From assembly GCF_000003815.2 (NCBI RefSeq), contig NC_049996.1, positions 12,589,131 through 12,653,130 of the forward strand: a stretch of 64,000 bases of DNA. Direction: 5' to 3'. Below the pieces are notes generated by a model. It was given only the letters and a program-made list of their open reading frames with translations. It was not told the DNA's origin and searched no databases. The position numbers were made by a program, and so were the translations under genes. Position 1 is the stretch's first letter, and each line of letters opens with the position of its first letter. Shown piece after piece: positions 1-64,000 of this stretch. The DNA comes from Branchiostoma floridae. Lineage: Eukaryota; Chordata; Leptocardii; Amphioxiformes; Branchiostomatidae.

Positions 1-154
1 TAGTAGTTGTAGTACTCGTCAGGAATCTCCCAGTAAGGATGCTGTGCCCCTGGTCTTGTGTTGTAGTAGTTGTAGTACTCGTCAGGAATCTCCCAGTAAG
101 GATGCTGTGCCCCTGGTCTTGTGTTGTAGTAGTTGTAGTACTCGTCAGGAATCT
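1..154 (-). repeat. 63-bp in-frame coding repeat in receptor tail
   Basis: Two exact 63-bp units plus a partial third encode 21-residue blocks that start PYWEIPDEYYNYYN and contain TRPGAQH. A fourth, diverged IPDEYYN block lies at about 190-215. The near-perfect DNA identity of the units points to recent expansion. The array runs off the left edge, so the total copy number is unknown. Confidence 0.9.
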
Positions 155-2120
155 GACTATAATCATTAGTAGTCCCAGTGTTTTGTTGGTTGTAGTACTC
201 ATCGGGAATTACACTGTACTGTGGATCATCACCTGAAGATGACTGCTGTGTAGTCCTACTGGGTGCAGTGCCATGAACTCCTGCTAGGTGGTCGGCAGCC
301 TGTGCGGCTTGGTCGCCCCGTGAACGCCTTCTGATAACATACATCACAAACAGCGCTACCAGTACTACCCCTACTACAACTACCATTGTGATGATCGCTA
401 CACGTGGGGATTTCTCCTTCAAAGTTCCATTTGTATCGGGATTCGTCTGATTCAGGGTTATCTTCGTTGTCTTGATGTTAGACTGTGTTGTGGTCAGAGT
501 CATCCCCTCTCTCGGACGCACGGTACCAACAGGAGTGCTGGACACGGTCCTTGTGGTCTGGGTCTTTTCTGCACACATGGTGCCATCAGGAGTGCTGGAC
601 AAGGGCATGGTGAAGACGTGTTGGTAGGTCTCCTCCCAAGTGTTGACCAAACATGTTACATTCATCATTTCTTCTTGACCAAAAGCACTAACATTATTAC
701 TGTGTCCATCAGCATACAGCTTGTTATTGGTCCTGTTTTCATTAGAGATGGCATCTGATAGAACTATAGCAACAACCTGGGGATTGCAGGACCTGTCTAT
801 ACCCATGGGAACAATCTGCAGAGTAATGTCTCCCCGCAACGCTACCTTTACAAGGGAGACATTTTCCCAAGCATGTTTGCACAAGTGGGCGATGTTTTTA
901 GCATGTTTGTCTGATTCTGTGTTGACAGATATGGTAATCAGTGGCAGGCTGTACTTTCTTTGGTTTGTTCCTCTCAGTCTATTATTTATAAATTTACATT
1001 GACTGAGTGGTTCAACACTTGGCCGAGCTGCCTGTGTGTGTGTGTCATGTTGCATCTGGACATGATAGAATTCCCACAGTTGGGGAATTTCAGTGATACA
1101 GAAAAGCGCTTTGTTGACCCTTACAGCAACGCCCTGACCGGTTGAATCAAAATGACGATAGTCCAGTCGCCAGTTCATTACCAAATGGACAGAAGCATCG
1201 AGGGCAAACAACCTATTCCCACCCAGTGACAGTTTGCGTAGTCTATGTAGCCCCTCTACAGTTTCCCTTGACAAACATGTCAACACATTGCTGCTCAAGT
1301 CCAGGTATCCTAGCGGTGACAGTGACTTAAATGCCTGTGGAGGGATGATTTCAATAGAATTTGATTTCAAAGAAAGTTTGACTAATGATTTCAGATTGTG
1401 AAACCAAGATGGGTGGATAATTTGCAAAGAGTTACTGTCGAGTAGTAATGTGCGCAGGAAAGTGAGATTTTGGAAGCATTTAGAATCTATATTACTAATG
1501 TGGTTGTGTGACAATGACAAGAAAGAGAAATGCCTGTTTTGATCCACATCATCAAACCAATTTTTCTTGACGTGGGTCAGGTTGTTGAAGTTAATGTGTA
1601 AAGACTGCAATTCAGGAAAGTCAGCTAAAACACCCTGTTGCAAATCTGTGATTCCACATTGAACGAGAGCAAGGTCATTTACTTCCGACCGCTGTGGTGG
1701 CTGTAGTTTCTGAACTGACAGTATCCCAAACGAGAACCCCCGAATGGCTACACGGCGCTTGTTCGGGAGGCATGTTGAGGTTGGCTGGGAGGAATTCTTT
1801 AGTACTGGCTGTTTCTGTAGCTGTGTGGGACATAATATACAGGTGCCTCTCTGAAAGTTGGGCCCATAATCTTGTTTACTAATGGGAAAACAGAATGACC
1901 AGGATTCTGTGTTCTTGCACCCAGGAAAACATGTCGGTTCTAAACTTACACAACTCACAAGGATGGTGAAAACAACTACCATCTGCTGTACTACATTTAA
2001 CATGCTAGATATGAAACTATATAACAGCTAAGTTCTGTCTAAACGGTCTGTGCCGCTGTCTGCTGCAGGGTTGTTATCCCCTATAGTCGGGGAGGGCGGA
2101 CAACCAGCCGGCTGGCTCAC
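1..2120 (-). CDS. LRR single-pass transmembrane receptor with tyrosine-repeat tail (3' end outside window)
   Basis: The reading frame is open from an ATG at 2003 to the window edge, giving 668 visible residues and no intron. An in-frame TAG lies upstream of the ATG, and a 3' splice site (tttttcag) at 2120 puts a short 5'UTR in the same exon. Residues 1-20 form a hydrophobic signal peptide. A cysteine-containing N-terminal region is followed by about six leucine-rich repeats (roughly residues 110-260; examples LRTLLLDSNSLQII and LGYLDLSSNVLTCL). After a non-repeat ectodomain and a Thr/Ser-rich stalk comes a membrane segment at about 535-557 (VAIITMVVVVGVVLVALFVM) with a basic stop-transfer RRRSR. 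The cytoplasmic tail repeats IPDEYYN, partly as exact 63-bp units at the edge. The family suggests a cell-surface recognition receptor; the YYN motifs fit SH2 (Grb2-type pYxN) docking, which is inference. No ligand or ortholog was recognised. Confidence 0.9.
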
Positions 2121-5100
2121 CTGAAAAATAAAATAAAACTCATCATTTTTCACCTTGTAATTGTATTAAGAAGGGTTGAAAAAAGCTATGTTCTTAAATG
2201 AAATATATATTTTCGTTAAAGGAACTTCTATTGAAGTATTATTATAGCAAAACGACCGAGCTTATGGACAGTGAACTGTTTATTTCGTGTTATTCAAAGG
2301 TCTAACGTTACTTAGTTTGTCAAGTGAAATGAAATCTACAATGGATCGCAGCCACTGATCGCATGTGCAGCAGTATAGGATCACTAGAAAAAACTCATGT
2401 TGGATTGTCATGTTGTTGATATCATCAGGACCCACAGATGCATGATGCGAGTGCACGCAAAAATAGACAAAAACGATAAATGCCTAAAATTTGAACTAGC
2501 AAAGGTTGTGTTGAACAGTACTGTACATAGTAAAAATATAACTCGATCTTTTAACATCATAAGGTGGGTTGTTTTGTTCCAGGGAACGTCTACAGAAACA
2601 TTGTACGATAAATGAAATTATTTACTGACTGCACCTGACTTTTACATGATGTAACATCTAGTCGACAAGGTATTACTGAAGGTGAGGATGTATGCTATAG
2701 GCTTAACACGTTAGGAAACTGGAGCAATGGTTTGTCATATTCCAAGTTGTAACTTGTAATCTATTACATTTCCTCACAAATTATTGGAAAGCTTAAACTG
2801 TATACTGTACAAGGGTATCCCAGATGTTACGATCGTGTATTCATTTAGCCAAGGCGACCCCCCCCCCCCCCCCCAAGAAAAAAGCCCTGCCAACACGGAA
2901 ATCGGAAAGGGAATTTTGGCCATTTTGTGCAGCTCACCCACGAAATCACGAAAACGAAACTAATCAAAGAAGTCTGGAATAGTTTACTTTGCCATGACTA
3001 ATTTGTGAAGACAAAAGAAGGCACGTGAAAATAGTACTGAACACCTGGGTACAAGGAAGTCTGGAAAATGGAGAAAGTGACATTTGTAAAATCACCAGGA
3101 GCGGTAAAGGTTATGTTCATTATGAATGTACTCCCATCCCCTCTGTTAGTATTAGAAGACTATATGCTGTGTTTTACATGTGGGATGGAAAAGGAGAAAT
3201 TAAAACAAAAACGCAAAAATGCCTCATGAGAGAAATAAAGACTACATAACGCTACATGACACAGTACACAATATTGCGAAGAAAGCTATCTTATAGAACA
3301 GACATGTTATTGAATTATGAAAGTTTATCTACATTGGATTAGATCTGGTTTCATTGACGTTAATGATCTCCTGTAGAACGGTTCCTTCATAACAAGTGAG
3401 GCAAGGCTTTCAGAAGGCGAAAATAAGAAACTGGGCTTGTGATCTGTAAACACTTAACATTCGCTATAAACATAACCACTTGAGGGTGGGAACCTACAAT
3501 AGGAAGAAAGTAACTTTTTCCGCCCTTATGTGCCATCTACAAAGAAAGATATAATCACAGAGAATGTTAGATCTTCTGACTTAAATCAAAACTTTGTTCA
3601 ATAAAACTCCTGGTCACCTCATGTACAGTAGGGATGGGGAACATTGTTTAAGTGTGAGCCCATATGGGAAAGTGTATAGTATAACCAAATTGTACGATGC
3701 AAAAAGTCAACGTTGATTATGAAATTGTGCATAAAAAGACTCACATACTAGTATGCTGGGTCTTGATAATGCCCATACAGAGCTTTATTTATCATATCCT
3801 AAATACAGATTGATTCAGTGAATAACGCACTGATTAACGTGTTAGAGTGCAACCACAGCCTTGTATAAAACCAGCTAATATCATTTTGTAATCATCGTTT
3901 TATCCCCCATGTGGAGCCCAAGTCAACTTTTTGATTAATGGTAGCATTCTTGTATATTAATTTAGGAATTGTTTTTACACAGCAACATAAAAAATGCTAC
4001 AACTTACCCATAAGCTAGATGCAATTACTGAGTCACCATTATTATAGTCCGAAATTCCTCATACACCCCCAGGTTATTGGCTCTAGAAGACAATTATTTT
4101 AGAATATGTTCCTCTCTCCAGTAACATTAGCTACTTTTACCAAAGCCATTGTGTATGGGAGATAATGCCTAAAATTACACATGAATAAAATTTTTGAAAA
4201 GACGAAAATTCTGCTTTCATAAGCGCTAGTAACGTCTTTTTAATGCTTGGTCTTCAACGTTTGATCTGTGATAGTAGCAAACTTATGACGCATTTTTTGT
4301 TCTTTTCTAAGACCTACGAAAGATCATGCGTACTCGGATTTCATTCGAATAGAACCAAGACAGTGTGATACTCAAATACAGGCTTTAATTAAGATCGATG
4401 ATTCCATCAGACCGGCCTTCTCAACCTAAAATAACACAGGACTAGCTGACCGGTATAAAAATCTTTCATAGGCTCTGTGAAATGCACAAAACAGCGATTT
4501 TGGGTTCGAAAAAATAGACTGTCTCACTCTTCAAGCATACGTACGTATTTGTTAGGAACATGTCTCCATTACTTCTGTTATATTTATGTAAGTCACTGGG
4601 AGGAATTCCTCTTGTGACTGGGATTTGTTTTAAGTAATCAATAAGATACCAAATACTGTGGTTCGTTTTTCGTCAAACAAAATACATCTTGTGTGAAAAG
4701 AAAGAAAGCTGAGATGGTGCCTGTATATACGTTATTTGGCTTCTATCAAGTCTGCTGACAGTGTTTTACACATTCCAATGAGAACGAGCCACTCCCGTTT
4801 CTAACGGAGGTGGAAATAGACGGAGAAGTGGTTGAGGTACCGTTAAGCTCTATTTCGGTGACAACTAACCTAGTGCTAATCCATTTGGTATATGATGCAA
4901 TGAAAATCGATGAATCAAATGCAACAACAGAAATATGATAACACAAAATCAAGCTTCCACACTGCTTTTGTTAGGTTTATACAGACAGAAATCAAAACTA
5001 TATCTTCACAGGAGTGACACATGGTAAAACACAGGGGATAGGATGTCTTCAATACAATCAGTATTTTACATCTCAATACCAATAATTTCATCAGACTGGC

Positions 5101-5479
5101 CTGCTCAAGAGAAGTACCAAACTCCAGTTGACACCTCGAGTCAGATGGTATTGTAGAAAGGAAAATGTTCGCGGTGTTTTTTATGTTTCTGGTTTCCACG
5201 GTGACCCCTTCAAAATTCCACATTTGCAGTATAAACCTGCATGACAAATTTCGCACTCTATACCGCGAAATAAACTGCAGCGAACATTTTCCGTTTTACA
5301 GTTTGCCTGTCAGACTTCAGCGGACCTGACGTCCAGCCCTATGAGCCGCCTACCATCTCTGTCTATATACATCGTACGGTCTAACTTATGGGGTGGGCAG
5401 AGGTGGATAGGCGGATAATACTGTAGGCCCGCTGAACACTGGCAAACAGCAGTCTATTAAAGTATAGAAGTGTTCTTAC
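2121..5479. other. non-coding stretch, probably 5'UTR intron
   Basis: AT-rich sequence with no credible coding frame. It holds an 18-bp poly-C run at about 2861. A degraded segment near 2890-2960 resembles one near 13160-13240 (shared core around ggaattttggccattttgt). A weak relative of the palindromic 210-bp MITE may lie at 5160-5300 (gaaaatgttcgcggtg near one end, cgaacattttccg near the other). Confidence 0.4.
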
Positions 5480-5573
5480 CAGCTACGGAGGTCGCCCCTC
5501 CCGTCCACCACGGCCTTGTGCGGCAGGGGTGCTGCGTCTCAACAGGAACAGCCCAGAAAACGGCCAGCAGTCT
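5480..5573 (-). other. probable non-coding exon upstream of the LRR receptor
   Basis: On the minus strand a 94-bp segment is bounded by a good acceptor (ttatttccag) and a good donor (gtaagaac). A second donor (ccg|gtaagtc) lies upstream at 5793. The next acceptor downstream is the one at 2120 before the LRR coding exon. That exon has an in-frame stop before its ATG, so this segment would be 5'UTR. Joining these exons to the receptor is inference from order and strand only. Confidence 0.4.
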
Positions 5574-5793
5574 CTGGAAATAACATGGATACAAAAAAAT
5601 CAGTTTGTACCATATTGTATCCGTATTAACGTTAAATTGAATCTTCACATGTATGTACTTTGCATTCGAAACGACGAATTTGAAGTTCACTGAGGCATAT
5701 AAAACAACCATACAGAAGAAAATGTCAATTTTACTTTATAAATATTGTTAAGGTGACACCAAAATTCTCGTCGTGTCCCATGGGAAGACTTAC

Positions 5794-6050
5794 CGGTGGA
5801 TAAGGCGGCGGCGGTTGTTTGTTCTCATTGCTGCATCTTACGTTCCTCGGGACATGAAAACGAAAGTTGTCGTCTCTTCACTTTCCTGTTTCTGGTCTGT
5901 TCTTCCCGACGTGCCGCACTCCTCTCAACACTCTCGGGCTGTAGCCATGGCAACGCTACAGACGCCAGCCCTACGGTGTGCTATGTCACTAATGTGGTGG
6001 TGGAAAGTTGGGACCTTGAGAGGAAATTATTGGCAATCTTAGCAGCCACA
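5794..6050 (-). promoter_or_regulatory. possible first exon and promoter region of the LRR receptor
   Basis: The segment ends in a consensus minus-strand donor (gtaagtc) at 5793 and is richer in GC than its AT-rich surroundings. Short ATG frames in it stop at once (for example ATG TCC CGA GGA ACG TAA), which fits untranslated leader. The transcription start is not identifiable. Confidence 0.3.
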
Positions 6051-6286
6051 CACAGAGTGGTTTGTGAAATTAGACGGCTCTTAATGCACCTTGCAGTAAT
6101 AATTCATGACAGATTCAGCAGGCTCAAAATTAAAAACAAAATACCGGTTCGGTACCTATTGTAATTGTGAACCTTTCTGAAATCCACATTGTTTTATGTG
6201 TACTTTTGTGTTGTTACTTTTTTGACTGTCTCGACCGTTTCTGGTTAGCTGCGATAAACAACAACCTTCCATACAATCAGGTAGCT

Positions 6287-6812
6287 TAGGCCACGGCAAG
6301 TAAATTTTATGGATGACATCGGCACGCTCAATAATTCTCGCCTGATTTCAGAAAAACAAACAAGAATTTTTCTACTTCGGAGATGGTCAGCATGGCCAGA
6401 AAGTACCAAAATGGGAAAATATATTGTGTTGTAGCCTTAAGGTTGCACTTGTAGAAGTGACACTAGCGAGCTAGCCATGGATTGTAGTTACAGAAGTGAC
6501 ACAAGTAGGAAAATTGTAAAACTCGCACCACTATAGAAGTCATAAGTATAGTTGCCAACTTGACGAAGGATACCATTCTACCACACTGGTGTTAATTTTA
6601 CTACACTAGTTCAATTCTCGAATACAGGAATGAATGCATTGTTCTCTGTGCTTCCATATTTTGTCACTTAAATTCTTCTTACAACGTTTATGGTGTCTAT
6701 TTTGAAAATTTAGCCATCTTATTTTTTATCCATCTTGCTTTTTCGCCCTATCTCATTATTTTTGCAATTTGCAAAGGATTTCATCCATAAAATTTACTTG
6801 CTGTGGCCTCAT
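6287..6812. mobile_element. non-autonomous TIR element, about 525 bp
   Basis: The ends are inverted repeats of about 30 bp: aggccacggcaagtaaattt on the left and, reverse-complemented, aggccacagcaagtaaattt on the right, both followed by tatggatga. There is no transposase-like frame. Internally a short motif (tagaagtgacac) repeats. No clear target duplication was seen. Confidence 0.6.
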
Positions 6813-7146
6813 ATATCCCACACACAAATTGAAAAATAACTTCATCAGGCTCATACACACAAAATATGCATGGCGCAAAGATCAAACAGCTTCATTTTCA
6901 GCGGGAATTTTCTGATTTCCAATATCCTTTACACAAACGGAGTAGCCAGACTTAATTGTCTGTATCTCAGAGTGCTAAAGTGGATACGTGGATAAGCATC
7001 TGAGATAAGAAAAAGTACCTATAGTTTCCAACTGTTATAAACAGTTACACGATACACATGTCTTTTATCAGATTTCTCTTTGAATGATAATGTATAATGA
7101 TGAAGTCGGCACAATACTTCTTTAAGGCCCTGTATATAATGGAAAT

Positions 7147-7305
7147 TGTCTAAAATATGGCGCCGAGTTTTCTGCAGTTTAACTAATGCCTGTGTTCTGA
7201 TCGCTACTGTTGTATTGTAAATATAACAGGTTCGATGAGAGGGTGTATTCGCATATTTATTAGCAAGTAAAATAAGTGTCAAATGCTGCTCTCCACACAA
7301 ATCAT
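7147..7305. repeat. left copy of a ~150-bp direct repeat flanking a minisatellite
   Basis: The block from ctaaaatatggcgccgag through agcaagtaaaataagt to ctccacacaaatcatg recurs at 8342-8482 in the same orientation with about 80-85% similarity by eye. The two copies bracket the 43-bp minisatellite and an inverted-repeat element. This could be an old segmental duplication or the ends of a composite element. Confidence 0.6.
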
Positions 7306-7321
7306 GTTTAATGGAAATAAG

Positions 7322-7858
7322 GGACAGGCGTATTTACCTGTGTGTGGATGGTATTCAGAACCACGGACAGACATGTTTACCTGTGTTTGGATGGTGTTCA
7401 GCACCAAGGACAGACATGTTTTCCTGTGTGTGGATGGTGTTCAGCACCAAGAACAGACATGTTTTCCTGTGTGTGGATGGTGTTCAGAACCAAGGACAGG
7501 CATGTTTTCCTGTGTGTGGATGGTATTCAGTACCAAGGACAGGCATGTTTTCCTGTGTGTGGATGGTGTTCAGCACCAATGACAGACATGTTTGCCTGTG
7601 TGTGGATGGTGTTCAGCACCAAGGACAGACATGTTTTCCTGTGTGTGGATGGTGTTCAGCACCAAGGACAGACATGTTTGCCTGTGTGTGGATGGTGTTC
7701 AGCACCAAGGACAGACATGTTTTCCTGTGTGTGGATGGTATTCAGTACCAAGGACAGACATGTTTTCCTGTGTGTGGATGGTGTTCAGCACCAATGACAG
7801 ACATGTTTTCCTGTGTGTGGATGGTGTTCAGCACCAATGACAGACATGGTTGCCTGGG
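7322..7858. repeat. 43-bp minisatellite, about 12.5 copies
   Basis: The unit begins gacagacatgttttcctgtg and ends ttcagcaccaag. Because 43 is not divisible by 3 and the unit has no plus-strand stop, all three plus frames stay open and read the same cysteine/tryptophan-rich peptide cycle (CVDGVQHQGQTCFPVCGW and so on). No start context, splice site or domain supports translation, so I treat it as non-coding. One orphan unit lies at 14997-15050. Confidence 0.9.
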
Positions 7859-7867
7859 TGTTGAAAA

Positions 7868-8322
7868 CGTACCTATTATGGGTGGGTACCGGTACAGAAA
7901 ATTCAGGTACAGGTACGGTTCGGGACCTAATTATATGTGACGACTTGTGAATGAGCTATACTCAAAACAACGATTCATTTCGCTACAAAGGATTCTGTTT
8001 TGTGGAGTATGCGACGTCCATTGGCGTTTTAAAATTCTATCTTCATGTAAACAACCATAACTTCCTCTGTTTTAGACCAAGTTTGACCGTAGAAGCTTGG
8101 AAAAATTACTCTCCTCTACTTCGCTCTTCTTTATTTCTTGGACCTGTAAGTCCCAAAAGACGTGAACGCCTGCTAAAATATCTGTTCATTTTCGAATCGG
8201 TCCAACATCCGGTCCACCGCAGCTTTTTAGCTCCGTTTTTTACCGGTCCAACAAGAAAAAAAAGCGATTTTTTTTGTACAAGTACACCATACCGGTACCC
8301 ACCCCTAGGTAGTAGTAGTTCA
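7868..8322. mobile_element. inverted-repeat element with GGGTGGGTACCGGTA ends
   Basis: The left end contains tatgggtgggtaccggtac. The right end contains, in inverse orientation, taccggtacccacccctagg. The ~450-bp interior has no coding frame of note. A sequence near 45960-46040 ends in a similar taccaatacccacccct, suggesting a family. Confidence 0.5.
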
Positions 8323-8341
8323 GGGCCTAAGAGTACAAGTT

Positions 8342-8482
8342 GTCTAAAATATGGCGCCGAGTCTTCGGTCTGATCGCGTCAGTTATATTGTAAACACAAC
8401 AGACATGATGCGAGGGTGTATTCGTATTTTTATTAGCAAGTAAAACAAGTACAGAATGAAGCTCTCCACACAGATCGTGTTG
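8342..8482. repeat. right copy of the ~150-bp direct repeat
   Basis: Direct copy of 7147-7305 (gtctaaaatatggcgccgag, then attagcaagtaaaacaagta and ctccacacagatcgtg). It lies immediately right of the inverted-repeat element at 7868-8322. Confidence 0.6.
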
Positions 8483-8811
8483 TATAAAGCGTTGACAGTG
8501 GATCGCATAATTAGTCATGTTTGTGTTCTGATCTATCTCAGTGGCATGTTGTGTTTTCATGTTTAAGGCTAAGTTGTTGTTCCTAATGGCACATAGAGGT
8601 TAACGAGCAGTAAGTTACGGTAGGTTTGTCGTTAGAATTGGGATAGGCAAGCATACAACTGCTCTGCATATTCATCATGTAGAGGTAAAGTACTACATGT
8701 ATTCATTATATGCCACACCTCGTAAAGGTTAGTTTGTTGGCTTGGACGTGGTATAAAGATGTAGAAATATCAAATATTTCCCTTTCAGCCTCTACCGTTA
8801 CCAAGCCATTT

Positions 8812-9395
8812 AACATTGTACTGTTACAAAATCATTTAACTAGCATTGTTACAAAATCATTCAACTAGCATTGTTACAAAGTCATTTAACTAGCACGGTT
8901 ACAAAGCCATTTAACTAGGACGGTTACAAAATCATTTAATCAGGACGGTTACAAAATCATTTAATTAGCACTGTTACAAAACCATTTAACTAGCATTGTT
9001 ACTGAGTCATTTAACTAGGACTGTTCCAAGGTCATTCAACTAGCACTGTTGCAGTCATTTAACTAGCACTGTTGCAGAGTCATTTAACTAGGACTGTTCC
9101 AAGGTCATTTAACTAGCACTGTTACAGAGTCATTTAACTGGCACGGTTAGAAAAGTCATTTAGCTACCATTGTTACAAATCATTTAACTAGCACTGTTAC
9201 AAAATCATTTAAACTAGCATTGTTAAAAAGACATTTAACTAAGACTGTTACAAAGTCATTCAACTAGCATTGTTACAGTCATTTAACTAGCATTTTTACA
9301 GTATTGTTACAAAGTCATGATCATTTAACTAGCACTGTAACAAAGCCATTAAAGTTGTACTGCTGCAACATTATTTCACTCCCACAGTTACAAAG
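8812..9395. repeat. degenerate ~25-bp minisatellite, about 22 copies
   Basis: The unit is close to actagcactgttacaaagtc plus attta. Individual copies vary by substitutions and 1-4 bp indels (for example gttgcagtcattta and gttccaaggtcattca). No coding potential is seen. The heterogeneity suggests an older array than the 43-bp one. Confidence 0.85.
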
Positions 9396-10063
9396 TCATA
9401 TTCCAAGGTCAAAGAAGATGTTTGTTCTTTAAAAAGGACAGAAATGAAGAGTCTATTGTTCGGTTTACTATATTCTGTGTGTTCAGTCATATGTTCAACT
9501 TTCCTGACCACTTAGATTTTATAATGTATGCAACTTCTTTTGGGTCAAACTTTTTTTCGCACGTTTTTGGGTTCCCAGAGGATGTCATCCATTTAATCAA
9601 ATCAACTTGGCCTAATCATAACGCATGTATTTGTATAGTTACAAAGGTCGTGGACTTCAGTCCTGTTATTAATAGCTACAACAGGTTCAGCGGTCGGCCT
9701 TTGATAAATCGCTATTTGCATATTTACGCACTGTTTTCTGATGGCTACAATACCTTACCTTACCTCACCTAGTCCCATCCTCATGTCTGAGGGTCGGGGA
9801 CTATGGTAGCATCCAGTATCAATAGATTGCTACAACAGATGCGTTCTATTAGGAATGTGGCCTGTTCACCTCTATGTTAGGACCACCTTACAATCTGAAC
9901 TGCACTTTTTGGTTGTTCTATAGACAATTTCCCCATTGACACAAGCACTGAGAATCCTGCGTATAGTGACCACCTGTCCATATAGACTATATGTCTTATC
10001 GGTCCCCTGAGTTCATTTGATTTAGGACTGTTTTGTCTGTATTATTTTCTTTCGTTACAACCA
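9396..10063. other. intergenic, nothing recognised
   Basis: A plus-strand 116-codon open frame (9422-9772) has low-complexity, hydrophobic composition and no start or splice context. I see no gene, RNA or element boundary here. Confidence 0.3.
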
Positions 10064-10280
10064 AGGGTCCGGTCATATTCGTCGCACGATCGTCGCACGA
10101 TGGCAAACTGAGGGCTTTGATATTCTTGGGACTGTCGTGCATGGGTCGTATAAAATTCAGCTGTCTTGTTACGGATCGACTAGCTAGATCCGAATCGGTG
10201 GTTGGTTTTGGCACAGCCTGATCGATGATTCTACGACACCACAATCGTACTACGGCCTACGACAAATGACAGCGCGCCTT
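10064..10280. mobile_element. MITE copy 1 (diverged), GGGYSCGGTCAYA family
   Basis: Its left end aagggtccggtcatattcgt and its reverse-complemented right end taaggcgcgctgtcatttgt match the termini of the neighbouring MITE at 10297-10513. Both continue into the characteristic cgtcgcacgatcg-type palindromic motif. The interior is non-coding. Confidence 0.65.
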
Positions 10281-10296
10281 AAAGTGAACTTCAGAC

Positions 10297-10513
10297 AGGG
10301 CGCGGTCACCTAGGTCGTGCGATCGTCGTACAATTTTGATGCCATAGGATTTTTAAGCAGGCTGTGACAGAACCAACCACCGGGACCTGGGTTCAAAGCA
10401 GCATTTTGTGTACCAAGACAGTTGAACTTTGCAGGAGACGTACATTTTTGTCCTCCAAAATACCCGAAGTTAGCGATCGCACGACGATCGTACGACCTAT
10501 GTGACCGCGCCCT
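10297..10513. mobile_element. MITE copy 2, about 217 bp, at the stop codon of the carotenoid oxygenase
   Basis: Terminal inverted repeats of about 35 bp: agggcgcggtcacctaggtc on the left and, inverted, agggcgcggtcacataggtc on the right, each followed by cgt(g/a)cgatcgtcg. It has no coding capacity. The right end is flanked by TTA, as is the right end of copy 1, which hints at a TTA/TAA target site; the left flank does not preserve it. Confidence 0.8.
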
Positions 10514-13500
10514 TACACTGGCCAATCCTTACCAAAGAACCTCCCGTGGAAACCAAACGGGATGTAGGTAGGCATGTACGCAGTGTTAATGGCCTTCATT
10601 GTTTTACAATCGAGAATGAGAAGATAGCTTTTGCCCAGTTCGGCGTCGAAAACAGCCGAAAGAAGGACGCCGTCATCTTCGGCTTTCCCGTCGGGATCGG
10701 CGACAAAACTCGGCTCGCTGACGTAATGGTTCGGGTGGTACCAATACAGATCGTTACCAGGGGTGCACAGGTCCTTTTTCACCATAGCGAAAGAACCATT
10801 GAGTGGGTTTGAGGGAGAAAAATCGATAATAACACCGTACACGTAACAGTAATGTTTGGTTCGGTAGTTTTCGTTGATGATCGGAACTTCGATCTTGTGT
10901 AGAAAATCTTCCATAGGGGATTTGCTTCGGAAGGTTTTGGTCTGTACGGTCTTATTGGCTAGGTCAATGGTGTAACGGTAGAGCCTGGACTTAGCCGGTT
11001 TGTCATGTAGACTGGTTAGGTTACGTAACTGAGGGAGCTTATAGTCGGCAAAAACTGCAAAACCTTCCTCAAACTGAACAATATCGGCAACAATCGTACC
11101 GTTTGCCGTTTCGTACGCGTTGACATGATGCGTAAAGAAAATGGCGTCTGTTTGCAACCGTTGTATCTCCCCTGTTTTAATGTTAGCCAGAATAATGGTC
11201 GTCTTGTCTTCAGGGACCCAGTCTATCGACACCATAGCTGTCTCCACTATCTTTATAAAGTCGAAATAGGCAGGCTGGGCAAAAAATATGGCGTAGTTCT
11301 CAGTCAGGGCAAAGCTGTGCATGTATGATGCTCTATCCGTCTGAAAGGTAGCTAAGATTTCGTACGTGTCCAGATCCTTGATCCTTACCACATAGTAATC
11401 CTGTTTCTGTCCTGGTATCATGTTCGGGACCTGTATGTAGTTAATGTTGTTAGTTGTACCGGGTTCGAGTATAGGGTGGGCACAGGACTGAGTTGCAACA
11501 GACTTCTTCACCCCGGTTACACTAGGAACAGATACCCCCAGAGACGCTAACGTCTCCGAGTCAAACTTAACGTACACCCAGCCGTCAGTTAAGGCGGCGT
11601 AGACGCTGTCCTCCCCGTGCCCGTACTTCCAGACGTTGACGTCGGTGTTGTCGTAAGGATACCTGAAGGCGTCAAGTCTCTCCAACTCGCTGAACGGGGG
11701 GTCGACTCCGAAGAACGTGAGGGCGGGTGCGTAACGGTTGGCTTTCTTAGATCTAGGAAAGAAGGAAAAATACGCATTTGTTTGTCAACAGGTGATTTTT
11801 CAATAGGAAGCCTGACTATCTATAAAGCAAGCTTCTAGTACTTCTCTAACTGGTCGTAATGTGCCAGCTAGTAACTCGTAACTAGCTAGTATCTCTTTTT
11901 TAAGATCTTGTGATCTTGTCAAAAACTATTTTGTTGACATGACTGTGTCATTCTTTATGCCAAACAGTAGGAACGTTACAAATAGACACCACCATGTCCC
12001 TGAGAGCGTTGCAAAAGTTTATTCCAAGAGAATACGTACTCTGTACTTTAGGTGCTCCCTGTATGTGGGGCATATGTTGAGGGGTTGCGAAAAACCATGC
12101 AACATAAGACTCCTTTATGCATGGCCTTGTGACTGTAAACCCAGTCCAACCCTGTCATACATAGCCGACCATGGCCTCCTGACCGCCTTCTCCAAACAAT
12201 GGTAGGGAGTTAGCCGTCAGAGCAAGGTCACCCATGGTTCAGAGTTGATCGGCGAGATTGCTTATCCCCCCGTCACATTAGGTGAGGGGGTATTACTAGA
12301 CTTGAAATGTCGTACCAGTCGGGAAAGCCATATCCTGCTCATATATCAGAGGAGCGAACTGGGGCTAGAATAGGATGGATTGCCCGTTAGGCGAACATCA
12401 AATTTCCAAACCGGGGCCCGGCTGGGCTGTTTGTGGAAACGAAAAATAGAATTGTATACATAAAATAAATAATCCTCAGGAGTATTCTCATTGCGTCTTG
12501 TGTAGTTTGGTGCCTTTTACATCATACTTTTCGTTGCTGAAAGCTGCCAGGCCTGGCCCCGGTTTGGAAATGTGACGACTTAATACTCCCAACCCAGCGC
12601 TGAACTTAGTTTGGGAGTGATCAGGAGTAAAAAGTCGTAGGAAGGTCCTAAATGTGTGACAGAGGCTGTAACAAACCTTGTGTAGGCGCTGGTGTCCAGA
12701 AAGGCGGCGGAGAAGTTGACCAGGTGCGGCCCTATCTCCACGCTGTGGAGCTTCGCAAAACCGTCAAATACGTGGATAGCCGAGCGGCCGCCCAGTTCGA
12801 ACAGAGCAGGGGCATTCCGAACCTTCAGGACAAGGAAATCAACCGTTCGGTCATACTTTCTTCTATTACAATTGGGACAAGAACATTGCTGCAACACATT
12901 ATCATTCATTCATTCATTCATTCAAGTACTCTCTTTTGAAATACGCGATCGCCATTCCTTATCTCAACACATAATGTTCGGTAAATTTGATCAATCATGT
13001 ATCTCCGTTACTACTTTATCTATTGTATAATATCATACATATATACTGGGAAGCGTGAGCATCAACTTTAGGAATAATACTATATTTGTCATGATCCTAC
13101 ATTAAAACGCCCTACATCAGAGCTGAATATATAAGTACGTCACAAGACAAGAGTGCCGAAGTTCACCTGCCAACGCATTGTCCAAGGTGAGCAGTGGAAT
13201 TTCGGCCATTTTGTAAAACCCACTCACAAAATCAGTCTTGGGGATCATTGCACCAATTACTAAGCCTTTAATGGTATTTACTACAATGCAATTGGTTGAG
13301 TAATAACTGATATTATTGATCAAATCTAAGTTTCTGCCCGTTTCTTTGTTTAGGCTTCAGCATCAAGCTGCTACTTACCTAGCAATTAAATGGCCTGTGG
13401 TTTGGGTTCTTTGGTGCAGATATCTTAAACACATCGTTTATAAATTTATATGGCGCGTTCTCGGCTTGACTTTTCTAGGCTTTCTACAGCATGGCTGTGA

Positions 13501-13734
13501 CTCAACAAAACAGCTTGGTTTCCAATGTAACAGTTAGTTCCTCACCAGTGTTCCTTCCAGCCATTTCGGGACGGTGTTTTTGGAGTCATACTTCATGGGG
13601 ACGTGTTGAACCTCCTCTGTGTTGGTCTTGAAGAGAGTCAGTACTCCCTCAGACTTCGCTGTGGTCACTGAAAGCGTCGCGAAGAGAACCACGCACGCAC
13701 CGACCGTGTTTAACGCCATGACTGCTCCAGACAT
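10513..13734 (-). CDS. carotenoid oxygenase (BCO/RPE65/NinaB family), complete, three exons
   Basis: Exons 13546-13734, 12677-12822 and 10513-11752 join in phase to a 524-residue protein, the normal family length. Junctions are CTG|gtgagg to ctgaag|GTT, then CAAG|gtttgt (a weak donor) to tcctag|ATC. Family members cleave carotenoid double bonds, or in RPE65 isomerise retinyl esters, using Fe(II) held by four His. These are visible: H204 (SCAHPI), H257 (YMHSFALTENY), H320/321 (FFTHHVNAYE) and H514 (PFGFHGRF). The conserved SEPSFVADP and EDDGVLLS segments are present. Residues 1-26 or 5-26 (MALNTVGACVVLFATLSVTTA) look like a signal peptide, unusual for this mostly cytosolic, membrane-associated or mitochondrial family. 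An in-frame second Met at codon 6 is an alternative start. Substrate and subfamily cannot be assigned. The TAA stop overlaps a MITE end. Confidence 0.96.
11753..12676 (-). other. intron 2 of the carotenoid oxygenase, containing a MITE
   Basis: No exon-like segment is needed between 12677 and 11752, because the flanking exons join in phase and preserve the family sequence (AYTR|SKKANRYAP). The intron holds a foldback MITE at about 12396-12579. The remainder is unremarkable. Confidence 0.8.
12396..12579. mobile_element. MITE with atttccaaaccggggccc termini
   Basis: Left end aatttccaaaccggggcccg and inverted right end catttccaaaccggggccag form the TIR; the ~180-bp element is AT-rich inside. A diverged relative is at 26864-27057 (gtcacatttccaaattgagg). 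Confidence 0.7.
12823..13545 (-). other. intron 1 of the carotenoid oxygenase
   Basis: Bounded by the gtgagg donor at 13545 and the tcctgaag acceptor at 12823. Contains a short (attc)n run near 12903 and no recognised element or coding segment. Confidence 0.75.
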
Positions 13735-15774
13735 CGGGAGAGAACTGACCTAGTAAAGTTACCTTGGGCTTTCATAAGAAAAATAAACTTGTGTTTCACA
13801 TCAACCTTAGTAAAAACTTGCGAGATCAAAGATATAAAAATTCTTTTGCTGTAAAAAAATGAAATAGAGAGAGAGAAAAAAAGATTTAAAGATACATGTA
13901 GTTGCTTTTTAGAAGAGTGAATAGACCATCTATATCTTGATTGGACAAGTAACAAGTGAACGGATTCTGAGTCGTCCTTGGTGTAGACTAACTTTGCACA
14001 GTGTCGTTGAAAACAATTTATTGTGACAAGTTTGCCGGTTACAAGGTTCAAGACCTCCGTCAAATATATGTTCCGTTATTTGTCCGAGACTTGGAGAATT
14101 TTTAACTACAGTTTATTCAAAAAGGACAAAGTTTAGGAAAAACGCTGATGTGAAGAGACGTAAGCTTCGTCCTTTGTGTGAACAATATTTAACAATGTGC
14201 GCTCTTTGGTCACTTGTAGGTGAAGTAAGGATATTGGCCGGTGACCGCTCTCTGTCGTCTGATAATGACGTAATTGTGCTTGTTTCCCGCTATGAAATAA
14301 CAACGCTGAAGGTTTGAGTCAACAAGTTGTGTACTTTGGTCAAACAACAACGCGCGCTCTTGCTGAAGGTGAGGGCCGATGACCGCTCTTTGTCTGTCGT
14401 CTGACATTTCCTCGCTTGTTTTCCGACTTAATTCAGTATTCACTTATAATGACAACCTTCTGTGGTCAGACGAAGGGAAGAGAGACATGGAAACGCTGAT
14501 CCAAAAATTGATTTAATCCATGTGTAAAAAGTAGTGCTAGTGGCCGGGAGTGTGTCAAAAGTTCGCTGCAGGTAACTCTGGACTACTGCCCCTTTGACCG
14601 GGCTTTGTTGACACTTGACGTATATTGTGATCAAATTACTACGTCGTATGCGTACTTGATTGTGTAGCGGTTTTCTTGTGGTATTGGTAATTTCTTTACA
14701 CGTTGTATCTACCTGTTGCATCGCCTAAATTTGGTTTGGAGAACAGTTCCAGTTTTGGCGCCAAATTCTTACAGTCAGTGGATAGCGCACGTGGCGTAAC
14801 CCATAGTGTATCGCGCCACGGACTCGCCATTTCCTAAGTAGACGATATACGGCGGCTTGCCTGACTAAAATTGCGCTCCTAGCGGCCGGCCCGCGGTTAC
14901 CACTCCAGGTAGAAGCCAGCGAGAAGTTTCAGTAACACAAGCTATGCACTTACGGTGCTCCAAAGTAGCGCTGTTAATCACACAAGCATAAGAGACATGT
15001 TTGCATGTGTGTGGATAGTGTTCAGCACCAAGGACAGGGATGTTTGTCTGTACTTTGTCTGCTGTTGAATTCATATACGGTTACTTACAGATTCAAGTAC
15101 ATTTTGACATGTTTGCAATGATTCTATCTTTTAGAGAGCTCCCCACCACTAGTCTGTGTAACACAAACTCCGCTATCAGGGGTTATATCTGGCCCCTCCC
15201 ACAGGGAGCGGCGGATGTTGGACGGGCTTCTATAAGTGCGATTTAATCAGACTATGCTAAAACCAGCTCATGACATATCGAAGATGCGCTTTCACTGAGT
15301 CCCATTAAAGTGCTTCTACGAAATTAATTTCCGCAAAATAGAATGGATTTACAATCATATGAAAAGTCTAGCAAAAATTCCGTTTAGTTATAGCGTGTGG
15401 AAAACTACGTTGGCAACAGAAATGTTCTAGTTACTCTGTAGCTACTTGTCTAGGTTGTTTTCAAAGGTATTTTCTGAGATTTAAGTTATTGCTAATTAGA
15501 TTAGCAGCTTCAGACCAATCAGACAGGCCATGTTAAACACCTGTGTAAAAAAACGCGTTTGGCACGGTCCGTCCAAAATGGCGCTTCCTTACGATAGGCA
15601 TTGTCTGGAGTTATTTTTTGCTAACTTTCGGGTACTTCTCCAAGTTTTTGTCGGTAGAATATTCCTCCAAGGTGTGCAGCAGAACGTTGGGAATTTTTCA
15701 CGGTGGATTCATGCCGCTATCTGGATGTTTTGAGGAGAAAATGCGGGTTTGGTGACTTTGAAGGGGACAAGAAA
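13735..15774. other. intergenic between two divergent genes
   Basis: Contains the promoter sides of the carotenoid oxygenase (-) and the small spliced gene (+). A short motif with gaccgctcttt/ctctgtcgtctga occurs twice (near 14240 and 14380). One orphan unit of the 43-bp minisatellite lies at 14997-15050. No coding frame is credible. Confidence 0.5.
14997..15050. repeat. orphan unit of the 43-bp minisatellite
   Basis: The segment gacatgtttgcatgtgtgtg, then gatagtgttcagcaccaagg and acagggatgttt, matches one full unit of the array at 7322-7858 about 7.1 kb away, in the same orientation. Confidence 0.7.
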
Positions 15775-18700
15775 ATGGCGAGTCGCGAGGCAGTTTGGAA
15801 GAGGTGCGCGGTGTTTGGAGACGACCTCGCTTGTTCTTACAGGTAAAACAACAAACTTTTCCCCTTGTACTATTCCGTAACAGCTACTAAATAACTACTT
15901 ATAAGAACCTGTAATGTTAATGTTACATTTACAAACTTGGTGTAGTTCCGTGAGTTCCGAGCGACCATTTCCTATTCAAAACAATCTTTTAAAGAGTCCA
16001 TTTTGTTCCGTTTTTAAAAACATTTCCATGTGTAGTGTGCTTGGAGAGTATTGAATGTAACAGTATGAGTATGTGTTATTATTTGTTTATTACAGAACGT
16101 TTTTGTTGGAATCTGTAAAAAATGATGCTATCCTTTGTTTGTCTCCACTTGGTTGATAAACACCTGTTGGAATGCGCAGGTGTGCAGGGTGACATTCTTC
16201 AGATGTTCCCGCCAAAACCTCGCGTAAACAAATTAAGGCGGAACTGTGTCATTAAGAGGAGATAATAAATTCATATACAGACTTTTCATTGACATATTGT
16301 AATTATAATTTGAATCCCCCAGGGTCCTTGCATATTGGTGGGTAATTCAGGATTACGCAATGGCATTGTTGTGTGCTTTACGCCTGTATAGAATTATGGT
16401 AGTAATGGTATCATTTGCTTTGTGATGAGACAACAACTATAACAATGATAATATTTTATTCCGTACTTAAAAGTAATACTTGGTGAAGGGTTACGTATGA
16501 TTCATTTCATGTTGAGAAGAAGAAGAAGATCATTGTCTTTATACCTGGACACTTGATACAGTGCTTTACCAAGGCACATGTCCTTTTTAATCTTAAAAGG
16601 GCTAACGTTATATGCATTCTTCAAATACTATTCTTTTCAGTTCAAAAAAGATGTTGGGGTTATCTTGAAAATCCTTTTTGCAGTCTGTTTCTGAAAAGTT
16701 GTCCATTTACAGCCTTAGCAAGTCCATTTTTCCCTTGATATATGACAGAAACTGACTCTGACATTCATCATTATGATAGAAATTTATAAGATTCAAGTAC
16801 AGTTTCCTGAAGAAAATTGAAGTGATGTACAATATTGTCATGGAGTTCTTGAGAATACAGTTTCTATAGTGAGTCTTTGTCACAGAATAATTCATCAGTT
16901 TGAAGCCTTTAGTCTACATCATCACCATCAAGGATGTTCATCATGGGTCTGCATGGGGGATACTAGCTTGTTTAGAGTTACATTTGTACATAGGTCAGTG
17001 GCCTTGTGCCCTTCTCCACCAGGTGTGCACATTCAACTATGGTTTTAAACTATACAGTTGATGAAGTGATAACTGAGATACAATTGGTTATGTTTATTCT
17101 AGATGGCTGCTGATGACTATTACTGACTGATGTTGATGGGACTATGGACAGAACCTGGTGTTAAAGTCTCTACAAGGTCAGACCTGTGATGACAAACAAA
17201 CAAAGGCATCAGGTGAGGAAATTTGACATGCTTCAGTTTTCCTACCAATTCTGTACCAACTTTCAGACAAACGAGTAACTTGTAATGTGTGTATAGTTAG
17301 GTGTCTGCTGACTGATGCAGTAGTGAGGACTCCTGTCTGAACCTGACAAGACTGGATTGGACCAGACCAGGGGAATTGTGAAGACATAAGAGTGAGACAA
17401 CAGCATCCACAGGTGAGAAAAATTTGAAATCTGCATTTCAACTACCATTTCCTTTGTGCTACTTGTGACAAATGTGTAACTTGTAATGTCTGTATAGTTA
17501 GGTGTCTGCTGACTGATGCAGTAGTGAGGACTCCTGTCCAGACAGAACCAGACAAGACACAGGAGGACGAGCGGTCTCTTCAGGTGAGAGAATGATTTAC
17601 AAGACACACATGTCAATTATTTGTTTGTAGTAAAATCAACATTAAAAAAGAACCTTGACTTTGCAGAGAAGTTTGAAGTGTAAAAGAATAGAAAATAGAT
17701 TTCTAGATTCATCAAACACTTCAGAAAGTAACATTCAAGAGACATTCAAGAAACATTCAGAAGTAATATCTCATGGTTTAGATGTGTTTACTATTAGTGT
17801 TTTCCACACACTGATGATCAGTTTGGTATGTTGTCCAGATCTAGAGGGTGTGAGTGACCAGTCCGGACCTGGAATGGTGATGGTGTGAGCTGTGACCAGT
17901 CCGGACCTGGAATGGTGACGGAGTGAGCTGTGACCAGTCCGGACCTGGAATGGCGATGGAGTGAGCTGTGACCAGTCCGGATCTGGAATGGTGATGGAGT
18001 GAGCTGTGACCAGTCCGGACCTGGAATGGCGATGGAGTGAGCTGTGACCAGTCCGGATCTGGAATGGTGATGGAGTGAGCTGTGACCAGTCCGGACCTGG
18101 AATGGCGATGGAGTGAGCTGTGACCAGTCCGGATCTGGAATGGTGATGGAGTGAGCTGTGACCAGTCCGGACCTGGAATGGCGATGGAGTGAGCTGTGAC
18201 CAGTCCGGATCTGGAATGGTGATGGAGTGAGCTGTGACCAGTCCGGACCTGGAATGGTGACGGAGTGACCAGTGACCAGTCCGGACCTGGAATGGTGATG
18301 GAGTGAGCTGTGACCAGTCCGGACCTGGAATGGTGATGGAGTGAGCTGTGACCAGTCCGGACCTGGAATGGTGATGGAGTGAGCTGTGACCAGTCCGGAC
18401 CTGGAGTGGTGATGGAGTGAGCTGTGACCAGTCCGGACCTGGAATGGTGATGGAGTGAGCTGTGACCAGTCCGGACCTGGAATGGTGATGGAGTGAGCTG
18501 TGACCAGTCCGGACCTGGAATGGTGATGGAGTGAGCTGTGACCAGTCCGGACCTGGAATGGTGATGGAGTGAGCTGTGACCGGTCCGGACCTGGAATGGT
18601 GATGGAGTGAGCTGTGACCAGTCCGGACCTGGAATGGTGATGGAGTGAGCTGTGACCAGTCCGGACCTGGAATGCTGTGTTGCTGACGGAGTGGAATAGT

Positions 18701-20010
18701 TTCTACACAGAGTGAGGTAAGCTTGACTGTTCATCAAATCTAACTGACTTTGTTGTAAAATATAAACAACTAGCTTTCGTACAGTGTAGACAAAGGTGCC
18801 TATGTTTGACGAAGGATAAAACCTACTTGAATATTACTATGTGCTTTCCTATAATCATATTTTTCCTATGTCAAGTCCCTTAACTGTATGTTTTCCTACA
18901 TACTAGATGGTGTGTCTGGAGCATCTGTGAGCTGGAATACTTGAACAAACCAGACCAGTCGAGAAGTCATGGACACCAAAGGAGCCCAAAAGATTGGACA
19001 GGTACGAAAGATTTAAAAAAAAAAAACTACTGAAATTATATCCACTTATAAATGCTGTATTCACAGCTAGACAGCCAGAGATGCACAGTTCCCATTTAGA
19101 AGTTTTATTCAGTATGATACTTTGAAAATAAACTATTAAACATTTGAATGCTTCAAACATTGTGCTAGATGTAAGAAACATTATGTTCCTACTAGCAGAG
19201 TATAACTTAGTCGGTATCATGTTGAAGACCAAGCTCAATGACGCTTAAGTTATATATCGCAGGGTTTACTGTAATCTTTTATTACAAGTATGGTTTATTT
19301 TGGGTAATGATGTCTGGCAACTGTTTGACAGTTTCTTTTGCTCTGCGCAAACTTTAGTAGTTGGCAACTTGCAGACCAATTTTTGTCTGGAAAAGTGAGA
19401 ATATAGGTACAGGACATTGTATTGGTTTTACAAAGGAAAATTCCTGCTGTGAATACACTGACGTTACGGTTTCTATTTTCAAGGCCTGAGAATCCAGAGA
19501 CTGGTGGGAGGAAGAAGCAGACTTTCATCAGCAGAGCTGTGAAAGAAAATAGGAGCTGTGAGTATGGTCTCTTTGTTAACACAAGACAACACTCACGCAC
19601 ATTTACACCCAGTCACATAACTTCCACAGTACATCACGCTTAGATTCCTTACATCAGAACCACTTCTTCAAACTCTTAGAATAATTTTGACACAGAAGAC
19701 TACAGTACTTCACAACACTAGAACTCCACCTTTTCACTTGATTCCCTACATTGGAACTACCTCTCCAAACACTAAGAATAATTTTGACACTGAAGACTAC
19801 ACTCAGTTCCAACAGTACGTCACACCTTCATGCAGTCACTTTATCATATTTGTACACCAGACCACACTACATCATAATTAGTTGTCCAAACACTTAGAAT
19901 AATTTTTTTACTTTCCTGTCAGCAATGCATACAGTGTGCTCCCCAGGGGAGGTCTTTGCTAAGCTGAAGACCCGGTGCTTCGAAACACCAGCATACCTTG
20001 GCAATGACTG
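15775..20010 (+). CDS. probable small spliced gene of unknown function (about 76 aa)
   Basis: Exon 1 (15775-15842) starts ATG GCG AGT and ends TAC AG|gtaaaa. An exon from about 19484 (ttttcaag|G CCT GAG) to AGC T|gtgagta near 19557, and an exon from about 19922 (cctgtcag|CA ATG) to a TGA near 20002, join it with matching phases. The product runs MASREAVWKRCAVFGDDL ... PENPETGGRKKQTF ... VFAKLKTRCFETPAYLGND. It is basic, with no signal peptide or membrane segment, and no family was recognised. The last exon also carries a donor (gatcag|gtaaat), so transcription may continue. Phase agreement over three exons is the main support; conservation is unknown and a long non-coding RNA is the alternative. 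Confidence 0.4.
17120..17590 (+). repeat. triplicated ~170-200-bp unit, each with an exon-like core and donor site
   Basis: Three tandem units share a core (gactgatgcagtagtgagga in the last two, a diverged form in the first) ending in cag|gtgag at 17211, 17412 and 17580. They also share intron-like sequence containing taacttgtaatgt. The third core could be read in phase after exon 1 of the surrounding gene (SEDSCPDRTRQDTGGRAVSS). The second has an in-frame TGA. They look like duplicated cassette exons or splice-decoy sequence. Confidence 0.6.
17853..18675. repeat. 38-bp minisatellite, about 21 copies, with a 76-bp higher-order segment
   Basis: The unit starts gtgaccagtccggacctgga and continues atggtgatggagtgagct. 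Between about 17935 and 18240 two variants (gacctgg...gcgatgg and gatctgg...gtgatgg) alternate strictly, forming a 76-bp dimer. The rest is nearly homogeneous. All minus-strand frames stay open for about 300 codons only because 38 cycles the frame; this is not evidence for a protein. Confidence 0.9.
18676..19483 (+). other. intronic or UTR-like segment with two further donor sites
   Basis: Donors occur at about 18717 (gtgag|gtaagc) and at about 19000 (ggacag|gtacga). The latter follows a short frame ATG GAC ACC AAA GGA GCC. They may belong to alternative exons of the surrounding plus-strand gene. Otherwise nothing is recognised. Confidence 0.25.
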
Positions 20011-23000
20011 ATCAGGTAAATAACTTAGAATTAAAAATACAAAAAAAAAACTTGGTAAATAAAATAAACAATTAACTTAACTTATATATATACTTAATAA
20101 ATAGATTGAAAAACATTATATGAATATATACACACACAAATATATACTTAATAAATAGATTGAAAAACATTATATGAATATATACACACACAAACCAACC
20201 ACCCCCTTACTATTTTAAGAACGTGTATATTATGCGCACTATCTCCCAGGAATACTGATATCAAGCAACCAAACCTAGCGTCGAAGCCTGGAGGAGAAAA
20301 CCTCTGGGCCAGGGTAAAAAAATCCACATAGCCCCTCTCCTTTAGCGGAGTAGGCCTGATGACGGACAGAGCTGTTCGTCAACAGGTCTACTAAGCAGAG
20401 TTGAGGCATGTGTAAGTTAGAACCCTGGGACAGAAGTTCCTCCTCCAGGCTAAGCCCAGGAAGTAGAAATAGAACGTACAGAACGAAAGGAATTGTGTTT
20501 GCCATGCAGTGATGGAAAATGTCTTCAAACTTTGTCAGCACTGTTTGCGTACTTGCAGCAATTCAAACCTCCTGCTCCAAAATCCAGGCCTAGTCTAAAG
20601 CTCATCAAATAAAGTCTGTCAGCGTAAAACATCACTGTCAAACTCTACCAGATCAACATGAGACGAGCCCTAAAGTTTGCAACGGGAAGTTGGTATTGTC
20701 ACAGCTACATAAACAGTGTTAACAAAGTCTGATGTCAACATGACTTAAAAAGAAATCGGCCAAACAAAACTAAACCTGTCATTTCCTCAGAGATTATTCA
20801 CTCAAAAGTTCTTTCCCTAGATTTACGAATTATTGTCTGTTCTCTTTTACACCTGCCTTCATGTTACACCACAATAGTCGGTCTATACAGTAGATTCTTT
20901 ACATTTAAGTTAATAGTTAATAGTTATAATATATATCTACTTGTTAAAACTGCCTAAAAAAATAAACTCTGTAAAACAGGTTAACCTCATACTACAACAA
21001 CTCTGTGTCTGTCTAAAATACTTCAAATTAATCTACCTATAAACTATTTGTTATAACTGCCTTGAAAAAACAATCTCACTGCAGCTGCCTGTCTTAAGTA
21101 CCTTTTTATTTATTCATCTATCTCTGACTACATTCAAGTAGAAAGAAACTTAAGAGTATAAAATCCTCAAAGAAAGTACAGATATATTTTTGTTTGGCCG
21201 ATTTCTAACACACAATTCCTCTTTTTCCAACAACACACACAGCTTACCTGTAGTACAGTACACCCTACAGAAAGAAAGCACAACATTGTCTTTTTCATTT
21301 TCTGTAAAACAATGGGACACATTTCCAACAAACATTGTGTAACCAAAATGTTTTCCCTGAAATCCACTTCATCACTGAAATTATTGCAGACAGAAATAGT
21401 GTGTGCCTCACTCATACATGTATGTTTTCATTTTTCATAAATTTTGTTGAATAATCTTGATTGTGTTTCAGCTACCATCCAGGCATTTTCGACTACCAAA
21501 CACGTACAAAAGAAAAATAGTAACAGACTTTTAAAAAAATAAATAATAATCACTTAGGTTAATTGTTAGGTTCCTTATTTATCAGGTCATGTGAATTTGA
21601 TCAAATCGTTCAAAGAACTGTCTTGAACATCTTTTGTTGTCATCTTTGCATTTTAATAATCTTTTGTCAGTATTCAATATTGTTTCCAGTTAATCAGTAT
21701 CACTAGTAATAACAAAACTAAATAAAATGTTGGTTGGACAATTTTGTGTCTGTTGTTACTGAATCACTGCAAATTATGTTCCACAATTCTACAGTACCAT
21801 CTCAGTTCACAGTAATTTTGTGGCTTTCTATTGCTATAAAACAGGAGAAGAGGACGTCCATACCTCACACTATTTAGAACTTTATTGAATCAGAGACTCA
21901 GCTATAATAAGGACCTCATTGAACTGATAAAAGATAAAGCACAATGGAAGCAGAACTTTGTCAATGCTTCAACTCGATAATGACTCAAGTATGAATATGT
22001 ATTTGGAAAAAATCCATTGATTATTTGAAGAAAGTAAAATAATACTTTTTCATTTGTTGTTTGTTTCTTTTTACATTAAAAACAATTTTTTTCAGAAATT
22101 GCTAATAAATGAATAATTCATTTGGTGTTGAATCCTATCTAAGAGGATACTAGCATCAGGGAAAAAAGTTTGATTGCAAAATGATTTTTAAAATATACCC
22201 CATTGCCATACAGAATGAAACAACAGACAATATTTCAAGTGCTCTCTTGCAATAGGGAAATGTACTGTGTTCTCTGATATACCTGCAATAGAGTATTAGT
22301 TACAACCTTAAACTAGATATTAGTGTAAGAAATGGGAACTCTTTCAGAAATAACAACAAATAGCAGGGAGGGCCAGTTTTAACAATGGTATTTAATATTA
22401 CAAATTCAGAGGATCGCAGACATGCCCTCTCCAAATCATAAAATAAAAATTTCATTGTCATTTCCAAGTATCTGCATGCAAGGTCCCGATCATGCTGCTT
22501 AATTCCCGAAGACAGCGGCCACGAATTGCGCTTCCTTTTGGCGGGCTCTATGCTTTACGCATAATGCACAGATTAAAGTTAACATTGAATCACTCCGACC
22601 CAGATTTAAAAAAATGCAAAATTGAAACGGCTGATCACACTTTGTGCCATGCCCATTTCTGAAAGAATTCCAAAAGTAAAAACCAACTCACAGTCAAGTC
22701 CGATGTTCTCTTCTCTGTGAACAGCTGACAGATCCTCCTGGAATATGGACAGGTACACAGGATTGCTAGCACTAGCCTGGCAGGTAGCACAGGAACACAG
22801 ACAGGTCCTCCTGGAATATGGATAGGTCCTCCTGGAATATGGACAGGCACACAGGATAGCCCACAGGTCCCACAGCACACACAGGAACATGGTCAGGTAT
22901 ACAGACAGTATCAGCTTCCCAGAACCTAGGGTGTAAAAGAAAAACTCATTCAGAAAAATCACATGCCAAACTTACAAACACCAACAATATTCACAGAACC

Positions 23001-24050
23001 ATGCTTGCCATCAAACAAGATAAATTCATAATAATCGGAACATTTGTTTAAGTTCTAAAACCTGCTTTGAGTTGGGGACAAGAGAACATGACTCTTGTTA
23101 GTGAGGTTAAAAATAGCACAGTAAAATCATGTAGTCATAATTATCAGAATGTAAACATATCATTACAGAATTTTCATAACAATAACATAAATATACATCT
23201 CACATTATCATATCAAACAATTCATAGCACAAGTTAACATGCATCTTAAAAGACACGCGGACAGAAAATAATTGAAAAGACAATATTATCATATTAATTA
23301 TTCATAATTAGCTACTGTTGCATTTGAAGCAGACATCAAATTCACATTTTTCAGGCATGAATAACTTCGAGGAATTGAATGACAACAACAAATGTTCTAT
23401 CAAGCATGTCACATGATAATGCTTCTAGTTCTACCATTATGACAATGTAACATACTGATTGACAACATTATACAAGTTTGGAAACCCATTTATTCCTTCT
23501 TGGGCAAATGGAAACAAAACCATTTCTTCTGAATGAAGACTATGAAAATATAGGATTAGAAGAAGAAACAACAGCCAATGTGAAATATTTCACAAACACA
23601 CAAAAATGCATAACACATTACACACACAAAAAATGTTCAACACATTACACATGTACTATGATGTAGTTTATATATATACTGAGCATAAGTGGAGTTTTGA
23701 AACATTGTTTTGCATTATACCAATGAAACATGTAAGAAAGCATGCAAGGTAACCTAATATGGTAAACTGACAATTTTTATCAATCTAAATGTTTTCATAC
23801 AATTATATACATGTACATGCTGCATATCAAACATAGAAGCTATGTTTACAGCACACCAATTGTAGATACAACCAAACTCCCTTTTCCAGAATCTGCGTGA
23901 TTTAGTAGCTTTTAATGTAATAAAATGTTACCTGCCTCTTACCACAGGTTGCAAGACAAGACAGTCTTGTTTTCCCTACCGACAGTTCTTCAGCTCAGCA
24001 CCTGGAACAGAGTTGGAACTAGCAGAACTTAGGACTGGTGACAACATGAA
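20011..24050. other. long AT-rich non-coding stretch
   Basis: A ~68-bp direct duplication (aatatatacacacacaaa, aataaatagattgaaaaaca) sits at 20090-20200. A minus-strand 88-codon frame at 20275-20541 has a hydrophobic start (IPFVLYVLFLLPGLSL) but no splice or family support. A short tandem block of aggtcctcctggaatatgga lies at 22733-22850. No gene is recognised. Confidence 0.4.
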
Positions 24051-24615
24051 CTATCTTGATAGTCTCACCTGTTCCATTGGGCTGATAACCTGAGACACAA
24101 CACTACTGTATCTAGCAGGGACTTCCACTGTTTGATTCTTCTGACACAGAGCAAAAGGACATTTATAAAGAAGGACTGAGCCAAGTCTCGCCTGCTTCCT
24201 TTGTTCCTGTCCCAGCCCGGCACTTGTATAGAACATTTGGTTTGACCTGAAGGACGTTATAATGTCCTTGCACAGAGTAACCGACGTCTTGGCTGTAGAA
24301 ACCGTTTAGAGTTTCCAGAAATGACCTAAGCTTACATGGTGACAGGTCTGCATGGAACTGTGTGAAGAAGTCTGGAGGAATAACAATTACCTTCTCTAGA
24401 AATTCCATCAGGAGCTTAATTGTAATTTATATCCTTACACCTGTAATTGTAAACCCGCTGTAACAGTGTAGAAGCACTTTGTATGTGTACGAAGGGTATG
24501 TATAAGAACATTCTAAGAACGCTTCCGTTTCACGCCTGTGTAAGAAGGTATTCAAACGCGTTTGAGATTTTGAATAAACTTCAGTTGAGTTTTCCCATCC
24601 AAGGTGTACAGTCAT
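24051..24615 (-). pseudogene. open frame interrupted by one stop, unidentified
   Basis: One minus-strand frame reads about 62 residues from 24615 (VHLGWENSTEVYSKSQ), hits a single TAA near 24430, then continues about 85 residues (KLLMEFLEKVIVIPPDFF, then GFYSQDVGYSV) to a stop near 24163. The overlapping next frame (QKNQTVEVPARYSSVV) runs to a donor-like gtgaga near 24066. Amino-acid composition is protein-like, but no family was recognised. It could be a decayed gene or exons with unrecognised introns. Confidence 0.25.
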
Positions 24616-24965
24616 GTTCTTCGTTTGTCCATCTACCGCTGTGTTTTATTTGTCCTAAACCCGCTGCAACAACCCCAAAATCAGGGAAACAACACCACCA
24701 AGGGTTCGCTTAAAAGGCTGGGCTGTCTACCAGGCCAGGCTACCTGGCCTGTCTACCTGGCCTGGCTATCACGTCAGGCTACTCAGATCCCCCCATTCAT
24801 AGCCCCATCATATGGCATTCAGCTGATTGACAGGCATAGTAATTGCTAATCTCCCGACACTGCAAGTGACCTGAGGTCACCCTTCGGGAATGTGTCTGGT
24901 AGGCCTTCCTTGCAGCGTTAGGAACACAAGTACCAGTACTGACTGTTTGTGTATGTTTGTGTGTG

Positions 24966-24985
24966 TGTGAATGTGTACATGTATG

Positions 24986-25018
<33 letters not shown>
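24966..25018. repeat. (GT)n microsatellite
   Basis: Uninterrupted gtgtgt tract at 24988-25018 preceded by imperfect TG repeats, inside the loop of the foldback element. Confidence 0.9.
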
Positions 25019-25022
<4 letters not shown>

Positions 25023-25224
25023 ATGGGCTTGCCAGCAACAGAAATTTGTTTCTTTATTGAATATCTATCTTCTAGAACAGAAGCCATCTCAGCTCCTGCA
25101 ACAAGAAGGAAGAGCATAAATCACTGTAAAGCTAAACTTGTACTGACCAGGGGGGGGGGTATAATTACATGTACCTCCTTGTTCTCTATGCTAGTATGCC
25201 ATGTTGACATACACAATCTCGGTA

Positions 25225-25450
25225 GTCACATAGCCTTTTTGAGGCTGTGGATTGTTATCCAATGTACAATTTTTTGTGTCCAGGACAGAGCCCAATCCTC
25301 TCATTCCACTGCCAATAATCTCTCCAACCCCCTTGTACAATTTGGAGTGGGGAAAGTACTGTACAGCACAGATTTTGTGTCAAAGGATTTGAACCCAGGA
25401 CCTCTGTTTTCTAGGTCTAAACCCTAAAGCATTTACTCAACACAGTACTC
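25225..25450 (-). mobile_element. tRNA-derived SINE (family 2), inside the foldback element
   Basis: Read on the minus strand it has a B-box-like gggttcaaatcc near its 5' side. It ends with the family tail ggataacaatccacagcct followed by caaaaaggct. The same tail occurs in the copies near 42.9 and 48.0 kb. Confidence 0.65.
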
Positions 25451-25725
25451 AGGTACAGTACTTGAATGTGTTCCTGACATGCTGCAAGGAAGGCCTACCA
25501 GACACATTCCCGAAGGGTCCAGCCAGTGGTGGACAGGTTAACCTCAGGTCACTTGCAGGGTCAAAGATTAGCAATTACTATGCCTGTCAATCAGCTATTT
25601 TGGCTGAATGCCATATGATGGGGCTATGAATGGGGGGATCTGAGTAGCCTGACGTGATAGCCAGGCCAGGTAGACAGGCCAGGTAGCCTGGCCTGGTAGA
25701 CAGCCCTGCCTTTTAAGCGAACCCC

Positions 25726-26863
25726 ACCACCAACCCCCTTTCCCTACTACTGGGGTATAGTATACGGTAAATAAACACAAATTTAAATCATATAGAAGCT
25801 AAAACATTTCAATTTTCATGTGTCAAGAATCTAGGCCTAAGTTACGTTGTCACCTTTGACCGCACTATGATCAACTTTAGCATGATTGTCAGAGTGGAGC
25901 CAGAGTAGGTTCAATTTGTACATTCTATGTTGTACTGTATTTTCCGGCCACACCACATACATGTCAATAACCAACTGGAATAGAAGAACAAAAAATCAAC
26001 TGTCATGTAATTTTTTTCTCATCTGTTCTTTGGATTGAAATAGATTTTTTGTCCAATGGCACTGCCGATATAGCATTATGATGATAGATCCTGTTACAAC
26101 CCCCCTCGCACTGGACATATGTAGGAACCAGCATGAACCATTAAAGGCCACTTGCCCAAGTCTGTTGTCATCTCTGCTGTGTGTGCCATAGCTGCTGTCT
26201 GTAATTTATGGCCACCTTAGCAGGTTGTGCAAGGCCACACCAATAAGTAATTGGCTCTCTGAATTGCCAACTCATATCTATAAATAATATCATTTATGAT
26301 GATTTATAAGTAAAGACATCACCACACCTTCCATTCATGATCAGCAAACTTTTACCACTACAAGCAAGAAGCCTACAATGTGGGTAACCTTATCATTGCA
26401 GTAAAAGTTTTCATTCACGGACATGAATATAATATCTGCTTTTGATAATTAAAAAAAAAAAGGGGCAGCTACTGAACAGTTGTAGCGATTGCCTTCTTTA
26501 GCCTGACAACTTATTCATATGTTACTACTGTATTTCCATGTCTTAGACCACAAGGGCTCCAGGGCGCACAAAGCAAAAGAAACGTAAATAAAATGTCATT
26601 CAATCATTCATCCTTACTCATTACATTTTGTATTAACCCTTATCTTTACCAATCTTTTGCAATTTTTTTTCAAATATCTTTTTTGGCCATCACTCCACTC
26701 CAATTCCACGGTCCAATCAATTAAATTGGTATGGCCTTATCTACGGAGCTGGCACACAACAAAACCTGTTACAAGCAGAACTGACATGCACGTTAGATAT
26801 ATAGTACATGTAAGGAGTACCCCACCCCAAAAGGCCGACTTACAAATGTAGGCTACGTGTAAC
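25726..26863. other. intergenic, nothing recognised
   Basis: AT-rich, with short homopolymers. No coding frame or element boundary is visible. Confidence 0.3.
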
Positions 26864-27057
26864 TGTCACATTTCCAAATTGAGGCCCGGCCAGGATGACA
26901 AAACATAAAATAGAAGTGTTCACTACAGAATCTACACAAATTATGCTCATTACTAATTCTTATGTTCTGCGTGTTTTGTTGTCTTTTATGTTATGCTTTT
27001 CTTTCCGAAAAGCTCCCTGACAGGGCCCCAGTATAATAATACATTTTCACATGTCAG
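26864..27057. mobile_element. diverged copy of the atttccaaa...ggccc MITE
   Basis: The left end gtcacatttccaaattgagg and the following cccggccagg match the element at 12396-12579. The right end (gacagggccccagt ... ttttcacatgtcag) is a degraded inverse copy. It lies just downstream of the zinc-finger gene stop. Confidence 0.5.
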
Positions 27058-27107
27058 GACAGACAGGCCTTGTAGCTGTATGTCCTGAACCCACACTCCC
27101 CACACAT

Positions 27108-28434
27108 TTAGGGTTTCTCTCTAGTGTGTTTTGCGAGATGGTGTCCATCCAACTGGGATTTCCGTGCAGCAGAATACTCACACAGGTCACACTTGTGGGG
27201 CCTTTCCCTCATATGGGTTCTCATATGTCGGGATAGGTGAGACTTGCTCACTGCCTTGTATCCACATTCCTCACACTTGTAGGGTTTCTCTCCAGTGTGA
27301 GTTTTTATGTGCTCAGAAAGTTGGGACTTTCGAGTTGCCCTGTATCCACACTCCCCACATATGTAGGGTTTCTCTCCAGTGTGAGTTTTCATATGAATGG
27401 ATAGGTCAGACTTTCTCACTGTCCTGTATTCACACTCCCCACACATGTAGGGTTTCTCACTTATGTGTTTTGCGAGACGGTGATCATCCAAACAGGATTT
27501 CTGTGCAGCAGAATAGTCACACTGGTCACACTTATAGGGCCTTTCCCCGGTATGAGTTCTCATATGTCGGGATAGGTGAGACTTGTTCACTGCCCTGTAT
27601 CCACATTCCTCACACTTGAAGGGTTTCTCTCCAGTGTGAGTTTTTATGTGCTCAGAAAGTTGGGACTTTCGAGTTGCCCTGTATCCACACTCCCCACATA
27701 TGTAGGGTTTCTCTCCAGTGTGAGTTTTCATATGAATGGATAGGTCAGACTTTCTCACTGTCCTGTATTCACACTCCCCACACATGTAGGGTTTCTCACT
27801 TATGTGTTTTGCGAGACGGTGATCATCCAAACAGGATTTCTGTGCAGCAGAATAGTCACACTGGTCACACTTATAGGGCCTTTCCCCGGTATGAGTTCTC
27901 ATATGTCGGGATAGGTGAGACTTGTTCACTGTGCTGTATCCACATTCCTCACACTTGTAGGGTTTCTCTCCAGTGTGAGTTTTCATATGAATAGATAGGT
28001 CAGACTTTCTCGCTGTCCTGTACCCACACTCTCCACATATGTAGGGTTTCTCTCCAGTGTGAGTTTTCATATGATTGAATAGGTCAAACTTTCTCCCGGC
28101 CCTGTATCCACATTCCTCACACTTAAAAGGTTTCTCTCCAGTGTGAGTTTTTATGTGCTCAGAAAGTTGTGACTTTCTTGCTGCCTTGTATCCACATTCC
28201 TCACACACGAAGGGTTTCTCACTAGTGTGTTTCGCGAGACGGTGTTGATCCAAATGGGCTTTCTCTGCAGCAGAATAGTCACACTGGTCACAGTTGTAGG
28301 GTTTTTCCCCTGTATGACTTTTCATATGTCGGGATAAGTTGGTCTTGCGAACCGTCCTGTACCCACACTCCCCACATATGTAAGTTTTGTTTTTGGTGTG
28401 TTTTGTTTCTTCCAATTCCATCTTTAGCTTTAAT
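27108..28434 (-). CDS. C2H2 zinc-finger protein, 15 fingers, complete coding exon
   Basis: A 437-residue frame starts at an ATG at 28421, preceded by a 3' splice site (gtttcag) at 28434, and ends with ...KHTREKP and a stop. After a 10-residue leader it is a continuous array of 15 C2H2 fingers joined by TGEKP-type linkers. Most have the form C-x2-CGYR...H-x3-H. Every fourth is CDQCDYSAA...HRLAKH with an H-x4-H spacing. Such arrays bind DNA; no KRAB, SCAN or other effector domain is present. Fingers 7-10 and 11-14 are an almost exact 339-bp duplication. The first and last fingers are complete. A possible 5'UTR exon ends at a donor (ctcag|gtaact) at 30737. No one-to-one ortholog can be named. 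Confidence 0.94.
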
Positions 28435-29165
28435 CTGAAACAAAGATATAGTACAAGTGGAAATCATTACTGAACAACTTATTCCTGAATCCTCTTAGTT
28501 TTGTATAACTTCATGAAATAAAACAAGAATGATATGCTCCAGTGACATATACATAACTGATGTCAGGCTTTTAGTTTTAGTCAGGCGTGCATCTTTGCGT
28601 CTTTTGGACTTTTTGCTATTCTAGAAATGATGAGAAATTGAATGCCCTGAAAACTGCATAATGATTTGCTTCTAAATGCAATGTTCATGATTGATATCAC
28701 TGAGTTAATTAAATTAAAATAAGATAATATTGTCAAAGGACTGCAATAAACACATTGGATTCTGAAAAGCAAGCTTGATCTATTAAAGCTCTGGCAACGT
28801 CACAGGTAAAAAAACTGAGCCAGAGCAGACGATGTTCCGATGTAATGGTACAAAAGGAACTTGACTGTATGACATAGCCCCATAGGCGTTGCCAAAATAG
28901 CAAAGCACGCGAACCATAAACTAAAATGCGGAAAACTAAGTTGTTACATCGTGCTTACAGCTAATTACTGAGTTTCTGGAACAAATACGAATCTTCAGAT
29001 GATCTACATATATCGGGGGACGTTGTAAGATGATCATTAGAACAGTGGTGGCTCAAAAATCATACAATGAACTTTGCTAAAACAAGAAATTGAGGGTTTG
29101 AATCGACACACATGGCAACTTCGCAAGCAACAGATTCGATTTCTAATGAAAATGAGAGCTCCAGT
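28435..29165. other. probable 5'UTR intron of the zinc-finger gene
   Basis: No coding frame is visible. It is bounded on its 3' side by the acceptor at 28434. The intron may extend to the donor at 30737 and would then contain the long-TIR element. Confidence 0.35.
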
Positions 29166-30616
29166 CAGGGCTCGAAGTTAACTATGTCCCGATGTCCCGA
29201 GACCACTAAAATTTAGGCCGGGACAACTGAAAAATCTTTTTGGGACACTTTTGGGACAATAGGAAAATAATCAACGAATCAACATCAGAATGTCCGATCT
29301 CCCCGCGGCAGGCTTTTAGCTAGCAATGCGTACAATGTACGGCCTTCGCTAAAAAAATCGCAAAATGTACGCCCTGTTTTTTGGATATACGCCTTTGGTA
29401 CGCCCTTATTTTCCCCCGGAAACTTCGCTCAAAGTTCAAAATTTGCCGATTCCCGCACCGAGCCGCCATTTTGGGTGATTCTACCTCAAGTCTCGCGCAA
29501 TCTCGCACTCACTCACATCTCGCGAATCGCGAGAGTCGCACCCCATTGGCCATTTCGGCGTGACGTAGCGCGCCCAGGCGCCATTATTGGTGGAATATCT
29601 GATATCCCCGCTGTTTTCGCGGGAAAAATCACGCAGGAAAAACTTTGATTTGTTTACGAAAACTCGTCGAATGCCTGAAGTCATGGTGATAAGTACATGT
29701 ATAGGATTGTTTTGGAGGTTTTTTTTGCTTGTTTGTCGGTAGAATGTGGGAAAAACAACAGCTACTGTGACGATGACATACTGGGGAGGGGGGCGGTGTC
29801 GGCACTGAATTCGTAGAAAATGTTGAACTGAGGTCGCGATTTTTTCACGGTAACTTGAGATATTACTTTTGTTGCAGTCTTTATTTTTAAAATATTGATA
29901 AATGGATGTTGTTTGTTGAGAAAATTTCGCTTAATTTGCCCTTGGAACACATCTTTTCTGCTATATATTTTCAATGAATTAAATGTTTGTACACATTTTT
30001 CTGTAACTGTGTAAAGTTAAAACGCTGATGTTACAGGCTACAAGTAACTTTTCAGTGCATTTATTTTCAGCTATGTTCTTAACAGAGTAGATACACAAAA
30101 GAAATATAAGATGTACCTGGCAGTCCTGGCTACACTTTCTCCTCTGTTGGTTTGCAGATTTTCTTGTAGACTTCTTTAGCTTGCTGTTGTTATATATGTA
30201 ACAGTCAAGTTTCACCTTTAGCAGTAAGGTTAATTTACTCTCCCTGATTGTATGTATTAACTCATGAAACATTATATTGTAAGGAATCAGTGTTATATTA
30301 CTTGAAAATTACCTCATGTATTCTTTAAGCCATACCCACCTCAAATCAAGAACACATACCTCCCATTCTCAGGACAAAAGTAGTGTTGCAGCCACGCAGT
30401 GCGGAGAGTACAACACATTACAGATGTACACCCTAAAAGAATTCCTAGCTAAAAGCCTGCCCGCGGTTGTCAGGCGTGCATACTCTGACTTACAGTTGTT
30501 GTAATACATAATTTCTGAAAATAGGGTTGGGACAGTCCATCCTCACTTCGGGACAGTTGAAATTTATTTTTGGGACAATGCGGGACAGTAGGGAAAAAAG
30601 TTAAGTTTGAGGCCTG
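29166..30616. mobile_element. ~1.45-kb element with long (~150-bp) imperfect inverted repeats
   Basis: The outer ends gggctcgaagttaact and, inverted, aggcctcaaacttaact begin arms rich in gggaca motifs. Both arms also contain, in opposite orientation, tagctaaaagcctgcc followed by a gcgg motif. Flanking tccagtca (29158) and tccagtga (30617) look like an 8-bp target duplication with one mismatch. There is no transposase frame, so it is non-autonomous. The interior holds a GC-rich promoter-like block near 29520-29680. Confidence 0.6.
29614..29627. promoter_or_regulatory. E2F-like palindrome
   Basis: TTTTCGCGGGAAAA, close to the E2F consensus TTTSGCGC(C/G). Nearby are an ATTGG CCAAT-type box and TGACGTA in a CpG-rich patch. 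All lie inside the long-TIR element; function is inferred from motif only. Confidence 0.3.
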
Positions 30617-30736
30617 TCCAGTGATGACAAAAATGAGGTCTATGCATCCTCAATGTATCGAAGAAGCCGTCTATTGCTCTTTATAACACTTAAGCATTCA
30701 TTTAGACATCTAATTTTTCTAAAAATTAAAAGTTAC

Positions 30737-30850
30737 CTGAGATCGATATTGTTGACTCTTCCCCAAGAAGAACTTCGGAACTGCAACGGGCATACAGCAG
30801 TATCCATCCGCGACCAACACCAGTTACGTTAGTGGTTCGTTCACAAAGTA
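30737..30850 (-). other. possible 5'UTR exon of the 15-finger gene
   Basis: A minus-strand donor (atctcag|gtaact) is the nearest plausible partner for the acceptor at 28434. The upstream limit is arbitrary. Support is splice-site match and orientation only. Confidence 0.25.
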
Positions 30851-31223
30851 ATTCGTTAAATTTCAATGTTGGGAGTCCATGCATATCGAGTTTTCAGGTA
30901 CGAATTTAGAAAAAAAATGCTTGTGGAGAGGACAGAAATTATAGACTCGGGAGCTGTATATTAAAGAATACCGCTGAAAACCAGAAACTAGAGCGTTCCC
31001 GTACCCAGAGTACTGTGGTGCAAAACCTGAGAACGAGAGCGTTCTCGTACGCAGGGCACTATCCTGAGAACCACTATCCTTCCGCCATACATTTGTACAG
31101 TGTAGCTAGGAGCTATCTGTTGAAGAATGAATGACGAAACCGTTATCATAATAGCTATAGACACACTTTTAACCGTATTAGATTGAAAGAAATCGGAAGA
31201 CTTGACCTAAAGTGTAACTATGT

Positions 31224-31440
31224 CTAGTTCGGCAAAGATCTTAAATTCATCTTCATCTTCATCTTCTGTACCCTCCAAAAACCCCGCTGGGGTGTCGCTG
31301 AGGGGGGGGGGGGGGGGGGGGCGGCTTGCGGATTAGGGCAAGGCAGCCAAACCGGCCTTAAAGGCCTCGACTGACGGGGCCTGGGCAGTGTGCCCCGGCA
31401 GTCCGTTCCACTCGACAACCGTGCGAGGGAAAAAAGAAAA
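31224..31440 (-). mobile_element. 3' end of a non-LTR retrotransposon (LINE)
   Basis: On the minus strand a fragment reads SFFPRTVVEWNGLP ... AFKAGLAALP, then stops at 31333. This resembles the usual C-terminal end of many reverse-transcriptase ORFs (FFPRT..EWN.LP). A poly-C/G run of about 20 and a (GAAGAT)n tail follow. It is strongly 5'-truncated. Confidence 0.75.
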
Positions 31441-31804
31441 AAAAAAGAAAAATTGATGGATTTAGGACCATTTAGCAGGCTTTTTATTGAATTTGATTAG
31501 AAAAGGTGTCTCAAAATAACGCGAACAACCACACAAATCAAAGGCATTGCATCACGAAAATATTAAGTCCTCATTTAGGTAAAAGAAAGCATTTATCGAT
31601 TGCAAGATCGTCCATCCTATCTTTGTTGAACCGTCGGTTATCAGCACCGTGTGGGTAATCAGGCATATTCGCCTTGAACTTTTGACCTTTCCCGATGATC
31701 CGAGTGTCTTGGCTCAGAGTCATTATCATTACAGTGTCCTGATTATCCAGATGAGTGCATGCATCACAGTATACCGTATTGTTGATCTAAATCACAACAT
31801 GCTA

Positions 31805-31808
<4 letters not shown>

Positions 31809-31846
<38 letters not shown>
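31809..31846. repeat. (ATC)n microsatellite
   Basis: About 12 ATC units. The adjacent gggctgcttgcccgg and the neighbouring LINE tails suggest it may be another retrotransposon tail, in the reverse orientation. Confidence 0.8.
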
Positions 31847-32093
31847 GCGGGCTGCTTGCCCGGACCAAGTCCACCCTGTATTAATCGGTAACTCCCACCT
31901 TTTACATCTAAAATGAGGGCTTGGTGCAATTTAGCGGGCTTTTAAGTTTCAGATAAACGAGTTTGTCTTTTTCTCAGCTCTGAGACTTGCTGGCGGCTGG
32001 AAAGAAGTGTCAAAACAAGTTTCAGTTGCAAGAAAGTAGATTTTGACCTTTTTTGGTGGATACACAATAAAAATGGACATAACCAAGCAATTA

Positions 32094-32218
32094 AATAGCG
32101 TTTTGCTATTTTGCAACGGCTAGCAGTGGACAGAGCAGCATGGCGAACAATGACGGCCCGCCTCAGTGACCAGAACTGACATGCGGAGAAGATGATGATG
32201 ATGATGAATAGCGTTTTT
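32094..32218 (+). mobile_element. short 5'-truncated LINE insertion with target-site duplication
   Basis: A ~100-bp insert (32106-32206) reads RLAVDRAAWRTMTARLSDQN and a stop, then a (GATGAT)n tail. It is flanked by aatagcgttttg (32094) and aatagcgtttttg (32207). The duplication and the simple-repeat tail are the mark of target-primed reverse transcription. Confidence 0.75.
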
Positions 32219-33584
32219 GTTGAAAATCGCAAATTTATCACTAGCAAATAGCTGCGATGTTCAAAGAATCGGAGATCTCTCAATGGCACAGAAGAGCACC
32301 CTACAACAGCGCCTCTAGCGGTTGCGCTACCAAGTGCAGCATAGACCTGGAAAGATCAGTTGCCGCAATTTCGTTTCGATATTTTGCGTTTTGCTTCCTA
32401 TCACTTCAAGGCGGTTCTTCTAAAGTAGTCCGAAGAGTATCAGAGACAATATTAGGTACAACTTACCACCCAAAACGGTCGTGGTGCGTCTTTACGGGCA
32501 GATTTTAACCGCTGCATTTTTCCATTCCATGTTGAGTCGCCATCTTTACACGGCGTGTTCCAAGTACAGGTGCCACCTGTTTGTTCATCATGAGCAAAAT
32601 TTGAATTTTCTAATTAATTGAGTCTATCTTTACATCAACAACAGACCAATCAATAGACAAGCACCACACAAGCGAGCCATTTAAACCTGTGATGATTTTA
32701 TTATCTGTTTTCATCTAACAAGTCTATTAAAAGTTAGTATTTTGCATAGTTTCAAACTTTGTTAAATACATAGAGAGCGAATGTCTAAACAATGGTGGCA
32801 ACGGTCAAACTAAAAAAAAATAGAGTCGGTTCATATTTTGCACAGTGATAGTACTTGGTACACAATCCCTCAAAATAGTTTTCTTTCTGTTTAGAACCTC
32901 TCGTTGCTATGGCAGCAGACCAAAGAAGTTTATGGGCCATTAATTTTCCCAGATTTTTTTTCATATAAAAAACATGAAAATTAGCCAACGTTAGGGCGCT
33001 ATCACTGATCAATGCTTTAAGTCAACAACAAAAGCAGGAGGTATTGATTACAGCAATGCCTCAACTTGTATTAAATATAGCTGTTAAGTCAATTTTCTGT
33101 AAAACCTAAGGTCACGGGCAACCTGAATACAATACAATGTGAAATGAAATTTTGCCGAACTTTGAAGCACTGAAAGTCCATAGTTATATAATATTTTCGT
33201 TTGCAATTGACCCAAAATAACAACCCACTATAGAGTTATTAGATGAATGCTTGCAAAGTTTGGGTTCTTACTTTGTTGATACCCAGTTGTCCATTAAAGT
33301 GGGTCAATTTTTATGATTTTTTTCATTTTTCATGTCATTATATGCCATCTTTGCACAACCATAACTTCCAAAGCAAACTTGTTCTGATATTGATGTTGAA
33401 ATTTATATGGACGATAAACCAATATAATGTCTATGGAATGCATGCTTGCAAAATTTGGGTTCTTCTTATGTCTTCCCAACTGTCCTTTAAAGTGGGTCAA
33501 TTTTCATATTGATAATTTTGACAATATGTCATTTTGAGCTATCTTTGAACCATCATAAGTTCTCAACCCAACTTGTTTTGCTGT

Positions 33585-33742
33585 GTGTGTACATGTATAT
33601 CTATGTGTGTGTACATGTATATCTATGTGTGTGTACATGTATATCTATGTGTGTGTACATGTATATCTATGTGTGTGTACATGTATATCTATGTGTGTGT
33701 ACATGTATATCTATTTGTGTGTACATGTATATCTATGTGTGG
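33585..33742. repeat. 22-bp minisatellite, about 7 copies
   Basis: The unit is tgtgtgtacatgtatatcta plus tg. It is nearly perfect and lies directly after a ~195-bp tandem duplication. Confidence 0.9.
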
Positions 33743-34430
33743 GTAGTTGCGTGCATGTGTGATATTCCGCACCAAGGTCTTTGCCGGTGTGTCTGTGTCT
33801 GAGCTCAGTAGATGGAAAGTCCCATGTGTGAAGCTCCAGAATGGCCAGAGTGACAAAAAAGTTATTGACACTGCATGAGTTTAGCGGAGTATGAATCATG
33901 TAAAAAAAGAGCATGAGCGGTGAAAAAAGAGCATGATCATGATCCATTATCAAAGTGTTTTTTTTTTTTCACAAATTATAAACTTTGTAAGTAAAAGCTG
34001 TTACAGTATGCAAGCATTTCTCCAAAGTGCAATGTTTCGTCCAAAATTAATCTGGAGGCAGTTAATGGTGCTTACCCCTCCATTTGCCCAATTTCTTTAG
34101 ATTTGATTCTCGGTCTACTGATTGTATTCGTTTTGGTCTTATTTCATTTGTTTCAATGTAGTTGGACTCCAGGAAGAATTAACTCATGAAACGATAATGA
34201 AGATCTCAATAAAACAAACATTTCCAACTTGTTCCTGTGAAACTCTAGCCTCCCCAGGAGGCTTCTAGGGGACTTTCGATAGTATTCTGTGCAGCCCATA
34301 TGGTGGTAGGCTGCTTTATATGGCCTTTGGCCACTTTGAGAGAGACTACTAATCTTATACATTTGTTTTGTGCTTATTCTTAGCTGTATACTACCACTAC
34401 TCCTCAGAATATTTCTGTACACAAACATAT

Positions 34431-34431
<1 letters not shown>

Positions 34432-34480
<49 letters not shown>
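34432..34480. repeat. (CA)n microsatellite
   Basis: An uninterrupted cacaca tract of about 48 bp. Confidence 0.95.
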
Positions 34481-34483
<3 letters not shown>

Positions 34484-35589
34484 TGCCACAAAAGCTGTAA
34501 CTATAGTTGTAAACTTTATTTCCTGACTCACAGCTGAGTTTATATCATGTACTTTTGGAGGTCAACTCCCATTATTCCCCATGAAAAATATTCTGCAAGC
34601 CAGTAACTTTGCAGAGAGAGGCAAAAATTTCCATTGTGAACAGCATGCATAGAATTAAAATGAGTTTCAAGTCTACAACACGAGTTTAAGTCTATATAAT
34701 GTGTGTTCCGGCCAAGAAAATAGCAACACTATCGTGTTCACTATATGTCTCCCTTAATACCTGAAAAAGAACTACTAACAGAATTACAGTAGTGAGCCGT
34801 ATACATAATTGTACTTCGTCTGGCACTTTGTTCGCTTTTGCTCTGAAATGACAGCACCAAGAAATCCGTACTTACATAGAGAAACTATAATCAAGATTTT
34901 CAACTTTAAACCAGTCAAAGTTATTATAATCATTCAAGCAATAAACTCTTAATAGCAGCTCATTGCGAGGTATAGTTTATGTACAAAGAGTAGAATCATG
35001 TGGGTGATTATAGAATATTGAATATTACATATAATATAAAAAACATCAGAGATTCATAAGAGGTGGGAAAGATACAAAATGTACACACATTGCAAGTCAA
35101 AGATCTGACAGAGTTTTAAACATGTATATACAAAAATGATACACAATTGCTCTTGTGTTCCCAAACACTTGCAAGAGCAAGTAGCAGTGGCTTTCTTGTT
35201 CGTTTGGATAAAAACACAATCTATTTTTCTAGCCCTGCTGACCTTTTCTGTCATCCATGAAATTTGCAGGAAGCTGGAATACAAATTCTATAGAAAGTAC
35301 TAGCCTGATTAAATCTCGCTTATAGCAGCCAGCCCAACATCTGGCTAGCCTCCTAGATGGGAAAGGGCCAGTTACAGCCCCAGACAGCAGAGTTTGTGTT
35401 ACATAGACAAAGACAACAATACAATCTTGGACAGAATTTTGAATGTACAGTAGAAACTTTACAATCAAAACAACTGTGCTATAAATCTAAAAAAGAGACA
35501 ATCTTAACCTTTCTCCTTGCTAAGGTAGCATTTTGGCACCCAAGTTGTATTGGTTACAGGCTTATTTAGCAGGGCAAGGGTTAAAAACC

Positions 35590-38500
35590 TCAGGCTCTCC
35601 TTCCTACACATGTCTGAGGTCTGGACGGCAGCAGTTTTTGTCTACCAACATTTGGAGCAGTTTTTGACTTTTCCTCCTCTTGAATTTGTAGTTCACCCAG
35701 TTTTGCTTCGACCGTCTCTTTCCGCGTGGTCGGCGCGCTGAGCGGTCGGCTGTGTTGGATCTTTTTCTTCTCGTCCAACGCGGGATCGGAGGCTGCTATG
35801 CTGATGTTTGCTCGGTGGCGAGTCTTGATGACATGCTGTAGTGTGTCCTTTGCGGTCTGCACCCTCTCCTGTACCTGAACATCATTTTGGGACTTCACGT
35901 CGTACAGTTCCTCACACTTCGACATGTACCGCTTCCTGTAGGTAACAACAAATGTGAAGATTGACTATCATCTCTGTCTTAACCATGTTTTAGAGGTAAT
36001 GGCATGTGCTATATATGTGTGAGTGAACAAGATATCACAAGAGCGTAAAAGTATCAATGGATTGTGTAGTGTTATGGGGGTGCATCTCAGTTTAATTCAA
36101 GGCTGCACACCTGGTGGCCTTCTCTTCAAGGATGTGTATGGGAATGAAGCATATAAGGCTAATATAGAAACTAAAGAGTTGCAATTACATTAACCTCTCA
36201 AATTTTAGTAAATTTTGATCCAAAAAATATTTTAGGTAAAAAATTATGCCCAACATGTACACTGATATTTTCTATGTCAATTTTCACTAATAAACACATC
36301 CAAGTTTATGGTGTGCACCATTACATATATTAGGTAAAGTAGGCCTAAGAATTTCAAATAAGAAGTAAACAACTTTAAAAGTCAGACATTCCAAAGACAA
36401 CTTACAAGTACAAGATATAGTCATTCAAGCTGCAATATAATAAAGCAATCAACAGTAAAAGATTGCACTGTGAGTGTATCAACTGTACAGTTTTAAAGAA
36501 ATACATGATAAAGTTTAACATACCTTGCAGTACAACACCCTTAGGCTACAGCTTTGCATGACATAGCTTGCCTTTCTTTTGTATAGTATTTTCCTATGAA
36601 AAAGTCCCTAAAAAATCCTCCAAAATTTCCCCCCAGGGGAAATTCCCTTAGAAATGCCCTTACAAATTGGTGAAGTGTAAAAAAAACTATCATGGTGATA
36701 CCTAAAGTATGTGCAAAAATTTGTCCTTGTAACTGGTGACCTTTGACCATATGTTATGATGTCACACTCACAGTGTAATGTTTGACTGCAATTGTTTAGG
36801 CGAAACATTATCTTCACAGTAACATTCCAGACACCTCCCCTTCCCCATTGTAAACAAACAACTGGGCAAACTTGCTACTAACTGGTGAAAAATGCACAAA
36901 AACTACAAACTCTACAATACTTATCTTGAACACATGGCGTTAGTGTTTGGTTTCAAACAGTACTGTAACAGTTACCGGTACACTCAAGCACTATGTACGT
37001 TCGTGCTATACCCATGACTAAATGACCTCTAGCTACTTGACCTTGCACCAAATTAGCATCGAGGTGCCCTTAAGTGGGTACAAACACAATAATACACAGG
37101 TGTGCAGTAAGCATGAAACAGAAGCGGGGAAAATACTGATGTCATGTGCACACACTCGGGAAATTCCACTTTGTGAAACAGTAGCTGGGTCAATACTGAG
37201 TTTTGTGACATGCACACATACTTCCAGGGGAATTCCACTTAGAGGAAAATCCCTCACACAAAAATTTAAACTTCATGGTTAAAGAATGTTTAATATACCC
37301 ACATGTTGCCAACAAATTTGATATACAATATGCCTTTCAATCATTACCCATGTAAATCAACTTGGTTTAAAAATTTTGTAAGTTGTATGTTTAACATATA
37401 AATGAAGTATTGCATCATAAATGTTGGGATCCCCCACTGGCTACAGTACTGTGAACAGTTGGGAATTACCACTGATGTAATGGTTAAATCCAACAAATGA
37501 GAGCATGCAAAATTTTCCATGACTACAAGAAGTTATATACGACCTGGAGTTCCCATGACAAAGAATTTTACAAACAAAAAAGTATATAAAGTTGCTTAAA
37601 GGAGCCAGTCTGAGAATAAACCAGCCTAAGGGTACCTAGCAGGTGGTTAGAGTATATTCCAGTCTTCCAGCCTGTCACTGCGACCAAGTGACCGAGAGTT
37701 CACAGTTGAAAGCACACACCTGTCAATCTAATATTTGAACTTTAGCCGCGGATAAAACTTCGTCAAACTCCAGAATGAAGGAGCTTAAGACTTTCAAGGT
37801 AAGAATTTTAACTCCACCGTTCTCAGTGAAGACTCAATGGACTGATCCTGTCAAACGCCATATTGAACAAATAGAATCCCCTATTCTATTTTGAAAACCT
37901 CTGTCAATAACAAACAACTGAATCCAGTGGATGTAGAGCCTTCAATAAAGAAGCCAGTGACTTTTTCTGCCCATTCTGAGAGGACTTCAGGACTGAAAAG
38001 CCAAACTGAAGTCAGTTAGTATTATCAGTTAAATAGTGTCGGATAGTTCTGTCCTAGTAGTAGTAGTGCTACTTTTGAAGGACAGGTGTTCCAAATATGG
38101 AACAGGGGGCGGGGCTTCTGGATCAGTCCATTCTCTTGCAGAGGGTGTTCGCCCATTGAGGCATTGGCTTAACAGGTATATACAGTTATTTTGTCCATTG
38201 TTTTTAAATGATTAGCATGTGGTTTATTCTGGAAAGATTTTTCTTTTAAATGAGCATTTTTTATTATGAGCACACTTTTGTTCAATGAGCACCATTCTAT
38301 GGGTGAGTTAACCCCAAAATGTGTCACAATTGACACATTGAAACTGCCAATAAGAATCCTGTCTACAGTGACCAGTCCCTTCTGTGGTCTTCTTGGGCAG
38401 TTTTGAATGTACTGCAAATACTTTAAGATTCAGAGTACTGTGAATGCATTCAAGTTCGCAGGGATTCAATTTCCCGGTAGCGGGAAAATGTAGTGTTCGC

Positions 38501-41500
38501 GGTGGTTTTAAGTTCGCAGTAGCGCCATCGACTGTGGTCTCATACTGTAATGCAAAAATGTTCGCGGTGGCCTTAAGTTCACGAAGTGGTCACCGCGAAT
38601 ACTGCCAACATAAAACCCCCGCAAACATTTCAGCATTTACAGTTATATCTGGACTAGTAAGGGGAATCCCCCAGGCAGCCCCATTGTGGCACACATGAAG
38701 ATAAATTAATCTTTAGGCTATTTGTCACTCAGTGACGTCAAACGGAGACTAGCTCTGCAAGACACAGTCCACTAGAGATGTGTCAGTACATGTTACAGCT
38801 ACTAGAGATGTGTCAGTACATGTTACAGCTACTAGAGATGTGTCAGTACATGTTATAGCTACATTCCTGTCAGTACGAAAACTTTTACCTGAAACCTTAC
38901 TGTGGAGGTGTATCTTTGCCAAAGATGAGCATTCAAGTAATTCTTCAGGTAAAAAATGTTGTTTTATGTTCACTTTGATATTGAGCCTTATTCGCGATGC
39001 TTTGTTGTGCGACGTTTACATGTACCTTTTGACAAGTTGGCTGGCGCTCAGTGAATTGACACAATTACCAACTGAAGATAACCGATTTTTAGAATTTAAC
39101 TGTTTAAAACTCAAATGCAAAACAAGTTTCTTTATTTGTCAAGAAAGAGCAATGGTCTATTTGCAATTGTTAATAATGTTTTGTTTTGCCAATCTGGTCT
39201 GATTTTATTTGAACACGCATCACTCGTCTAATTTGGAAAATACTGACTTTTCACCTAACCTTTTGTACTGTACAGCAATTAATAATGTGCTAAACAGTAC
39301 TTGAATTGAAATGGTGTGAATGTTATTTGACAGTAACATTTAGGCTTTTGTTTTACAGATTTGTTTACTTGTTGTTGGCTTGCTCTACACAACAGACAGC
39401 CAAGCAAAATGCACGTTAAAGGAACCAAGAGAAAGGCTTAAAATGAAACGGCTGAACTTGAATCTTCGAACCTTCAACAAAACTGCTCCATTTAAGATGG
39501 GGCTAGAGTTAGCTGCAAATGAGACGGTTTCACAACCAGAGTTATATCCTCACAATGCCAACATGAGAGCTTCTGCACCCTGGAGGTGGGAACTGGATCA
39601 CGATGAAAACCGTTATCCTCCGAACATCGGAGTTGCAGTTTGTGAATCCAAACACTGCTACGACCACCAAAACAACAGGCAAGACGACTCTAATAACAGC
39701 GTACCAGTAAACAGGACAGTGCCAGTTCTTATAAAGGAGAAGATGAGAAAGAATCAAAAGTGTCCCAAGAATGGGAGGCACAAGTACAGGAAAGAGTGGA
39801 TCAGTATTGCTGTGGCTTGTATTTGTGTCAGGCCAAAACTGCCTGAGGATTGAGTCCTCTTTCAACAAACCAGAGCAAGCTGCTAGGGGGCCAAAACCTA
39901 AACCACTTCTTCCTGACTGCAACCAAGAAATCAAGACCTTAAGGGACCAGAGTTGGGGACAATCTGTCAGTGAGTAGCTTGAACCATAAGATTGTACATC
40001 TAAGGGTGTAACTGTATTGCCTATGCAAAGTGGTGGACTTTTCAACAAACTCAAGGTTTGCTTCTCTAAGCTTTAGCATGGAACAAACACCTTGCAATGT
40101 ATGAAAAGAACTGCAACCCCAACCAGTACCATACAGACTGGAGTTCTGCAGGACAGTGAAATGTGTAGAACACTAGGACTCAAACCCATAACCTTGAGAT
40201 CTTGAAACAAGAGCAAAAGACCATGACACATCTGACATATCAAACTTAAACTGATCTTCAGGCCAAGTATCAAGGAGCCAAGAGATTCTACATGACTATA
40301 TGACTAATATATGATTGTATATAATATAGTATTATCTATGTTACCCTAATGATATAGAGCTACTTGACATGTTGTTTGTAAAATGTAACAAGGTTCAAAA
40401 GTCCTGAGTGCTGTATGTTAGTACATGTACATATTGTGAATTTGTGTGCTTACAAAAAAATATTTTTTTGTTATTGATCTTCCTTTTACTTTTCTATTCA
40501 GTAAAAATAGCCTCAGTATTAGACAGGTGGCCACTATAGAATTTCATTTCTTTTCAGTGATTGGGTCAATGGAGAAAAAGTGGCCACAATGGACAGGTGG
40601 TCTCTTGATGTACATTTTATAAAATACAGATGGTAACTATTGCACAATCTACAGTAAATGTAGATAATTGTCTACTGTCAGACCATTCTCTTTCCAGTCC
40701 ATTGTGTGTTCACTTTAGCAAAGTTTGTACTGTAGTTTAAGAGAATATGTAGCCCTTGTGCCATCCTATTTACTACTAGACGGTTTCCATACACTCTCCC
40801 TTAAAACATTGATTTTTTTGACAGCAAGTATTGGAGCCCCAATAGTAAATCAGATGGCACCCAGGCTAGAGAATACATTATACATGTATAATACAATGTA
40901 GGTATTCTTTGTCCCAACCTTAAGTCTGCATTTTCCTGCATGAGGTTGTGCATCCTCTGTCTGTACTTGTCATCCACCTCCGACACTTTCTCATGGAACC
41001 TCTCCTCAAAGTCTATCAGTCTCACGTTCTGGTGTGCAAACATTGGAGAAAACAACTTTAGTATTGAGTGTCAGAGATTTAAAATGTCACAAGTTTACAG
41101 GGAACTTTAAGTCATAAAGTCTAATTTTGTTCAGCAGTATTACTTCTTGAAAACATATACTTAGGCCTACATGATTGTAGTTGTGTTGTGATAATGGTCT
41201 TAGAAAAAAACTTGGGTTAGTGAGGATTCTCTCTTATTTATTTTGGTCCAACTGATCCAACAAGTAACAAACTGAATGTAAAACTGAAATGCATCAGAAC
41301 TGTTATTTTCAACATCATTGTAGTTGTGTATACATTGTACAAATACAAGTAGACAAGATTTGTAGTTCAATAAACTGAGAATTGTGATTTAGTCAACTGA
41401 AGTCTGTTTTGAATTCCTTCACTCAGATGCAGGTAAAAATACTGTGGTCGACCGTCGAACACGTAAACATGAGTCCCAACATTCACTCCAGGCTACCAAA

Positions 41501-44500
41501 AGATACGCACGGGTCAGCAGTTTTCTTGCTAGAGCCCGTCAGGCAACCGGAAACTCAATTTTTTCCTCCTAAGAATAATCAAAACAACCCCAAGCCTGCT
41601 ATGAGCACAACCTACAAGAACATTGACGAATGTGGTACAACGTGAAATACGTAATCAAAACAGATACTTACGGCATCTTGTAGCTCACGTAACGTCCTCT
41701 TAAAACTCTCTGTTGTTTCCTTCAGTTGTTTCTTTGTGTCTTCCAACTCCACACGGGCAATCTGGTACACAAAATAAGGACAAGAGGTTTGGGTTAAACA
41801 CTTTTCTCTACACAGTTATGGATATATCTTCTTCCAAAAAAATGTCAAGGGCAAGCGTGTTGAAAGGCAGAGCCCATCCCCCTCCTTCCATCACATTTTA
41901 CCTCCCAACTGAAGTCAGGTGCCCCTTTTTTACCTGAGTGGGATGAGTAAAGTGGTTTTACCGAGGAATGGAACCAGGGACCACTTGGTCTTGTTTTTGT
42001 CAGTCTAGCCACTCAGCCATTCAATGCTATCAGCAATAAAGAGACCCCTTTGTATGTAAAAATCTTACATTGAGCTCCTCTGTTGTCCTCTTGAGCCTCT
42101 CGAGATCCTGAGCAGCATTAGCATATCTTTTGTTGATCGCCTGCAATAAGAACAATATCAGACATGTTGAACACACTTTAGGCCTCTTTAAGAAAATAGT
42201 ATATCTTTCCAATATTTTCTATATACTTTATAAATCTATATGTTTTGATGGACCGCGTAGCGCAGTGGGACCGTGTTCGCCCCGTGACCGAGCGGTTGCG
42301 GGTTCGAATCCGCCTGCCATATTACCGATCTTGTGCCCTTGGGAAAGGCACTTTACACGGCTTTCCTCACTTTACTCAGGTGAAAATGAGTACCTAGCTT
42401 CGGCTCACGGTGATTTACATCATTCACCCGGACGGGAGACCTGGCGCATATGAAAGGGTATGTCACCCCGTAAGGGGCGGTATAACCCCGTCGTGTGTAA
42501 ACATGTGCAAACACGTCGACCGATGATGTATGTTTGTCTGTATCTCTGTGGATCTGCCGCTACCAGCCCAAAGCTGCCTAGGCAGATCCGTGTAATGGGT
42601 TGTATCATTGGCAAATAAATAAATAAATGTTTTGATGAAAACTATCTTTAATTTCTAACTAAGAAACATAATGTTGAGTAGGTTAGTCGCAGAGGTATAT
42701 GCCTGCAGTAAATAAAAAAATAGGCTCCACATATTGCATTTTTTTGCCTCCATTTGTACCGTACCACATCAATACATGTACTGGTCTTTCCACTTACCCT
42801 TTAAATGTCAGATTGCAATCTGTTAGACTTGCCGAATTTTGCCAGACTGAGTAGAGATTGTAATCTCTGTTGAAGGAGATCACTATCAAGATTTTGGACA
42901 GTTAAAGGTAGTCCTATAGCCTTTTTGAGCATTTAGGAGCAGTGGGTCGTTATCCACTGTTTCTAGGGCACAGTATTGGAAGGCGGGGTCCAACCCTCTC
43001 CTTCAACCAACATTTACCTCCCCACAAATGAAATCAGCTGACAATTATTACACCTGGTGGAGTGACCAAAATCATGTTAAGTGCCTTTCCCAAAGGCAAG
43101 ATTAGTACAGTAAATGCATTTAAGTTTGCGAGGATTTAATGTCGCGGTATCGAGAAAAGGGACTTTTTGCGGTGGCTTTAACTTCGCGGCAGCACCATGC
43201 ACTGTAGTCTCTTACTTCCATGGAAAAATGTTTGCGGTGGCTTTAAATTCGTGGTAAAGCAGCCACCGCAAAAAACGCGAACATTAATCCACCGCGAAAG
43301 TTTCTGCATTTACAGTAGCATGACAGGATCCAAACCTAGGACCTCTTGGCTCTGGGCCAAATGCCCTGCAGTTATGCCACATGACCCCACCAGCAATATC
43401 ACTGCCAGTTACAATAATAGATTCTACCTGTAGAGGGCCTGACTGGAGAACTGTAGATTTTTCTGTGCCTGTGGATATCTAAAAGAAATAACTTTTCAAC
43501 CTTGATCCATGTCACTTTGGATCAATGAACTGACTTGAAATTTAGGATGAATCAATAAGAGACCTTTCCAACACACTCCTAGAACCTTCTCGTTCTTAGA
43601 TACCCCAGATGACCCCATCTGGGGCAAAGTAGGGGGAGAAATGCGGTCTCAAGCTAAGGTGGGCAGGCCTCAAGCCTTGCTTGGAATGGCCCAACTGTGG
43701 GGGCTGTTATTCCTGATCCAAGCCCTGATATATACAATGTAAGTTTAGTAAGCTAACAGAGCTTGATCTATAGTGTGTGTGTATGACCGGCATATCATAG
43801 CTCACGAGTCTGAAGAGACTTGGGAGCTATAATACGGCTGGATACCAGGCTAGTGTAACACATCCTTACGTCTATTTCCCTCTTGTGTTCCCGAGCGATG
43901 GTCTGGATCTGTCTCTTAAACTCCTGGTTCATGGCAGCCTTCTCATCCTGGTGGTCATGGATCAACTGTTTCTCTGGGAAAGAGAAGAACAGAAACAAAA
44001 CGGTCTGTGAGTATGGACACACTTAAGGTAACCACATGTAGTATAATGTTGTGTCTTGAATGTGAAACTTTTTACTGTTTAACACTGACAGTTTATCACA
44101 TTCTCTCGAAATCTCTCCTACACGTACTCATAGGGATGTGTATAACATTATTGATAATTACCCAGTTTCAGTATGGCACCGTAATGACCATGTACATTGT
44201 ATATGTACATGTAGGTACAGGTCTAGAATACCAGAACTGTACCCACTGTACCTAAATAGACTTACACTGAAGTATATTACTTTTTGACTAGTTTTGTTAC
44301 ATGTACTTATGTCTTGAATCATGTCCTCTAATGGTGCAACATAAAGATGAAAATTCAGAATTGGACTTAAGATGAAGATTGTAATGCCATTGAAATCAGT
44401 TTCTAATCAATTTAATGTTGTACATTATTGCATTGCACATTAAGTTATAATTGCCTGTATCTTAACATCAATGCACTTTGAGAAATCCTATCTTTCTGCA

Positions 44501-47500
44501 CAGATGAATTTCATGCATCCTTTAATAGTGACTTACTTTGTTCATATATAGCTGACTCTATTCTCTCCTCAAACTTGAAGTGCAGTTCCGCCTCCTTGTC
44601 TGCCCACTTCTCATCCATCTCCTCCACTATTTGGGTCTGAAATATGATGTTTTAGCAAATAAAGCATTTTTCTAAATAATTGTACATGTACAATGTACAT
44701 CTACTTTTGTTGTCATCATGCAATCAATAAAAGTGAAAGTAAAGTAGAAATAGGTATTTTCCAGGTTTGCATTTAAGTGTACAGTAATTTATGTCAGGGA
44801 AAAATTGTACGAAGGTGACATAACTTGTATGACTGATCATTACATGTTGTTATTGAGTACTGTTTATGTCAGGAACTTCAGGCAATACTGAAACACCACC
44901 TTGCTTTTGCCTAACTTGTACAGTAGATGGAAATGTGTCGAAGACCGTAAGGTGTTAGAATCTCAAGATCTTTAAATCAGGACAAGAGAATTGTCTTGAA
45001 ACATTCCCTACCTTGTAGGTGTCAAAGGAACTTTTCATGAAGTTGAGGTCAGAGGTTAGCCTGTCTGTAAAAAGAGAGAGAGAAAAAAGAATTTAAAACC
45101 TTCATGTATGACATCATAGTTTAATCATTAGTAAAAATGTATAACACTTCACTTTCACATGCACATCCTTCAAGAACTACATTTTTTCCACTGCAACTGT
45201 CAAGATCATAAAGCACATTTCAATCTGAAAGCATTTATAAGAAATGAGGCAAAGTCAAACAGCCACTTCACGATTATTAGCAATATACCTTCCCCAAGAA
45301 GGCTATGGTTTTGTAGCATTTGTAGATGGTACTAGACAGCTTTTGTGCTCGAAAAGAGGTGACGTTACTTTGAGCCCTCACGCAGCTTTCTATTCAACTG
45401 CAGGGGCACTTTAGTTGTAAACTTTGAAACATGATAAGTTAAGAAAGGAAGAACCAATGCTATCAATGTCCCTTACTGTGTATAGCTTCAGATGCAGCCT
45501 TTTCCTGGGCCATGAGTTTTTGCTGAGCAGCCTTCATGTCAGCTATCTCCTTCTCATACTCATCCTCCAGCCTGTTCATCTCTTCTTCATGTCTCATGTT
45601 CAACTTCTCTTCTCTCTTCTTTAACTCTTCAGCAGCCTGTAATCATACGGAAAACAGTCATAAAACTTGCTAACATTTGTACATATTTTAGCTACAGAAA
45701 TTTCCGACAACTAATATTGCTAACATGAACCGGCCTAATTTGCTGCCGATTTAAAAGAAGGTTTACGAATCTCCTATGGTGGTAAGATAATTTCCACAAA
45801 CATATCTCTTAAACTTATTTTCTGGGATTCAAGTTCACAGACTTGGAGGCAGTTAGCATTGTTTAAATGAAGATAGAATTCTAAAACACCGGTCACAGTC
45901 AGATACTCCATCAAATAGAGTATCGCCCATTCACCAGTTTTCACAGACAATCAGGTTCAGCTTTGGGTCAAGACCCGTACCTGATCCTCTGGACCTGAAC
46001 CAGACCTAGACCTGGATTTTCAGTACCAATACCCACCCCTATTCAGAATGATGTCAAACAACACAGATGAACTTTTAAGCTATGTTGTGCTTTCCTCATT
46101 GTCTTACCTGTTTCTTAGTGTCCCTATGATTGAGCTTCTCTTCTTCCAAGTAGAGAGTCAGATCTGAGATCTGCTGGCGCAAGCTACTGATCAGGTCTTG
46201 TCTGGAGTTGGAAGAAAGGAGAAAAAAGTCTGTGAATATTTTCCACCCATTTTTACCCCGTGCAATTATATAAACTTTGGTATTGTATGGAAATGAAATA
46301 CATTTTGTAATAATAGAAATATTACATGTACATCATAATAGCAAAAACAGCTTTTTACTGTTTTCTACAACAAAACAGAATGTGACAGTCATTGAATAAA
46401 AAATACATGTTGAATGAATAAAGCAGAGAAAACAAGGAATACATGATATTGTACCCCGTACATATCAACGACAGCAAAATATTCTAGATAAAAATACAAT
46501 ATCCAGGGTTACATTATGTACATGTACTCACGTTGCCTGGTCAAGTGTATGGGTTGGCACTTCTTTCTTGGGCGGATCAAAGAAGCCGTCTGTTTTTATC
46601 GTCATGGCAACCTTACTGCGACTTCTTGATAACACGTAACCAGGAGACACTACAACTGGGATGGGGGACTCCTGGGGACAGGAGAAACAAGAGTTTGCAT
46701 CCTATTACTGGACTGTAATGTCTGATTAGTGACTAGTTCTAGCACCTCTGACCTCTACTTCCTGCCCATCAAGGGTGGATGGGTGCCATGAACTTTCTAC
46801 AACTTAATAATATTAACTTAAACTACTTAACAAGTAACACAGTCTATCAGTATGACAGAAGCACAAAATCACAAGATGGCAAAAGACTAGTACTGGTGTT
46901 GGATAGTAGAAAATTTGAGAAAGTCCAATTTGTGTTGAAAATCTCAGTTCAAATTTACTTCAGAATTGTCCATCATCAAGTTGAAACATTCTCTTACACA
47001 GAGGCTCACCTAAAGCCCATACAATATGTGCTGAGGAGGATCTGCTAAACTAGGCTAAGGTTTTCACCTTAAGGTAAGACATGTGCTCTAGCAGCTGTCA
47101 GCCAATCAGAGAATACCCAAACTTTTTCTTCAGCCTGTTCAGGTAAAGCTGGTCCTCTGATTGGCTGACAACTGGACAGAGGTCACACTTTAACCTAAGG
47201 TGGAAACCTCAGGTCAGCATAGCAGACCCTTTCCGAGGTACATTTGTACAGCGGGTGTAGGAGAATGATCCAAACTTGTATGTTTTTTTGAGAAATGTCC
47301 AGTCCTGACCTCTCTACTCTGCGGCTGTTTGGCCCTCTTGACTGGCAGGTGACTCTCCAGAGTCCTGTGTCTGATGGCCGTACTGGTGGAGGGGCGGGGC
47401 TCGGTCTCATACGGCTGTTTGTCTGCGCTGATCTGCTCAGGCTCCACCTGGTCCAACCTCTCACATCTGGAACAAACAATTTGATAGACAGTTTTACAAC

Positions 47501-50500
47501 TGTTATTAACTGTCTCTATGGCAAAATACAAAAATATAGCCTGATTAAGTTAGCAAAAAAATTTAAAACCCACAGAGAGATCCAGCACATTTTCCTCATG
47601 TCATAAACAAGGCGAATCTTTGTGGTTTTCTTGGTCAGCATTGTCGTGGCTTGCTTCTCCACTTGTGTCTTTGTCCAGCAATATCTTCAAACCAGAGAGA
47701 CTGTTGACAAACAAGCAAGCATCCTCTCCACTGTCAAATCACAGTTTTCTCCAACACTTGAAGTGTGACATCTGTTGCTGTCCTTAAGACTGATACTTAA
47801 GAAGTGCCTGCATCTTGAGGGTACTTGGGGCATGCGTTGATCCTTCCAAGAAGCAGCTCCTCAGATACAAAGCTTCCGATCATCGTCCTGAATCCTCTTT
47901 GAGTAGAGGGCCCTAAACACTAGGGCGATGCTTGGTCCAACATTGTACAACAGTGATGCATGCACCCCATACAGTAAGAAAACGGCCCATACTCTGGCGT
48001 TGAATGAATGAGTGGCTTAAGATTCACGGACACGAGATCGTGAGGTCAGGGGTTTGATTCCTGGCATCCATGGCTAGACGTTGTGACCTTGCAATTAGGT
48101 AAGGCACTTTTCTCAGTCCTCACTCCGTCCAATGTAAAATGGCTAATTGACTTCAGTCGGGGAGACAAAAGGCAGTGGTTGGAGATGGTTGGGCTTCAAC
48201 CACCAATGCTGTGCCCTTGACACAGTGGATAACAACCCACTGCCCCTTCGGCCTCAAAAAAGGCTATAATAGGACTACCTTTGCCATCTTACCAACTCCT
48301 CAGCATAAAATAGCCACAAAATCGCAAACTGACATCATCTGCAGCTGGTTTGCACAACAGATTACAAACAACACGAGGTCACATCTCCATGGAGACAAAC
48401 TGAAGTATGGCCGCTATAAAACTCCGTTCATTAGCGACACGTTATTGCGTCTGTCTGTCCACTGACACCTTCCTGCCGTTTCTGGGCATCCCAGTAGAGC
48501 TCACGATGTTTGTCCTGACCCCCGAGGACGCTATAGCCGGCCAGCTGCGGGTATCGCTTGGTCGATCACTGTTTGTCGAAGACAGAAAATCTCCCTCTCT
48601 TGACCCAAGGTTTGAAAAGCTCCTTGCTTCTAAATCAAACCCTCCTTCTTGAAAACTTCAGCTGTAGCACTCTTCAGTATCTAGTCAAGCTTAACAAAAC
48701 TGGAGTTTCTTGAGCTAACTTTGTTGCAAAATTTAGCAACGTAACACATACAGGACCTACATGAAATGGAACCTCTTTGCATATTATGTATGTCAAAGGT
48801 CTTTCCAGACACAGAGAATGAGGGTGTTACAGAATTGATCCTTGTGTTTGGTATTCCAGCTGGAATACAGGCTATTGTACCCATTTGTTTTGAAATTGAC
48901 AACTGTGCAAATTGTAGCAGCATTTCGTTTCTAAAACTAGAGGCATTAGATGACTGTGTACTATTGAAAATATAATCCCTATAAGCCCTGAAACACGTTA
49001 TTAGTTATATTTGTGACAGGTTCTTTCTGTAACATTCCTTTCCCTTTATCCATGAACATACTACCATCTATCAAAACTTAGCATTGCCATAGAAACCACT
49101 TGACTATTGCTGTTCAAAATTGAACCAGTAGTTCAAGTTCATTGAAGAGACTGAGTCATGTTAAGTGTGCATGCCTCTTGGAAAGTAAAAAAAGGTCAAT
49201 TGTACAAAACATTCAATTTGTGATTTTGAAGAAGAAAAAAAGAAGGATGAAAGAAAAAATAAGATGGTCTCTAGAAGTTGTACAGTGTGGCTGGTTGCAC
49301 AAGCAGCTTGCCAAACAAGTTTGTGAAGTCTTTATCCATTTGTCTATCAAATACTGGATACTGCTATTTTGGAAACTGTATTGACCGCTAACCAACAATT
49401 CCACATCTGATATTACTGTAAATGCAGAAATGTTTGCAGTGGTTTAATGTTCGCGGTTTTCACAGTGGCCACTTCACCGCAAACTTAAAACCACCACAAA
49501 CATTTATCCATCATAGTATGTGACTACAGTCAATGACACTACCGCAAACTTAAATCCACTGAGAACGCTCCATTTTCCCACTACGGCGAAAGTAAATCCC
49601 CGCAAAACTTAAATGCACTGAGTAACAGAAAAATTACTTATAAAAAAAAATCAAGCTCAGCCAAGTTGTAAAGGCTTACAACATACAGTCAAACCTGTAC
49701 AAGTGACCACTTTGTGGTGGTCCCTTATTAAATAATTTTTCCCATTGGCGCAATGCTGTCTATATAGTGACTACCAGGTCCACAAAGACCATATTCTAGC
49801 TATACCTTAAGTGGTTTTCTTGGGAAGTTGACTGTACTTTTAGCATGAGAACCTGTCTAGACTATGTCAAACATGTCCTCCGTCTGAAGTATACTACAGC
49901 ACACTAATTATACTCAGCTCCAAAACTTACGCTTCCTGCACATGAATGGTGGGGACGTGTTCCAGCGGAGGGAGCTTTGCCTTCGCCGGCTCCAGTTTGA
50001 TCCCGTACAGCGATCCGAATCCAGACAGAAGCGCGCTCAAGAGTCCTTGGTTCGACATAACTACCTGTTGACGATGTTACCGAATTCTCACACTAACCAA
50101 AACAACTGATGGTTGCAAAATGGTCTTTTTGTAGACACAGGGTCTTTGTTTGACTTTAGGAGAAAAGAGATTTGAACATTACAGAATTGATTTTAACTCA
50201 AGACTTGAAAACGTTTGGGTACTTTAGAAAGCTTATAAACCTTCCCTAAAACAACTTTCTCAAACAGAACAACCATTCAGTTCAAAACAGTCATGATTTC
50301 TTCAATGCAAAAGACATTTTCGAAAGGCAACCATCTTGTTTGACGTCTCTGCCTTGAAGGCTGCCCCCATTATGAAGATGCAAGAGAAAGTGTTGACTCC
50401 ATACGTGCCTGTACTATGGCAAAATCGACAGTTGCTATTTGAACAGGCAGAGGTAAACGGTGCCGTCAATCGTCCTGTGACGGCAGGTATGTTAACACAG

Positions 50501-53500
50501 GGCCTGACAACAAATGACATTTGAATGACAGGGGACAATATGTCCACCAGCAATGACAACAAGTCTTTACAAACCTGGTCATGGAATGCGAAAAGATTGA
50601 GATGCATCTTTTCGGTACAGAGAAGTTGATAACAGCATTTGACAGAGTTTTGAATAGTTTGATGAAAAATTAATGGTTTTGTTGAAACTATTCAAAGAAG
50701 AAAAGGCAGGCACGAGCACAAAGAGACAATGACATTATTCTTTACAAAAAATACTAAACAACTTATCTGTGTTTAAATTGTTATTCTAGTATTGATGTGT
50801 TGCTGGATAAAAAATGTCAAACTAAATATACTTACATTTGTCTATTCTACATTCTTTAATATATAATGATCCAGTGATCTGATATTAGCGATAACTCCGA
50901 TGTCAAAATTTTGGGCCCTGACAGCATTTGCCCTCTGAAAAAGACTAGGGACGACACATTTTACCAGCGTAGTCAGGTAACCAGAAATACAACCTTCCCC
51001 CTATGCCAAGCTATAATTACCTTTTTTCATCAAGACAGTTTAATAAATCAATCACTGAACGAAATTGCTTGCCACCCCAATACCTTACAAGTGAAGGAAT
51101 TCTGGATACCCCCCTATGTTGACAGTGCACTAACTCTTGTATTTCTCCCCAAACTAAAAGGCCGACATGGCTTCCTGCCCACCAAAGCTCCCAGTAACAG
51201 TGTCAACACAGCCGTGTATATAGACATTACAAAGGAGAACAGAATAGGGGCATGAGCTGTTCTAACTATAGGGTCAGGAGCAGTTTGTTCTTTTGTGTTC
51301 CAATGTTTTAGCAACCAAATGACAAATTGTTGTACTAGACTACTCAGTCAACTTAAGTGCTTTATCTGCTTGGGCAACAACAATGAAATTGGTTGGTTGC
51401 AACATATATATGTGCAAGTTATATGAGAGAAAATAGACAAAAGATAACACTGTTAACAGTACATGCAGTTGTTCATGACTTGCAGTAATGTGTAATACAT
51501 GTAGTTTCAGTGGCTGGATTAGCTGTGTAAAAATGGGGCAAACATTGCAAATCTGAAATAGAAGATCTAATACAATGTACCTCCATGAAATATTTCTAAT
51601 AGTATATGTTTTTTCGGATCTATTTATTATTTTCTAGGATCTATTTATTGATTGTGAAGTTTTTTCTCATTCTGTCTAATACAATTTTCCACTGGCTCTC
51701 AAAAAGCAACAGACAATGTGTACTGAAACTGAAGACAGGAAATGAGATGACCTATTCTGGACCTTTCACCTAACTTCCTGCCAGTGTCCTCAACATGCTT
51801 AGGATGTGGAAAGCAGTCACTCTACTACATTCAAACTCACAACCAATCAAACGGACAAACCTGTCACTCAACAATACTCAAATAACTACATGTAAAACAC
51901 ACACCAAAACAATACCTCAATAAAAATGGACAATTTACAGTATCTAGCATTCAGCTACAGCTTACCTTCTGTGTGCTGGAGCGCTCTTGGGTACAGTAAA
52001 ACGTGATCTGTAGGACTTGGCCTCCGCAAAGCTGGTATGGGGGGACAGGAGGACATCACGATAGGACGGAGGGTGTGGGGGTGTAGATCTGAAAAACACA
52101 TGAAACATTACCAAATGAATGTCTTACCAGTAATCAAACTGTAGTGTACTTTGGAGACCTGAAAAACACAAGAAAGATCACAAAATTGAATGTCTTAATC
52201 AAACTAGTGCTGACAAATTTTAAACATCATGTATTACTGCAAACATTGTGTAGCAGCTTTGAATGTGACAGTGTAAAACTTTTCTACAACTTTGTAGAAC
52301 AAAAACATCAATATCTAACTTACAGTTTTGCAGTATCCATTGTTGACTTGTACATTATCACCACCAGCCAAAATGTGTTAACACACTAATGATCTAATCA
52401 AGACATAATCTACATGTCCCCAATATGTCGTCCTCAAAACTAGGTTTCACTGCGACCCCTGACACGTTTTATCTTCGCTCTACCGGTTAATCATCCTCGA
52501 ATAGTTCCAAAGGTCGGACGACGTTCAGCTCAAAGGGATTGATTATCCAATTAGAATGCTTGTGTCCACTGTAATGAGGTTGTTATAAGATTGCTGTTGT
52601 CCATGCCAACCTTATCTTTTATCAGGAATGCTGTAATGATTTTAACTAGACGTGAATATGTTTGTAGTTTGTAGGCTGGTCACTTTGTGAACAAGACTAT
52701 TTTGTGAACAAAACTATTTTGTGAACAAGACTATTTTGTGAACAAGGCTATTTTGTGAACAAGATAGGAATTTGTTGCCACATAATAAGGGCATCCTCAC
52801 GATGAGAAGATAGCTTTAAAGAATAGCTTAAAGCTAGACTAAGTGTAAAATAACAAACTATGTTTGGTGTGATATAAAAAGTGATGCTGTATGCCTGGCT
52901 GATGCAGATACAGAACATAACTGAAATATTATCAAAGACTTCATGATTTTGCCTTAATTTGTGCTCTCAAGCAAAATCTAAATCCGGTTGTTATACCGGC
53001 TTATGCATGACTGAAGAATTATACAAAGATTTCATCATTTCATCATTTGTAGGTTCATATCTTCTAGCACTTCTTTGCATAAGAAAAAAATGATGAAATT
53101 TTGACCCCTAACAGATTTTTGCTAACTACAGGCATTCAAATCTTATACTGGAAACTACTAGTATGTCACATTGGCAGAGAGTTTCTTTTTAGTTAATTTC
53201 TTTTGGTACCATCCAAAATACAAATACACCAACTTGAACCAATGATTTATGTACCAAATGTGCTCTCTTATGGTGCAAACTATATATTGAGCAGATATTT
53301 GCATTGTTAATTAATAACTGGCTATTCCTATAAGCAGTCATAAATTTGTTTGAACACTGAAAAGCACAGAACCAATACGTCCATAGCAACTTGTGTTTAC
53401 TTTAAACAATACCATGTTCAAACGTTACATCTAATCCTTGTGCAAACACATGGGTATATAACTGTCAGGGTTAGACAAATATTGGACCAATAAGAACAAT

Positions 53501-56500
53501 TGGACTTTACTCTCTAGCTTTGTGTGGCCAACTTATGAACATTCAAAGTAATACAACAACAAAGGCTTAATTATTTTTGGAACTGCTATAAAATGTCAAG
53601 AATATCTGGACAGTATACCAATGTATAACACTGTACATAGTCTAGTACATTGATGTACAAAACGGTTCATAAATATCTAGCTGCACCAGTCCAGCTTAGT
53701 ATTTTGAGCCTCAATTAGGTGCATGTAGTAGTATCTGTTTCCTACAGTAGAATAGCATACTAGTAGTGGCCTTGTTATATAGAACCCAATACTATGCAAT
53801 AATAGTATAGTAATTTACCATTCAGATTAGAATAGATATCAGATTGTGACTTGTTGTTTAAAGCTGATTACTATTTGCCATATATCGCATCCATTGCAAT
53901 TATTGTGCAATTATAGTGTTTCATATTTAATCTGCATCAAAATGCAGCAGCCAATCGTTTGACCTACTTTGGTCGTGGCTTCCGAGAAGTCGCTCCAACA
54001 AATGATGACTGAGCGGAGGGGGGCGGGGCCTGGGGCTCGCCTGGGAGTTTGGGTCCAAACGGGGACAGCGTCGTCACCTTCAGGAAAAACGGCTGGTGTA
54101 CGCCTTCATGTTGGTCCCCATCGGTAGACATGGAGTCTTGTTCTACTACACCTGGAATGGAGGGGGACAAGAATAACTGTAAATGCACTTGCTTTTGCAG
54201 GGACCTTTTGCCATAGGAGAGGAAAGGAGGTTTTCGTGCTGTTTTAGTACAGTAGTTATACACTGGTCCCCACGAAAATGATACCAACCACGTACATTAC
54301 GAGATTTACAGTATAAAAATATTTTAGATTTTTCAAGGTAAAGTTTCAGCTATGCCATAAAGACTGAGATAAAAAGCAAGGCTGTAGCGATGTAATTCAA
54401 CCCATCTTTAGAGTTTAGTTACCACACAGTGTTACTTAAAGATACCGACTCTGCTATTGTAAAAGAACCAAAGAGCCCTTTATACTAATGCTAGAAGCTC
54501 CCATTTACAAACAAACCGAGTTTCAGCTACTGTATGTACAAACTAACTTGCAACCTATGACAACAGAATGAAGAAGACTCTCTAAGAGTCCTCTTGACAT
54601 ACTCTTACTTCACAAGATTTGTATGTTGCAATTATTGGTCACTATATCTATTTGTCTGTTGACCAGCAGAAAATACCAGTCAAAACACATGGAAGCACAT
54701 TTACCTTACCTTTAGAATTGACAGTGACAGGTATACAAAAATTACCTTCTATTGCCTAGTATGGTGAAAATATCTCAGTCCAAGAACTACACAAAATTGC
54801 AGCTGGTGTCCACCTTGGAAGCATCTACCAGCACATACCTTCTCTTGCTACATAATATAGGAGTTTAAACAACTAATGGTACTTTAAGTACTTAAGGTTC
54901 TAAAGGGCTTTTACACAAAAACAGAGGATTATGGCGCTTTTCAAAGCTGGGTTCTGCCCCTAAGTTCTTCTGTCAATGAGGGTCTGTATGCCATTTTCTG
55001 ATATATGATCTTCATGTATTTTGATTCACCAATAATTGTAGATAGCCAGTCCACTCTAATTCAATAATAAGTGTTGCCAGTAAATCATTGTGAAGCGTAA
55101 TTGGTCACTTCAAGTCTATTTAGAATGTTTTTCGTTGTCCCAAATTCACCTTTATTGCCGAAAGTCAAAACAGAGCGAGTGCGTCTGTGTTTGCAGCATT
55201 AGTATTGTCAGACAGTCATGAATACAATGGAATCCAATGAACTCATTCCCAAACTCACTTACAAGAACAAGTCAATTTACCATTAAGTGTTGCCAGTCCT
55301 ACTGAATTTACCATTGGGGGCCTGAGTAAGCGTTGCTGGCCATCAAAAATACGCCGTTACAGGTTGCCAGGATCCCTCCATGTAGACCCTCAGAGAACCT
55401 CTTACTCTTTTGTTTGTCACAGTCCCACAGAGATTGAGAAATGTGGTGGAATTAAATTGCAGGTTGTTTCAGTAGCATAAAGAAGTTAAGTGAAGCAGTA
55501 CAAACCTTTCAGTGAAGGCTGCCAAGTGTGCAAAGGTTAAGAAGGTGTAGCACAGACAGGTTTCAAACTTTACGCATGTTTTTGAAACACGAGAACAGAT
55601 GTATTTAGCAAGCTACAATACATAGTAGTATCGGGTACAAGTATGGTATCATTCCTTATATACATTCGTATATGAATAAGGGGTCTGAGACTCTCACTAT
55701 TTGCCGGAATACAAATGTACACTCGACTAAATATATGTCCAAACTCTGCGGTATACTATTCAAATTTCCCTTGCCCTTACCCTAACTCATCAGGGAATTC
55801 TGTATTTTGGTACATTTCTCCCAGTGCATTCTGGTGTTTTTTGGTAACCAGTTGGACCATGCAAAAGAGAAACAGACACATATGAAATGCTCCTTTGTCA
55901 GCTCTTCTTAATTCATGCCCCAAGCAAAACTTAAATCCTGTTGTTCATGTAGCAATTAAGAGTACATACAAATGTATGAAGGCTGTGCTTTTCTTGTGTA
56001 GGAAAAGGAACTTACTAGTCCTTATAATTAGTTTCATGGTGATTAGTTCCCAATCAAGAGAACATATGAACTAACTTGTGTTCAACATGTCCGAGTAAGA
56101 CTACATGTATATGTTTTGGAATTTTGATGTGGCAATCTAATGTTATGGAAAGATAACACTAAGTTAAAGATTCTAACAGTTGAAAACTATTCTGCAACAA
56201 AATTAGCTACCATGATAACTTTCTATATGTTAGGGTCTTTAGTATTACTATTCCAAGCACACAAACACAAATGAATAACAACATTGGCAAAAGATAGGCT
56301 GATTCAAAAATGCAAGATTCTTTTCTTGATTTTCCTTAAGTTTTTACGTAGTATATGTTGTCCTGTAGATATATTTTATTTTTCAATCATCAAGCCACCC
56401 AACAGAAGGCTTGGGTTTGAGATAGACTGAGTGTGTAACAAACTCTGCTGGGGCTGTAACTTCCGCCAGATGTTGGGTGGGCTGCTATAACTAGTATAAG

Positions 56501-56812
56501 CCCTCCCTTAAATTTGGCACTTGATCAATGTGTTACAGATTTCTTTATTCAAAGTACTGTAAATGCAGAAATGTTCGCGGTGGATTAATGTTCGTGGTTT
56601 TCGCGGTGACCACTTCACCGCGAACTTAAATCCACCGCGAACATTTTTCTATTATGGTATTAGACTGCAGTCTACGGTGTTGCCGCGAACTTAAATCCAC
56701 CGCGAAAAGTCATTTTTCCCGCTACCGCGAAATTAAATCCCTGCAAACTTAAATGCATTTACAGTAGTACATTGTAATGATTCTTCAAGACATTTGTCTT
56801 ACCTCCTGTCAT
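35590..56812 (-). CDS. FLACC1: FLACC1 (ALS2CR12) ortholog, coiled-coil flagellar protein, long isoform
   Basis: Fourteen exons join without a phase conflict to 580 residues: 56803-56812, 53968-54151, 51966-52088, 47310-47466, 46532-46671, 46108-46201, 45477-45636, 45012-45064, 44537-44636, 43870-43973, 42069-42140, 41672-41761, 40919-41028 and 35590-35935. All junctions are GT-AG. Landmarks shared with vertebrate FLACC1 are VSPGYVLSRSRS, LISSLRQQISDLTLYLEE, FDTYKTQIVEEMDEKWADK and, near the end, NLMQENADLRRKRYMSKCEEL. The N-terminal third is Pro/Ser-rich; about residues 195-500 are heptad-rich coiled coil; the C-terminal tail is basic and Ser/Pro-rich. Vertebrate FLACC1 is a testis protein of the sperm flagellum; a structural flagellar role here is inference. 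Repeats fill the introns, and the ~5-kb last intron holds an IL-17 gene on the other strand. Confidence 0.92.
36637..36646. promoter_or_regulatory. kappa-B site (GGGAAATTCC)
   Basis: A perfect match to GGGRNWYYCC, within the 12-bp palindrome GGGGAAATTCCC, 2.3 kb upstream of the IL-17 start codon. Confidence 0.45.
37158..37167. promoter_or_regulatory. kappa-B site (GGGAAATTCC)
   Basis: A perfect kappa-B decamer in the first half of a ~70-bp tandem duplication (shared gtgcacacac and gaaacagtagc motifs), 1.8 kb upstream of IL-17. Confidence 0.45.
37227..37236. promoter_or_regulatory. kappa-B site (GGGGAATTCC)
   Basis: A perfect kappa-B decamer in the second half of the same ~70-bp duplication, with a variant core, so duplication alone has not simply copied it unchanged. 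Confidence 0.45.
38436..38644. mobile_element. palindromic ~210-bp MITE, copy 1
   Basis: Ends tactgtgaatgc and gcatttacagtta are inverse copies. The interior repeats gttcgcggtgg and its complement, so the whole element can fold on itself. It lies about 280 bp before the IL-17 start. Confidence 0.85.
38661..38670. promoter_or_regulatory. proximal kappa-B site (GGGGAATCCC)
   Basis: A perfect kappa-B decamer 255 bp before the IL-17 ATG, only 16 bp beyond the end of a palindromic MITE. This is the best placed of the four for promoter function. Confidence 0.5.
38772..38861. repeat. 30-bp tandem repeat, three copies
   Basis: The unit is actagagatgtgtcagtaca plus tgttacagct, nearly exact. It falls between the proximal kappa-B site and the IL-17 first coding exon, so it may be leader or promoter sequence. 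Confidence 0.9.
38925..39853 (+). CDS. IL17: interleukin-17 family cytokine, complete, two exons
   Basis: Exon 1 (38925-38948) ATG AGC ... CTT CAG|gtaaaa joins in phase 0 to exon 2 (39359-39853; acceptor gttttacag), giving 172 residues. The junction falls inside the signal peptide, MSIQVILQ|ICLLVVGLLYT, with likely cleavage near 25. The mature part shows the IL-17 fold signature: PWRWELDHDENRYPPNI (85-98), VAVCESKHC (Cys103, Cys108), VPVNRTVPVL, and WISIAVACICV (Cys162, Cys164). The four cysteines match the canonical IL-17 cystine-knot set; Cys26 and Cys143 are extra. N-glycosylation sequons occur at 48, 62 and 126. It is a secreted ligand for IL-17 receptors in mucosal and antimicrobial responses. 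It lies antisense inside the last intron of FLACC1. Subtype (A-F) cannot be assigned. Confidence 0.95.
39854..40918 (+). other. IL-17 3' region within the FLACC1 intron
   Basis: Presumed 3'UTR followed by intron. A tRNA-like B box in reverse (gactcaaaccc near 40170) may mark a SINE fragment. No further coding segment is visible. Confidence 0.35.
41865..42025 (-). mobile_element. tRNA-derived SINE fragment (family 2)
   Basis: On the minus strand it reads a tRNA-like head (gaatggctgagtggctagac, then ggttccattcc) into the family body (cacctgacttcagttgggag, then tggaaggaggggg). It sits in the FLACC1 intron next to exon 41672-41761. Confidence 0.6.
42251..42626 (+). mobile_element. tRNA-derived SINE (family 1), intact, with 11-bp target duplication
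   Basis: The head has an A box (tagcgcagtggga) and a B box (gggttcgaatcc). The ~300-bp body ends in an (AAAT)n tail. Flanking copies of atgttttgatg at 42240-42250 and 42627-42637 are a clean target duplication, so the insertion is relatively young. It lies in a FLACC1 intron in antisense. Confidence 0.9.
42925..43395 (-). mobile_element. tRNA-derived SINE (family 2) split by a MITE
   Basis: The minus-strand head (gtggcataactgcagg, then aggtttggatcc) lies at 43318-43395 and the body and tail (gggaaaggcacttaac ... ggataacgacccactg) at about 42925-43105. The palindromic MITE at 43106-43317 interrupts it exactly between these parts. Confidence 0.75.
43106..43317. mobile_element. palindromic ~210-bp MITE, copy 2, inserted in a SINE
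   Basis: Ends tacagtaaatgc and gcatttacagta, with internal gcggtggcttta repeats. Insertion in the SINE makes it younger than that SINE copy; TA ends suggest a TA target site. Confidence 0.88.
47048..47215. mobile_element. short foldback element
   Basis: Arms of about 60 bp are inverse copies: ttttcaccttaaggt and gctgtcagccaatcagag on the left, ctctgattggctgacaac and aacctaaggtggaaac on the right, with a ~40-bp loop. Located in a FLACC1 intron. Confidence 0.75.
47998..48290 (+). mobile_element. tRNA-derived SINE (family 2)
   Basis: Head with A-like box (gaatgagtggcttaagat) and B box (gggtttgattcc), then body (ttggagatggttgggctt) and the family tail ggataacaacccactgcccc ending in aaaaaaggctataa. 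It is the most complete of the four family copies. No clear target duplication was found. Confidence 0.75.
49414..49624. mobile_element. palindromic ~210-bp MITE, copy 3
   Basis: Starts tactgtaaatgcagaaatgt. Its degraded right end is aacttaaatgcactgagta. Internal gttcgcggt and accgcaaac repeats are retained. It lies about 300 bp from the alternative first exon of FLACC1. Confidence 0.85.
49931..50058 (-). CDS. FLACC1: alternative first coding exon of FLACC1 (short isoform)
   Basis: ATG at 50058 opens 42 codons (MSNQGLLSALLSGFGSLYG, ending VPTIHVQEA) and a consensus donor GC|gtaagt. Its end phase (2) equals that of the 51966-52088 exon, so either can splice to 47466 (A TGT GAG AGG). If the upstream exon were spliced into this one, the likely acceptor would give a stop or break the frame, so the two starts appear mutually exclusive. 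The short product would have 517 residues, with the Pro-rich N-terminus replaced. Confidence 0.7.
52680..52768. repeat. 18-bp tandem repeat, about 5 copies
   Basis: The unit is ttttgtgaacaagactat with single-base variants, in the FLACC1 intron between exons 51966-52088 and 53968-54151. Confidence 0.9.
54152..56554 (-). other. FLACC1 intron, nothing else recognised
   Basis: AT-rich intron between the first two coding exons. A dispersed motif near 55920 (aagcaaaacttaaatcctgttgtt) resembles one near 52970 (aagcaaaatctaaatccggttgtt), suggesting an uncharacterised repeat family. Confidence 0.4.
56555..56766. mobile_element. palindromic ~210-bp MITE, copy 4 (best preserved)
   Basis: The ends tactgtaaatgc and gcatttacagta are perfect inverse copies. 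The interior is built from gttcgcggtggatt and aacttaaatccaccgcga in alternating orientation. Its end is only 36 bp from the FLACC1 start exon (56803). Confidence 0.92.
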
Positions 56813-57049
56813 GCCTTCTTCAGGTGTTTGTTCAGATCTAGGACATCCTTATAGACAGCACTAATCCTTGTCGCTGTAAGGCTTTGTCCGTGTAAGTTCC
56901 TGACCTAGAAACATGGTAAGGGATTACGAGTGGATTAAAATACCTTCACACCAACAATAACCCTCTATAGAAAATCTAACAATCTTCCCTTCATAATCAT
57001 TTAGATACTGTAATTCATTTATTTTTGCAGGACTAATTTTAGATAGAAG

Positions 57050-57190
57050 GCACTGGTGTTTGCAGTATTTTAAGTTTGAAGCAATTCTGTTCTACTGTAA
57101 ATTGGAAACAAATATTCACATCATCAGGAATTTACCATGCAAAGGTCACAGTGAAAACCACAAACATTTCAATATTTACTGTCCGATACT
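57050..57190. mobile_element. possible degraded relative of the palindromic MITE
   Basis: Fragments such as ttgcagtattttaagttt and cacagtgaaaaccacaaaca followed by tttcaatatttactgt recall the 210-bp MITE in order but are heavily diverged. Confidence 0.3.
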
Positions 57191-57624
57191 GAGACTTAGA
57201 AAATGCTGGAAGTTTATATACAATAAGCACATTCAACATACAGTTGCCATATTTGTCAAATATCCGTTAGAGATCAAACTGAACTACGTAAGTTCGCTGG
57301 TTGCCCTTAAATTTTATAGATCATAATCTATCATATGACTCCTAAGTTTTCTTACTTAGACTTCAGCGATTTCAGAATCTTGCCTTTCTAACTTTACAGA
57401 GATTGGACGACCTACACGAGAGAACAAAAATACATTTCCTTTACGATTTGTCAAAATATTTACCCCAACATAAATAGGTCACGTAGTAATCGCCTCCACA
57501 ACAACGATCTGGCTGAACAATTTACGTTTTTACTGTGATTTAAATCATCGTTTGTCTGCCCCCCTCCCACTTTCCATAAAATCATTAGTAGGGAAATCAC
57601 AAGCAATTTCTGACCAAAACTTAC

Positions 57625-57790
57625 CTCCACAAGGCACGGAGTTGACTGTATAAATAGGTAATTAGCTGCCGGTTGGGTTGTATAATGTGATGTAATATAA
57701 TCGCCTATTCAGGCCACATACCAAACAACAATAAACAAAACTTCTTTTCACACCCCGGCGGCCATTTTGCTTTACTTTGTTGCTAAGGCT
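57625..57790 (-). promoter_or_regulatory. first 5'UTR exon and promoter area of FLACC1
   Basis: A minus-strand donor (tggag|gtaagttt) at 57624 pairs with the acceptor ttctag at 56905, whose exon carries the ATG GGA-frame start (MTGG). Just upstream is a GC-rich block (ccggcggccattttgc) typical of an initiator region. The upper limit is approximate. Confidence 0.5.
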
Positions 57791-57889
57791 CTTTTTCGCA
57801 AAGGCTCCTGGGAGATGGAAGTTGGCACTATCAAAATAGGGGAGGCAAGTTCTTAAATTAAGCAAAACAGTAGTAAGATACGACAAATT

Positions 57890-59190
57890 TGACCCAAAAC
57901 AGCTGATTATGTCGTACAGAAGTAAGTGTTTTTGTAATTATTATAAAAATTGTAGCTTTATTTGGTACAAATTACGCAAATATAAATATTTCTGACACCC
58001 TTTGTACCCTAATTCGTGTTCCATTATGAACTATTCCCTTAAGATGCATGAGCGGGAATTTTAAATACTTTTCATGACCAAACTGGTGGGTGCCAGCTCT
58101 TTTATATTCCAATAAAAACTTATGGGAAAGTGGACAAAACGTCATTTTCTCCTGAATCAAAACTTTTTAAATCCAAAAACTTTTGACCATAGATAAAAAC
58201 GTGTTAACAAATTCTGTTACAGCTATTCTCCAAATAAACCCACCCTTTCCTGTTTTACACATTCTCTCATCAGCCAGGGGCTGATAAGGCCACCCAGTGC
58301 CCCCACACATGTGGACAGGGTGCTAGAAGCATAATTTAGTCAGGCCAAATTCTTGGTCATGCTACGGGCGCGTTGGATACACCCGATCCCTCGATCTCGG
58401 AAGATAAGATATGGGAGTCCCCCAACCAAGGACGACTGGATTGCTGTAGCCTCCCAAAGCTTTCCACAAAGTCGTCTTCCGGGAGGGACGTAAAACGGGG
58501 GTCCCGTGCTCGAGGAGGTGCCTCGACCACGTTAAACAGCCTCATTACTCATCGGGTACCTACTGGCTGCAAATACACCATATATTTATTATATTATAAA
58601 GCTGATAAATTATTCTCCTATCCAGCGTAGTCAATTTGTTTAGAGACTAGGCCCCAAATACCAGAACCCTTGGGCTGGTACTCTAGGCTTCAAACAGCCA
58701 GCTGATGACCATTCCACTATATTATATGGGTTGCCAACTTCAAAAGCAGGAGAAAAGCAACTTTGATGAATATAAAGTCTGTCTTGCCATAGCCACACCA
58801 AAACTGGAAAGATTTCCCACTAAGGATTTTAACTGTGGCACCACAAACTGAACTAGTGCTACATATCGTGTTTGAGAGCAACAGTGAAAAACCCTTCCAA
58901 ATTATAACAGTCAGAGAAACGTAATGTACATTGTCAAATTAAGATGATTGTCAAAATACTTCTTCAGTGTTACAGCAAATAACTTTATTTGAAAATTGTT
59001 GAGTAGAAAAAAACATAGGCAACTCCTCAACAACATGGTACATGTACCTACACCTACAGCCACTAAACTATATCATCAGATATAAGTCAACTGTAAAAAA
59101 AGAAAAATAACAGAAGCAACAAATAGAAACGCCAAAAGTTAGTTTGTTAACGTAGTCATCTTATGAGACAATCTCTTTTGCTAATAAGTA
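57890..59190. other. intergenic, with one likely retroelement tail
   Basis: At 58360-58600 a GC-rich block (gtcttccgggagggacgtaa, then acgggggtcccgtgctcg) ends in an AT tail and looks like the 3' end of a retroelement. The rest is AT-rich with no gene. Confidence 0.35.
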
Positions 59191-59194
59191 CGTA

Positions 59195-59985
59195 GAGCTC
59201 AATATTGGTATCATTGAAAAGGTCTTTCAGTATGTAGTTGTAATCTGAAAACCGTCTTCAAAATGGGCACTTTCTTCTCGAGATGTGAGTGAAGCACATC
59301 CCTCTTAAACCTTAGAAGCTAGGCTTAGGGTTAGGGTTGTGCTTAGAGCCACCATGGCTAAGATCAGGATATGTTTTGGTCAGTCAGACTTGGTATCATT
59401 GGAAAGGTCTCTTGGTACGTAGTTGTAATCTGAAAACCGTTTTCAAAACGAGTGCTTTCTTTTCGAAAGCAGGGAAGCAAATATAATGTATTAACATTGT
59501 CATGAATTTTAAGTGCCAAGGTCACAGTGAAAACCATGCATGCACAAAAATACAAGCACCATAAACATTTCAATATCTAAACCCGTTTTCAAAACAGTTT
59601 TCAGATTACACCTATATACCAAGAGACCTTTCCAATAATAAGTTTGACCAACCAAAACACATTCTTAGCCATGTTGGCTCTAAGCACAACTCAAACCCTA
59701 ACCCTAACTGGTAGGGTTAGGATTGTGCTTAACTCATATCTCGAGAAGAAAGCACCCATTTTGAAATGGGTTTTCAGATTGAAGCTACGAACCAAGAGAC
59801 CATTCCAATGAGACCAAGATTGACAGACCAAAACACATTTTTAGCCATGTTGGCTCTAAGTACAACCCTAACCCCAACCCTAACCCTAACCCTAACCCTA
59901 GCTGCCAGGGTTAGGGTTGTGCTTAACATCTCGAGAAGAAAGCACCCGCTCTGAAAACCTGTGCCTAAAGCTACAAAAAACAACA
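59195..59985. repeat. palindromic repeat cluster with interstitial telomeric (TTAGGG/CCCTAA) tracts
   Basis: A ~180-bp unit (landmarks ggtatcattg, aaggtct, tagttgtaatctgaaaaccg, tcgagaagaaagcaccc) occurs at least four times in both orientations. Short (TTAGGG)2 or (CCCTAA)2-5 tracts sit at its joints: 59323-59338, 59695-59730 and 59866-59918. At the last two, CCCTAA tracts run into an inverted TTAGGG tract across a few bases. TTAGGG is the chordate telomere motif. Confidence 0.8.
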
Positions 59986-60635
59986 CATAACTCAACTGGC
60001 ATGTAAATCAAGATCTACAATCAAGGTCTACAATATTTAACTATTAGTATTACAGGAATTTTTAAAAATGAATCAAAACGTAACAAAACTACTACTACAA
60101 AATGTATAGTAAAGTGTTATTCTAAGGAACAATTGATGGGATCCAAAGACTACAGGTTCCATCCTGTTAGTACAATAATATGAGAAATAAAACATAATAC
60201 TGAAAAACATAGTCAAAGAAATATACTTATATTAGTACTACTAGTAATACATTGTAATGTTTGCCTTGTGACATACCTTATGTCCAAACTAGTACAAAAT
60301 ACTTCAAAACTAGAAAACATCAATCAATACTACCAGTAGTGTGGTATGAAGGGTAACAAAATCAAACATACAAAACTTTGTGTACTTCCCAGCCTTCCCA
60401 TGAAAGTATCTAATAATAATGACGAAATCATCCACTTTTCATCACTTCAAAGAAATGAAACCCAGCATACACAGTTACAACATTTCATGTGTTATTTTAC
60501 AACACAATATTCTGTGTAAGTAAAAGCATAAGTGTTTCCTCACTTTCTGTACGCAAAACTATTTATGGTAGTAGAAACTCATGACAGTTGTAGACTTAGT
60601 CCTAAATTTTGAAAGGGTCTCTCTCATCTTCATTC
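59986..60635. other. intergenic, AT-rich
   Basis: No coding frame, element end or RNA is visible. It may include the 3'UTR of the zinc-finger gene. Confidence 0.3.
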
Positions 60636-60639
60636 AGCA

Positions 60640-63203
<2,564 letters not shown>

Positions 63204-63400
63204 TTACAGTTATCAGCAACAATACTGGGGAATATTTGAATAGAAACTGACGTTTCTGGAGAAAGATATGGGAAGGACTCCGCAGCGTTCCGTTACTCAC
63301 TCGCCAGACGTGGACGCGGGCGGAAGCTCTGGCAGTGACCCGGAAGTACTCCTCCTTGTAGGTCAAACATTGCCACCTGATTATCCTGATAAAGTTGAAG
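63204..63400 (-). other. possible first exon and promoter of the second zinc-finger gene
   Basis: A consensus donor (ctgtaag|gtaagtag) at 63203, and another within the segment (tggcga|gtgagta near 63297), follow a GC-rich patch (cttccgcccgcgtccacgtc). Absence of a long ATG frame fits 5'UTR. The assignment rests on order and strand. Confidence 0.35.
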
Positions 63401-64000
63401 AATGCCCTTCTACCGACACTGATTGTTGATGACAAACTTGTCGCGTCATGGTATTTACACATTCCCGAAGATCTGACAACTATTTCAACCTCCTTGTTAC
63501 CACCAATTAGTTGTCAATCATGCATTAGTCCATTATCTGCATGTGGGGTATTTGTGTTACATTTTAGATTCCTACTATGGAGAACACTGGAATTACTTGT
63601 ATAACATTTCCTCAGTCATTGTGAAAATTAACTAATCAATTACATCAATTTTTGCTCGTTGGAGTCGTTGCTTAACAAATTGAACAGAAATAAAGAAAAG
63701 TATGCCCTGGAAATTCCTCTCCATGTCACTTAGTTATGAAATGCTTCATCCACAACCTTACAATGGCCAGGATATGTCCACTATGAAGACATCGTTTTTG
63801 AAGAAAGAACACTCTCGGAGACTGTGTTGTGACAGCTAATCTGTGTCCTTTAATGACAAAAGTAAACTTCACTGCCCTAGGATTACACCAATCACTCATG
63901 TCTGCTGGGAATAGACCATTTCATGTTAGTGGGTGGAGGAGACTAACAGCAGGTACATGCATGGGTGAAAACTGTTACAAAACCAGGCAAGATAGCAATG
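63401..64000. other. intergenic, nothing recognised
   Basis: No coding frame, repeat or element boundary that I can support. Confidence 0.3.

Follow-up and report, generated by a model that had tools for sequence, protein, structure and literature searches.

An IL-17 cytokine gene nested on the opposite strand within the last intron of FLACC1 in Branchiostoma floridae

The last intron of a FLACC1-like gene of Branchiostoma floridae holds an IL-17 gene on the opposite strand, and in this arrangement both reading frames are intact and the splice phases fit. We consider it probable that this IL-17 is a functional gene, autonomous in its expression and induced by immune challenge, that lies antisense within the single FLACC1 gene of the lancelet, with any interference between the two arising as a by-product. 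The window, by which we mean the whole stretch of DNA analyzed, is 64,000 nucleotides long (G000:C18:12589131-12653130) and holds no N; genome searches covered 513,431,437 bases in 431 contigs, and in these protein and DNA searches the best candidates alone were scored. Provisional versions of the donor weights, the kappa-B consensus, and the poly(A) signal list were applied below.

The exons of the host gene were found by a filtered scan of the minus strand for coiled-coil-like exons, after which translations and exon flanks were read. This resolved ten minus-strand coding exons, from 46671 down to 35590, that all fit in phase and together encode 422 amino acids of a FLACC1-like coiled-coil protein ending in a stop codon. 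Each exon was placed by its phase joins, with donor scoring for the penultimate exon and an ATG check for the last; the poly(A) signal comes from a signal scan.

46532..46671, minus strand: most 5′ FLACC1 coding exon resolved
46108..46201, minus strand: FLACC1 coding exon
45477..45636, minus strand: FLACC1 coding exon
45012..45064, minus strand: FLACC1 coding exon
44537..44636, minus strand: FLACC1 coding exon
43870..43973, minus strand: FLACC1 coding exon
42069..42140, minus strand: FLACC1 coding exon
41672..41761, minus strand: FLACC1 coding exon
40919..41028, minus strand: penultimate FLACC1 exon, with donor AAG/GTTGGG
35936..40918, minus strand: last FLACC1 intron, 4983 bases, host of IL-17 (from the exon joins)
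35590..35935, minus strand: last FLACC1 coding exon, with stop codon TGA
34515..34520, minus strand: candidate FLACC1 poly(A) signal AATAAA

Translations of 46660-49500 revealed neither a start codon nor any N-terminal exon 5′ of 46671. The initial annotation had joined the final two exons (41028-40919 and 35935-35590) in phase and had matched the join to the end of the vertebrate protein, and both points hold: the codon split between them (AG/G) encodes R, and the lancelet residues across the junction, ENADLRKRYMSKCEEL, align without a gap to ENIHLKQKIISKNEEI of a provisional human FLACC1 sequence.

The name FLACC1 rests on this provisional human sequence, against which, as a single sequence, the lancelet protein scores 82.8 bits by blastp (E value of 2e-21, composition adjusted). 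Unadjusted, the same comparison gives 120 bits, versus 51.6 bits or less in 500 locally shuffled copies. The region around VSPGY, the coiled coil, and a block up to SKCEEL, where the alignment ends beyond the last junction, are common to both proteins, but the lancelet C-terminal tail past SKCEEL is longer than that of the human protein. A generic coiled coil was rejected as the source of the similarity: the score far exceeds those of the shuffles, and it is unlikely to reflect coiled-coil character in general because a phmmer search of PDB chains with the FLACC1 protein returned no match at an E value of 1 or below. Searching the genome with the same protein gave nine matches from 37 scored candidates, all nine of them in this locus. 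FLACC1 (ALS2CR12) is a coiled-coil protein of the sperm flagellum, and it was reportedly studied in the mouse sperm tail by Choi and Cho in 2011.

The intron that hosts IL-17 is the longest of the nine resolved in FLACC1 (330, 471, 412, 375, 563, 1729, 307, 643, and 4983 bases in the order of the exons listed, so that the others range from 307 to 1729). With a score of 4.0, its donor (GTTGGG at 40919) ranks below the eight other FLACC1 donors, which score 5.1 to 11.2, and 11% of the window's 8390 GTs do at least as well; this makes the long intron less secure than the rest. Another donor for the penultimate exon, at 40978, scores higher (5.1) but joins to 35935 out of phase and was rejected. 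If FLACC1 transcripts instead read through GTTGGG to a stop near 40801, and 35935-35590 is an exon of another transcript, the two genes would be adjacent and not nested. The low donor score and a frame that stays open past the donor to 40801 are compatible with such read-through, but we judge it distinctly improbable, given that 40919 and 35935 join in phase, that the match to the provisional human sequence runs ungapped across this join, and that the last exon presents a 114-codon open frame behind an acceptor, ctacag.

Inside this intron, on the plus strand, lies the complete IL-17 coding gene that the initial annotation had described, with intact exons and a Pfam IL17 domain (PF06083; 76.2 bits against a curated cutoff of 24; E value of 2.6e-21). 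Its features, with the evidence for each in parentheses, are as follows.

37583..37590, plus strand: IL-17 TATA box, TATATAAA (sequence scan)
37775..37798, plus strand: IL-17 coding exon 1 (MKELKTFK), with strong donor AAG/GTAAGA (translation and donor scoring)
38430..38650, no strand assigned: high-copy MITE-like repeat in IL-17 intron 1 (genome DNA search)
38925..38948, plus strand: putative, weakly supported alternative first coding exon (MSIQVILQ), phase 0, with donor CAG/GTAAAA
39359..39853, plus strand: IL-17 exon 2, with the IL17 domain and the stop codon (Pfam and PDB chain matches)

The product has 172 amino acids and starts with the ATG at 37775, eight codons of which precede the intron, the remainder being encoded by 39359-39853. 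By hydropathy alone, its start resembles a signal peptide with the hydrophobic core ICLLVVGL. Among PDB chains, the domain exon matches those of IL-17F best (E value of 1.8e-9), with weaker matches to IL-25 and IL-17A. The initial annotation had noted four canonical cysteines; five cysteines align with those of IL-17F, which we take to form the cystine knot, and a sixth lies N-terminal to the aligned part. The leader obtained by starting at 38925-38948 instead would be just as hydrophobic; two exons of this alternative type were seen in the intron, a number reached in 4.7% of 300 crude shuffles (made by shuffling nonoverlapping dinucleotides), and exons of this type are not clearly above chance.

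The Pfam and PDB matches led us to reject a chance open frame or pseudogene, and retroposition is unlikely because the intron has been kept. Likewise, it is extremely improbable that what the FLACC1 intron harbors is a silent copy of IL-17 or an IL-17 pseudogene. The repeat element in its intron would be in keeping with such an origin, but the frame is intact, the cysteines are conserved, the donor is strong, a TATA box is present with no ATG between it and the start, and its closest relative in the genome search shares just 44% identity, so the gene is not a recent copy. The repeat itself has at least 40 long matches in the genome, its own copy among them, at 81 to 100% identity, along with 10 partial matches; 40 of 2733 first-look candidates were scored. 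Among repeats of at least 25 bases, the host intron has two families of direct ones and two inverted pairs but no convincing bracket around IL-17; insertion scars shorter than 25 bases would escape this search.

An IL-17 family search of the genome produced 13 matches from 21 scored candidates, i.e., 12 besides the nested gene, and a search with the IL-17 protein itself produced two matches besides self, 44% and 38% identical and on other contigs. Neither the DNA nor the protein searches returned a second copy of the FLACC1/IL-17 locus among the best-scored candidates; at this depth, the genome has a single FLACC1 locus and no IL-17 relative that is a close copy of the nested one. The published B. 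floridae family has eight members (Table 1 of PMC4517768), none of which could be matched to the nested locus, and sections 11 and 14 of that paper do not mention nesting. With the family as described there and in PF06083, the nested gene has in common the IL17 domain, the signal-peptide-like start, the cysteine pattern, and the small number of introns. The same table includes a gene model that fuses IL-17 with lysyl-tRNA synthetase. A candidate second nested IL-17 is the genome match at C6:19424750, which is separated by about 8.5 kb from the first match to PF00152, the class II tRNA synthetase family (C6:19433353), on the same strand.

Upstream of IL-17, the sequence contains elements that would suit an independent promoter. 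Transcription probably starts near 37613, as placed from the TATA box, and there is no ATG from 37600 to the start codon at 37775. A pattern scan adds one further feature.

36637..37435, no strand assigned: five distinct NF-kB-like sites (GGGRNWYYCC) upstream of IL-17

The pattern GGGRNWYYCC has 19 matches in the window, where 3.23 are expected and none of 100 shuffles reaches 19; many of the matches overlap or are palindromic, and they reduce to 13 distinct places. Five of the 13 fall within 800 bases, less than 1 kb upstream of IL-17 and just 5′ of the TATA box, and another lies in IL-17 intron 1 (38661). When 13 sites are placed uniformly, five within 800 bases anywhere arise with a P value of 0.0002 (20,000 draws), a post hoc figure for a cluster spotted by eye before testing. 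Among the neighborhoods of the 12 IL-17 paralogues, one is as rich in such sites (L028, with 9 sites per 10 kb) and two have none (L022 and L032), so the cluster is not a general feature of IL-17 genes. Overall, these neighborhoods carry 2.48 sites per 10 kb, versus 1.16 in the window outside 36000-39400, a rough comparison because some stretches hold runs of N and two pairs of them overlap, by 4 kb in one case and by 0.5 kb in the other. The segment 36501-37790 has no similarity to the 12 paralogue stretches at an E value of 0.01, and a genome DNA search with 36500-37500, with very common words skipped, returned the self match alone. The kappa-B-like cluster and the TATA box primarily suggest that IL-17 has a promoter of its own; any interference would then be no more than a by-product. 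A lancelet IL-17D, which may correspond to a gene other than the nested one, is listed as upregulated after poly(I:C) in B. belcheri (PMC5752451).

Under the reading we prefer, of an autonomous nested gene, a TATA promoter inside the intron would drive IL-17, and NF-kB/Rel proteins acting at the upstream cluster would switch it on upon immune challenge, yielding a secreted cystine-knot cytokine. FLACC1, active in ciliated or germ cells, would be transcribed from a distant upstream start, and splicing would remove the block containing IL-17. If the two genes are used mostly in different cells, the nesting would be tolerated, and once the regulatory DNA of IL-17 resided within the intron, the pair would have become hard to separate. 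Side effects could take two routes: bidirectional firing of the IL-17 promoter, which would produce a short FLACC1 3′ transcript, and premature ending or retention at the host intron with its weak donor.

The 3′ end of IL-17 bears on how far the two transcripts might overlap. The first canonical signal after its stop codon is the following.

41369..41374, plus strand: AATAAA (signal scan)

This signal lies beyond the FLACC1 exon at 41028-40919, so the IL-17 transcript may extend across that exon instead of staying wholly within the intron and, if the signal is used, would be antisense to it. Variant signals occur earlier on the IL-17 strand, including AATATA at 40306 and 40323 and AGTAAA at 40500, among others.

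Transcriptional interference or shared regulation of the two genes, which the initial annotation had raised, is possible. Its strongest form, in which IL-17 transcription actively regulates FLACC1 through a short 3′ transcript or premature polyadenylation and leaves less full-length FLACC1 in inflammation, seems unlikely to us. Consistent with it, the host intron carries the weakest FLACC1 donor, four AATAAA signals lie in the intron on the FLACC1 strand (39204, 39131, 38260, and 38223), and an IL-17 promoter firing toward lower coordinates would enter the last FLACC1 exon, whose first in-frame ATG could start a 111-amino-acid C-terminal fragment. But base composition alone predicts, as a rough estimate, 3 to 4 such signals per strand of the intron, close to the four observed. 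The literature cuts both ways as well: in C. elegans, a nested gene is able to elicit a shortened form of its host, and ceh-10 within polq-1 is a precedent, but the authors favor a functionless by-product in their account (PMC12274878); in humans, only about one-third of the protein-coding nested genes are arranged in tandem with the host, and some of these lead the host to retain introns, to exonize sequence, or to use cryptic polyadenylation sites, but the cases described are thus genes in the same orientation as the host (PMC3192792). A more specific version would make the intronic promoter an immune-inducible, bidirectional switch, at which NF-kB turns on both IL-17 and a short FLACC1 3′ mRNA encoding the 111-residue fragment while full-length FLACC1 is cut short at the weak last donor. 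We regard such a switch as very improbable; were it real, inflammation would directly remodel a sperm or ciliary gene.

The arrangement predicts that any change in FLACC1 isoforms would be confined to places where IL-17 is induced, and, going by the C. elegans precedent, the firing of IL-17 would be accompanied by a short FLACC1 3′ transcript. Should the pair prove to be conserved in lancelets, it would serve as a clean natural experiment on the coexistence of an inducible immune gene with the gene that houses it.

The initial annotation knew of no report of this arrangement, and the open-access literature we searched yielded none: no paper was found there on IL-17/FLACC1 nesting or on ALS2CR12 in amphioxus, so the pair seems undescribed in that literature. 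New here are the TATA box of IL-17, the lack of an upstream ATG, the kappa-B-like cluster, and the weakest donor on the host intron. The pair is otherwise another instance of a well-known class, that of opposite-strand nested genes, of which animal genomes hold hundreds. C. elegans has 567 opposite-nested pairs, involving 5% of its protein-coding genes, and their average coexpression is lower than that of adjoining nonnested genes, as reported in PMC12274878; 158 protein-coding nested genes are given for humans (PMC3192792, citing Yu et al.). The orientation of nested genes is most commonly opposite to that of the host (PMC3933685), and many vertebrate gene overlaps are described as lineage specific (PMC2151771).

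Two nested pairs are among the closest described systems. Like IL-17 in FLACC1, ceh-10 in polq-1 of C. elegans is a complete gene on the opposite strand of an intron, in a host with a germ line role, and has regulation of its own, as proposed here for IL-17; its regulatory elements and coding region, however, lie in different polq-1 introns, and its influence on the host has been measured (PMC12274878). The lancelet pair, in which the nested gene is a cytokine, is known from sequence. In Drosophila, 2mit likewise occupies an intron of timeless2 on the opposite strand, a nesting shown across Drosophila species and in Apis, whereas that of FLACC1 and IL-17 comes from one genome; in the account of 2mit, an intronic regulatory site is proposed to keep the pair together (PMC3786989), and the kind of constraint we propose for FLACC1 and IL-17 would be the same.

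The FLACC1/IL-17 locus, in which the plus-strand cytokine gene is nested in the last intron of minus-strand FLACC1, is flanked on both sides by a long C2H2 zinc-finger array. The window contains the following other features.

10513-12909, minus strand: RPE65/carotenoid-oxygenase-like stretches with PF03055 matches (one at E 1.2e-70, above the cut-off; another at 1.4e-4, below it)
27108-28463 and 60744-62049: the two flanking C2H2 zinc-finger arrays, both on the minus strand
38430-38650, 43098-43316, 49409-49617 and 56556-56766: four copies of a MITE-like repeat of ~210 bases

The MITE-like repeat is present in high copy number, a genome search having returned 2733 first-look candidates, 40 of which were scored. 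Read by eye, a stretch within a FLACC1 intron (42240-42480) looks like a tRNA-derived SINE. Intron 1 of IL-17 holds three tandem repeat copies spaced 30 bases apart (38771-38862); upstream of the gene, also by eye, a pair of similar ~65-base units (37112-37240) each include a kappa-B-like site.

Among the IL-17 paralogues found, the nearest is on contig C8, where it lies at the 3' end of an open frame of 428 codons (5563-6846 of the genomic stretch L024), its IL-17 domain preceded by a Glu/Arg-rich repetitive stretch. A further IL-17 match in the genome (contig C6, 19424750) is ~8.5 kb from a same-strand match to PF00152, a class II tRNA synthetase domain (C6, 19433353). PMC4517768 describes a B. 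floridae gene model in which lysyl-tRNA synthetase and IL-17 are fused, and our guess is that the C6 pair and this published fusion are the same case.
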